A DNA stretch of 36,215 bases, taken from Syntrophomonadaceae bacterium. Lineage in GTDB: Bacteria; Bacillota; Syntrophomonadia; Syntrophomonadales; Syntrophomonadaceae. Below are positions 1 to 36,215 of the stretch, in pieces; the stretch's first letter is position 1; every line of letters starts with the position of its first letter. The notes under the pieces are model-generated. The model saw only the letters and a list, made by a program, of their open reading frames with translations. It made no database searches and was not told the DNA's origin. The stretch is taken from contig JAHDSE010000115.1 in the NCBI GenBank assembly GCA_018432955.1, positions 1 to 36,215 on the forward strand. The letters are read 5' to 3'. A program made the translations under genes and the position numbers.

Positions 1-16
1 CGGAAACTATATCCAT
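1..16 (-). CDS. 5' end of a gene leaving the window
   Basis: Read on the minus strand, an ATG at 16-14 follows an AAGGAGG ribosome binding site at about 24-31 with ordinary spacing, giving only M-D-I-V-S before the window ends. Nothing can be said about the product. It lies on the far side of the tRNA fragment from the mobile-element genes, so it is probably flanking host DNA. A chance SD-ATG pair cannot be excluded. Confidence 0.4.
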
Positions 17-182
17 CTTGGGATACCTCCTTAGCCATTTTAGACTTAGTCGAAAAACTCTAATAAGTCTAAAGACCTGTTGGGAGTATTATCCCATGAT
101 ATAATTCCAGTTTAAAGGCACCTTGTTGTTAAGCGCTTACGTAAAAAGTGATGTAGTAGTCAATTGCAAGGGCTATAAAACA

Positions 183-232
183 TGGTGGAGACGATGGGAT
201 TCGAACCCACGACCCCCTCGTTGCGAACTAGG
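183..232 (-). pseudogene. tRNA-Ala (CGC) 3' fragment, likely attachment site
   Basis: On the minus strand this stretch reads as the 3' part of a tRNA: anticodon stem and loop TTCGCAA (anticodon CGC), a five-base variable region, a T arm with loop TTCGAAT closed by GTGGG/CCCAT, the 3' acceptor strand CGTCTCC, discriminator A and CCA. A U at position 70 fits the G3-U70 alanine identity pair. The D arm and 5' acceptor strand are absent and the 5' anticodon strand has one mismatch. Elements that integrate in tRNA 3' ends leave such a fragment at the distal junction with its 5' side facing the element, which here means the element lies to the right. It could instead be an attP core on a circular form. 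Confidence 0.75.
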
Positions 233-401
233 TGTTCTGTATTTTTGTTTTTGTTGAATGGCTTTATATTGGGATTTATATTGAGTAATATTCTTGCTTA
301 ACCCCTCATTTTTATATCTTTTTTTAACGCTCAAGCAACAGTAATCGCAACAGTTATATATGACAGTAGAAATTAAGATTTTATCATATCTTTATTATAA
401 A

Positions 402-431
402 CTGTCAAAAATAAAAGGACAGTGATATAAT
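402..431 (+). promoter_or_regulatory. Promoter with inverted repeat before the GNAT pair
   Basis: A perfect -10 TATAAT lies at 426-431 with a weak -35-like CTGTCA at 402-407. The arms CTGTC (402-406) and GACAG (418-422) form an inverted repeat across the spacer, as expected of an operator for autoregulation by the downstream small protein. A further TGACAG occurs near 361. Binding is inferred. Confidence 0.5.
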
Positions 432-456
432 ATTATTACAAAGCGAGGTGGTAATT

Positions 457-633
457 ATGTCTACAGCTACATTTGATAAACAAATATCAATCAAGGATGA
501 TCGGGCTATTGATGTATTACTGAAGGGTCTTGAAGAACAAAAAGGTAAAAATGAAAATACCAAAGACGTATCCGAAGAATTAAATAGGAGTAAAGAAATA
601 TTAAAACAGTCGTATTGTCGCTCCAAAGCATAA
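457..633 (+). CDS. Small antitoxin-like protein
   Basis: A 58-residue protein starting at ATG 457 behind GAGGTGG. A GTG at 448 is in frame but sits inside that ribosome site, so 457 is preferred. The N-terminus (S-T-A-T-F-D-K-Q-I-S-I) could form a short strand before a helix, followed by a charged, coiled-coil-prone tail, a shape common in small DNA-binding antitoxins. It overlaps the next gene by 19 bases, so translation is probably coupled. The promoter carries an inverted repeat between its boxes. The antitoxin role is inferred from gene order and size. No family was firmly recognised. Confidence 0.6.
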   Translation: MSTATFDKQISIKDDRAIDVLLKGLEEQKGKNENTKDVSEELNRSKEILKQSYCRSKA

Positions 634-1148
634 TTGAAACAGATGAAAGGTTATTCTTGGATTCTGTTTCAAATTTTATTTGTTCAAAAGATCCTGACGT
701 AGAATTTTTTCTTAAGAATAAATCATTGCCTTACGAAAAAACCTCGAAAAGCCGGACTTACCTTATTGTTGATGAAGAACTGCTATCCAATCGAGAAGTT
801 TGCATTTTAGCATATTTTACCTTAGCATTAAAAACGCTTTTTATATCTCCCAAAGTTTCTAAATCTAAAATAAAAAGACTTGACGGTCTTTTTAATAAAG
901 CGTCAAATGTTACTGCCTATTTAATTGGTCAAATTGGTAAAAATGATTTGTATAAGTATGCCATCAAAGGCGATGAATTAATAAAATACGCGGTTGAAAT
1001 AATTGAACAAGTCCATGGCTATATTGGCGGGCGGTTTATTTTGGTAGAGTGTTTGGATCACCCAAAGCTTATTCAGTTTTATAATAACAATGGATTTGCG
1101 CCTCTTCAAAAAGAGGATAAGTACATTCAATTAGTAAAATTCTTATAA
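615..1148 (+). CDS. GNAT-family acetyltransferase, possible toxin
   Basis: A 177-residue protein starting with TTG at 615 inside the upstream gene. The C-terminal third has the GNAT core pattern: a segment around residue 100 with LIGQIGKND, a helix, then GGRFILVEC, a conserved acidic residue, and FYNNNGF near residue 158, which normally closes the acetyl-CoA fold. GNAT enzymes move an acetyl group from acetyl-CoA to an amine. Those paired with a small upstream DNA-binding protein are often toxins that acetylate charged tRNA. The overlap and shared promoter support such a pair, but the substrate is unknown. A terminator follows directly. Confidence 0.7.
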   Translation: MSLQSIIETDERLFLDSVSNFICSKDPDVEFFLKNKSLPYEKTSKSRTYLIVDEELLSNREVCILAYFTLALKTLFISPKVSKSKIKRLDGLFNKASNVTAYLIGQIGKNDLYKYAIKGDELIKYAVEIIEQVHGYIGGRFILVECLDHPKLIQFYNNNGFAPLQKEDKYIQLVKFL

Positions 1149-1160
1149 GTGATTTATATA

Positions 1161-1186
1161 CCCTCCTTTTCAGGAGGGTTTTTTAT
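1161..1186 (+). terminator. Intrinsic terminator after the GNAT gene
   Basis: CCCTCCT and AGGAGGG form a seven-pair stem with a four-base loop, followed by a run of T. Confidence 0.85.
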
Positions 1187-1213
1187 TGTTTCTGGAATTT
1201 TTTATGATAAAAT
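1186..1213 (+). promoter_or_regulatory. Possible promoter for the secreted-protein genes
   Basis: TTGTTT at 1186-1191 and TAAAAT at 1208-1213 are spaced by 16 bases, just after the terminator. Two SD-like AGGAGGA motifs follow, at about 1220 and 1254. Only the second is placed for the TTG start at 1267. Confidence 0.4.
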
Positions 1214-1266
1214 AAAGAAAGGAGGATAAAAGTAGCAATATTAATCAAATCAAAGGAGGAATTAAA

Positions 1267-2247
1267 TTGAACAAATTTAGACTTATCGCATTTGCTGTAA
1301 TGCTTATTTTTATAGCAACTGGTAACGCAATCGCCGATGAAACCATAGCTACTCCCAACAAACTTATAGTATTCAAAATCGACCATAACACTTATTACAC
1401 TCAGGACATAGGCTCAACCGAAGTAAACACTGTCCAGATGGACACTGAACCTTTTATTAAAGACAGCAGAACTTTCGTACCCGTAAGATTTCTAGGCAAC
1501 GCCCTGGGAGTCGACAACAGTAACATCACCTGGAACAATACTGCAAAGAAAGCTACTTTGCAGGGTAAGAACAAACTGGAACTGACTATAGGTAATAAAA
1601 CGATGCAGAAAGACACTCAGAAAATAACAATGGATGTAGCTCCCTTAATCGCAGACCCCGGCAGAACCATGCTGCCTGCAAGATATGTAGCAGAAGGACT
1701 GGGCTTCAAAGTAGACTGGGACGCACAAAACCAACTGGTAATAGCTTATCCTGAAGGACAGCCGAAACCCGATATAGAAGCTGTATTGAAAAAGATGTCC
1801 CAGGAAATCAAAACCAAAGAAGAAATACTGAAGAACGCTGGCGACGATAAAGGCTATCTTTCTGACAGCAAAATAGCTGATATGTACGCCTGGGGCAAGA
1901 TGAATGGATTTGATACTACGGTTACACCTTGGAAAACTCAAGGTGCAGACTATACAATTCAGATACCTGCATACCATATGTCCAACGTAGTTATTAACGT
2001 TCCGATAAAAGACCCGAGCCGGGCAACCAAAGACGCTTTGTTGGTAGAGAAAGTAAGAAATTCGTTTGGTGATGATATGGCTGATTGGGTAAATAAATTT
2101 TTTAAAGTATCTTTAATAGATACAGATAGATTTTCGCAAATACCAAGCGAAAAGGAATTTGGTGATTATGCCTTTTCGTACAGCAATAACCTAATTTCAA
2201 AAGAATTCAAATGCACAATCTTAAGACTTGAATTCAGAAAAATATAG
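1267..2247 (+). CDS. Secreted copper-amine-oxidase-N-domain protein
   Basis: A 326-residue protein with a TTG start behind AAAGGAGGA. Residues 1-23 form a signal peptide ending near G-N-A-I-A. Residues about 30-160 hold two repeats typical of the copper amine oxidase N-terminal domain (PF07833): FVPVRFLGNALGV with ITWNN, and MLPARYVAEGLGFKVDWD. In clostridia this domain is common on exported proteins and is thought to be a surface-binding module rather than an oxidase. The C-terminal half (about 165-326) is not recognised. The gene slightly overlaps the SD of the next secreted protein, so they are probably co-transcribed. Confidence 0.85.
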   Translation: MNKFRLIAFAVMLIFIATGNAIADETIATPNKLIVFKIDHNTYYTQDIGSTEVNTVQMDTEPFIKDSRTFVPVRFLGNALGVDNSNITWNNTAKKATLQGKNKLELTIGNKTMQKDTQKITMDVAPLIADPGRTMLPARYVAEGLGFKVDWDAQNQLVIAYPEGQPKPDIEAVLKKMSQEIKTKEEILKNAGDDKGYLSDSKIADMYAWGKMNGFDTTVTPWKTQGADYTIQIPAYHMSNVVINVPIKDPSRATKDALLVEKVRNSFGDDMADWVNKFFKVSLIDTDRFSQIPSEKEFGDYAFSYSNNLISKEFKCTILRLEFRKI

Positions 2248-2260
2248 GGGAGGATATTAT

Positions 2261-2956
2261 ATGAAAAAATTAATATCGCTTGTTTTGGCAGTGTGCTTTT
2301 TAAGCATACTGCCTTTCAATGCTTTAGCGACTGAATATTACGACCAGCCGGAAAGCGCAAAATATTTAAAAAGCTACCTTCCGGACGGGTATAATCCGTA
2401 TATGATGCCAGCGATGGAAGATGAAAAAGAAACCTGGATGTGGGATGCAAACGACTTTTTAGACAAAGCAGGTTATGAAGGATATGAATATAAATTCGAT
2501 AAAATAAAAACCAATTTTGATAACAATTTCGAACCAATAACTTCCACCCTGGATTACGTCAACGAATACAGCGTAGTCGATCCGCAGCTTGCTCATCTTG
2601 ACTCAACGTTTGCTTCGCCGATTCTTCTATACGAAAAAGAAGGACTTCCGGCACTCAATGGTGCTGATACTGACAGACAATTATTAGGCAGAAGCGACCT
2701 GGGAGTTTCGATTTCAAACGTAAAATTCCCATTGATTAATACTTCCTGGAATTTCATTGAAGATGCGGAATTGATAGAAAAACCTTATGAACATGAACTT
2801 ACAAAACAATTTTGGTCTAATTATACCGGCGGGAAAGAACTGCAAAAAACGCCCTTTGATGCCGCTTTAGAAAACGACCCAGAAGAAGCCTACAAAATAG
2901 ATGTTTTAACTTCATTCGCTTTTATCGGGCAGGTAAGAGTAAACGATTTTTCTTAG
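2261..2956 (+). CDS. Secreted protein of unknown function
   Basis: A 231-residue protein starting at ATG 2261 after GGGGAGG. An in-frame codon 33 bases upstream lacks such a site. The first 24 residues are a clear signal peptide (MKK, a hydrophobic core with V-C-F-L-S-I-L, cleavage near A-L-A). The mature part is acidic, rich in Asp, Glu, Tyr and Trp, without cysteines, repeats or membrane segments, so it is likely released or wall-associated. No domain was recognised. It follows the copper-amine-oxidase-N protein closely and may act with it outside the cell. Confidence 0.75.
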   Translation: MKKLISLVLAVCFLSILPFNALATEYYDQPESAKYLKSYLPDGYNPYMMPAMEDEKETWMWDANDFLDKAGYEGYEYKFDKIKTNFDNNFEPITSTLDYVNEYSVVDPQLAHLDSTFASPILLYEKEGLPALNGADTDRQLLGRSDLGVSISNVKFPLINTSWNFIEDAELIEKPYEHELTKQFWSNYTGGKELQKTPFDAALENDPEEAYKIDVLTSFAFIGQVRVNDFS

Positions 2957-3020
2957 AGAAAATACTTATAAATACCAAATATGGAGGTTGAATACTATGA
3001 CCACGAGGAGGGGATAATAT

Positions 3021-3500
3021 ATGAGCCTATATGAAATACTGATAGATCAAGAAGAACAGGAGGAAAAATTAAACTGGGATAATATTAGCTACGATGTTTT
3101 ATACCAGCTTTGGGGAGAGGAACACAAACCCGATTCGGTAATTGCTGAATTATTCGATGTTCCGGTAAGCAGAGTTACGAAAAAGCGGCGAGAATGGGAT
3201 ATTAACAAGAATACAATTGTGTGGAATAATTTAGAAAAAGCAGTCACGACAGCACTCACGACAGTAGGACGATATAAAGACCAATTTCTGCCTGTGGACA
3301 TCTCAATAAAAGTACAAAGAATTTTGAATGAATTGAATGAATTAACAATCGAAGAACAAAATGCAATTATAGCCGGCTTTTCTCTAATGAAGAATAATCC
3401 ATTCAGCCGTTTATATTCCGATGCAGAAGAACTATATCGGTACAGTACGGCATTGAAGCAGATAAATACAGGTCAGCAAGATAAGGAGGTTTTCTTATGA
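3021..3500 (+). CDS. Unknown protein with helix-turn-helix-like N-terminus
   Basis: A 159-residue protein with ATG at 3021 after GAGGAGGGG. Residues about 25-60 resemble a helix-turn-helix: VLYQLWGEEHKP, a turn, then VIAELFDVPVSRVTKKRREW, as in small sigma-like or AsnC-like recognition helices. The rest is helical and acidic. It overlaps the next gene by four bases. A DNA-binding role is suggested only by this motif. Confidence 0.65.
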   Translation: MSLYEILIDQEEQEEKLNWDNISYDVLYQLWGEEHKPDSVIAELFDVPVSRVTKKRREWDINKNTIVWNNLEKAVTTALTTVGRYKDQFLPVDISIKVQRILNELNELTIEEQNAIIAGFSLMKNNPFSRLYSDAEELYRYSTALKQINTGQQDKEVFL

Positions 3501-3952
3501 CAGATAAGAAAAATTTTACTATCCCTCTGCGAGATCCGAAAGAGTTTTTTGATGACTGGGATGATACAAATGTAGATGAGGCTTATTTTGAGGAATTTAT
3601 TGATAAGAAAATACAAGAACTGCTTAACAAAGGTATAATAAATATTGATGATGTGATTTATATACTTGCAAACGGAATATACGTACTTCCTCAACGGCCT
3701 GGACAACCGGTTTTTAATATTAGAGCTTTAGACGAATATGTTAAAGAACGGGGCATTGATCATTCATCACTTACTGATGAAGAACTCGAAAAATTTGTTA
3801 CCAATTGGGATGAACTGGCTGAGCTATATAAGAACGGAACACTAAAAATATCTGAAAGTTTGCCTCATGGCTGCAATGAGAGTAATCCAGAAGAGATTTT
3901 AAACCGCTTACTGGAATATATTAATCCCGAAAGAGGGGGTAATCATGAGTGA
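3497..3952 (+). CDS. Hypothetical acidic protein
   Basis: A 151-residue protein whose ATG overlaps the stop of the previous gene in ATGA fashion and has AAGGAGG ahead of it. It is strongly acidic and predicted soluble, with no signal peptide, membrane segment or recognised motif. Its own end overlaps the start of the RHH gene by eight bases, so 3021-4271 reads as one translationally coupled set of three genes. No function can be assigned. Confidence 0.7.
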   Translation: MTDKKNFTIPLRDPKEFFDDWDDTNVDEAYFEEFIDKKIQELLNKGIINIDDVIYILANGIYVLPQRPGQPVFNIRALDEYVKERGIDHSSLTDEELEKFVTNWDELAELYKNGTLKISESLPHGCNESNPEEILNRLLEYINPERGGNHE

Positions 3953-4271
3953 TAAAAAAGAATATGAGCAGATAAAGGGAATCCCAGGTAAAGAACTTCT
4001 GAAATATGCTGGGATTCTATCTGTTGATAATGAAGCTGAAGAAGATAATTGTGATGTAACTCTAAGTATACCTGAAGATCTTCTGGAGACTTTGGATAAG
4101 TTTGCTAGGGATTGGAATACATCCCGCAGTGGTGCCATAGCCCAGATGATTTTGAGAACTGAAAAAGCAAATCTGGAGGCTGAAATGGCATTAGGATACA
4201 AAGAAATGGCTGAACTTAATAAAAATGAAGCTCAGTATTATTTTCAATCTCAAATAAAAAAGAACAAATAA
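3945..4271 (+). CDS. Ribbon-helix-helix antitoxin-like protein (NdoAI/MazE type)
   Basis: A 108-residue protein behind AGAGGGGG. Residues about 40-75 are a ribbon-helix-helix unit: the strand VTLSIPEDLLETLDKFA, a turn, then NTSRSGAIAQMILRTE. The tail ALGYKEMAELNKNEAQYYF resembles the toxin-binding tail of the Bacillus MazE homologue NdoAI, which reads GYMEMAKINLN. RHH antitoxins repress their own operon and neutralise an RNase toxin. No MazF-like gene follows, so this may be an orphan antitoxin or a plain regulator. The 40-residue N-terminal extension is unusual for the family. Confidence 0.7.
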   Translation: MSDKKEYEQIKGIPGKELLKYAGILSVDNEAEEDNCDVTLSIPEDLLETLDKFARDWNTSRSGAIAQMILRTEKANLEAEMALGYKEMAELNKNEAQYYFQSQIKKNK

Positions 4272-4296
4272 AAATGATTGGAGGAGCTATATCTGG

Positions 4297-4572
4297 ATGA
4301 CAACTGAGTTAAGTCTTATATCTAATACAATTGACATATTTACCTCTTTTAATGAGGTAGTTGAAATATACCAGTCTGAAAGTAAACCAGATTTTGTTGA
4401 GTTTTTTGTTTTGCTCAATAGCGACAAATACAATAAAAAACTAATGCGAAATCTTATTAATATAGAAAGAACTATATCCCGTATATGGGACGGGAAATTA
4501 GTTGAAGTACATTATGCGCCCGCAAAACATATTGACCAAAATCAATTAAAAAGATTCCGTAAAATATTTTAA
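4297..4572 (+). CDS. Small protein of unknown function
   Basis: A 91-residue protein from ATG 4297, with GGAGGAGC about 12 bases upstream, a rather long spacing. It begins with a hydrophobic stretch and ends basic (K-R-F-R-K-I-F). It occupies the position where a toxin would follow an RHH antitoxin, but it shows none of the MazF or RelE sequence features known to me, so a toxin role is only a positional guess. A strong hairpin follows. Confidence 0.6.
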   Translation: MTTELSLISNTIDIFTSFNEVVEIYQSESKPDFVEFFVLLNSDKYNKKLMRNLINIERTISRIWDGKLVEVHYAPAKHIDQNQLKRFRKIF

Positions 4573-4592
4573 AAGATAATAGGCAGAATAGA

Positions 4593-4633
4593 AATTCTCC
4601 TAAGATAATAAGTAATTATCTTAGGAATTTTAA
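4593..4633. terminator. Hairpin, probably a bidirectional terminator
   Basis: CCTAAGATAAT (4599-4609) pairs perfectly with ATTATCTTAGG (4615-4625), and AATT on each side extends the symmetry. Short A and T runs flank it, so it could stop transcription from either side. Confidence 0.55.
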
Positions 4634-4718
4634 AATACGATGTTGTTATATTGGGATTTTTGAATACTATAAATTATGGTAGGGTTTATCTTTATCTTGA
4701 GTTTTAGGGAGGTAACTT

Positions 4719-4838
4719 ATGAATCTAAAAGAGATTTTGCGGCTGGCATACATTGAGTACGCACAAGAAAATCGCAGAGAAGCAGAACAAACAATAGCAC
4801 TCCAATTTGAGGCTATCAAAGATGAACACTCTGATTGA
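4719..4838 (+). CDS. Short hypothetical protein, 39 residues
   Basis: ATG at 4719 follows AGGGAGGT with good spacing, and the frame runs to TGA at 4836. The peptide is helical and charged (I-E-Y-A-Q-E-N-R-R-E-A-E-Q), without a membrane segment. Upstream TTGTTA and TACTAT spaced by 16 bases could be its own promoter, and hairpins lie on both sides, so it seems to be an independent short unit. Function unknown. Confidence 0.55.
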   Translation: MNLKEILRLAYIEYAQENRREAEQTIALQFEAIKDEHSD

Positions 4839-4849
4839 TATAGTCTATC

Positions 4850-4869
4850 CCGGCATAGCCGGTTTTTTT
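4850..4869 (+). terminator. Intrinsic terminator
   Basis: CCGGC and GCCGG with an ATA loop, followed by seven T. Confidence 0.8.
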
Positions 4870-4900
4870 GTTTTTATATAGAATCTCCTAAGCTCCTTTT

Positions 4901-4927
4901 GCCCTGGAATTGTCCAGGGCTTTTTTT
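4901..4927 (+). terminator. Second intrinsic terminator before the replication gene
   Basis: GCCCTGG and CCAGGGC with a six-base loop, followed by seven T. It lies only about 30 bases after the previous terminator, with no gene between them, and ends just upstream of the next SD. Confidence 0.85.
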
Positions 4928-4953
4928 ATGACTATTTTTAAGGAGGAATTTAT

Positions 4954-5730
4954 ATGGCGTTAATTGACTTGATAGGCGGCAATAATTATATTCCGGTATC
5001 AAGAGAACTTTGTATAGCAATTGGCCCAGCAGAATCAATATTGTACTGTGAATTAGTTGATCAATACCGTTTTTGGAGTAGATGCGGAAAATTGAATGAG
5101 GAAAGTATGTTTTTTTCTACTGTAGAGCAAATACAAAGTAGGGTTGGTTTAACAAAAGACCAACAACTTCGATGCTTTAGAAAACTATCTGAATTAGGCT
5201 TAATTAAAACGGAACGTAAAGGGCTACCATCAAAACGCTTCGTAAAAATATACGATAATCCTCAGTTTTTACAGGATTTATTCAGTAAAAACCCTAACGA
5301 AGCCCGAAATATTCAGAAAGCGGAAAACCCGACAACAAGTCGGCGGGAAACCCGACAACAAGTTGGCGGGAAACCCGACAACAAGTTGACGGAAAACCCG
5401 ACACTAACAAGAACATATATAACAAACCTAAATAACAACAACAACGTTGTTGAAATTTTTTCAAAAAAAGGAATAAACGTTAGCCCCGTACTACGTAAAA
5501 ACCCAGAGGCATTTAGTGATTATACTGAAAAGGAAATTATGAGAATTGCTGAAACCCTAAGTAAGAAACAGGCAGAGGGAAAAATAACAAACCCGGTAGG
5601 GTTATTGATGTCAGACGTACAGACTGTAACCGAGGCAATTTTGGCGGGTAAATTTTATCCCAGTAAAAAGAAAACAACAACAACAACAGAGGAATATGAG
5701 ATATATGTGCCGCCAAATATCAGCACTTGA
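4954..5730 (+). CDS. Replisome-organizer/RepA_N-like DNA-binding protein
   Basis: A 258-residue protein with AAGGAGGAA before ATG 4954. Residues about 10-110 form a winged-helix domain like phage replisome organizers and RepA_N initiators: YIPVSRELC, AESILYCELVDQY, a wing strand FFSTVEQI, then LTKDQQLRCFRKLSELGLIKTERKGLPSKRFVKIY. The middle (about 125-150) is encoded by 23-bp tandem repeats. The C-terminal part (about 165-235) is a helical domain resembling DnaD-like or helicase-loading tails. It probably binds DNA and starts or loads replication. A second initiator candidate lies at 17116, so this could be an accessory or inherited phage-type replication gene. Confidence 0.65.
   Translation: MALIDLIGGNNYIPVSRELCIAIGPAESILYCELVDQYRFWSRCGKLNEESMFFSTVEQIQSRVGLTKDQQLRCFRKLSELGLIKTERKGLPSKRFVKIYDNPQFLQDLFSKNPNEARNIQKAENPTTSRRETRQQVGGKPDNKLTENPTLTRTYITNLNNNNNVVEIFSKKGINVSPVLRKNPEAFSDYTEKEIMRIAETLSKKQAEGKITNPVGLLMSDVQTVTEAILAGKFYPSKKKTTTTTEEYEIYVPPNIST
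5318..5402 (+). repeat. 23-bp tandem repeats within the replication gene
   Basis: The unit with core AAACCCGACAACAAGT occurs at 5318-5340, 5341-5363 and 5364-5386, with a partial fourth to 5402. A 23-bp period is not a multiple of three, so the encoded protein changes frame from copy to copy, which suggests that the DNA rather than the peptide is selected. RepA_N plasmids carry their origin iterons inside rep, which makes this an origin candidate. Confidence 0.8.
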
Positions 5731-5761
5731 CATTTTTTTCTGTGAAAGGAGGTGATAATTT

Positions 5762-6028
5762 TTGAAAAAAACAATATGTTGTATGAAAAAAGGAAACCAC
5801 ATAATATATGAGACTGAACAAGCCGGGAAAATAGTACATCGAAAAGGCATTATCGTGGAGAACCATCGAGATTTCTATGTGGTTGCTATAGGTAGTAAGT
5901 ATAAAGAGGTATTGCGTAAAAATACTGAACATCGGGCTTTTGTATATCATATTGGGGGCAAGGCAGCACCTAAAAAGAAGCCTAAAAAGCAAAGAAATGG
6001 AGGTATAACAAATGACGCTTGTAAATGA
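5762..6028 (+). CDS. Small basic protein before the recombinase
   Basis: An 88-residue protein with a TTG start at 5762 after AAAGGAGGTGAT. It has two early cysteines (T-I-C-C-M), a probable beta-rich core (GKIVHRKGIIVENHRDFYVVAIG) and a lysine-rich tail (KKKPKKQ). It overlaps the recombinase gene by 17 bases. The small size, basic tail and coupling to an integrase would fit an accessory DNA-binding or excisionase-like role, but no family was recognised. Confidence 0.6.
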   Translation: MKKTICCMKKGNHIIYETEQAGKIVHRKGIIVENHRDFYVVAIGSKYKEVLRKNTEHRAFVYHIGGKAAPKKKPKKQRNGGITNDACK

Positions 6029-6821
6029 TTTTCTGAATGATTTGACACGCAGAGGCTATTCTCGTAATACGATTCGGAGCTATGGGTATGCCCTAAAAAA
6101 CTTAGATTGCGACATAGAAAATGCTACTACTGCTGATATAATGCAAGCTCTGTCTCAGGATTGGAAAACAAGTACAGCAGCAGCCAGGCAAGCAGCTATA
6201 AAGTCTTTTTTCGGCTGGCTCCAAGATACTGAAAGAATAAAACATAATCCGACAGATGGAATAGGCAATATCCGTTTGCCGGATTCTCTTCCCAGGCCAA
6301 TTCCTGAAACAGATTTAGAGAAGATTTTTCTTAAAGTAAAAACCTACCCGCTAATACCAAGAACCTACTTCTTTCTGCTAAGGGATATTGGTTGTCGTGC
6401 AACTGAAGGCATCAGCCTTGATGTAGAGGATATATCCTGGGAAAAAGGACAGGAGTCTATTCGTATTAAAGGCAAGGGCAACCGGGAGCGGATAGTACCC
6501 TTTGATTGGACTATGGATTGTGCTCAACACCTAAAAAGGCTATGTAACCAGCAAAAAACCGGGCCTTTGTTTGTGTCACAGCGCAAGGAGAGAGCAAGCT
6601 ATTTTTGGGCTTACTATTGGTGGGATAAAACAATGACCGCTTGTGATATGGACTACACAATCCATCAGCTCCGGCATACTGCTATAACAAACTGGGTAAA
6701 TTCTGGGATAAACCTAATGGCAGTACGAAGGCTTGCAGGGCACCGTCTACTGCAAACTACTGAAAGATATACTCAGATTTCCACCGATGACTTGAGAAAA
6801 GAATTGCAAAAAACACAATAA
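6012..6821 (+). CDS. Tyrosine recombinase (XerC/D-like)
   Basis: A 269-residue site-specific recombinase. The N-terminal core-binding SAM-like domain spans about 1-85. The catalytic domain has the full set: R129 (C-R-A-T-E-G), the beta-hairpin lysine at about 155 (I-K-G-K-G-N), H218-x-L-R221-H222, H244 (L-A-G-H) and nucleophile Y253 (T-E-R-Y-T-Q). Such enzymes cut and rejoin DNA at attachment or dimer-resolution sites. It is short, lacks the arm-binding domain of large phage integrases, and lies 5.8 kb from the tRNA fragment rather than beside it, so it may resolve plasmid multimers or integrate the element at the tRNA. A promoter for the next unit starts just after its stop. Confidence 0.92.
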   Translation: MTLVNDFLNDLTRRGYSRNTIRSYGYALKNLDCDIENATTADIMQALSQDWKTSTAAARQAAIKSFFGWLQDTERIKHNPTDGIGNIRLPDSLPRPIPETDLEKIFLKVKTYPLIPRTYFFLLRDIGCRATEGISLDVEDISWEKGQESIRIKGKGNRERIVPFDWTMDCAQHLKRLCNQQKTGPLFVSQRKERASYFWAYYWWDKTMTACDMDYTIHQLRHTAITNWVNSGINLMAVRRLAGHRLLQTTERYTQISTDDLRKELQKTQ

Positions 6822-6827
6822 AAGCTA

Positions 6828-6855
6828 TTGACATATTATTTTACAATGGTATGAT
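6828..6855 (+). promoter_or_regulatory. Strong sigma-A-type promoter
   Basis: Perfect -35 TTGACA at 6828-6833, 16-base spacer ending in TGG, and -10 TATGAT at 6850-6855 with an extended -10 TG. It should start transcripts near 6862 and drive the HD-GYP and topoisomerase genes. Confidence 0.85.
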
Positions 6856-6861
6856 ATTGAT

Positions 6862-6966
6862 AGTTGCAAAGGGCGAAGCTATGCCCTTATCCAGAATAAA
6901 AGATGTGTAAAAACATTATACTGGGAATTATAGTATAAAGACCTATTAATGGGTCTTTATTTTTTT
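6862..6966 (+). ncRNA. Structured leader with terminator (attenuator candidate)
   Basis: The leader holds AAGGGC/GCCCTT (6869-6874 with 6883-6888), TTATACT/AGTATAA (6916-6922 with 6932-6938), and a terminator AAAGACC/GGTCTTT (6937-6943 with 6952-6958) followed by a T run. The second stem shares two bases with the terminator stem. The order promoter, folded RNA, terminator, gene is that of a riboswitch or attenuator. I could not match it to a known class, including c-di-GMP-I, despite the c-di-GMP gene downstream. Confidence 0.55.
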
Positions 6967-6992
6967 GTAAATAAATAAATGGAGGCAAAGCT

Positions 6993-7535
6993 ATGAACAA
7001 TAAAATATATAGGATATTTGCCGGTACACCAGGACTTTTAGAACATTCATTCAATGTTGCGTTTTTCGTTCGACAAATAATTGATGCTATGCCTGATGGC
7101 CTTGTATCGACAACACAAGCACAGGATTTGATTTTTGCTGCGATGTACCATGATGTTGGAAAAAGTACATGGCATGGCGAATGGTTTACAGCTCCAAGAC
7201 ATCAAATCAGGAACGTAGACTGGACAATAATGCAAACGCACCCGATACAATCGGTAAATATCCTGAATGAAATCGGAATACCGATAACTGAAGGAACCAA
7301 AAAATATATACTAGAACACCATGAACGCCCTGGAAAAATGGGATACCCAAACAATATCGAGCCGGATTTCTACAGCCAGATCATTTCTGCAGCAGACATA
7401 TTCTGTGCCTGTACTGAGCCTCGTTCCTACAGGCCGTATCCTTTGGATACAGGGCAAGCACTTCGAGAAGTAGTTAAGTATGCTCCAGAAATGATTGTGG
7501 ATGCCCTGAAATTTGTGGCTAAAAAAATTGCGTAA
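6993..7535 (+). CDS. HD-GYP-type phosphodiesterase
   Basis: A 180-residue single-domain protein with ATG after TGGAGG. The metal-binding HD pattern is visible: H18, H53-D54 (Y-H-D-V-G-K), H83 (T-H-P), H109-H110-E111 and D135 (A-A-D-I-F). The run HHERPGKMGYP is the HD-GYP signature, so the likely reaction is hydrolysis of cyclic di-GMP to pGpG or GMP. There is no sensory or membrane domain, so the protein is cytosolic. A GGDEF cyclase lies on the same element at 28890. It is first in a unit with topoisomerase III behind a strong promoter and structured leader. Specificity for another cyclic dinucleotide or nucleotide cannot be excluded. Confidence 0.85.
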   Translation: MNNKIYRIFAGTPGLLEHSFNVAFFVRQIIDAMPDGLVSTTQAQDLIFAAMYHDVGKSTWHGEWFTAPRHQIRNVDWTIMQTHPIQSVNILNEIGIPITEGTKKYILEHHERPGKMGYPNNIEPDFYSQIISAADIFCACTEPRSYRPYPLDTGQALREVVKYAPEMIVDALKFVAKKIA

Positions 7536-7547
7536 GGAGGAATTATT

Positions 7548-9617
7548 TTGAAAACACTTATAATAACTGAGAAGCCCAGTGTGGCGATGGATATAGGTAA
7601 AGTGCTGGGAGGATTTTCCCGGCACGATGGTTTTCTGGAGAAAGATAACATGATACTTACTTGGGCTATAGGACATTTAACTGAGCTTGCCATGCCACAG
7701 GACTATAATCCAGCACTGGAGAAGTGGAATATTGATACTTTGCCGATACTACCGGAATTTAAACTAAAAACAAAAACTGCTACTAAAAAGCAACTTAATA
7801 TTATCAAATCTCTTATAAATCGCAAAGATATAGACAGGCTGATAAACGCCTGTGATGCTGGCCGGGAAGGAGAACTTATATTCAGAAATATCATCCAATT
7901 TCTAAATTGTCGCAAACCCCATGACCGTCTCTGGCTTTCGGAGACCACTCCTACTGCTATCAAAAATGCTTTTTTGAACCTTCGTACTTCTGCTGAAGTA
8001 GAGAATTTGGCTCGTGCTGCTACTGCCAGAAGCCAGGCTGATTGGATAGTTGGCATAAATGCTACCAGAGGCTATACTGTAAAACATAACGAAAAAATGA
8101 CTGTAGGCAGGGTACAGACACCCACTCTGGCCTTGATAGTAAATCGAGATAGGGAAATTGAAGGTTTTAAGTCTGTTCCGTATTTTGAGATTGAAGCTAA
8201 GTTTGAAGCCAGGGGTGACACATATAAAGGAAAATGGTTCCGGGACAAGCAAGATAGATTTTCTGCTAAGGCAGAAGCAGAAGTAATACAAAGTAAACTA
8301 ACACCTGGATCTCCTGCACAAATAGTAAAGGTAGAACAAAAAGAGAAAACAGAACAGCCGCCTATACTATATAATTTGACTGATCTACAAAAAGAAGCAA
8401 ACAAAAGATACGGTTTTACTGCCGAGGAAACCCTTAATACTGCCCAAAAACTCTACGAAAATCGCCTCTGTACCTATCCACGCACAGATAGTAGGCATCT
8501 TACGGAGGCTATGGCTGCTACCCTACCAGCTAGGTTAAATGCACTCAGGAGGACAGAATTAGGGCCAATCGTAAACAGTATTACTGATGCCAGTATAACT
8601 AGCAAGCGGTATGTAGACGATAGCAAGGTAACAGACCACACCGCTATAGTCATAACAGAGGTATCGCCAGATTTATCCAACTTAACCGAAAACGAAACCA
8701 AAATATATTTTTTAATTGCAAAACGCATGGTAGGTATATTTCTGCCAGCGGCAAGAATCCAGCAGACTACAATAATAACTGCTTGCCAGGATGAGACTTT
8801 TGTGACGAAAGGCAAGGTTTTGCTGGAAGCTGGCTGGAAGGTACTATATGCTACTGATGCTGATGATATCCTGCCAGTATTGGCAGAAGGCCAGAAAATA
8901 ACTTTGGAGAACGCCGATATCCTGGATAAACAAACCCAGCCTCCTAAAAGATATGCTGAAGCTGATTTGCTTTCTGCGATGGAAAATGCCGGGCGACAGA
9001 TTGAAGATGAAGCTATGCGAGAAGCGATGAAGGGTAAAGGACTGGGTACTCCTGCAACCAGGGCAGCAATAATAGAAAAGCTAATAAAAACAGGATATAT
9101 AAAACGGCAAAAGAAAACTCTAATAGCCACAGATAAAGGAAAAGCCTTGATTGATATAGTTACACCAGCAATTAAAAACCCTGAAATGACTGGAGAATGG
9201 GAAAAGAAACTTCTGGATATAGAACAAGGTAAATGCCATGCAAGCCTATTTATGCAAGAAATTATAAAATTTGCTGAAAATATAGTTGATGAAATAAAAC
9301 AGGCTCCTGTAAGCGATTTTAAGGCCCTTGAAAACGCTAAAGCGAGTATTGGGTCGTGCCCGATATGTAAAAGCCCTGTAATCGAAAATAAGAAGGCATA
9401 TGGCTGTTCTGCCTGGAAACAAGGCTGTAAATTCGTAATTTGGAAACAAATTGCTGGCAAAAAAATAAGCCAGGCGCAAGCAAAGAAAATAATGGAGGGA
9501 AAAAGCGATTTAATGAAAGGCTTTATGTCAAAAAAAGGAAATAAATTTGATGCTTATTTAAAACTGGATGGGGACAAAATTGTATTTGAGTTTCCAGTAA
9601 AAGTAGCTAAAAGATAA
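7548..9617 (+). CDS. topB: DNA topoisomerase III
   Basis: A 689-residue type IA topoisomerase with a TTG start after AAGGAGG. The TOPRIM domain has E8 (I-I-T-E-K-P-S) and the acidic triad in DAGREGE at 103-109. The nucleophilic tyrosine is Y310 in RLCTYPRTDSR. The C-terminus from about 580 has a zinc-ribbon-like unit (C-P-I-C, then C-S-A-W-K-Q-G-C) and the short repeat seen in plasmid TopB. These enzymes pass single strands to unlink DNA and are frequent on conjugative Gram-positive plasmids, where they help in replication or transfer. Length is normal and it appears intact. It starts 12 bases after the HD-GYP gene. Confidence 0.96.
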   Translation: MKTLIITEKPSVAMDIGKVLGGFSRHDGFLEKDNMILTWAIGHLTELAMPQDYNPALEKWNIDTLPILPEFKLKTKTATKKQLNIIKSLINRKDIDRLINACDAGREGELIFRNIIQFLNCRKPHDRLWLSETTPTAIKNAFLNLRTSAEVENLARAATARSQADWIVGINATRGYTVKHNEKMTVGRVQTPTLALIVNRDREIEGFKSVPYFEIEAKFEARGDTYKGKWFRDKQDRFSAKAEAEVIQSKLTPGSPAQIVKVEQKEKTEQPPILYNLTDLQKEANKRYGFTAEETLNTAQKLYENRLCTYPRTDSRHLTEAMAATLPARLNALRRTELGPIVNSITDASITSKRYVDDSKVTDHTAIVITEVSPDLSNLTENETKIYFLIAKRMVGIFLPAARIQQTTIITACQDETFVTKGKVLLEAGWKVLYATDADDILPVLAEGQKITLENADILDKQTQPPKRYAEADLLSAMENAGRQIEDEAMREAMKGKGLGTPATRAAIIEKLIKTGYIKRQKKTLIATDKGKALIDIVTPAIKNPEMTGEWEKKLLDIEQGKCHASLFMQEIIKFAENIVDEIKQAPVSDFKALENAKASIGSCPICKSPVIENKKAYGCSAWKQGCKFVIWKQIAGKKISQAQAKKIMEGKSDLMKGFMSKKGNKFDAYLKLDGDKIVFEFPVKVAKR

Positions 9618-9633
9618 TTAAGGAGAATTTAAT

Positions 9634-9969
9634 ATGAGTATTTTTGGAGATCGGTTAAGAGAGATTTTGCGTTTAAGAAATGTTACGCAGAAAGCTTTAG
9701 CTAAAGAATTGGAGTTGAATTACAAATCAGTCAATTCTTATGTTAACGGTATATTCAACCCGTCCTTAGAGACTTTAGCACGTATATCAATATTTTTAAA
9801 TATAAGTGCTGATTATTTAATCGGGCTAACTCCTGAACCTCGTCCTTTACAAGAGATTGAAGATCCTTATCTTGCAGATGTGTTAATGATTAGACGGTCT
9901 TATGTATCAATGACTGATGATCAACGAAAAGCCATTATCGATTTAGTATCCAGTATAGTTCAAAAATAA
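9634..9969 (+). CDS. XRE-family transcriptional regulator
   Basis: A 111-residue protein behind AAGGAGAA. Residues 5-65 are a Cro/CI-type helix-turn-helix: LREILRLRNVTQKALAKELEL, then the recognition helix NYKSVNSYVNGIFNPSLETL and the usual continuation LARISIFLNISADYLIGLT. The short C-terminal helical part probably dimerises. It is the last gene of the promoter unit that starts at 6828 and likely regulates element functions. Its target is unknown. A broken antirepressor gene follows it, an order typical of phage switches. Confidence 0.9.
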   Translation: MSIFGDRLREILRLRNVTQKALAKELELNYKSVNSYVNGIFNPSLETLARISIFLNISADYLIGLTPEPRPLQEIEDPYLADVLMIRRSYVSMTDDQRKAIIDLVSSIVQK

Positions 9970-9990
9970 TGTCAGTATTGCCATAATCTG

Positions 9991-10315
9991 AAAAGAAGTT
10001 ATCTTCCAGAGAATCCAATCCAAGCTCCGAGAAAGACTCCGTTGGAGATTGCTCTGGATATTGACGATGAGGAAATGACTACAGCAAGAAAATAAATTCC
10101 TTTTCCCAGATGACAAAAACACTTCGAACTATTCCAGATGGGTACGCAAGAATATCGAACAGAATATTTTTGCCGAGTTTGGCGAAGACTATTTTTCACT
10201 CGTCATATATGACGAGTGGCGAAATTCTGGGATCCGAGGGCATTTTGCAAGGGATTATAAAATCACCAGCTCCTTTGCAAAGAAACTTGCTATGGCATCT
10301 CAAACCGAATACTGA
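9991..10315 (+). pseudogene. Broken AntA-type phage antirepressor
   Basis: Two reading frames together give an AntA domain. From 9991 the frame reads YLPENPIQAP then TPLEIALDIDDEEMTTARK, and stops at TAA 10093-10095. One frame over, from about 10097, it reads FLFPDD, NYSRWVRKNIEQNIFAEFG, EDYFSLVIYDEW, and RDYKITSSFAKKLAMASQTE to TGA at 10313. The usual family order (LEIALGID, TARKLYEFL, NYSRW, FAKKLAM) is kept, with a few bases lost between R-K and F-L. The domain is cut off after about 105 residues. It is probably an inactive relic of a phage-like regulator and contains a perfect 22-bp palindrome. Confidence 0.75.
10197..10218. repeat. Palindrome copy 1 (perfect, 22 bp)
   Basis: The arm CACTCGTCATA is followed immediately by its exact complement. 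Flanks (GAAGACTATTTTT before, GCGAAATTCTGGG after) match the flanks of the palindromes at 14589-14664 in reverse orientation, so these are related copies. Confidence 0.8.
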
Positions 10316-10328
10316 GTAGAAACTATCT

Positions 10329-10355
10329 AAGCCAGGCAAAATGCCTGGCTTTTTT
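10329..10355 (+). terminator. Intrinsic terminator
   Basis: AAGCCAGGC and GCCTGGCTT with a five-base loop and a T run. The same stem sequence is used at 13938. Confidence 0.88.
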
Positions 10356-10392
10356 GTGAGTTATTTTAAAAATTTTTAAGGAGGTATGTATA

Positions 10393-11157
10393 ATGAATTT
10401 TGCTATTGAGAGCGAACAAATGTACCAAATTATCCGGCAGAATCGGATAGTTCGAACATGGATTGGTGGTGTAGAAAAACTGGATGAACCTACATGGATA
10501 GTGAGTTTCCCAGAATATCCGTTCTTTCGAGGATTGATTCCACTATCGGCGTCTGGTGTGGATGAGCGGCTAATGTATGCTATGGTAGGCCAACAAATCT
10601 GGGTAACAGTAAAGGGACTTGATGCTGAATCCGAGATAGTAGCGTGTAGTCGGCAGGAAGTTCTTGAAAAAGTAAGTGAGCAGGTAATGTCTAGGATAGA
10701 GGTAGGAAAAATAATTTCTGCAACCACAATAGCCACAGTATACCGAGAAAACAAACCTTTTCTGGTGGTAGATATTGGACAGGGAATATTCTTCGAGATT
10801 CCCAGGAGCAAGGCAGCAATATGCTACACAAAACCTTTGCGTGACCAGTACCGGCCAGGACAAACAGTAAACTGCAAGGTATTGGCTACTGATCCGCTAA
10901 ATCTTTCTATTCGGGATGCGCGTCCTAATCCCTGGGTAAGAGCCAATTTTCGGCGTGGCAGTATAATTTCTGGAACTGTATATGTAGTTCAGGACGAAAA
11001 AGTTTTTGTCGAACCGGATTTATGTATGGGTATCCTCGGCCTGGCTCCTATTCCGCTGCGTGGCGATATTGCCCGTGGAATGAGAGTCTCCTGCCGTGTG
11101 CGGTTTTTTGATGCTGAAAAGAGAAAACTGCACCTCTGGCTTGTAAATCGTTTGTAG
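10393..11157 (+). CDS. S1-domain RNA-binding-like protein
   Basis: A 254-residue protein behind AAGGAGGT. It appears to hold three consecutive OB-type units: about 15-90, 95-165 (VGKIISATTIATVYRENKPF) and 182-252. The last is the most S1-like: FRRGSIISGTVYVVQDEKVFVE, then GILGLAPIPLRGDIARGMRV and VRFFDAEKRKLHLWL. S1 domains bind single-stranded RNA, as in ribosomal protein S1. Here one might act on plasmid mRNA or on the structured RNAs downstream. That link is only positional. There are no membrane segments. The next gene starts eight bases after its stop. Confidence 0.75.
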   Translation: MNFAIESEQMYQIIRQNRIVRTWIGGVEKLDEPTWIVSFPEYPFFRGLIPLSASGVDERLMYAMVGQQIWVTVKGLDAESEIVACSRQEVLEKVSEQVMSRIEVGKIISATTIATVYRENKPFLVVDIGQGIFFEIPRSKAAICYTKPLRDQYRPGQTVNCKVLATDPLNLSIRDARPNPWVRANFRRGSIISGTVYVVQDEKVFVEPDLCMGILGLAPIPLRGDIARGMRVSCRVRFFDAEKRKLHLWLVNRL

Positions 11158-11165
11158 GTGATATT

Positions 11166-11738
11166 ATGACAGGATTTGTAAATTCGCCAATACAGGCAGA
11201 AATGCTTGATTTCCTGGAACGGGTAGGGCCTAGTCCCTATCCTGCTCTGGAGAATAAGTATGGAAATAAAACTAAAAAACATTTATATCGGCTAAGAAAG
11301 CTGGGATATGTATATAATTTGATACTGAATGATAATGAATTCTGGATACCGCAGGACTATGGCAAATTCCAGCCCAAACAACAGGAAACATTGGCTTGGT
11401 TTGTGGTGCGGTGGGAGCAGGGTGGTGGTGAATATAATAATAAAGTAGCTATTTCTCCTGATAGTACTGAAATAATAGTACAGGTGGAAAAAGATAGGAT
11501 AGTGCTGGACACAAGTAAAACAAAAATATATGTAATGCTGACAGATTTAAAGAAAAATAGCATAAAAGAATGTCTAAAAGAATCTGCCACTAAAAACAAT
11601 AATAAGAACAGAATAAATAAACAGGCTGAATTTGAGAGAATGAAGCAAATAAAGATAGAGATAAAAACTGAGACTAACCCTGAAAAAATTACACAGCTAG
11701 AAAGGGAATTCCATGAAATTAAAACAAAAAGACAATAA
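11166..11738 (+). CDS. Unknown protein with winged-helix-like start and coiled-coil tail
   Basis: A 190-residue protein with a modest SD (GTAGGTGAT) before ATG 11166. Residues 5-60 (IQAEMLDFLERV, then KTKKHLYRLRKLGYVY) look like a small winged helix. The C-terminal 50 residues are a highly charged helix (F-E-R-M-K-Q-I-K-I-E-I-K, then LEREFHEIKTKRQ). It is probably co-transcribed with the S1-like gene. No family was recognised. Confidence 0.6.
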   Translation: MTGFVNSPIQAEMLDFLERVGPSPYPALENKYGNKTKKHLYRLRKLGYVYNLILNDNEFWIPQDYGKFQPKQQETLAWFVVRWEQGGGEYNNKVAISPDSTEIIVQVEKDRIVLDTSKTKIYVMLTDLKKNSIKECLKESATKNNNKNRINKQAEFERMKQIKIEIKTETNPEKITQLEREFHEIKTKRQ

Positions 11739-11762
11739 AATATAAAAAAAATTCTAAAACTG

Positions 11763-11794
11763 TTGAATTTTGAAATGGGATATGATAATATAAT
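11763..11794 (+). promoter_or_regulatory. Promoter of the small RNA upstream of the retron
   Basis: TTGAAT at 11763-11768 stands 15 bases before GATAAT (11784-11789), inside the -10-rich run that also contains TATAAT (11789-11794). Either hexamer could serve. The first would start RNA at about 11796, matching the first base-paired stem. Confidence 0.55.
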
Positions 11795-11993
11795 GGCAAC
11801 TATTATTTTTCTATCAGCTTTTTGCTGATTTGCCTACTTTGTAGGAATTAGTTGCCTTTATTGGTTGTGTTTTAAATTTGCCGTATTATACGGTTGTGTA
11901 AAAGCCGATTTTTGTGAGTTTATAGCTTGCAGATTCGGCTTATTTGTTTTTCTGGAGAGTTTTCAATATTGTATTGAGGACTCCTTTTTTTTT
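11795..11993 (+). ncRNA. Candidate small RNA upstream of the retron genes
   Basis: This 200-base noncoding stretch has a promoter at one end and a terminator at the other. GGCAACTA (11795-11802) pairs with TAGTTGCC (11849-11856) and encloses two hairpins: ATCAGC-TTTTT-GCTGAT and CCTAC-TTT-GTAGG. Further hairpins are CCGTA/TACGG (11881-11893) and AAGCCGA/TCGGCTT (11902-11941), then the terminator. The word GGTTGTGT occurs twice. A TTT-loop hairpin recalls retron msr stems, but the terminator separates it from the reverse transcriptase, so it may be a separate regulatory RNA. No known family was matched. Confidence 0.6.
11954..11993 (+). terminator. Terminator ending the small RNA
   Basis: GGAG (11954-11957) with CTCC (11981-11984) and TCAATA with TATTGA form a stem with a TTG loop and two G-T pairs, followed by nine T. 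Confidence 0.75.
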
Positions 11994-12013
11994 ACAAGAA
12001 AGGAGGAAAATGT

Positions 12014-12079
12014 ATGTATGCACTTGTGTTGGTAGGGACTATTGTATACTTAGCTATCAAAACTTGGATAGCTGGATAA
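12014..12079 (+). CDS. 21-residue membrane peptide before the retron leader
   Basis: ATG 12014 stands seven bases after AGGAGG and opens a 21-codon frame to TAA at 12077. The peptide is almost entirely hydrophobic (A-L-V-L-V-G-T-I-V-Y-L-A-I), followed by K-T-W-I-A-G: one membrane helix with a positive end. An earlier ATG at 12010 is only three bases from the SD and reads out of frame into the leader. Peptides of this type include membrane toxins and small regulators. Its placement between a small RNA and the retron RT makes a role in that system possible but unproven. Confidence 0.6.
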   Translation: MYALVLVGTIVYLAIKTWIAG

Positions 12080-12274
12080 CGTCTCATCCTGGCTTGTGCT
12101 CTGGAGGTTCCGTGCGTTTCGCCGGACATACTGTTGATAGAGCGCATAATAGACGACTTCGAGGCCTACACTGCCTGATACTACGGCTTCGCCTACGTAT
12201 CATTTCCGTTTCGGCCACTCCGTCTCATGCAGGATTTTTTTTCTGAGGATAGGCTGTACTAAGGTACAGCCTAT
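12052..12274 (+). ncRNA. GC-rich structured leader of the retron RT (candidate msr-msd)
   Basis: The segment is visibly richer in G and C than its surroundings and has many hairpins: AGCTATC/GATAGCT (12053-12073), TCCG-T-GCG with TTT loop and CGCCGGA (12109-12126), TGATAC/GTATCA enclosing GGC-TTC-GCC (12176-12202), CCG-TTT-CGG (12206-12214), and long-range ATCCTG (12086-12091) with CAGGAT (12230-12235). CGTCTCAT appears at both ends. ATAGGCTGTAC/GTACAGCCTAT (12249-12274) closes it before the SD. Retrons encode their template RNA just upstream of the RT, and TTT-loop stems are typical of msr. Exact msr, msd and a1/a2 limits could not be fixed by eye. Confidence 0.6.
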
Positions 12275-12297
12275 TACTATTTTAAGGAGGTATTTAT

Positions 12298-13572
12298 ATG
12301 CAAATAGTACAAATATCTAAACGTAACGGCAAATATAGGACGATATATATGCCAAACCCCGAGGAAAAACGGGAGTTGCGGGGCATAGTAGGAGAACTAA
12401 ACAAAAAACAAAAGAGGATGTGTGATGCTTCTGTCGTGCATGGCTTTATGCCGGGAAAATCGCCAGTAACCAATGCCATGCAGCACATAGGCCACGCATA
12501 TACCATGAGCTTTGATTTAGAAAATTTTTTTGATACTGTGACTCTTGAACGGGCACAACATTTATCCAAAAAAGAGAAAGAGAAATGCTTCGTGGACGGA
12601 GCCGCCAGGCAGGGACTTCCGACAAGTCCAGCAGTAGCAAATCTAGCGGCGACGGTATTGGACAAAGCAATTTTAAAATGGATTCAAAAATCTGGCAAAA
12701 ACATAGTATATACGAGATATGCGGACGATTTGACTCTTAGCCTTGATGATCCGCAACTGATTCCATTAATAAAAGCTAAAGTGCCAGAAATTGTAAAGCG
12801 GAGCGGTTTTGTAATAAACACAAATAAAACTACTTGCCAGGCCGCAAAATATGGCAGAAGAAAAATTTGCGGAATAGCAGTAGATGACCACGGGATATAT
12901 CCCGCAAGGGAGACAAAACGCAGACTACGAGCCGCTAAACACCAAAAACACCACCGAGAAGCTCATGGGCTGGAAGAGTGGTGCAAACTGAAGCCGCCGA
13001 AAGAAAATAAAGTATCGAATATAGAAAATATCGAGGATTTGCGGAAACATTGGAAAATCCGCAAAATTGATTTTGAGAGAACCTTGAGAAACAAGATACA
13101 ACAAGAGGCTGAGTTGGGCGATGATTGCTATATAACAAATGACCCTGCCTATTTTCTAGGCATGAGCACTTTTACCACCGGCTGGACTTCCTGTATGGCA
13201 CAGCCTTCGGGACAGTACCGTAAAAGTGTAGTTGGATGGTTGGCACTCCCCGGAACCAGTATAGCTTGTTTGCTGTCGAAAAAAACTAAGGCTATTGCGG
13301 GGGTGGAGCGCAGACAAATGAGAGCTAGATGCCTTGTCCATCAGATGAGAGATGGAGCCAGATACTACGACAGGCTTTACGGCAATCCAAATGACACGCC
13401 AATTCTTGTTAAAAAATTGGAAACAATTGGGATAAGGCCAATACAAGAAGCTGAAGGAAAAGAAGTAGTAGGATATATTCCAGCTACTATGCTTAAGCCG
13501 TATCTGGATAATCTGAAATCTAAAATTGTCCAAATGAAATCTGGCAAAGAAATGCGAAAATTATATATTTAA
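12298..13572 (+). CDS. Retron-type reverse transcriptase with extra C-terminal domain
   Basis: A 424-residue protein behind AAGGAGGT. Residues 1-235 are a retron RT: HGFMPGKSPVTNAMQH with the retron NAxxH signature (59-63), SFDLENFFDTV (motif 3-like), RQGLPTSPAVANL (104-116), the catalytic YTRYADDLTLS with YADD at 141-144, and a late motif KICGIAV where retrons have VTG. The tail from about 250 is not part of a normal 300-350-residue retron RT. It contains TTGWTSCMAQPSGQY (293-307), LALPGTSIACLLS and RCLVHQMRDGARYYDRLYG (344-362), and I do not recognise it. It may be a fused effector or an RNA-binding extension. Retrons make a hybrid RNA-DNA molecule and mostly act in phage defence. Confidence 0.88.
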   Translation: MQIVQISKRNGKYRTIYMPNPEEKRELRGIVGELNKKQKRMCDASVVHGFMPGKSPVTNAMQHIGHAYTMSFDLENFFDTVTLERAQHLSKKEKEKCFVDGAARQGLPTSPAVANLAATVLDKAILKWIQKSGKNIVYTRYADDLTLSLDDPQLIPLIKAKVPEIVKRSGFVINTNKTTCQAAKYGRRKICGIAVDDHGIYPARETKRRLRAAKHQKHHREAHGLEEWCKLKPPKENKVSNIENIEDLRKHWKIRKIDFERTLRNKIQQEAELGDDCYITNDPAYFLGMSTFTTGWTSCMAQPSGQYRKSVVGWLALPGTSIACLLSKKTKAIAGVERRQMRARCLVHQMRDGARYYDRLYGNPNDTPILVKKLETIGIRPIQEAEGKEVVGYIPATMLKPYLDNLKSKIVQMKSGKEMRKLYI

Positions 13573-13578
13573 CTACCC

Positions 13579-13599
13579 CCGCCATACCCTGGATGGCGG
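13579..13599 (+). terminator. Hairpin after the retron RT
   Basis: CCGCCAT and ATGGCGG form a seven-pair stem with a seven-base loop. No T run follows, so it may protect the 3' end or pause transcription rather than terminate it. Confidence 0.45.
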
Positions 13600-13615
13600 T
13601 TGAACCTCAAAAAAA

Positions 13616-13650
13616 GGAGGTGAGGCCGCTACCAGGGAGCGGTGTATATG
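13616..13650 (+). promoter_or_regulatory. Ribosome site with hairpin between SD and start
   Basis: GGAGG (13616-13620) is 27 bases from ATG 13648, too far for normal initiation. The hairpin CCGCT/AGCGG (13626-13642) lies exactly between them and, if folded, shortens the spacing to about 10 bases. Translation may therefore depend on this fold, as in T4 gene 38. Confidence 0.6.
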
Positions 13651-13932
13651 AATAGTGCTATAGAGGCTTTATCTGCCCTAAAGGATACAGGACAGAGAGC
13701 AAAAGAAACGCAATTGCGACAGGATATATACAAAATTCTGAACAAAGCGAATAAGCGTGGAGGTTTGTTTACTGCAGATGATATAACTTATTTGCTTTTT
13801 CGGATAAACAATATATATCCCGGGATGACGGCTGAAGAACAGGAAATTGAAGTTCGCAGAATTTTACAAAAGCCTGTCCGGCCAGAAAGAGAGATATTTG
13901 CTGCTGAAGTAAGCAGAAGAAATTGTCATTGA
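13648..13932 (+). CDS. Small protein downstream of the retron
   Basis: A 94-residue protein taken from ATG 13648. The upstream GTG at 13642 lies in the hairpin stem and is less likely. The sequence is helical and charged, with TGQRAKETQLRQDIYKILN and GMTAEEQEIEVRRILQ, and no membrane segment or recognised motif. It follows the retron RT by about 75 bases and could belong to that operon. Its ribosome site contains an unusual hairpin, so it may be translationally controlled. Function unknown. Confidence 0.6.
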   Translation: MNSAIEALSALKDTGQRAKETQLRQDIYKILNKANKRGGLFTADDITYLLFRINNIYPGMTAEEQEIEVRRILQKPVRPEREIFAAEVSRRNCH

Positions 13933-13937
13933 GAAAA

Positions 13938-13967
13938 AGCCAGGCGAATTGCCTGGCTTAATTTTTA
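13938..13967 (+). terminator. Intrinsic terminator
   Basis: AAGCCAGGC and GCCTGGCTT with a four-base loop, then TAATTTTTATT. The stem is the same as at 10329. Confidence 0.75.
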
Positions 13968-13983
13968 TTAAGGAGATGATTAT

Positions 13984-14469
13984 ATGTTTGGAAAAATATG
14001 TATAATAATAATGAGTTGTATACTGATAACTATAATACACGAGACTGGACACTTTCTGATGTCTCGAAAAGTAGGATTGCATCCGATACTTTTCCGGGTA
14101 GGAATAGGCCCAGTGCTTTTCAAGAAGGGGATTCTGGAGATTACTGCTTTTCCTTTTTCTGGAATGGTAAACCATTCTGAAGCTGAATGGGACACAATAT
14201 GCCAGCAGAAACAGAAGATGATTGCACTAGCTGGACCAGCAGTAAACCTGATAGTTGGGATAGCAACCATATACTGGATGCCGTTTTTTGGACTGCTGAA
14301 TCTTGTGGTAGGATTTGGTAATTTAATTCCAGTAAAAACAAAGCGAGGGCAAAGCGATGGCAGATATATGTTCTCTGAGGTACAACCTATATTGCGTGGG
14401 ACTATATGTTGTGTGTTTGCTGTTATAGTATTTTTGCTGTATATAAGTTGTTTAGTTGTTATTATTTAG
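13984..14469 (+). CDS. Minimal site-2-type membrane metalloprotease (M50)
   Basis: A 161-residue membrane protein behind TAAGGAG. The first helix carries the zinc motif HETGH at 19-23. A second helix (M-I-A-L-A-G-P-A-V-N-L-I-V-G) has the family's A-G-P-x-x-N, and NLIPVKTKRGQSDG near 115-128 corresponds to the NxxPxxxxDG motif that gives the third zinc ligand. A last hydrophobic helix ends the protein. These proteases cut membrane helices of regulators. There is no PDZ or CBS domain, so this is a reduced form. Possible substrates nearby are the short membrane peptides of the element, which is inference. Confidence 0.82.
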   Translation: MFGKICIIIMSCILITIIHETGHFLMSRKVGLHPILFRVGIGPVLFKKGILEITAFPFSGMVNHSEAEWDTICQQKQKMIALAGPAVNLIVGIATIYWMPFFGLLNLVVGFGNLIPVKTKRGQSDGRYMFSEVQPILRGTICCVFAVIVFLLYISCLVVII

Positions 14470-14491
14470 CCGGGTTTATCCCGGCTTTTTT
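14468..14491. terminator. Terminator between convergent genes
   Basis: GCCGGG and CCCGGC with a five-base loop, T run on the plus strand and A run on the other side. It serves the M50 gene and possibly also the minus-strand unit. Confidence 0.8.
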
Positions 14492-14508
14492 GGTTTCAAA
14501 CACCGAGA

Positions 14509-14664
14509 TTTCCCGTTCGTCATGTATGACGAGCGGGAAATAATCTACTTCTTCTTCTGCAAACTGCCCACGAACCCCAAAATTTCGGCACTCGTACTTT
14601 GGTACGAGTGAAAAATAATCTTCACTTTCTGCATCAACTCGGCACTCGTACTTCGGTACGAGTG
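14509..14664 (-). repeat. Palindrome array with AntA-like coding
   Basis: Three hairpins lie here: TTTCCCGTTCGTCAT with its complement (14509-14540, one G-T pair), CACTCGTAC/GTACGAGTG with TTTG loop (14589-14610), and the same stem with TTCG loop (14643-14664). Read on the minus strand, one open frame from about 14690 to 14467 gives EDYISLVPKYECR, EDYFSLVPKYECR and VDYFPLVIHDER, similar to EDYFSLVIYDEW of the AntA relic at 10100-10230. The frame is offset from the adjacent XRE gene. The loop-proximal bases differ between copies yet stay paired, which points to selection on the palindrome itself. Confidence 0.7.
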
Positions 14665-14688
14665 AAATATAATCTTCAATAAAATAGT

Positions 14689-15150
14689 CTAATCTTCTAC
14701 TTTCTCCTCCTGCTCTTTTTGTCTCTCTTGTTTGAGATAAGTATAATAAGCCTCCACCAGAGCCCCGACCATCTCGCTATCATTAACTGGGGTGGACAAA
14801 GCAACTATCTCCAACGTTTCCATGAATCCCAATACTGCTGCGATTATCTCTTTTTCTTTTTTCTCTCCTGCCTCATACAAAACTCGGTCTATTAAATAGA
14901 TAAATTGTGCTACTGCCTTACCCTTATTTTCAGCAGCAACGCTAGGTTGCACATAATAATTTGCAATACTAACGCCCCGATCCTGCAGCGCAAAGACTTT
15001 TATAATTTTGTCTAAAGTTCTCTGCTGAGGCACTACTTCGCCTTTTTCAATCCGAGATAGGTATGCAGGACTCATTTTTGCCAATTGTGCAAAAGCACGG
15101 AGCGATAACCCCATTTTCTCTCTTTTTTGCCTAATGTCTGCTGCTTGCAT
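14689..15150 (-). CDS. XRE-family repressor
   Basis: A 153-residue minus-strand protein, ATG at 15150 behind AAGGGAGGA. Residues 5-65 are a Cro/CI helix-turn-helix: MGLSLRAFAQLAKMSPAYLS, then RIEKGEVVPQQRTLDKIIKV. The C-terminal part (75-150) is helical, ending in a Glu- and Lys-rich stretch, and may dimerise. It is divergent from the gene at 15371, with two perfect palindromes over that gene's promoter, so it most likely represses it. This is the only minus-strand gene in the element part of the window. Confidence 0.88.
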   Translation of the reverse strand: MQAADIRQKREKMGLSLRAFAQLAKMSPAYLSRIEKGEVVPQQRTLDKIIKVFALQDRGVSIANYYVQPSVAAENKGKAVAQFIYLIDRVLYEAGEKKEKEIIAAVLGFMETLEIVALSTPVNDSEMVGALVEAYYTYLKQERQKEQEEKVED

Positions 15151-15263
15151 ATTTTAATCCTCCCTTATCTACGTATTATATATCATTTATATAATTATCA
15201 AAAATATCCAATACGAAACTCATGTTATTCCTAAAAATAATTAAAAAAAAATATAAAATAGTA

Positions 15264-15299
15264 TTGCATAAATAACACTATAGTGTTACTATAGTAACA
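15264..15299 (+). promoter_or_regulatory. Promoter overlapped by two tandem operators
   Basis: TTGCAT at 15264-15269 and TACTAT at 15287-15292 are separated by 17 bases. Two perfect 16-bp palindromes cover the promoter: TAACACTATAGTGTTA (15273-15288) and TGTTACTATAGTAACA (15284-15299). Their centres are 11 bp apart, about one helical turn, so two repressor dimers could bind on the same face. The divergent XRE protein is the natural candidate. Confidence 0.85.
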
Positions 15300-15370
15300 T
15301 AAATAAAACGGCCAACAAAGCCGCTACTTTTAAAAATTTTAAAGGAAATGTTCAGAAAGGAGTGGAGTTT

Positions 15371-16486
15371 ATGCCAAAAATGGAAATCTCTGAATACAGG
15401 ATAGCATCTTTAGTCCGACAGGGATATACCGACCAAGAGGTAGCTAATGCCCTCTCTTGCTCTCGGTCTACTATCCTAAGAGCAAGGAAGAGCCTTGGCC
15501 TAAAAGGGTACGAGAAGGGCAAAAGAAGAAAGAATAATGATCCTATATATATACAAATATCTGAGATACTCGGCTCTCGAATTGATATTGGCACTACAGA
15601 TATGTCCAAAATAATAAACAAAAAACCGCAATACATACAATATTTGCTAGACTCTATGGCTACCTTGGATAAGTATGCAGAGTTGTTGCAAAAACGCAAA
15701 ATTAAGCTTATTAAAAATAAACATGAGAGAGAGATCCGGCAGGCAAAGAGCTTAATGCGGAGGCTGTATAAAAACAAAAAGATACAGCCCATCCTTGCTA
15801 AGATGGTACGAGAGCAGCGAGAGCAGTATCCAGACTCTATTTTTTGGAGTAATTTTCCTGTATCGGCATCTGACCCTGTATGGACATATACGCCCGAGGC
15901 TCCTGTGTTTGTCCCGTTCATGGGGGCTAAAAAAATGACCCAGGAACAAGCCCTAAAGACGGTAGCAGTAGAGTTTGCGATAGATACCCGCCATTCCTGG
16001 TGCGTAGGGCTTGACACTGAACTTGCAAAGCAAGCCCTGGCAACAGCCAAAGAGGGGACACTTGCTGCACTCCAGCAAGTGCTGGAACAAATGTTTATAT
16101 CTGCTGGATGGATAGGTACAGACAGCAGAGAGGGGATAATGCCAGAAACTGAGGACGATAGAGCCAATCGGAGACAGCAGGATGTTGAGGAAGTAGATGT
16201 ATGGGTTGGCGAAGTCCAAATACTGGAAGAGAGCACCAAATCGGAAGAAACAGAATATATATCCGAGGATGCCAAGAGACTCCAAGAGATATATGATATG
16301 TTAAATTCTGGCACTGGCGATAGAGCTAGGCTGCTGGTTGAGGCGATGGAGATACGGCAAAAAATACAGAAGCCACAGACCAGCGAGACTGAAGATATAT
16401 TTCTTGAAGCCTCCGAACAAGGGCAGGACGGGAAGAAAAGTGTAGGCGGCAAAATAAAGAAAACTAGGAAAGACCTTGCTGCCTAG
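15371..16486 (+). CDS. Unknown regulated protein with HTH N-terminus
   Basis: A 371-residue protein from ATG 15371. A GTG at 15362 abuts the SD AAAGGAG and is unlikely. Residues 8-40 (YRIASLVRQGYTDQEVANAL, then SRSTILRARKSLGLKG) are a resolvase-type helix-turn-helix. Residues 70-145 are basic and helical, the middle has WSNFPVSASDPVWTYTPEAP, and the last 130 residues are acidic with coiled-coil character. It is controlled by the promoter and twin operators upstream. Being repressed by an XRE protein, it may be an activator or replication factor of the element. No family was recognised. Confidence 0.7.
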   Translation: MPKMEISEYRIASLVRQGYTDQEVANALSCSRSTILRARKSLGLKGYEKGKRRKNNDPIYIQISEILGSRIDIGTTDMSKIINKKPQYIQYLLDSMATLDKYAELLQKRKIKLIKNKHEREIRQAKSLMRRLYKNKKIQPILAKMVREQREQYPDSIFWSNFPVSASDPVWTYTPEAPVFVPFMGAKKMTQEQALKTVAVEFAIDTRHSWCVGLDTELAKQALATAKEGTLAALQQVLEQMFISAGWIGTDSREGIMPETEDDRANRRQQDVEEVDVWVGEVQILEESTKSEETEYISEDAKRLQEIYDMLNSGTGDRARLLVEAMEIRQKIQKPQTSETEDIFLEASEQGQDGKKSVGGKIKKTRKDLAA

Positions 16487-16488
16487 AT

Positions 16489-16512
16489 GTTACAGCGTTA
16501 CAGCGTTACAGC
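16489..16512 (+). repeat. Three tandem GTTACAGC repeats
   Basis: The octamer GTTACAGC occurs three times without gaps, right after a stop codon. A two-copy version (GTTACAGT, GTTACAGC) lies at 24414-24429, again between a stop codon and an SD. Role unknown. Confidence 0.75.
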
Positions 16513-16520
16513 GTTTTTTA

Positions 16521-16535
16521 CCCGGCATAGCCGGG
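16521..16535. repeat. Hairpin CCCGGC/GCCGGG
   Basis: Six-pair stem with an ATA loop. The T run precedes rather than follows it on the plus strand, so it is not a standard plus-strand terminator. Between 16487 and 16617 I see only this hairpin, the octamers and the next SD. Confidence 0.5.
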
Positions 16536-16617
16536 TTGTATAAAAGGAGGGATGTATTACAGCAATTATTTTTTATTATTATGGTTTTTTTAAAAAAAAT
16601 TTTAAGGAGGATTTATC

Positions 16618-17064
16618 TTGAAAAACAAGAAAATACAGGAAATTGAGCATGAATTGGATAAAAAAACGCCCAACGAAAAAATAATTAGCCTGATTCTGAA
16701 AATGACAGGAAAGGGCATCCTGAGTAATCAATATCAAAACGATGTAGTAGATGGTGTATATGGAGAGATAGATAGGAAAGGTGTTTTTACTCCTGGAAAA
16801 GCCTGGTTCAGTTTTACGAAAAATAAATATGATAAGTATAGAGAAGAATGGATGCAAATACAAACAAAGTTGATCAGGATAGATTTTGCGGATAGAACAT
16901 TCGTTTGGTCGTCTGAGATAACAAATCCTGACAAATTGATTTTGTTTCTGATAAAACGACACAACGAAGCAAACGCAAAAGTCGCTGAAATAGATATAAT
17001 GTTGCCTGAGGAAGATAAGGCAAAAATAAAAAATTATTCGGTTATGGATGTTATATGTCGTTAA
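16618..17064 (+). CDS. Hypothetical protein
   Basis: A 148-residue protein with a TTG start after AAGGAGGA. The N-terminus is charged and helical (EIEHELDKKTPNEK). The middle holds GVYGEIDRKGVFTPGKAWFS, possibly a beta unit, and the end is acidic. There is no signal peptide or membrane segment. It sits between a regulated gene and the probable replication initiator and ends in its own terminator. I do not recognise it. Confidence 0.65.
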   Translation: MKNKKIQEIEHELDKKTPNEKIISLILKMTGKGILSNQYQNDVVDGVYGEIDRKGVFTPGKAWFSFTKNKYDKYREEWMQIQTKLIRIDFADRTFVWSSEITNPDKLILFLIKRHNEANAKVAEIDIMLPEEDKAKIKNYSVMDVICR

Positions 17065-17071
17065 TTTTAAC

Positions 17072-17094
17072 AGCCCGTTTTAACGGGCTTTTTT
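17072..17094 (+). terminator. Intrinsic terminator
   Basis: AGCCCGT and ACGGGCT with a short loop, followed by a T run, directly before the SD of the next gene. Confidence 0.85.
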
Positions 17095-17115
17095 ATACAG
17101 GAAGGAGGGATGTGG

Positions 17116-18039
17116 TTGGCAAAATGGGAATGGGAACACTCAAGCGATACCGTTACTTTGCCTGCCGATTTTTGCCGTGATCGGTATGTATTTGATACAG
17201 ATATGCCCAGACAAAACAAGGAATTGCTTATGCAAACTGAGAAACGAGGTAGAGTATCATGGCATCGGATAGGCGACGATAGATATTTTTATGTTCCAAC
17301 TGCGGTCATAAATTCATTGCCTAGCCAGAACCTTTTTCGAGACACTATTGCTTGTATTACGCAAATGTTTTTTAACAATAATTATCCTGACAACAATATT
17401 ATTATGTCATCGCTACGGCAAATTGCCCATAATATGGGTATAGCGTTTAACGGAAACTGTGCACAAGAGATAGAGAATGTTCTGGCATTTGCACGATTGT
17501 ATACTATACAAGGCCAGCCATTGTATAGAATAGAAAAGGGGAAAACTTACAAATATGAAAGTATATTTGGTTTTATCGAGTATGCCGTTAAAGAAGTCTC
17601 GATAGACGGCGGGATAATAAATCCGAGAGTTGCACGAACACAAATTAAGATAAATGATATTTATGCACAAATCCTGAAGGACAAAAAACTGCCTAAAGCA
17701 CCCGTGCCAGTGGCCGCCTTACGGAAGGCCAACCAAGCACCAAGGCGACTCATAACTCCTACAAAAAACCTTATCTACAACCTATCTGCACTTATCCCTA
17801 AAAATGAAGTTGAGTACAGCCTTATAAAACTAAAGGAAATTATGCAATATAAAGAAACTAGAAAAGATAGGCTGAGAAAAAGCATCGAAAATGTAATTAA
17901 CCAATTATATCCAATTATGATTAGCGATTATCAATATATGCCTGAACATAATAAATACATGATTAAGTTGGCAGGACAATTGAGACCTAATATGCCAACC
18001 CAAACAAGCAAAAGTGAGACCCAATACGCCAAAAAGTGA
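17116..18039 (+). CDS. Probable plasmid replication initiator
   Basis: A 307-residue protein. TTG 17116 lies seven bases after GGAGG, while an ATG at 17110 is only one base away, so 17116 is preferred. The first half contains RVSWHRIGDDRYFYVPTAVI and an N-N-N-Y-P-D-N-N-I-I-M-S-S-L-R-Q-I-A-H-N-M-G helical region like a winged helix. The second half is basic and helical. Its last codons (S-E-T-Q-Y-A-K-K) are the first of four 22-bp iterons, and its stop codon lies in the second. An initiator gene joined to its iterons, followed by a helicase gene, is standard for theta plasmids. The family was not identified by sequence, only by this arrangement. Confidence 0.65.
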   Translation: MAKWEWEHSSDTVTLPADFCRDRYVFDTDMPRQNKELLMQTEKRGRVSWHRIGDDRYFYVPTAVINSLPSQNLFRDTIACITQMFFNNNYPDNNIIMSSLRQIAHNMGIAFNGNCAQEIENVLAFARLYTIQGQPLYRIEKGKTYKYESIFGFIEYAVKEVSIDGGIINPRVARTQIKINDIYAQILKDKKLPKAPVPVAALRKANQAPRRLITPTKNLIYNLSALIPKNEVEYSLIKLKEIMQYKETRKDRLRKSIENVINQLYPIMISDYQYMPEHNKYMIKLAGQLRPNMPTQTSKSETQYAKK

Positions 18040-18101
18040 GACCCAATACGCCAAGTAGTGAGACCCAATACGCCAAAAAGTGAGACCCAATACGCCATAT
18101 A
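18014..18101 (+). repeat. Four 22-bp iterons, probable replication origin
   Basis: The 18-base core GTGAGACCCAATACGCCA starts at 18014, 18036, 18058 and 18080, exactly 22 bp apart, or two helical turns. All four cores are identical. The first lies in the 3' end of the initiator-like gene. Direct repeats at this spacing beside a rep gene are the classic binding array of a plasmid initiator. Between 18102 and 18295 there are also an inverted repeat, a perfect palindrome and a terminator. Confidence 0.88.
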
Positions 18102-18161
18102 CTGAATCCGAAACCCCTTGAGCCGCCGAGGTTTGAGGGGTGTCAGTTTTTCCGTAGAATA

Positions 18162-18183
18162 TATAGAATCTATAGATTCTATA
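18162..18183. repeat. Perfect 22-bp AT-rich palindrome near the iterons
   Basis: TATAGAATCTA is followed immediately by its complement. Its place between the iterons and a terminator suggests an origin element, a repressor operator or a recombinase site. Confidence 0.75.
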
Positions 18184-18184
18184 G

Positions 18185-18220
18185 AGAGAGCCGCTTTTAA
18201 GCGCGGCTCTCTTATTTTTT
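18185..18220 (+). terminator. Strong terminator after the origin region
   Basis: AGAGAGCCGC pairs with GCGGCTCTCT over an eight-base loop, followed by a T-rich tail. It insulates the origin from the helicase gene. Confidence 0.88.
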
Positions 18221-18295
18221 TACTGAAGAATATAATACTGAATATAGAATATTTACTTGTTCAGTATTCCTTAAAAATTAAAGGAGGAATTACAA

Positions 18296-19312
18296 TTGTC
18301 AGTAATTTCCATTAAAAAAGAAGAACTTGAAACGGAAGGTTTATATTTCAAGCTACCAACTGAGGTAAATTTTGACAGGATGCTGAATTTATTTCTAAAC
18401 AGGCCATCAGGATTGGATTGGCCTTGGCAGGAATTATCTAAACTAACAAAAATTGACATTGGCAGTATAACAACCATGATAGCCGGCACGAGCCATGGCA
18501 AAACCGCAGTAGCTATATCGCTGGCACTCGATTTTCTCCGGCAGGGCAAAAAAGTCCTGTTCTGGAGCGGAGAGATGCCGCCGGAAATCCTGACTATGCG
18601 GATGCTGGGAATTTTGGCTGGTGTGTCGATGCCAAAATTGAATCGGGAGTTGCAAAACTACCGTGCTGGTATGCCGGTCATGCCAGACATATACCATGCT
18701 TTGCCGATTATCCGAGATTTTTGCGAAAGGTTATATCTGCCGCCAGCATGGGAATATCGGGAGTGCGAGCAACTTTTAGTTTTGGCAGAAGATATTATCC
18801 CGGATGTAATTATAGTGGACTACATACAGCAACTCAGGATTGGCAGGGCAAAGTACCGAAGTAGAGACGAGGAAATCGAGGCGGTTATGGATGAATTGAA
18901 TCTTCACGCCATCAGTAAAAATATCCCAATTGTAAATTTTGCCCAGATAAACCGGGAGGCAAAAAATACCGAAACGCCAAATTTGACCTGTATACGGCAT
19001 AGTGCGACTATCGAGCAGTATTCTGCAAATGTGATAGGCATTTGGAACGCAAGCATGGCTAGGCACAAGGGCAGTACATCAATACCATCAGCACCAGCGG
19101 ATGGCTGGTACTGGCAAGACAATGCCGATGCTACAAACCAGGCAGCAGCTTTTGCAGAGGCGGAAGAAAAAACTCTTATGGAATTAGCGATTCTGAAATC
19201 CCGATACCATGGAAATGTTGGAAAGGCAGTACCTCTACTGTTTTCGGGGGATACAGGAGGTATAGAGGATTTCCCGGAATCTGCAGCTACTGTAAGAGTT
19301 GTAGAGTTTTAA
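18296..19312 (+). CDS. DnaB-like replicative helicase (RecA-fold ATPase)
   Basis: A 338-residue protein with a TTG start after AAGGAGGA. Walker A is AGTSHGKTA (about 63-71), Walker B DVIIVDYIQQL (about 163-173), followed by FAQINREA and an arginine-containing end, as in the C-terminal motor of DnaB. The DnaB N-terminal primase-binding domain is missing, so the protein resembles plasmid or phage helicases of reduced size. It likely unwinds DNA at the adjacent iteron origin, loaded by the upstream initiator. Alternative: a KaiC- or RadA-like ATPase, less likely given context. Confidence 0.85.
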   Translation: MSVISIKKEELETEGLYFKLPTEVNFDRMLNLFLNRPSGLDWPWQELSKLTKIDIGSITTMIAGTSHGKTAVAISLALDFLRQGKKVLFWSGEMPPEILTMRMLGILAGVSMPKLNRELQNYRAGMPVMPDIYHALPIIRDFCERLYLPPAWEYRECEQLLVLAEDIIPDVIIVDYIQQLRIGRAKYRSRDEEIEAVMDELNLHAISKNIPIVNFAQINREAKNTETPNLTCIRHSATIEQYSANVIGIWNASMARHKGSTSIPSAPADGWYWQDNADATNQAAAFAEAEEKTLMELAILKSRYHGNVGKAVPLLFSGDTGGIEDFPESAATVRVVEF

Positions 19313-19335
19313 AAAAGAGAGAGAAGGTGTTATTT

Positions 19336-19611
19336 ATGCAAAAAATAAAACTATCCGAAGCTATGGCCGAGATTTCGGCCGAGCTTCAGATCCCCGTGGA
19401 GACGGTACAAGATATCGTCCAGCGGTCATTTATTCCGCTTATTTTACAAAATTTAACAAAAGGGAGAAGAGTGGTAATACCAAAGCTCGGAGTCTTGTAT
19501 CCAGCCAGGGCAAGACGACCTACCCAAGAGGGTATATACAGGACTATTCCCAAGTTTGTAGCTTCGCCAGCGGCGAAAAAAATCTTAAATTCGAAAGGAG
19601 AAAAAAAATGA
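19336..19611 (+). CDS. HU/IHF-family DNA-binding protein
   Basis: A 91-residue protein from ATG 19336. A GTG at 19327 overlaps the ribosome site. It has the HU layout: two N-terminal helices (LSEAMAEISAEL, VQDIVQRSFIPLILQNL), the strand KGRRVVIPKLGVLYPARARR, a short arm, and TIPKFVASPAAKKIL, matching the classical I-P-x-F-x-x-x-x-x-L-K end. HU proteins bend DNA. Here it probably aids origin or segrosome assembly. The arm is shorter than in chromosomal HU. It overlaps the next gene by four bases. Confidence 0.8.
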   Translation: MQKIKLSEAMAEISAELQIPVETVQDIVQRSFIPLILQNLTKGRRVVIPKLGVLYPARARRPTQEGIYRTIPKFVASPAAKKILNSKGEKK

Positions 19612-19910
19612 GAAAAGAGCAAAAGGAAGAAATTATGGGGGACTTTTCCAGTATATTGGAGGGGTACGAACTCTCTCCCAAGGAGATACAAGAGGCCAGG
19701 GAGCTGCTCAAGACGTTGCTGGAGATTTACATGGCAGAGGGAGACGAGGGACTGTACGAGACTATCTCAATGCTGGATATAGAGGGCGACTCTGTGGAGT
19801 TTTACATCAGTTTGACAGTATTTCGCTTAGTCGGGTTGGCAGAGATTTTCCCATGGGTTGTGGAAGATCCGCAAACAATGGCTGAACATTGTCAATATAT
19901 GGTTAGTTAA
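19608..19910 (+). CDS. Hypothetical acidic protein
   Basis: A 100-residue protein starting in an ATGA overlap with the HU-like gene, SD AAAGGAG. It is strongly acidic and helical (SPKEIQEARELLKTLLEIY, then a Gly-Asp-Glu turn). It has no signal peptide. Linked to the HU and ParM genes, it might be a replication or partition accessory protein, but no family was recognised. Confidence 0.65.
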   Translation: MRKEQKEEIMGDFSSILEGYELSPKEIQEARELLKTLLEIYMAEGDEGLYETISMLDIEGDSVEFYISLTVFRLVGLAEIFPWVVEDPQTMAEHCQYMVS

Positions 19911-19924
19911 AGGACGCGCGTCCT
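19911..19924. repeat. GC-rich 14-bp palindrome before the actin gene
   Basis: AGGACGCGCGTCCT is a perfect palindrome between a stop codon and the SD of the actin-like gene. It could be an operator. The binding protein is unknown. Confidence 0.6.
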
Positions 19925-19950
19925 AAAAATTAGAAAGGAGGAATTATAAA

Positions 19951-20919
19951 TTGAAGATAGCAGTAGACGTAGGGTACGGCCACACAAAAGCCATGAATGA
20001 ACATGGGAGGAAGATTTCTTTTCCTTCCCTGGTTGCACCGGGAGGCCAAAATTTAGGGCTTAAAGAAATGTTTGGGAATACACCTGAATATCAGGTGTCA
20101 ATTACTACTGGTTCCAGTCAGGAAAATCTCCTAGTGGGAGAAGCAGCAAAACAATCTTTTGTTGCAACGCAAATATTATCTCAAAAAAAGCCAAAAGAAT
20201 TTCACGATCCACTATTGCTTACAGCAGTTCATCTATTGGAAGAAAATGACAATTGTAATGAAATTGCTGTAGGATTACCGCTTGCTTATTATGCGAACCA
20301 AAAAGAGGCACTCGAGAAACGGTTAAAATCCCTAAATGCCTATGTATCTATACAGGAGTTTCAAAAATATATCAGTTTTTCTCATGTACAGGTTATCCCG
20401 CAAGGTGCAGGAGTTTTATTTGTTTGTTCGGAAATATTGCCAGAGAATGGCTTTATCGGAGTCGTGGATATAGGAACATATACTACAGAGTATTTGCTTT
20501 TCCAACTCAAAAAAGGCAAACCTATCCCGGTTTTGGAGGCTTGTGGCTCTGTAGAGACAGGAGTACATCTTGTTTATTCGGCTATCAGCCGGGAATTCCA
20601 AACCCAAACAGGAAGTCCGTTGCCTACAGAAATGGAGTCCTATGTAGTAGAAAAAACTCTCAACGGCGAACCGGTTTCTTACAATGGCAAGAAATATGTA
20701 CTTACTCCCAAAGCCATAGAATCTCGCAAACAAATAGCATCAGCTATTTCGCAGAAAATACTTGCCGCCTGGGGGAATCGTACAGGGCATTTAGATACTA
20801 CTTTATTAGCCGGAGGCGGGAGTTTGTTTTTCGAAAAAGATATCACGCAGTTCCCAAATCAACATATCGTTTCCGACGCGGTTTTCGCAAATGCAAGCGG
20901 GTATTTAGCTTTATTATAG
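19951..20919 (+). CDS. ParM-like plasmid segregation actin
   Basis: A 322-residue actin-fold ATPase with a TTG start after AAAGGAGGA. The phosphate 1 loop is VDVGYGHTKA (4-13), phosphate 2 VVDIGTYTTEYLLF (about 172-185), and the adenosine motif LLAGGGSLFF (near 290). The length and the AGGGS motif match ParM/Alp-type plasmid proteins, whose filaments push plasmid copies apart. A partner (ParR) and centromere are expected nearby: the RHH protein at 22256 with the CCGGTA repeats before it are the candidates. An M23 peptidase gene lies between, which is unusual for a par operon. Confidence 0.88.
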   Translation: MKIAVDVGYGHTKAMNEHGRKISFPSLVAPGGQNLGLKEMFGNTPEYQVSITTGSSQENLLVGEAAKQSFVATQILSQKKPKEFHDPLLLTAVHLLEENDNCNEIAVGLPLAYYANQKEALEKRLKSLNAYVSIQEFQKYISFSHVQVIPQGAGVLFVCSEILPENGFIGVVDIGTYTTEYLLFQLKKGKPIPVLEACGSVETGVHLVYSAISREFQTQTGSPLPTEMESYVVEKTLNGEPVSYNGKKYVLTPKAIESRKQIASAISQKILAAWGNRTGHLDTTLLAGGGSLFFEKDITQFPNQHIVSDAVFANASGYLALL

Positions 20920-20935
20920 TTGAAAGGAGGTTTTT

Positions 20936-22045
20936 ATGAAAAAAATATTATTGAGTTTATTGTTGCTGATGATAGTATCTACTCCTGCTTATGCAGATAG
21001 ACCTATCTATATTGCGACGGCTAATTCTTATCAAGAACCAAAAGGTTCTTCGCTCACTGATTATCAGGTCACAGTAGATTTCAAACCAGAAAAAATAATA
21101 CTTAAAAATCAAACAGAATCATATACTATCACCGACATTATAGAAGAAAACTCTCCTTTTTACGACATATGGTTATCCAAAGAGGCTATTGATTTTTATC
21201 TGCCTAATCCAAGCCCCACCAGCATTACTGTTTTTGGAGAAAATGAGTCACGCACGTTTCATATCCCTGAGACAGCTATATGGCCTGTCCCAGGTTATAC
21301 CACAATCCAAGAGCCTTATGGCGCACCAAGAAACAATCAATACAAGTACCATCATGGGGTAGATATTACTACCCCACCTGAAGGTACTCCTGTTGTAGCT
21401 TCTTTGTCAGGGCAAGTTATTTTTGCCGGAGAGATTACTGAGAGGGCGTGGTACGGCAAGCATATTATTATAGAGGAAAACGATTGTTGGTACATTTACG
21501 GCCACCTAAGCAGCTTTAATATTGCAGTTGGAGATTACGTTACGCAAGGAACCCAAATAGGTATATCGGGAAACACTATGTATGGTGGAAAAACCACTAC
21601 ACACCACCTGCATTTTGAAGTCAGGGACATCACAAAAGGCAAAACAGTCCATTCAGCAAAAGATCCGTTTACTGTCTTACCAAAGCCTACATTTATCTCC
21701 CCAACAGAGATAAATGTATCTTCGGAGAATCATTTGTTTTATCAGACGGACTCTATAGGCATGGTACGAGATATATATTTATATGTGGAGAAACCGGTTC
21801 AGGAAATTATTTTTTCATTCAAGGACGAAACGATACCACCCATAAATATTGCTGGACTTTTTGCGCCACCCAAAACTATTATCTGTTTAAGTCAAGATTA
21901 TTTAGTTTCCTTATCAGGAGAAAACAATCTCAATACTTTTCTGAATTACGAAAAATTTTTTAATCTTAAAAGCCAAGAAAAACTAGCAGCAATAATTCGA
22001 TTTGTTGATGGAACTCAACAAAAATTATACTTGTATCCGAGATAA
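20936..22045 (+). CDS. Secreted M23 (LytM-type) peptidase
   Basis: A 369-residue protein behind AAAGGAGG, with a signal peptide to about residue 21 (T-P-A-Y-A-D). The central domain (about 118-240) is M23: YHHGVDITTPPEGTPVVA with the zinc ligands H and D, GHLSSFNIAVGDYVTQG, then HHLHFEVRD with the HxH motif. These enzymes cut peptide cross-bridges of peptidoglycan. On conjugative elements they locally open the wall for transfer. The zinc ligands are all present. The C-terminal 130 residues are beta-rich and unrecognised, perhaps a wall-binding part. Confidence 0.9.
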   Translation: MKKILLSLLLLMIVSTPAYADRPIYIATANSYQEPKGSSLTDYQVTVDFKPEKIILKNQTESYTITDIIEENSPFYDIWLSKEAIDFYLPNPSPTSITVFGENESRTFHIPETAIWPVPGYTTIQEPYGAPRNNQYKYHHGVDITTPPEGTPVVASLSGQVIFAGEITERAWYGKHIIIEENDCWYIYGHLSSFNIAVGDYVTQGTQIGISGNTMYGGKTTTHHLHFEVRDITKGKTVHSAKDPFTVLPKPTFISPTEINVSSENHLFYQTDSIGMVRDIYLYVEKPVQEIIFSFKDETIPPINIAGLFAPPKTIICLSQDYLVSLSGENNLNTFLNYEKFFNLKSQEKLAAIIRFVDGTQQKLYLYPR

Positions 22046-22049
22046 TCAT

Positions 22050-22228
22050 ATACCGGTATCCAGAAAACCAGATTTCACCGATATTAGAATACATTTTTAC
22101 AGTACCAATACCGGGAACCTTCCTATTATATGTACCGGTATTTTTTTATGCCCCTAAATACCGAATTATCGAAGTTTTATATTATTTGTGCCGGTATCAG
22201 TATTACCGGGATACCTACATCCCGGTAA
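22050..22228 (+). repeat. CCGGTA repeat cluster, candidate centromere or operator
   Basis: The core TACCGG/CCGGTA recurs about six or seven times in 180 bases: ATACCGGTAT at 22050-22059, AATACCGG at 22107, TACCGGTA at 22133, GCCGGTAT at 22190, and TTACCGGGAT with ATCCCGGTAA as a ten-pair stem (22203-22228). The pair AATACCGG (22107) and CCGGTATT (22135) followed by seven T can also act as a terminator for the M23 gene. An array of short sites upstream of a small RHH gene fits a parC-like centromere or an autoregulatory operator. Confidence 0.65.
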
Positions 22229-22255
22229 AAGTCCCGGCAAAGGAGGTCTAAAAAC

Positions 22256-22468
22256 ATGGATGAATCATTGAGGCGACTGGAGATTCGCTTACCGGCAAAT
22301 CACCCGGTATTTGCTATTTCAGCAGGAAAACGGAGCCAGATCATTAGGGAATGGCTAGATTTAGGACAGAGAATGGCAGAGATACAGGAGTTATTACAAC
22401 AAGGCCATACCCAAAATACCCAGGACAAAGAAGTTGATAAAAAGGAATTTTTAAATTATTTTGGATAG
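22256..22468 (+). CDS. Small RHH-like DNA-binding protein, ParR candidate
   Basis: A 70-residue protein behind AAAGGAGG. RRLEIRLPANHP is a beta strand like that of ribbon-helix-helix proteins, followed by helix KRSQIIREWLDLGQRMAEI and a charged tail. RHH dimers bind short repeated sites, and a dense CCGGTA array lies directly upstream. With a ParM-like actin on the same element this protein is the best ParR candidate. The tail ending FLNYFG could be the filament-binding part. A simple repressor is the alternative. Confidence 0.65.
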   Translation: MDESLRRLEIRLPANHPVFAISAGKRSQIIREWLDLGQRMAEIQELLQQGHTQNTQDKEVDKKEFLNYFG

Positions 22469-22480
22469 GAGGTAGGTAGT

Positions 22481-23092
22481 ATGCAGTATCAAGAGGCAAT
22501 TCATTTTTTACGCCTCAACTGTCCTGTCACCCAGGACAGTATCAAAAAAGCATACCGTAGGTTAGCTCGGCAGTACCACCCAGACGCAGGAGGAACGGAG
22601 GAAAAATTCAAACAACTTCAACTGGCATACGAGGTTGCATACGAGGTTGCCAGTTCAGGCTTAGCAGATTCGCCAAATCCGACAGAAAGACAATCGCCAG
22701 AAAGAAGGTACGAAAAGCGATATAACTCCAGTACAGGAGTGTGGGATATTGTGGAGGAACGAGACTATAGCTGGTTATGGTTATTTGGAGGTTTTGCTAC
22801 AGCCGTATTGTTATTGCTGTTAGGCATGGGCCATATCCATACGTTTATAGCTTATATATCAGCATTATCAGCAGAGATTTTGACGATACCAGTCAAGTTA
22901 GGGTTATTGGGTGTTGCATATTTTGGATTTCTATTTGTTATATCTCCAGAAAGAGCAGCTATACAAATGGGAAAATTGACCATTTTGCTTGTATTGGGAT
23001 TATTTGCCTGGCAAGCACTTGGGCCGGCATATCACGAGGCGATATCCAGTATTAACCAAATTACTGCTATTTTTCAAACGCTATCGTATTAA
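22481..23092 (+). CDS. Membrane-anchored J-domain protein
   Basis: A 203-residue protein from ATG 22481 with GGAGG upstream. Residues 1-60 are a DnaJ domain with the HPD motif at 33-35 (RRLARQYHPDAGG), the loop that stimulates DnaK ATPase. The middle (60-95) is polar. About 95-200 contains three hydrophobic helices (LFGGFATAVLLLLLG, LGLLGVAYFGFLFVI, TILLVLGLFAWQALG). It lacks the Gly/Phe and zinc domains, so it is a type III J-protein that would recruit Hsp70 to the membrane, possibly to help secretion or assembly of transfer proteins. The partner is unknown. Confidence 0.88.
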   Translation: MQYQEAIHFLRLNCPVTQDSIKKAYRRLARQYHPDAGGTEEKFKQLQLAYEVAYEVASSGLADSPNPTERQSPERRYEKRYNSSTGVWDIVEERDYSWLWLFGGFATAVLLLLLGMGHIHTFIAYISALSAEILTIPVKLGLLGVAYFGFLFVISPERAAIQMGKLTILLVLGLFAWQALGPAYHEAISSINQITAIFQTLSY

Positions 23093-23124
23093 TTAATTAT
23101 TATAAAAAATATAATAATTAATTA
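23090..23124. repeat. Long AT-only inverted repeat over the stop codon
   Basis: Two perfect 15-base arms (TAATTAATTATTATA and its complement) with a five-A loop. The arm begins with the stop codon of the J-domain gene. It may stabilise the mRNA end or act as a weak terminator. The rest of 23125-23170 shows nothing clear. Confidence 0.7.
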
Positions 23125-23173
23125 TCCTAACGTTTATAGGTATTACGCTGAAGAAAGTTAATTAACTTAAATT

Positions 23174-23199
23174 AAGCCCGGAGAAATCCGGGCTTTTTC
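23174..23199 (+). terminator. Intrinsic terminator
   Basis: AAGCCCGGA and TCCGGGCTT with a GAAA loop, followed by T-rich sequence. Confidence 0.88.
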
Positions 23200-23281
23200 T
23201 TATTTTATAGAATTTTCTTTTGAAAGGAGAGTAGAGAAATCCGGCTTAGTCGAGGCCCAAAAATTAAAAGGAGGAACTAAA

Positions 23282-23827
23282 ATGAAAAAGAAAATAATAG
23301 TGTTGATGTTATGTGGACTGTTACTATTCGGTTGTGTAGGAGTTGCAAGTGCTGAGGATATAGAGTCTCTCGAACAAAAGATTGTGCCTGAGTCCTCAGT
23401 TGAGGTATTTATCGCAAATGACGGTAGCGACTTTTTTATCATGAGTCATGCGAGATTTTGCGAGTTAGTAGAAAGGAATATTATTCCTGGGGAAGCAGAT
23501 ACGAGCATTTATGCGTCTCCGGCAGGTGATTGGTGTGCATCTAGTTGGAGTTATGGTTCAGGGTATTATTACATCCGTCCAGAGTGTTTTGCAAAGCTTA
23601 AGGCAGATGTGTTCACCGCTACTAAAAATTCTAAAGATATAGAAGAGAACGTAAATGATTTGGAAAAACCAGAAGCTAAGAACATATATATTGTTCAACC
23701 CGGAGATAGCCTTTGGAGTATAGCCAATCAATATAGAATGGCTATTGACACACTTAAAAATATTAACAATTTATCGACTGATGTCGTTAATCCTGGCACA
23801 GAATTAATTATAGAGAATGTTCACTAA
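23282..23827 (+). CDS. Secreted LysM-domain protein
   Basis: A 181-residue protein behind AAAGGAGGA. A signal peptide spans about 1-24. Cleavage may be at A-S-A or, less typically, at L-F-G-C to give a lipoprotein. The middle has four cysteines or aromatic clusters (DWCASSWSYGSGYYYIRPEC) that may form a disulfide domain. Residues about 136-180 are a LysM domain: YIVQPGDSLWSIANQYRMAI, then INNLSTDVVNPGTELII, which binds peptidoglycan. It lies just before oriT, so it may help the wall phase of transfer. Confidence 0.88.
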   Translation: MKKKIIVLMLCGLLLFGCVGVASAEDIESLEQKIVPESSVEVFIANDGSDFFIMSHARFCELVERNIIPGEADTSIYASPAGDWCASSWSYGSGYYYIRPECFAKLKADVFTATKNSKDIEENVNDLEKPEAKNIYIVQPGDSLWSIANQYRMAIDTLKNINNLSTDVVNPGTELIIENVH

Positions 23828-23920
23828 CCCATCCCAAAATATCATAGGATTGGAAATAATGCCCAGATACAACAATCTTAAAAACATGTCATACAGGCAA
23901 AATAATTCCATATATTAACA

Positions 23921-23963
23921 AAACACCCTCTATAGTTTCTTCAACTATAGAGGGTGTTTTTAT
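23921..23963. terminator. Strong bidirectional terminator
   Basis: AAACACCCTCTATAGTT pairs with its complement over a five-base loop, with T and A runs on either side. It ends the LysM unit and isolates oriT. Confidence 0.92.
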
Positions 23964-23975
23964 CTCTTTTATTAC

Positions 23976-24085
23976 ACTTAGCCAGATACGCCTCTTGGTG
24001 CGCGCGTTGCGCTTACCAAGAGGCTATTCGCAGCGCTCCCGCTCGCGAATATCTGGCTAGGGGGATACCCCCTAGAACCCCCGCC
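23976..24085 (+). other. Candidate origin of transfer (oriT)
   Basis: TAGCCAGATA (23979-23988) pairs with TATCTGGCTA (24050-24059) and encloses two more stems: CCTCTTGGT/ACCAAGAGG (23991-24023, extended by GCGC/GCGC) and ATTCGC/GCGAAT (24026-24050). Next comes CTAGGGGG-ATA-CCCCCTAG (24057-24075), then AACCCCCGCC. Such nested inverted repeats followed by a C-rich stretch directly upstream of mobC and relaxase genes are typical of oriT. The nick site is not identified. It is probably in the G/C-rich part at 24057-24080. Confidence 0.8.
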
Positions 24086-24117
24086 AAGTTTTTCAGTATG
24101 AAAGGAAGGTGGTGTTT

Positions 24118-24411
24118 TTGAAAAGAAATCGCAGATTCACCTGTTGGGTATCGGAACAAGAGTTTGCTTCGTTAGAACAAAAAGCAAAAGCATTAAATTT
24201 AACTCCCCAGGAATATTTCAGAAAGCTGGTACAAAAACAAAAAATCATTCAGCCCATTCTAACCAAAGAACAGTATTTAGATATTATTTTGCACTTCAAA
24301 AAAATCGAAACCTGGATAAACAAGCCAGATTCAAAAACTCAGAATATTAATATCAACCATAACCTAGAACAGATATCGCAAATCCTTAGTAAATGTGTTG
24401 GAAAAATATAG
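24118..24411 (+). CDS. MobC-like relaxosome accessory protein
   Basis: A 97-residue protein. TTG 24118 is eight bases after AGGAAGG. GTG codons at 24109 and 24112 are too close to it. The sequence RFTCWVSEQEFASLEQKAKALNLTPQEYFRKLV is the ribbon-helix-helix unit found in MobC/TraJ-type proteins that bind oriT and help the relaxase melt the nick region. It sits between oriT and the relaxase gene, the usual position. The C-terminus is a helix with an Asn/Ile-rich linker. Confidence 0.82.
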   Translation: MKRNRRFTCWVSEQEFASLEQKAKALNLTPQEYFRKLVQKQKIIQPILTKEQYLDIILHFKKIETWINKPDSKTQNININHNLEQISQILSKCVGKI

Positions 24412-24413
24412 GC

Positions 24414-24429
24414 GTTACAGTGTTACAGC
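24414..24429 (+). repeat. Two GTTACAG octamers before the relaxase
   Basis: GTTACAGT and GTTACAGC in tandem, related to the three copies at 16489-16512. They lie between the mobC-like stop codon and the relaxase SD. Confidence 0.65.
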
Positions 24430-24444
24430 TTATTGAAAGGAGTG

Positions 24445-25380
24445 ATGTATATTGCAATCATAAAGATTTTCAGAACACAAAACTCAGGGAACTTGCTTCG
24501 ATATTGTGGTCAGCAAAAAAAAGTTGGTTGGACATCGGCAATCAATGTAAATCCTAAAACAGCACAAAAAGAATTCCTTACTACCCGAAAACTTCACAAT
24601 AAAACTAAAAACACTCAGGCTTTTCACCTAATTCAGTCCTTTCATACTTCGGAGAAAATATCACCGAAAGAAGCAAACTCAATCGGTTACAAACTGGCAA
24701 AATCTATTCCAGGCAATTATGAGATTGTTATCTATACTCACACCGACCGAGGTCACATCCACAACCATATATGCATAAATTCAGTTGATTTTATGACCGG
24801 CAAAAAACTACATCAGACTAACTTTAAAAAAGGCGGAGGGAAAAAACCTGGGGACGTAAATCTGATTGACATTAAGAAAGAGTCCGACAGACTTTGTCGT
24901 GAGAAGGGTTTATCAACTATATTGGATCGAACTTCAAGGAAAAGAATCACCACAGCAGAACTTAAATTAGGCGAAAAATCGTGGAAGATGGATCTAAGAG
25001 CAGCAATCGATCAAGCCAGGCTTAACAGTAAAAATCTTTCAGAAATGAAAGCCAAGTTAAGAGTTGAAGGCATCGAAATGAATGTACGAGGGAAAAACCT
25101 CACATTTAATCATCCAGCAATAAAAAAGAACATTCGGGGCAAATCATTAGGGGCAGATTATACCAAGACTGCAATAGAAAGTAGTCTACAATCCAAACCA
25201 GAACCAACGGCATTTAAAAAACTCAAAGAAATTCGCTTGCAAATGATAAAGGAAACAGATCTGGGCAAGAAAGCTGAATTAGAAAAGCAATTTACAATTC
25301 AGAAACAAGTCCTGGAAGAATCCAGGCAGGAAAATTTGAACCGGCTTACTAAAGAGCCGGAAATAGAAAGGGAGAGGTGA
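24445..25380 (+). CDS. MobA/VirD2-family relaxase
   Basis: A 311-residue relaxase. The metal site HTDRGHIHNHICIN (about 99-112) is the HxDxxHxHxH motif, and Y20 (NLLRYC) is the likely nicking tyrosine that becomes linked to the DNA 5' end. After about 180 the protein is basic and helical (RTSRKRITTAELKLGE). ATG 24445 is only two bases from AAAGGAG. An ATT at 24451 has ideal spacing and would begin (M)-A-I-I-K-I-F as in many relatives, so a rare ATT start is possible. Its stop is two bases before the next start. It nicks oriT to begin transfer. Confidence 0.93.
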   Translation: MYIAIIKIFRTQNSGNLLRYCGQQKKVGWTSAINVNPKTAQKEFLTTRKLHNKTKNTQAFHLIQSFHTSEKISPKEANSIGYKLAKSIPGNYEIVIYTHTDRGHIHNHICINSVDFMTGKKLHQTNFKKGGGKKPGDVNLIDIKKESDRLCREKGLSTILDRTSRKRITTAELKLGEKSWKMDLRAAIDQARLNSKNLSEMKAKLRVEGIEMNVRGKNLTFNHPAIKKNIRGKSLGADYTKTAIESSLQSKPEPTAFKKLKEIRLQMIKETDLGKKAELEKQFTIQKQVLEESRQENLNRLTKEPEIERER

Positions 25381-25382
25381 TT

Positions 25383-25943
25383 ATGCAGGTAGATTATGAA
25401 AAACTGGCAAATGAATGTAAAGCTAAAAGAACGAATTTAGAATGGAAGTTTGCATCAAAAGGGCTGTTAGATCATTTTAAAAAAGACTCAAATAGTTGGA
25501 ATCAAATCAAACAGCTTAAACAACTTGAACAGCAGGAAAAGAAATATCGTGAACTTGCAGAACAGCAAAAGCAAAAGAATTTCGAAAGAACTGAAAGACA
25601 GAAAAGGCAAGAAAATCGTAAAAATCGGCAGAGATATTATAACGAAGACAGAAAGGATAAGAAAAACGAAAAGATACCTACACATCAGCAAAAAGAAAAA
25701 GAAATTAATCGTGAAGCTAAAGAACGAAAAAACATGAACTCATTTGGGCAGATGGTAGCTACTCGAGAGAAAATAAACAAAACCACAGATCCACAACAAA
25801 AGAAAAAACTAGAAACGCAATTTGCAAAACACCAAAAAAATTGGCAAAAAGAAGTAGATGTTAAAGTCCAAAAATCTCAGGGACAAAACCTTGCCAAAGG
25901 TATCGGGAAAGCAGCAGAAAAAATTATGGAAAGAGGAAGGTAA
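25383..25943 (+). CDS. Highly charged coiled-coil protein
   Basis: A 186-residue protein from ATG 25383 with AGGGAGAGG ahead. It consists largely of Lys, Glu, Gln and Arg in long helices (IKQLKQLEQQEKKYRELAEQ), with no hydrophobic segment. It resembles a detached relaxase tail and stands between the relaxase and the coupling protein, so it may bridge DNA-bound relaxosome and VirD4-type protein. That role is inference. The stop is one base from the next start. Confidence 0.75.
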   Translation: MQVDYEKLANECKAKRTNLEWKFASKGLLDHFKKDSNSWNQIKQLKQLEQQEKKYRELAEQQKQKNFERTERQKRQENRKNRQRYYNEDRKDKKNEKIPTHQQKEKEINREAKERKNMNSFGQMVATREKINKTTDPQQKKKLETQFAKHQKNWQKEVDVKVQKSQGQNLAKGIGKAAEKIMERGR

Positions 25944-25944
25944 G

Positions 25945-27615
25945 ATGGCAAATCATGGCGAACCACTTAATTTTTCTCAAATTGCCCGCTTATGTTGGCA
26001 GATATTTATGTTGCCAGTCCGAATAATTGCCTGGGTCAATAAGAAAATTGCCCCAGGCATACCTTTGTCTGGATTATCATTATATATTGCGTTATTTGTT
26101 ATAGACTGTTTACTAGGATTGCCATTCATTTTATTTAGTGCATCTGGTAACCCTGACTTCTTTCTAACAGAAGCAGTATCTTTATTTACTATCTATCCTA
26201 TTTTTGTTTTTGCTGCAATTGCATACGGAAACCGCTCTCTTAAAGAGCGACACCGAAAATCACCATTAGGGCAACAGCGGTTTGCTAACCTTATAGATGC
26301 AAAAAATGCAGACCTAGTTAATTCGCAACCAGATATGGTTTTAGGATTAATGGATAAGCAAATAATTGGCCCTCAAGAATCAGACTGGCACTCAATCCTA
26401 ATTGGAGGTCAAGGTTCAGGAAAAACAACCTGTGGTATTATCCCAACGCTGTTAAGTTTCCCGGGTAGTGCAGTTGTATTCGACATCAAAGGAGAATTAT
26501 ACAATGCAACAGCAGAGCAACGCAGGCAATATGGAAATGTAATCGTAATCAATCCTACTAAAGCAGACACATGGAGATACAACCCATTATCAGCCTGCGA
26601 TCCTACACCAGAAGGTATTATTGAATGTCAGGAGTTTGGACGTTCTCTTATTCCAGATCCACCAGGTGGTGCAGGCCAAAATCAATGGGTCATTGATGGC
26701 GCAAGAGCACTTACCTCGGCACTGGCTTATATTTCTGCCGTAGAAGACGGGACAATCTTTGATTTGGTTATGAGAATGACCAGCGCAGAAACCAGAAGAG
26801 ATGAGGAAGGTAAAATAATTCCTGGGCATGAGGTTATAGCGGAATCAATATCGGAATCGGATGAGACTGCAAGATTATTCGGTGGTGGTTTTGTATCCTC
26901 AGACCAAAAAACACGTGGGTATTATATTTCCAATGCAAGCGATTTTCTAAGAACATTTGCATTAGATTTTGAGATTCGAAACTGTACCACACCACTTCCA
27001 GGAAAAACATTCACCTTTGATATGCTGGAAGAAGGGACTACAGTATATTTACAAATACCTGAAGCTAAACTCAAGCAATCGGCTGATTTGTGGAGATTAA
27101 TTTTCATGCAGTTGTTGAGACACTTACAGGCCCGGGGTGAAAGAAAGCAACCACATATTTTAGTGTGTTTAGATGAATTTCCACAACTCGGGAAAATGGA
27201 TCAACTTCCAGAAATGCTGGCAACACTCCGCAGTCGGAATGTCCATGTTATGTTAGCAGGACAGTCAATTGCGGATATTGATGAAAAGTACAAGGACGTT
27301 ACCAGACGCAGAATTATTGACAACTGCAACTATATATCTATCTTCAATTCAACAGATCCGCAAGGGCAGAAATATTTTTCGGATATGATAGGGCAGCAAA
27401 CTATTATTACCCGTAGTGGAGGCCGTGGCTCAAATTCATCAGATTCGGGTAGTGGGGGCCGTAACCAAAGTCAAAACTGGCAAGAGTCAGGACAGCCACT
27501 TATCAGGCCGGAGGATTTAAGGAATTTAGGAAATAACGTTATAGTCATAGCACGGGAGACTTGGCCGATGAAGTTAGAAAAAGCATTTTTTAAGAATTTA
27601 AAAACCCTGGTTTAA
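25945..27615 (+). CDS. VirD4/TraG-type coupling protein
   Basis: A 556-residue protein from ATG 25945, one base after the previous stop. Two membrane helices lie at about 45-66 and 78-95. Walker A is IGGQGSGKTT (153-162) and Walker B ILVCLDEFPQLGKMD (near 405-419). A glycine/serine-rich segment (GGRGSNSSDSGSGG) lies near residue 500, before the C-terminus. This family links the relaxosome to the type IV secretion channel and drives DNA export. No other channel ATPase is in the window, so the element either carries its channel elsewhere or borrows one. Confidence 0.95.
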   Translation: MANHGEPLNFSQIARLCWQIFMLPVRIIAWVNKKIAPGIPLSGLSLYIALFVIDCLLGLPFILFSASGNPDFFLTEAVSLFTIYPIFVFAAIAYGNRSLKERHRKSPLGQQRFANLIDAKNADLVNSQPDMVLGLMDKQIIGPQESDWHSILIGGQGSGKTTCGIIPTLLSFPGSAVVFDIKGELYNATAEQRRQYGNVIVINPTKADTWRYNPLSACDPTPEGIIECQEFGRSLIPDPPGGAGQNQWVIDGARALTSALAYISAVEDGTIFDLVMRMTSAETRRDEEGKIIPGHEVIAESISESDETARLFGGGFVSSDQKTRGYYISNASDFLRTFALDFEIRNCTTPLPGKTFTFDMLEEGTTVYLQIPEAKLKQSADLWRLIFMQLLRHLQARGERKQPHILVCLDEFPQLGKMDQLPEMLATLRSRNVHVMLAGQSIADIDEKYKDVTRRRIIDNCNYISIFNSTDPQGQKYFSDMIGQQTIITRSGGRGSNSSDSGSGGRNQSQNWQESGQPLIRPEDLRNLGNNVIVIARETWPMKLEKAFFKNLKTLV

Positions 27616-27631
27616 TCAGCCAGGGTTTTTT
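27601..27631 (+). terminator. Terminator overlapping the coupling-protein stop
   Basis: AAAACCCTGG and CCAGGGTTTT with a nine-base loop that holds the stop codon, followed by T. Confidence 0.85.
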
Positions 27632-27655
27632 ATTAGTAAAAAGGAGGTTTTATTT

Positions 27656-27778
27656 ATGTTGGTGTTTACAACAATGTTTTGCTCTTTATACGTTATTGTT
27701 TGGGTGTTAATAGCTTGGGCATTAATAATGTCTTTGCAATTTCTGCCTTTACTGTCCTTGTTATTTTTTCTGTCGTAA
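27656..27778 (+). CDS. 40-residue hydrophobic membrane peptide
   Basis: ATG 27656 after AAGGAGGT opens a 40-codon frame. Almost the whole peptide is hydrophobic: one long or two short helices (YVIVWVLIAWALIMSL, then LLSLLFFL) with no charged residue. It is probably an integral membrane peptide. Neighbouring short peptides at 27819 and 32523 are similar in character but not in sequence. Small mating-channel subunits are one possibility. No family was recognised. Confidence 0.6.
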   Translation: MLVFTTMFCSLYVIVWVLIAWALIMSLQFLPLLSLLFFLS

Positions 27779-27818
27779 ATGGTGGTATTTCAATTATTTA
27801 GAAAGGAGGTGAAAATAT

Positions 27819-27899
27819 ATGACTGAAAAAATATATTTGAGTGTTGTTGGGATTTACTTAATAGCATTAATTGCAAGCATTGTATCTCTGTATATATAG
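27819..27899 (+). CDS. 26-residue single-pass membrane peptide
   Basis: ATG 27819 follows AAAGGAGGTGA, one of the strongest ribosome sites in the window. MTEKIYLS leads into a hydrophobic helix (VVGIYLIALIASIVSLYI) ending at TAG 27897. The good SD and the clean topology favour a real gene. Function unknown. It lies between the coupling protein and a membrane protease that could act on it. Confidence 0.65.
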   Translation: MTEKIYLSVVGIYLIALIASIVSLYI

Positions 27900-27959
27900 T
27901 CTTGACAAGTTAGTAAAATTTGAAAAACCTAATTTTTTACCACAAAAGGAGGAATCAAA

Positions 27960-28814
27960 TTGAAACTAGGAAAAGTTTTGTTAGGTATTGCTATGTCAAC
28001 CTTTTTATTGTTTTTGGTGTTGGCAGGAGTTAATTTTGATGGTATTACTCTCGCACTTATATGGACGCTTATTATTGTTGGAGTTGCATGGATTACTGCC
28101 ATAATTAAGTCTAACAACAGTGTCGAAAGCTATGTTAAGTCAGTTGGGGGACAGCCTATTACTGAAGGTTTTATACTAGATATGGTTTATACTCTAGCAG
28201 CAAAAGCCGGATTAGAAAATATGCCGCAAATTGCATGGGTTAACAGCAAAGTCATTAACGCATTTGCAATCGGTACTCCAAAAAAATCTGCTATAGTCTT
28301 TTATGCAGGAATTATTGAAAACCTCAGTAGAGATGAGTTATCAGCTATTATCGGCCATGAAATTACACATATCGTAAATAACGACTGTACCACTCGTATA
28401 GCTGTACTTACAGCAATACAAGGCATCACATATGTTATTTTAGCACCTATATATTTAGCTGGATATTTTATGATGTGGATTAGTCCATCGGCAGCAAACA
28501 TGATTGCAGGATTAACCAATATCGCAATAAAGATTACTGGAACCTTATTTGGATTTGTAGGACAGCTTTCAAGTTTGAAATATTTTCGAGAACAAGAATA
28601 TGCCGCTGATGTTGGAGCAGCTAATTTAACATCTCCTGAGTTAATGGCATCAAGTTTATCTAAACTTGATGCCTGCATCAAAAATCAGCAAGTTGAAAAC
28701 CCTGTTATAGCTGCTCTTTGTATATACAACCCGCTTTCAGCATTTGGAGAATTTTTTTCTACACATCCTAGTATCCAAAATAGAATCAAAGCACTTAATC
28801 GAAAAGACTTCTGA
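27960..28814 (+). CDS. HtpX-like M48 membrane metalloprotease
   Basis: A 284-residue protein with a TTG start after AAAGGAGGA. Two N-terminal membrane helices (about 5-23 and 30-48) are followed by the zinc motif HEITH at 133-137, two more helices (about 150-200) and the third ligand region FREQEYAADVGAA (about 214-226). This is the HtpX pattern. Such proteases degrade misfolded membrane proteins. The order and length fit the family. Presence on a mobile element next to secretion-related genes suggests quality control of its membrane proteins. Confidence 0.93.
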   Translation: MKLGKVLLGIAMSTFLLFLVLAGVNFDGITLALIWTLIIVGVAWITAIIKSNNSVESYVKSVGGQPITEGFILDMVYTLAAKAGLENMPQIAWVNSKVINAFAIGTPKKSAIVFYAGIIENLSRDELSAIIGHEITHIVNNDCTTRIAVLTAIQGITYVILAPIYLAGYFMMWISPSAANMIAGLTNIAIKITGTLFGFVGQLSSLKYFREQEYAADVGAANLTSPELMASSLSKLDACIKNQQVENPVIAALCIYNPLSAFGEFFSTHPSIQNRIKALNRKDF

Positions 28815-28833
28815 ATACCAAAACAGTTAGTTT

Positions 28834-28859
28834 AGCCCGCTTAGGCGGGCTTTTTTTTA
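28834..28859 (+). terminator. Intrinsic terminator
   Basis: AGCCCGC and GCGGGCT with a TTAG loop, followed by eight T. Confidence 0.9.
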
Positions 28860-28889
28860 TAGATATTTCGAAAGGAGGATGATTAATTT

Positions 28890-29753
28890 ATGCAGGAAGA
28901 ATTATTGGAAAATATTATAAATAAGATTGAATCTATAAGTACAGCTATGGAAGAATTAAAAAATAAAGCACAGAATGATCCACTTACAGGGCTGTATAAT
29001 CGGGAGTTTATGGAAGATTGGCTTGAAATTCAGTTTGCTCAGGGAGAGAATTTTGCTATAGCATTTTTAGACCTGGATAAATTCAAATCCGTCAATGACA
29101 CTTACGGCCATGCCGCAGGTGATGCGGTATTAACCCAGTTTTCAGCTTTCTTAAAAACCCAAGTAAGAAAATCAGATGTTGTAATACGGTACGGTGGAGA
29201 AGAAATTATTGTAGGATTGCCTAGTACAAACTTACAGGCAGCCACAAACCTAATAGAGAAAATTCGCCAACAATGGGAACAAACCGACATATCTATATCG
29301 CTTGAAACAAGCATCAGAGTTACTTTTTCAGCAGGAGTCGCTGACTACAAGACAGCAAAAAAAGAAATCGTGAAAATTGCAGATGAAATGGTCTACAAGG
29401 CCAAAGAGTCTGGCAGGAATCAGGTGTGTTCTGGCACGAAAATTAAACAGTCCAAAATTAAAACACAGACAAAAAACCAGCCTATTAACCAGTCTACTGC
29501 AACAACTATATCTGGAATTACAGTAGTAGCAGACGGTACAGCCACGATAGGGAATGTTGTAGGCTCAATTTTGGCTATTATATATCACCTACTTAGAACA
29601 GGCTTTTACTTATTATTACTGGCAGCACTTGTTGCGTTTGTGTTGTTCATTTCAGGCAAAGTTGCAGGAATATTCCCGGTTGAAAACAACTTAACCCAGT
29701 TTTTATTTAATGCTTCAGATGTTATAGGAAATTATGTGAACTACCTATTTTAG
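28890..29753 (+). CDS. Membrane diguanylate cyclase (GGDEF)
   Basis: A 287-residue protein behind AAAGGAGGA. Residues 1-28 are a coiled coil, 29-180 a GGDEF domain: DPLTGLYNREFM, FLDLDKFKSVNDTYGHAAGD and the active-site loop RYGGEEIIVG (GGEEI at 102-106). An inhibitory RxxD site (R93, D96) stands the canonical five residues before it. The usual F of GGEEF is I, a mild change, so activity is likely. A polar linker precedes a C-terminal membrane helix (about 235-262), an inverted order compared with most cyclases. It makes c-di-GMP. The HD-GYP protein at 6993 would remove it. The TM anchor may sense the membrane or transfer apparatus. Confidence 0.93.
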   Translation: MQEELLENIINKIESISTAMEELKNKAQNDPLTGLYNREFMEDWLEIQFAQGENFAIAFLDLDKFKSVNDTYGHAAGDAVLTQFSAFLKTQVRKSDVVIRYGGEEIIVGLPSTNLQAATNLIEKIRQQWEQTDISISLETSIRVTFSAGVADYKTAKKEIVKIADEMVYKAKESGRNQVCSGTKIKQSKIKTQTKNQPINQSTATTISGITVVADGTATIGNVVGSILAIIYHLLRTGFYLLLLAALVAFVLFISGKVAGIFPVENNLTQFLFNASDVIGNYVNYLF

Positions 29754-29768
29754 AAAGGAGGAATCGAA

Positions 29769-30020
29769 ATGACTTCAAAAATAGAGGTTAAAACAAAAGA
29801 AATTAGTCAATCTACAGGCCGTAAAACAGGAAACGTTTTCTTTTTAGTGTGGAACACATTTATGGATGTTATTTATTTATTGGCTATTATTATTGTGGTT
29901 AGTGTAGCTCTATATGTAGCTTATTCAAATGGCGTGGAACATCCGGCTATCGTTTGGGCTGGCGAAAAAATCAACATCGTTTGGACTGGAATCTGCCAGT
30001 ATTTTAAAATAGGAGGTTAA
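29769..30020 (+). CDS. Single-pass membrane protein
   Basis: An 83-residue protein behind AAAGGAGGA, 15 bases after the cyclase. It has a polar N-terminus (SKIEVKTKEISQSTGRK), a membrane helix at about 27-52 (VIYLLAIIIVVSVALYVAY) and a short outside part with two tryptophans. Its last codons contain the SD of the next reading frame. The cyclase also ends in a membrane helix, so the two may interact. Not recognised. Confidence 0.7.
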   Translation: MTSKIEVKTKEISQSTGRKTGNVFFLVWNTFMDVIYLLAIIIVVSVALYVAYSNGVEHPAIVWAGEKINIVWTGICQYFKIGG

Positions 30021-30023
30021 ATT

Positions 30024-30103
30024 ATGGAAAAATCTCTTTTGAGGAATATGCTGAAATAGCAGGTGTAGACTTATCAAAAGTTGTATTTGTTGACATTAAA
30101 TAA
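30024..30103 (+). pseudogene. Short gene broken by a one-base shift
   Basis: After AGGAGG, ATG 30024 reads only 11 codons before TAG. One frame over, the sequence continues sensibly as ISFEEYAEIAGVDLSKVVF to TAA 30101-30103. Adding one A to the AAAAA run at 30028-30032 would join them into a 26-residue protein starting M-E-K-I-S-F. It is either a real frameshift or a homopolymer sequencing error. Confidence 0.5.
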
Positions 30104-30110
30104 ACTATTA

Positions 30111-30134
30111 CCCGGCAATAGCCGGGGTTTTTTT
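30111..30134 (+). terminator. Intrinsic terminator
   Basis: CCCGGC and GCCGGG with an AATA loop, followed by seven T. Confidence 0.85.
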
Positions 30135-30159
30135 AAGGACATTTTAAGGGGGTGATTAA

Positions 30160-30237
30160 ATGAGGTGTAGAGCCAGTCCTAAAAATATATTATTTAAAGG
30201 AGTAATTCACAAAGGAGGAATGATTGATTTTGCGTAA
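30160..30237 (+). CDS. Possible 25-codon leader peptide
   Basis: ATG 30160 after AAGGGGGTGAT opens 25 codons (M-R-C-R-A-S-P-K-N) ending at TAA 30235, overlapping the start of the adhesin gene and covering its SD. Ribosomes on this frame would pass over the next ribosome site, so it may couple or regulate adhesin translation. It may also be chance. Confidence 0.35.
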   Translation: MRCRASPKNILFKGVIHKGGMIDFA

Positions 30238-32464
30238 AAAGATTTCGATTTTAATATTGTTTGCGTTTATGTTCTCATTATTCCCGGTTTCGGCGTTTGC
30301 GGCTGATATCACGGGATTAGAGATTATGGTTCCGCAAGCCATAATTAATTCTGGCGATACTATCCAAGCAACAGCAATTCTAAGATACGCTGATGGATCG
30401 ATTCAAGACGTATCTAATCAAGTTGTTTGGCAAAGCCAAGATGAAGATATTGCAAGTGTTAATGATAGTGGATTAATTACTGGTCAATACTGGTCAACAG
30501 GTGAAACAAGATTAGGAGTTGTATTTATTGATGCTATATATACGACTCCAACCTTTACCGTATTTTCTGACCAAATAAGAGTTCAACTTGTCTATAATGC
30601 TATTGATGATTATTATATTTATCCGAGCGGAGAATTATATATTTTAGAAGGGCAAACAATCCCAATTAAAGCACTGAAAAAAGATGGAACATTAAGTAAT
30701 GATATTACTATTAATCAACTTTCGGGCGATTTTTTTGTAATTAATCCTAATAACTCAATTACCGGAAACCAAGAGGAATATGGGGTATTTCAAATAACCA
30801 TGCCGGATGGAAGCAAGAAAGAATTAACTATTTTTGTTCGTACTAAAGGTCCATCTTCTTCTGCAGGAGGTCAGGCTTATTTTGAGTCTGCTATATCTTA
30901 TAGGCATTATAATATTAATCCAGCCTCTGAAGATAGTTTTTACAATTTACCAGCAAGCAAATTTGTTGTTGATCCAAGCAGAACTTCGCACCCTTGGACG
31001 TCCCTCTTAAATCCTTCTGGTACAGGGCCAATAGATGCTACTTTTGATATTGGCGAGACTAAAACATATTCGTACGATTTTAGTGGGTTCGACCATGGCA
31101 CAATTAAATTGTTTTTTGAATCTGAACCTGGGAGCCTAATCATAACTCCAGGCAAAGTAGAGAGTCCTGTAAATAATAAAAATATTTTTGAAGTTAGTCA
31201 TTACTCTAACACCCGCGGTAGAGGGGATATTCCAGTAAAAATTACCGCACCAATAGGCGATGCGCATAGAGCACGAATTGTTGTCGAGCTTTGGGATGAA
31301 AATGGATTACAATTCCGTGGATTCCAGCCATTATGTATTCATTCATTTACTGAATGTGATAATACTAACACCGATATACTCAGGTATAAAACGGGAAATG
31401 AGTGGGTAAAGGCCGTTCCGAATGAAGCCAGGAAAATAGGACAGACAGTACAATTACAAGCACAATACTTTTTTGCGGATGATAATAAGTTAGCTGATGC
31501 AACCGTTAAAGCACCTGCTGTTAATATGCCTGTAAAATGGACAATTAGTTCTGGTGAAGGTGTATTTACAAATAATACAACAACAATCACTACATTTACT
31601 GATAATAATGGGTTTGCAACTACAACATATACTCCTTCCACTAATGGACAAAACACTGTATGGGCAACCCCAGATTGGAATGACAAAAATAAATGGGTGA
31701 TGTCTAATCATATCAGTGCTGGTCCAAGCCGTATGCCTTTTGGCTGGTATATTAAGCCTATAGCTCAAGCACCACCTGCTCCAGCACCTACACCACCAGC
31801 ACCTACTCCAGCACCTGCACCTGCTCCAGCACCTGCTCCAGCACCTGCTCCAGAGTCAGAACCAGAACCTACTCCAGAGCCAGATTCTATACCAGAACCT
31901 GAGCCTGAACCAGTAACACCAGTCCCGACACCTGAACCAGTAGTCGAACCAGAATCAGCACCCCTGCCAGCACCAAAACCAGTAATTAAAAAGATAACTA
32001 AGAAAATACCTGAGCCAATCATTGGCACAGTAACAGGCATAATAAAGATGAAAGATGGCAAGCCGTTGACTAATGCGAGGTTAGAGCTACACTCAAAACC
32101 GCTCACAACTTATACCGACAGCAAAGGTTATTTTGAGTTTAACAATGTGCCACTTGGCGACCATAAACTATATCTTGCAGACCTTACAATTACCGATGTA
32201 AAAATACTAATTAAAACCCTGCAGGTAGCTACAGCAGATGAAACCAGATATATTCCTATCAGTAAAACCGTAAAAGACCTTGAAACTGCACAAGTAACCT
32301 TAACCGAAACCGATCCAGAAAAAGAAGTAGAAATGATAGTTGATTTTGAATTACCAGAAAAAGAACCTGAAAAGAAAACTCCTATATGGCCCTGGTTGTT
32401 GTTATTTTTATTGTTGCTGCTTATCCTAAGACGTAGACGTAAATTGAAACAGGAACAGCAATAG
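30224..32464 (+). CDS. Large surface-anchored adhesin-like protein
   Basis: A 746-residue protein. AAAGGAGG is followed by TTG at 30224 and at 30230, and either could start it. A signal peptide runs to about residue 26. Residues 28-115 are an Ig-like Big_2 domain (SGDTIQATAILRYADGS, then IASVNDSGLITG). A second Ig-like region lies near 395-500. About 510-590 is a Pro/Ala then Pro/Glu repeat stalk, followed by a carboxypeptidase-regulatory-like domain (VTGIIKMKDGKPLTNARLEL, GYFEFNNVPLGDHKL). A membrane helix and RRRRK end the protein without a visible LPxTG, so it is membrane-anchored. It could mediate mating-pair contact or attachment. Confidence 0.88.
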   Translation: MILRKKISILILFAFMFSLFPVSAFAADITGLEIMVPQAIINSGDTIQATAILRYADGSIQDVSNQVVWQSQDEDIASVNDSGLITGQYWSTGETRLGVVFIDAIYTTPTFTVFSDQIRVQLVYNAIDDYYIYPSGELYILEGQTIPIKALKKDGTLSNDITINQLSGDFFVINPNNSITGNQEEYGVFQITMPDGSKKELTIFVRTKGPSSSAGGQAYFESAISYRHYNINPASEDSFYNLPASKFVVDPSRTSHPWTSLLNPSGTGPIDATFDIGETKTYSYDFSGFDHGTIKLFFESEPGSLIITPGKVESPVNNKNIFEVSHYSNTRGRGDIPVKITAPIGDAHRARIVVELWDENGLQFRGFQPLCIHSFTECDNTNTDILRYKTGNEWVKAVPNEARKIGQTVQLQAQYFFADDNKLADATVKAPAVNMPVKWTISSGEGVFTNNTTTITTFTDNNGFATTTYTPSTNGQNTVWATPDWNDKNKWVMSNHISAGPSRMPFGWYIKPIAQAPPAPAPTPPAPTPAPAPAPAPAPAPAPESEPEPTPEPDSIPEPEPEPVTPVPTPEPVVEPESAPLPAPKPVIKKITKKIPEPIIGTVTGIIKMKDGKPLTNARLELHSKPLTTYTDSKGYFEFNNVPLGDHKLYLADLTITDVKILIKTLQVATADETRYIPISKTVKDLETAQVTLTETDPEKEVEMIVDFELPEKEPEKKTPIWPWLLLFLLLLLILRRRRKLKQEQQ

Positions 32465-32470
32465 ACTATA

Positions 32471-32495
32471 AGCCCGCTTCAGCGGGCTTTTTTTA
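32471..32495 (+). terminator. Intrinsic terminator
   Basis: AGCCCGC and GCGGGCT with a TTCA loop, followed by seven T. The stem is the same as at 28834. Confidence 0.9.
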
Positions 32496-32522
32496 TGACT
32501 ATTTATAAAGGAGGGTAGTATT

Positions 32523-32627
32523 ATGGTTATATTTTTTGGTTGTAGTTGTCTGTTTGTAGGTTTTTGTTTGGGTTTATTGTGTGCTAATACACATATTTTT
32601 AAAAAATATTTTAAAGGAGGTATTTAA
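32523..32627 (+). CDS. 34-residue cysteine-containing membrane peptide
   Basis: ATG 32523 follows AAAGGAGGG. The peptide has a hydrophobic helix with three cysteines (FFGCSCLFVGFCLGLLC, a fourth at its end) and a basic tail (F-K-K-Y-F-K-G-G-I) that encodes the SD of the next gene. Its stop is three bases before the next start, so translation is likely coupled. Function unknown. It resembles the other tiny membrane peptides of the element. Confidence 0.6.
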   Translation: MVIFFGCSCLFVGFCLGLLCANTHIFKKYFKGGI

Positions 32628-32629
32628 AA

Positions 32630-33970
32630 TTGAGAAAATTAATAATCCCATTTTTAGTCGTTTTTATGCTGTTTGCGCTTAATATTACTGCTTTTGCAGA
32701 GGGTGAGCCAGCTACTAACCCTATATCAGAACCCATAGAAGTTGTTGCTCCTGAGCCTATTTCAGAGCCAGAATCAGCACCACAGCCTACTTCAGAATCA
32801 GAACCCGAACCAGAGCCTACTTTAGAGCCAGAACCAGAACCAATAGTCGAATCAGAGCCAGAACCAGAACCAGAACTTGAACTAGCAGTCGAATCTGAAG
32901 TTATTTCAGAAGGAACTCCTGTAGAAAACACTATTACTGAAATGGAAATTCAAGAAATGCTTATTCTAAATTCTGTTACTGGCGTATCCGATACTTTGAG
33001 AATTACTTTTTCGCTTAACGGCAAAAATATAGCAATAATAAAAGGCAGTCAAATACTTCATCAAGAACCCTTTCCAGCCAGCGAAAAAAACCAATTAAAA
33101 ATTCGTTTGGAGGGTGAAGGAAAATTAATAGGAGCTAAATTTAATTTCCAGCCATTTGAAGTTGCGCCAATACTATCTCCTGTATTGCCTCCTATTATAG
33201 AACCGATATTAAGGCCCATAAATGAACAGCCCAAAGATAAAGAAATAGTCGAACCTAAACTCGAAGTTCCTGAAATTCCAATAAATAAAGAAAAAACTGA
33301 ATCAACAGAAGAACCTCTTGCTAAAAAAACAACTGAAACTGAATTTGAAACTTCTAATGAAGAAATAGCCGAACCTGAAACTACTGAAGTTCTGATAGAT
33401 AAAGAAAATACTGTTACTGAAGATGATGTCACTACAAAAAATATAGATGCTATCGAAGATACTATTGCCGAAGGAGATCCTTCCGACAACGAAGGTATTG
33501 CTGAAGAAACCACAATTCCCGAAGATACAAATGATACTAACGAAGAAGTTATTGAGGAATCCAGCCAAGAAATTAATTTGGTAGAAGATGCTGCCGAAAC
33601 CGGAACGGCTACTGAAGAAATTATCGAAGGTGATTCTGCGGAAATTGCAGAAAATGATGTTGAAAACAATATTGAAGATTTCACAGAAAATAATGAAGAT
33701 CCTGTTATTGAAAATAATGCCACTACAGAAAGTATCGAAGGTCATACTGCAAACGACACTGAAGAAATTATAATACCCGAAAATACCGAAGTCACAGAGG
33801 AATCCAGCCAAGAAGTTAGTCCCGTAGAAGATGCTACCGAAACTGGGACGGTTATTGAAGATGCTCTAATTTCTGAAAACACCGAGGGTATAGAGCCCGT
33901 TACAGAAGATGATACTGAAATTGAGGAACTCAATCAGACAGAAGATAGTCAACCTGTTAGCGAAGAATAA
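32630..33970 (+). CDS. Secreted acidic Pro/Glu-rich protein
   Basis: A 446-residue protein with a TTG start after AAAGGAGG and a signal peptide to about residue 23 (I-T-A-F-A-E). Residues 30-95 are PE repeats (S-E-P-E-P-E-P-T-L-E-P-E-P), like the stalk of the neighbouring adhesin. Residues about 110-175 may be a small beta domain (LRITFSLNGKNIAIIKGSQI). From about 200 to the end it is a very acidic, Thr/Glu/Asn-rich, low-complexity tract with a duplicated segment (E-E-S-S-Q-E-I/V and V-E-D-A-x-E-T-G-T). It has no anchor, so it is probably released or loosely surface-bound. Not assigned to a family. Confidence 0.8.
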   Translation: MRKLIIPFLVVFMLFALNITAFAEGEPATNPISEPIEVVAPEPISEPESAPQPTSESEPEPEPTLEPEPEPIVESEPEPEPELELAVESEVISEGTPVENTITEMEIQEMLILNSVTGVSDTLRITFSLNGKNIAIIKGSQILHQEPFPASEKNQLKIRLEGEGKLIGAKFNFQPFEVAPILSPVLPPIIEPILRPINEQPKDKEIVEPKLEVPEIPINKEKTESTEEPLAKKTTETEFETSNEEIAEPETTEVLIDKENTVTEDDVTTKNIDAIEDTIAEGDPSDNEGIAEETTIPEDTNDTNEEVIEESSQEINLVEDAAETGTATEEIIEGDSAEIAENDVENNIEDFTENNEDPVIENNATTESIEGHTANDTEEIIIPENTEVTEESSQEVSPVEDATETGTVIEDALISENTEGIEPVTEDDTEIEELNQTEDSQPVSEE

Positions 33971-33977
33971 ATCTACC

Positions 33978-34005
33978 GCCGGGCCGAGTGCCCGGCCTTT
34001 TTTTT
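33978..34005 (+). terminator. Intrinsic terminator
   Basis: GCCGGGC and GCCCGGC with a five-base loop, followed by eight T, directly before the next SD. Confidence 0.9.
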
Positions 34006-34026
34006 AAGAAAGGAGGAATGAGCTTA

Positions 34027-34473
34027 ATGGAGCATCAAGACAAACTGAGAAATCGTAAAACTTGGATACTTTGGGTGATTATAGCATTATTATTGTTTGC
34101 GCTAATCTACTCATATACCCGTCCAGTACAGGAAGTTGCAGGTCCAGAACTAGGCAAACCTGGAACCGAGTATTTTAACCAGGAGCCGGAAAAGCAAGAG
34201 CAAGAAAAACTGGGTAAAATTGGTGTTTCTATCCCTGCCTGTCTTACTGTGCAGGATGAGAAAGCATTGATAACTATTACCAACACTGGAGATCAGGCAT
34301 ATGTGCCTTACACGCTTGCAGAAGGGAGGGAAATTTATCGAGCAAGCAAAATTATTGAACCTGGCGAAAAAGTATCGGCAGTAATCCCAGTGGGAACTGC
34401 CAAGAGTTGCATAACTTATGTTGAAACCCTACATGGAGAAAAATTTTCTGTTACAACTAAATTAGTCCGATAA
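34027..34473 (+). CDS. Membrane-anchored protein with extracellular beta domain
   Basis: A 148-residue protein. ATG 34027 is ten bases after AAAGGAGG, whereas ATG 34018 is one base away. A single membrane helix (about 13-31, WILWVIIALLLFALIY) with a basic front suggests an N-in anchor. The remainder (about 65-148) is beta-rich with ALITITNTGDQAYVPYTLAE and an S-K-I-I-E-P-G-E-K pattern like a small Ig-type or CARDB-like domain. It belongs to the surface-protein run and might be an assembly or anchoring factor. Function unknown. Confidence 0.75.
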   Translation: MEHQDKLRNRKTWILWVIIALLLFALIYSYTRPVQEVAGPELGKPGTEYFNQEPEKQEQEKLGKIGVSIPACLTVQDEKALITITNTGDQAYVPYTLAEGREIYRASKIIEPGEKVSAVIPVGTAKSCITYVETLHGEKFSVTTKLVR

Positions 34474-34485
34474 GGAGGGTTTTTT

Positions 34486-35661
34486 TTGAAAAAAACTATT
34501 TTAATTTTAACTTTATTGTTTGTTGGGTTTTTTGTTTTTGCAGGGGTTGCGAGTGCTGCTGATGAAGATTTTACTTTTAACAGTAGTACAGGGACAATAA
34601 CCAATTATACCGGCCCTGGTGGAGACGTGGTAATACCTTCGCAAATTGGCGGTGTCGATGTTGTGGAGATAGGTAGTTATGTTTTCCAAAATTGTACCAA
34701 CTTAACCGATATTACTATCCCAGATTTTGTAACTAGCATAGAAAGTAATGCTTTCTATAACTGTACCAGTTTAACCAGTATTGATATCCCAGATAGTGTA
34801 ACTTCTATAGGAGATTTTGCTTTCCAAAATTGTACCAGTTTAACCAGCGTTGATTTTGGTGATGTAGATAAAATCAATTTCGGCTGTTTTGTTTTTTCAA
34901 ATACTAATATCAGCGAATTTGTTTTTAAAGATGGCACTACTACTGTGCCAGAAGAAATATTTTATGATTGTACCAGTTTAACCAGCGTAATTATCCCAGA
35001 TAGTGTAACTTCTATAGGATTTTCTGCTTTCCAAAATTGTACCAACTTAACCGATATTACTATCCCAGATTTTGTAACTAGCATAGAAAGTAATGCTTTC
35101 TATAACTGTACCAGTTTAACCAGTATTACTATTAATAATCCAGACACAAATATTTATAATAGTTCTCATACAATTCCTGAACAAGCAATCATAAAAGGTT
35201 ATAAGGTTTCTACTGCAAAAACCTATGCAGACAAATACAATAGAATTTTTGAAAATCTTTGGGAGGCTGGATTGCCCGGCAAAGAGAATATTGACATCCC
35301 CGAACCAGAAGATAGGCCACTTACATCAGACGAATCCGCAACTCCAACCATTGATATTCCCGAACCAGATGAATTTATTTTCACACCTGGTCAGGCAGAA
35401 ATTAATATTAACATTCCTGATGTTGTACCTCGGGAACTCAAAAATGGGGAACCTGGTGTTTCCCAAATTAACGTACCAACTCTAACTGCTAGAGATCTTA
35501 TTCATGGTCAGTCAGGAAGTGTTAACCTCACTGTACCCGATAGTAGCACTAAAACGTTCGACCATGGGACTCCCGGCAGTACCAACATTACTATTCCAGA
35601 TATAGAGCCAAGAGAATTAACTCAAGGCCAGGGCGGCACAGTAACTGTGACCATTAAATAA
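34486..35661 (+). CDS. Secreted BspA-type leucine-rich-repeat protein
   Basis: A 391-residue protein with a TTG start after AAGGAGGG and a signal peptide to about residue 25 (ASA). Residues about 45-235 contain BspA/LRR_5 repeats of about 23 residues: F-x-N-C-T-x-L-T-x-I-x-I-P-D-x-V-T-S-I. The C-terminal 130 residues form about five repeats around P-R-E-L-x-x-G-x-P-G with I-N-V-P or I-T-I-P strands. BspA-type proteins bind host or bacterial surfaces. No membrane or LPxTG anchor is seen, so the C-terminal repeats may attach it. Two DNA segments of 100 bp are identical within it. Confidence 0.9.
   Translation: MKKTILILTLLFVGFFVFAGVASAADEDFTFNSSTGTITNYTGPGGDVVIPSQIGGVDVVEIGSYVFQNCTNLTDITIPDFVTSIESNAFYNCTSLTSIDIPDSVTSIGDFAFQNCTSLTSVDFGDVDKINFGCFVFSNTNISEFVFKDGTTTVPEEIFYDCTSLTSVIIPDSVTSIGFSAFQNCTNLTDITIPDFVTSIESNAFYNCTSLTSITINNPDTNIYNSSHTIPEQAIIKGYKVSTAKTYADKYNRIFENLWEAGLPGKENIDIPEPEDRPLTSDESATPTIDIPEPDEFIFTPGQAEININIPDVVPRELKNGEPGVSQINVPTLTARDLIHGQSGSVNLTVPDSSTKTFDHGTPGSTNITIPDIEPRELTQGQGGTVTVTIK
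34683..34782 (+). repeat. 100-bp direct repeat, copy A
   Basis: Identical over 100 bases to 35028-35127, offset 345 bp (115 codons, frame kept). It encodes LRR units. Confidence 0.92.
35028..35127 (+). repeat. 100-bp direct repeat, copy B
   Basis: Second identical copy of 34683-34782 within the BspA-type gene. Recombination between the copies would delete 345 bp and leave the frame intact. Confidence 0.92.
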
Positions 35662-35682
35662 ATTTTGAGGAGGAAAAAATAT

Positions 35683-36111
35683 ATGACGAAAATTAATAAA
35701 ACCCAAGTTGCTCAGATTATGCTTATAGCCTTTTTGGGATTTGCATTAATCACGCCTATTGCTAATGCCGATACAACTATATCCCTGCAAGGACAAATTG
35801 ATCCTGCGACTATTGATATTTCAATAGATAAAGCAGCTCTCACCATGGATATTGCTGCAGGAGATACTGAAGCTAGTGATGCTGTTACTGTTTCAAGCAC
35901 AGCCTTGATTCCCGTTAAAATGACGCTTGAGTCTGTCTCGCATGAAGCTGAGAGTTGGGAACCTACCCTTATTACTACTGATCCAACTGCTTTAGGATTA
36001 GCAGATGCGCAATCCCAAGCGAGATTAACCTTCAACTCTGTTACTGATGATACTGATTACAGCGTTGCCCCACCTGGGATATACCCGATTTGTCGGACAC
36101 ACAGTAGTTAG
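35683..36111 (+). pseudogene. Surface protein gene cut by an insertion element
   Basis: ATG 35683 follows GAGGAGG. The protein has a signal peptide to about residue 30 (ITPIANA) and a beta-rich mature part with Thr, Ala and Asp (DTTISLQGQIDPATIDISID). The native sequence appears to run to about 36090, where an IS end begins. The last residues before the stop (C-R-T-H-S-S) come from IS sequence. It is therefore a truncated product of at most 142 residues whose normal C-terminus lies beyond the insertion. It belongs to the surface run by its context and composition. Confidence 0.7.
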
Positions 36112-36215
36112 GTAAAATAACAACTGTGGGGAGGATGAATTTATGGGTAACACTGGGAAGCGTTATGATGCTGAATTTAGGGCAGATGCTGTCAGATTAG
36201 TAAAAGAAAGTTGTC
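36091..36215 (+). mobile_element. Left end of an IS3-like insertion sequence
   Basis: A TG-starting terminal sequence (TGTCGGACACACAG) is followed after about 50 bases by a transposase orfA start. It interrupts the surface-protein gene. The right end lies beyond the window, so the full element and target duplication cannot be seen. The exact left boundary is inferred from the break in coding. Confidence 0.7.
36143..36215 (+). CDS. IS3-family transposase OrfA, 5' part
   Basis: ATG 36143 after GGGGAGGA. The visible residues (KRYDAEFRADAVRLVKES) are the typical beginning of the IS3 OrfA helix-turn-helix protein (x-R-x-x-x-E-F-K-x-x-A-V-x-L). The rest is outside the window. OrfA binds the IS ends and, through a frameshift, is usually fused to the DDE transposase OrfB. 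Confidence 0.8.
   Translation, partial: MGNTGKRYDAEFRADAVRLVKESC

Follow-up and report, generated by a model that had tools for sequence, protein, structure and literature searches.

The stretch of DNA analysed here, which we call the window, is one whole contig of 36,215 bp from a 2.0-Mb metagenome-assembled genome that is 67% complete. We rejected circularity of the contig, as its termini do not overlap. An HD-GYP gene and a GGDEF gene lie among the following features:

183-217, minus strand: tmRNA-like gene, 3′ end only (Rfam tmRNA at 21.1 bits and E 1.7e-6, under the gathering score)
6012-6821, plus strand: tyrosine recombinase, candidate integrase (Pfam Phage_integrase; homologue near the HD-GYP/ALP pair in locus L084)
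6828-6855, plus strand: promoter-like site, TTGACA-16-TATGAT with a TG extension (11/12 consensus matches; consensus match only)
6935-6960, plus strand: intrinsic-terminator-like hairpin between the promoter-like site and the HD-GYP start codon
6993-7535, plus strand: stand-alone HD-GYP protein, 180 aa, predicted c-di-GMP phosphodiesterase (Pfam HD/HD_5, ligands, fold, tree)
7548-9617, plus strand: topB, DNA topoisomerase III (NCBIfam DNA topoisomerase 3, 727 bits)
10393-11157, plus strand: S1-domain protein, recurrent on related elements (similar-looking protein in locus L015)
19951-20919, plus strand: actin-like (ALP/ParM-type) protein (Pfam ALP_N and MreB-like_C; homologues directly adjoin HD-GYP on related elements)
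24433-25380, plus strand: MobA/VirD2-type relaxase (Pfam Relaxase)
25858-27615, plus strand: VirD4/TraG coupling protein (Pfam T4SS-DNA_transf)
27960-28814, plus strand: M48 membrane metallopeptidase (Pfam Peptidase_M48), flanked by the coupling-protein and GGDEF genes
28834-28851, plus strand: terminator-like hairpin directly ahead of the GGDEF gene
28890-29753, plus strand: GGDEF diguanylate cyclase with I-site and C-terminal transmembrane tail, without a sensor domain (Pfam GGDEF, 142.8 bits; motifs, hydropathy)
30224-32464, plus strand: surface protein; Big_1/Big_2-like and carboxypeptidase-regulatory-like domains (a homologue lies close to the HD-GYP/ALP pair of locus L083)
34486-35661, plus strand: BspA-type leucine-rich-repeat surface protein (Pfam LRR_5)

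Judged by its gene content, the window belongs to an integrative, at least mobilizable element that encodes both enzymes. Its features include a tyrosine recombinase, a MobP-type relaxase, a coupling protein, TopB, a ParM-like actin and an apparent attachment site at a tmRNA end. The tmRNA 3′ end occurs once in the window and is the only element end seen; since it lacks the 5′ part, it probably represents the copy of the attachment site that marks the element's left end. Mating-channel genes (VirB4-type ATPase) were absent from the window ORFs scanned with Pfam, and because the contig ends in an insertion sequence, such an ATPase may lie beyond it. At that end, the stop of a secreted-protein frame at 36111 is followed from ~36143 by an IS3-like orfA, read by eye, and the contig ends inside the insertion sequence. 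No relative of the coupling protein was found in 63 genomes of the order at E 1e-30. The recombinase, relaxase and coupling protein confirmed an earlier, sequence-only reading of this DNA, which had placed both enzymes on one mobile element. That reading also rightly put them close to genes for topoisomerase and transfer: 12 nt separate the HD-GYP stop codon from the start of topB, and the GGDEF gene lies 1.3 kb beyond the end of the coupling-protein gene.

Several other features of the window were recorded. A retron-type reverse transcriptase of 424 aa (12298-13572) scored 130 bits against NCBIfam retron_St85 (cut-off 235) and matched many PADLOC retron reverse-transcriptase models, without a recognised partner; the unannotated stretch upstream of it (11740-12297) could hold an msr/msd RNA. 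Two intergenic stretches share an inverted pair of 66 bp at 80% identity (10184-10249 and 14558-14623). The leucine-rich-repeat protein contains internal repeats that are nearly identical (96% over 114 bp) and possibly recombine.

The same reading had described a stand-alone HD-GYP protein at 6993-7535, and this was borne out by frame, Pfam matches, ligands and fold. The 180-aa frame is intact and preceded by a good Shine-Dalgarno sequence. It matches Pfam HD (44.4 bits) and HD_5 (43.8 bits) above both cut-offs, and at ~44 bits is far more divergent than the eleven other HD_5 matches of the genome (102-137 bits). All seven metal-ligand positions are present (H18, H53/D54, H83, H109/H110 and D135), as are K57 and the GYP of residues 117-119. 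Ligands, K57 and GYP did not vary in an alignment with relatives (9/9), and H18, H53/D54, K57, H83 and H109/H110 were unchanged across a further 24-row alignment. Position 115, in the HHExxxGxGYP loop, is K in the window protein versus a nearly invariant G in most relatives. To our knowledge this G is common without being a defining catalytic residue; K115 nevertheless calls for caution, as it would weaken the claim of activity, not the family assignment.

The AlphaFold model showed a confident HD-GYP fold (mean pLDDT 94.7), and its Foldseek matches at E <= 0.001 were HD-GYP/HD phosphodiesterase structures. The top match was DvhD (9rbz), an HD-GYP domain with c-di-GMP bound, followed by PA4781 and PmGH. 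In a phmmer alignment, neither the HD nor the HH residues are present in the DvhD sequence, and DvhD may therefore be a binding protein and not an enzyme. This match speaks for the fold and a plausible ligand of the window protein, not for catalysis. V-cGAP3 (PDB 5z7c), which acts on 3′3′-cGAMP, was found by sequence and weakly by fold. Sequence and predicted fold are thus compatible with several cyclic dinucleotides; from these and from context, we infer that the protein is active and that its substrate is c-di-GMP. It resembles the HD-GYP phosphodiesterases PmGH (4mcw), PA4781 (4r8z) and DvhD (9rbz) in fold, in the HD...HHE...GYP motifs and in metal-ligand positions. It is unlike them in standing alone at 180 aa, in belonging to a separate clade found on mobile elements, and in its shortened loop after GYP, a Trp after the HDxGK motif and K115.

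HD-GYP and topB are very likely co-transcribed, given the 12-nt spacing and a topB ribosome-binding site that overlaps the HD-GYP stop codon. The leader ahead of the HD-GYP gene folds better than shuffled sequences (z = -3.15). The hairpin within it may end the integrase transcript or be an attenuator.

The second enzyme had been read as a membrane GGDEF protein with an intact I-site, and this too held up. The 287-aa protein is intact and carries the motifs DPLTGLYNR, DxDxFKxxNDxxGHxxGD, RKSD-x5-GGEE and KxxGR. The I-site RxxD (RKSD, residues 93-96) lies at the correct spacing, five residues ahead of GGEE; the fifth motif residue is an unusual I (GGEEI). The sole hydrophobic segment spans residues ~226-265, near the C-terminus, which points to a C-terminally anchored, sensor-less cyclase. 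The gene starts 38 nt after the strong terminator-like hairpin. Its closest matches in 63 genomes of the order and 399 of the phylum aligned over the GGDEF domain and hardly further, so the C-terminal tail appears particular to this protein; most of these matches are parts of much larger proteins. At the thresholds used, no relative with the same tail was found in either set.

We then placed the HD-GYP protein among its relatives. Proteins of 180-220 aa related to it occur in another genome of the same order and in other Bacillota. In a maximum-likelihood tree, 10 small HD-GYPs including the window copy separated from 22 ordinary HD-GYPs with support 100/99. A 55-row tree, built from matches reported at the thresholds used, recovered a small HD-GYP clade of 28 members (support 100/100) apart from the ordinary HD-GYPs sampled. 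Clade members share the metal ligands and mostly an HHERPGGxGYP loop. The plasmid-collection matches examined were rejected as close relatives, being larger, ordinary HD-GYPs. A single-sequence search of IMG/VR found no close relatives of the window protein. On three IMG/VR contigs classed as viral (L054, L055 and L056), helicase and HNH genes precede an HD-GYP gene of the clade; in L054 and L056 HDIEK replaces HDxGK. At another locus, a protein that by appearance is an Abi-type abortive-infection protein (L077:371-1078) adjoins an HD-GYP of the clade.

The existence of this clade bears on whether the two enzymes matter to the element at all. Both could be ordinary host signalling genes that it acquired, with no function for it, as hosts have many HD-GYP and GGDEF genes and the GGDEF gene looks unique to this element. 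We consider such neutral cargo the least probable of the explanations, because the HD-GYP protein belongs to a clade of its own, rarely met in fused, large form, and is found again in many genera with order and orientation unchanged.

The neighbourhoods of the relatives revealed a recurrent partner. The HD-GYP gene adjoins an ALP gene in three genomes (G062, G137 and G260) and at other related loci. Among 113 genomes of a related Bacillota order (that of G353), 17/35 small HD-GYPs had an ALP_N match within 3 kb, compared with 0/19 large ones (Fisher p = 1.3e-4, which overstates the evidence because related genomes are treated as independent); these counts rest on matches reported at the thresholds used and on a small/large split at 260 aa chosen after the matches were seen. 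All 17 linked pairs were co-directional; 14 lay within 1 kb and the HD-GYP gene came first in 16. About half of the small HD-GYPs in this order are thus without an ALP at that distance, and some appear to be chromosomal (G353, G483). At four loci (L083, L088, L015 and L036) the HD-GYP frame overlaps that of the ALP. In the window itself, 12.4 kb separate the two genes.

Stand-alone HD-GYPs adjacent to ALP genes also occur outside the clade (G003, G055 and G544/G454/G394), suggesting repeated recruitment of HD-GYP. The filament-linked label required 12 changes on the tree, and the starred branches force at least 8. In G172 a protein with the tubulin/FtsZ-type signature GGGTGTGS, read by eye, occupies the position of the ALP (L037:10913-12274). 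TopB directly adjoins an HD-GYP of the clade in the window, G236 and G476. The 83 neighbouring proteins from seven related loci, read in stretches of up to ~20 kb, again include homologues of TopB, the S1 protein, the ALP and the coupling protein of the window, and surface proteins with PKD/Big/CARDB-like repeats also recur beside HD-GYP relatives. No GGDEF protein was found among these 83; in G353, in a setting that looks chromosomal, a receiver-GGDEF gene lies ~1 kb from the HD-GYP gene. Going by these gene neighbourhoods, the degrading enzyme appears to be the recurrent component on related elements and the cyclase looks like a local extra.

The presence of an ALP_N actin on a mobile element is shared with ALP/ParM-type plasmid segregation loci, which differ from the present elements in that an HD-GYP gene is a recurrent neighbour here and on the relatives. 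We tentatively suggest that a stand-alone HD-GYP and an actin (or tubulin-like) filament form a recurring operon of Bacillota mobile elements, recruited more than once, that would link cyclic-dinucleotide turnover to the way the element segregates or to its life cycle. Tight co-directional pairing, overlapping frames, apparent repeated recruitment and the tubulin-like replacement would also suit an HD-GYP protein that binds or regulates the ALP/TubZ-type system and is not a signalling enzyme, with c-di-GMP at most a ligand. We judge this very unlikely: the HD-GYP proteins retain their catalytic ligands throughout, topB is directly adjacent in the window, G236 and G476, and ordinary ParM systems function without an HD-GYP protein.

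Cleavage of another substrate was also considered. By degrading alarm cyclic dinucleotides (3′3′-cGAMP or similar) of host immunity such as CBASS, the HD-GYP protein might shield the incoming element. HD-GYP enzymes can act on 3′3′-cGAMP, as V-cGAP3 does, and clade members occur on contigs classed as viral. Counter-defence is nonetheless quite unlikely, since the adjoining genes are maintenance genes and not known anti-defence genes, and c-di-GMP is the ligand bound by the closest structure. The program padloc, whose library holds models of defence and not counter-defence, gave the HD-GYP protein only a marginal match to a Cas3 HD domain.

The sequence-only reading had proposed that the element sets host c-di-GMP to favour attachment during transfer, by analogy with the cyclases of SXT/R391 elements. 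Cyclases on SXT/R391 elements and other islands alter biofilm and motility (PMC10672970). Genes for c-di-GMP turnover are found on 6-10% of plasmids, and plasmid GGDEF proteins raised biofilm and conjugation (reviewed in PMC10333796); cyclases on transmissible plasmids are likewise reported to raise conjugation (PMC10672970, PMC10333796). The present element resembles SXT/R391 elements with dgcK/dgcL in its integrative, possibly conjugative setting and its diguanylate cyclase (PMC10672970). It is unlike them in its relaxase and coupling-protein families, in a recurrent enzyme that degrades c-di-GMP, and in phylum. The coupling protein matched CD1115/VirD4 models best and scored 40 bits against SXT_TraD (cut-off 366); together with the relaxase, this led us to reject the element as an SXT/R391 relative. 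The SXT/R391 family integrates in prfC; the one end seen here bears the 3′ end of the tmRNA-like gene. What stands of the analogy is a cyclase on a mobile element; the recurrent enzyme is opposite in sign.

A closer precedent is the necrotic-enteritis locus of a Clostridium perfringens conjugative plasmid, for which a review describes a cyclase/phosphodiesterase pair (PMC10333796, its ref. 84). As described there, the likeness is that of both enzymes on one Bacillota mobile element. Since mobile pairs of this kind are already known, finding the two enzymes together on an element is in itself no novelty. We know of no actin linkage of the C. perfringens pair, and it is the HD-GYP-actin pairing that looks new. 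In a literature search that lay outside most subscription journals, we found no paper on a stand-alone HD-GYP with a segregation actin, and none joining HD-GYP with Desulfotomaculum and integrative elements.

The surface adhesins had been put forward as a natural output of c-di-GMP on the element. This part of the reading lost ground, as the window has no visible sensor: no c-di-GMP riboswitch was detected in it at the Rfam gathering threshold or at E up to 2, and no PilZ domain. The genome's two PilZ matches lie on other contigs. With these and 12 HD_5 matches, the host probably uses c-di-GMP, and host effectors could reasonably mediate a global effect. The frequency of surface proteins around HD-GYP relatives leaves room for an effect on adhesion.

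An element that uses its cyclase mainly to raise host c-di-GMP, with adhesins and aggregation favouring transfer and the phosphodiesterase resetting the level afterwards, would account for both enzymes, several surface proteins and transfer genes on one element. The reported effects of SXT/R391 and plasmid cyclases on biofilm, motility or conjugation (PMC10672970, PMC10333796), and the PKD/Big/CARDB-like surface proteins beside HD-GYP relatives, point the same way. We regard this account as unlikely, since GGDEF is missing from the 83 neighbours and its tailed form from the order and phylum genomes at the thresholds used, riboswitch and PilZ are missing from the window, and the conserved partner has the opposite activity. 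Of the proposal on attachment, two enzymes with catalytic motifs on a mobile element and phenotypes reported elsewhere stand; its direction does not fit a recurring phosphodiesterase, which would lower c-di-GMP.

The explanation we prefer, in which we place about even confidence, is that the 6993-7535 protein is an active, sensor-less c-di-GMP phosphodiesterase serving its mobile element, that the GGDEF protein is a later addition and that degradation is the conserved function. The HD-GYP subfamily would be expressed with maintenance genes of the element, topB here and the ALP actin on related elements; it would therefore be made when those are on, and the c-di-GMP level of the carrier cell would fall. 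The GGDEF protein, added later and membrane-anchored beside the transfer region, would make c-di-GMP locally. Together the two could let the element move host c-di-GMP either way, with degradation as the conserved direction. Since the cyclase was seen on this element only, a joint purpose of the pair remains a proposal.

The small HD-GYP clade is, as far as sequence comparison indicates, a little-described family that repeatedly adjoins plasmid actin genes on related elements. Control of c-di-GMP by mobile elements has so far been reported mostly as extra cyclases promoting biofilm. If our explanation is true, the pairing of a conserved, element-borne phosphodiesterase with the segregation actin would imply that lowering the signal is in the interest of some elements, and that this is linked to how they replicate or are maintained. 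HD-GYP and ALP make a compact two-gene system for testing. If the activity targets another cyclic dinucleotide, the clade could be a counter-defence enzyme family; on the explanation we prefer, degrading c-di-GMP may be a standing function of related elements.
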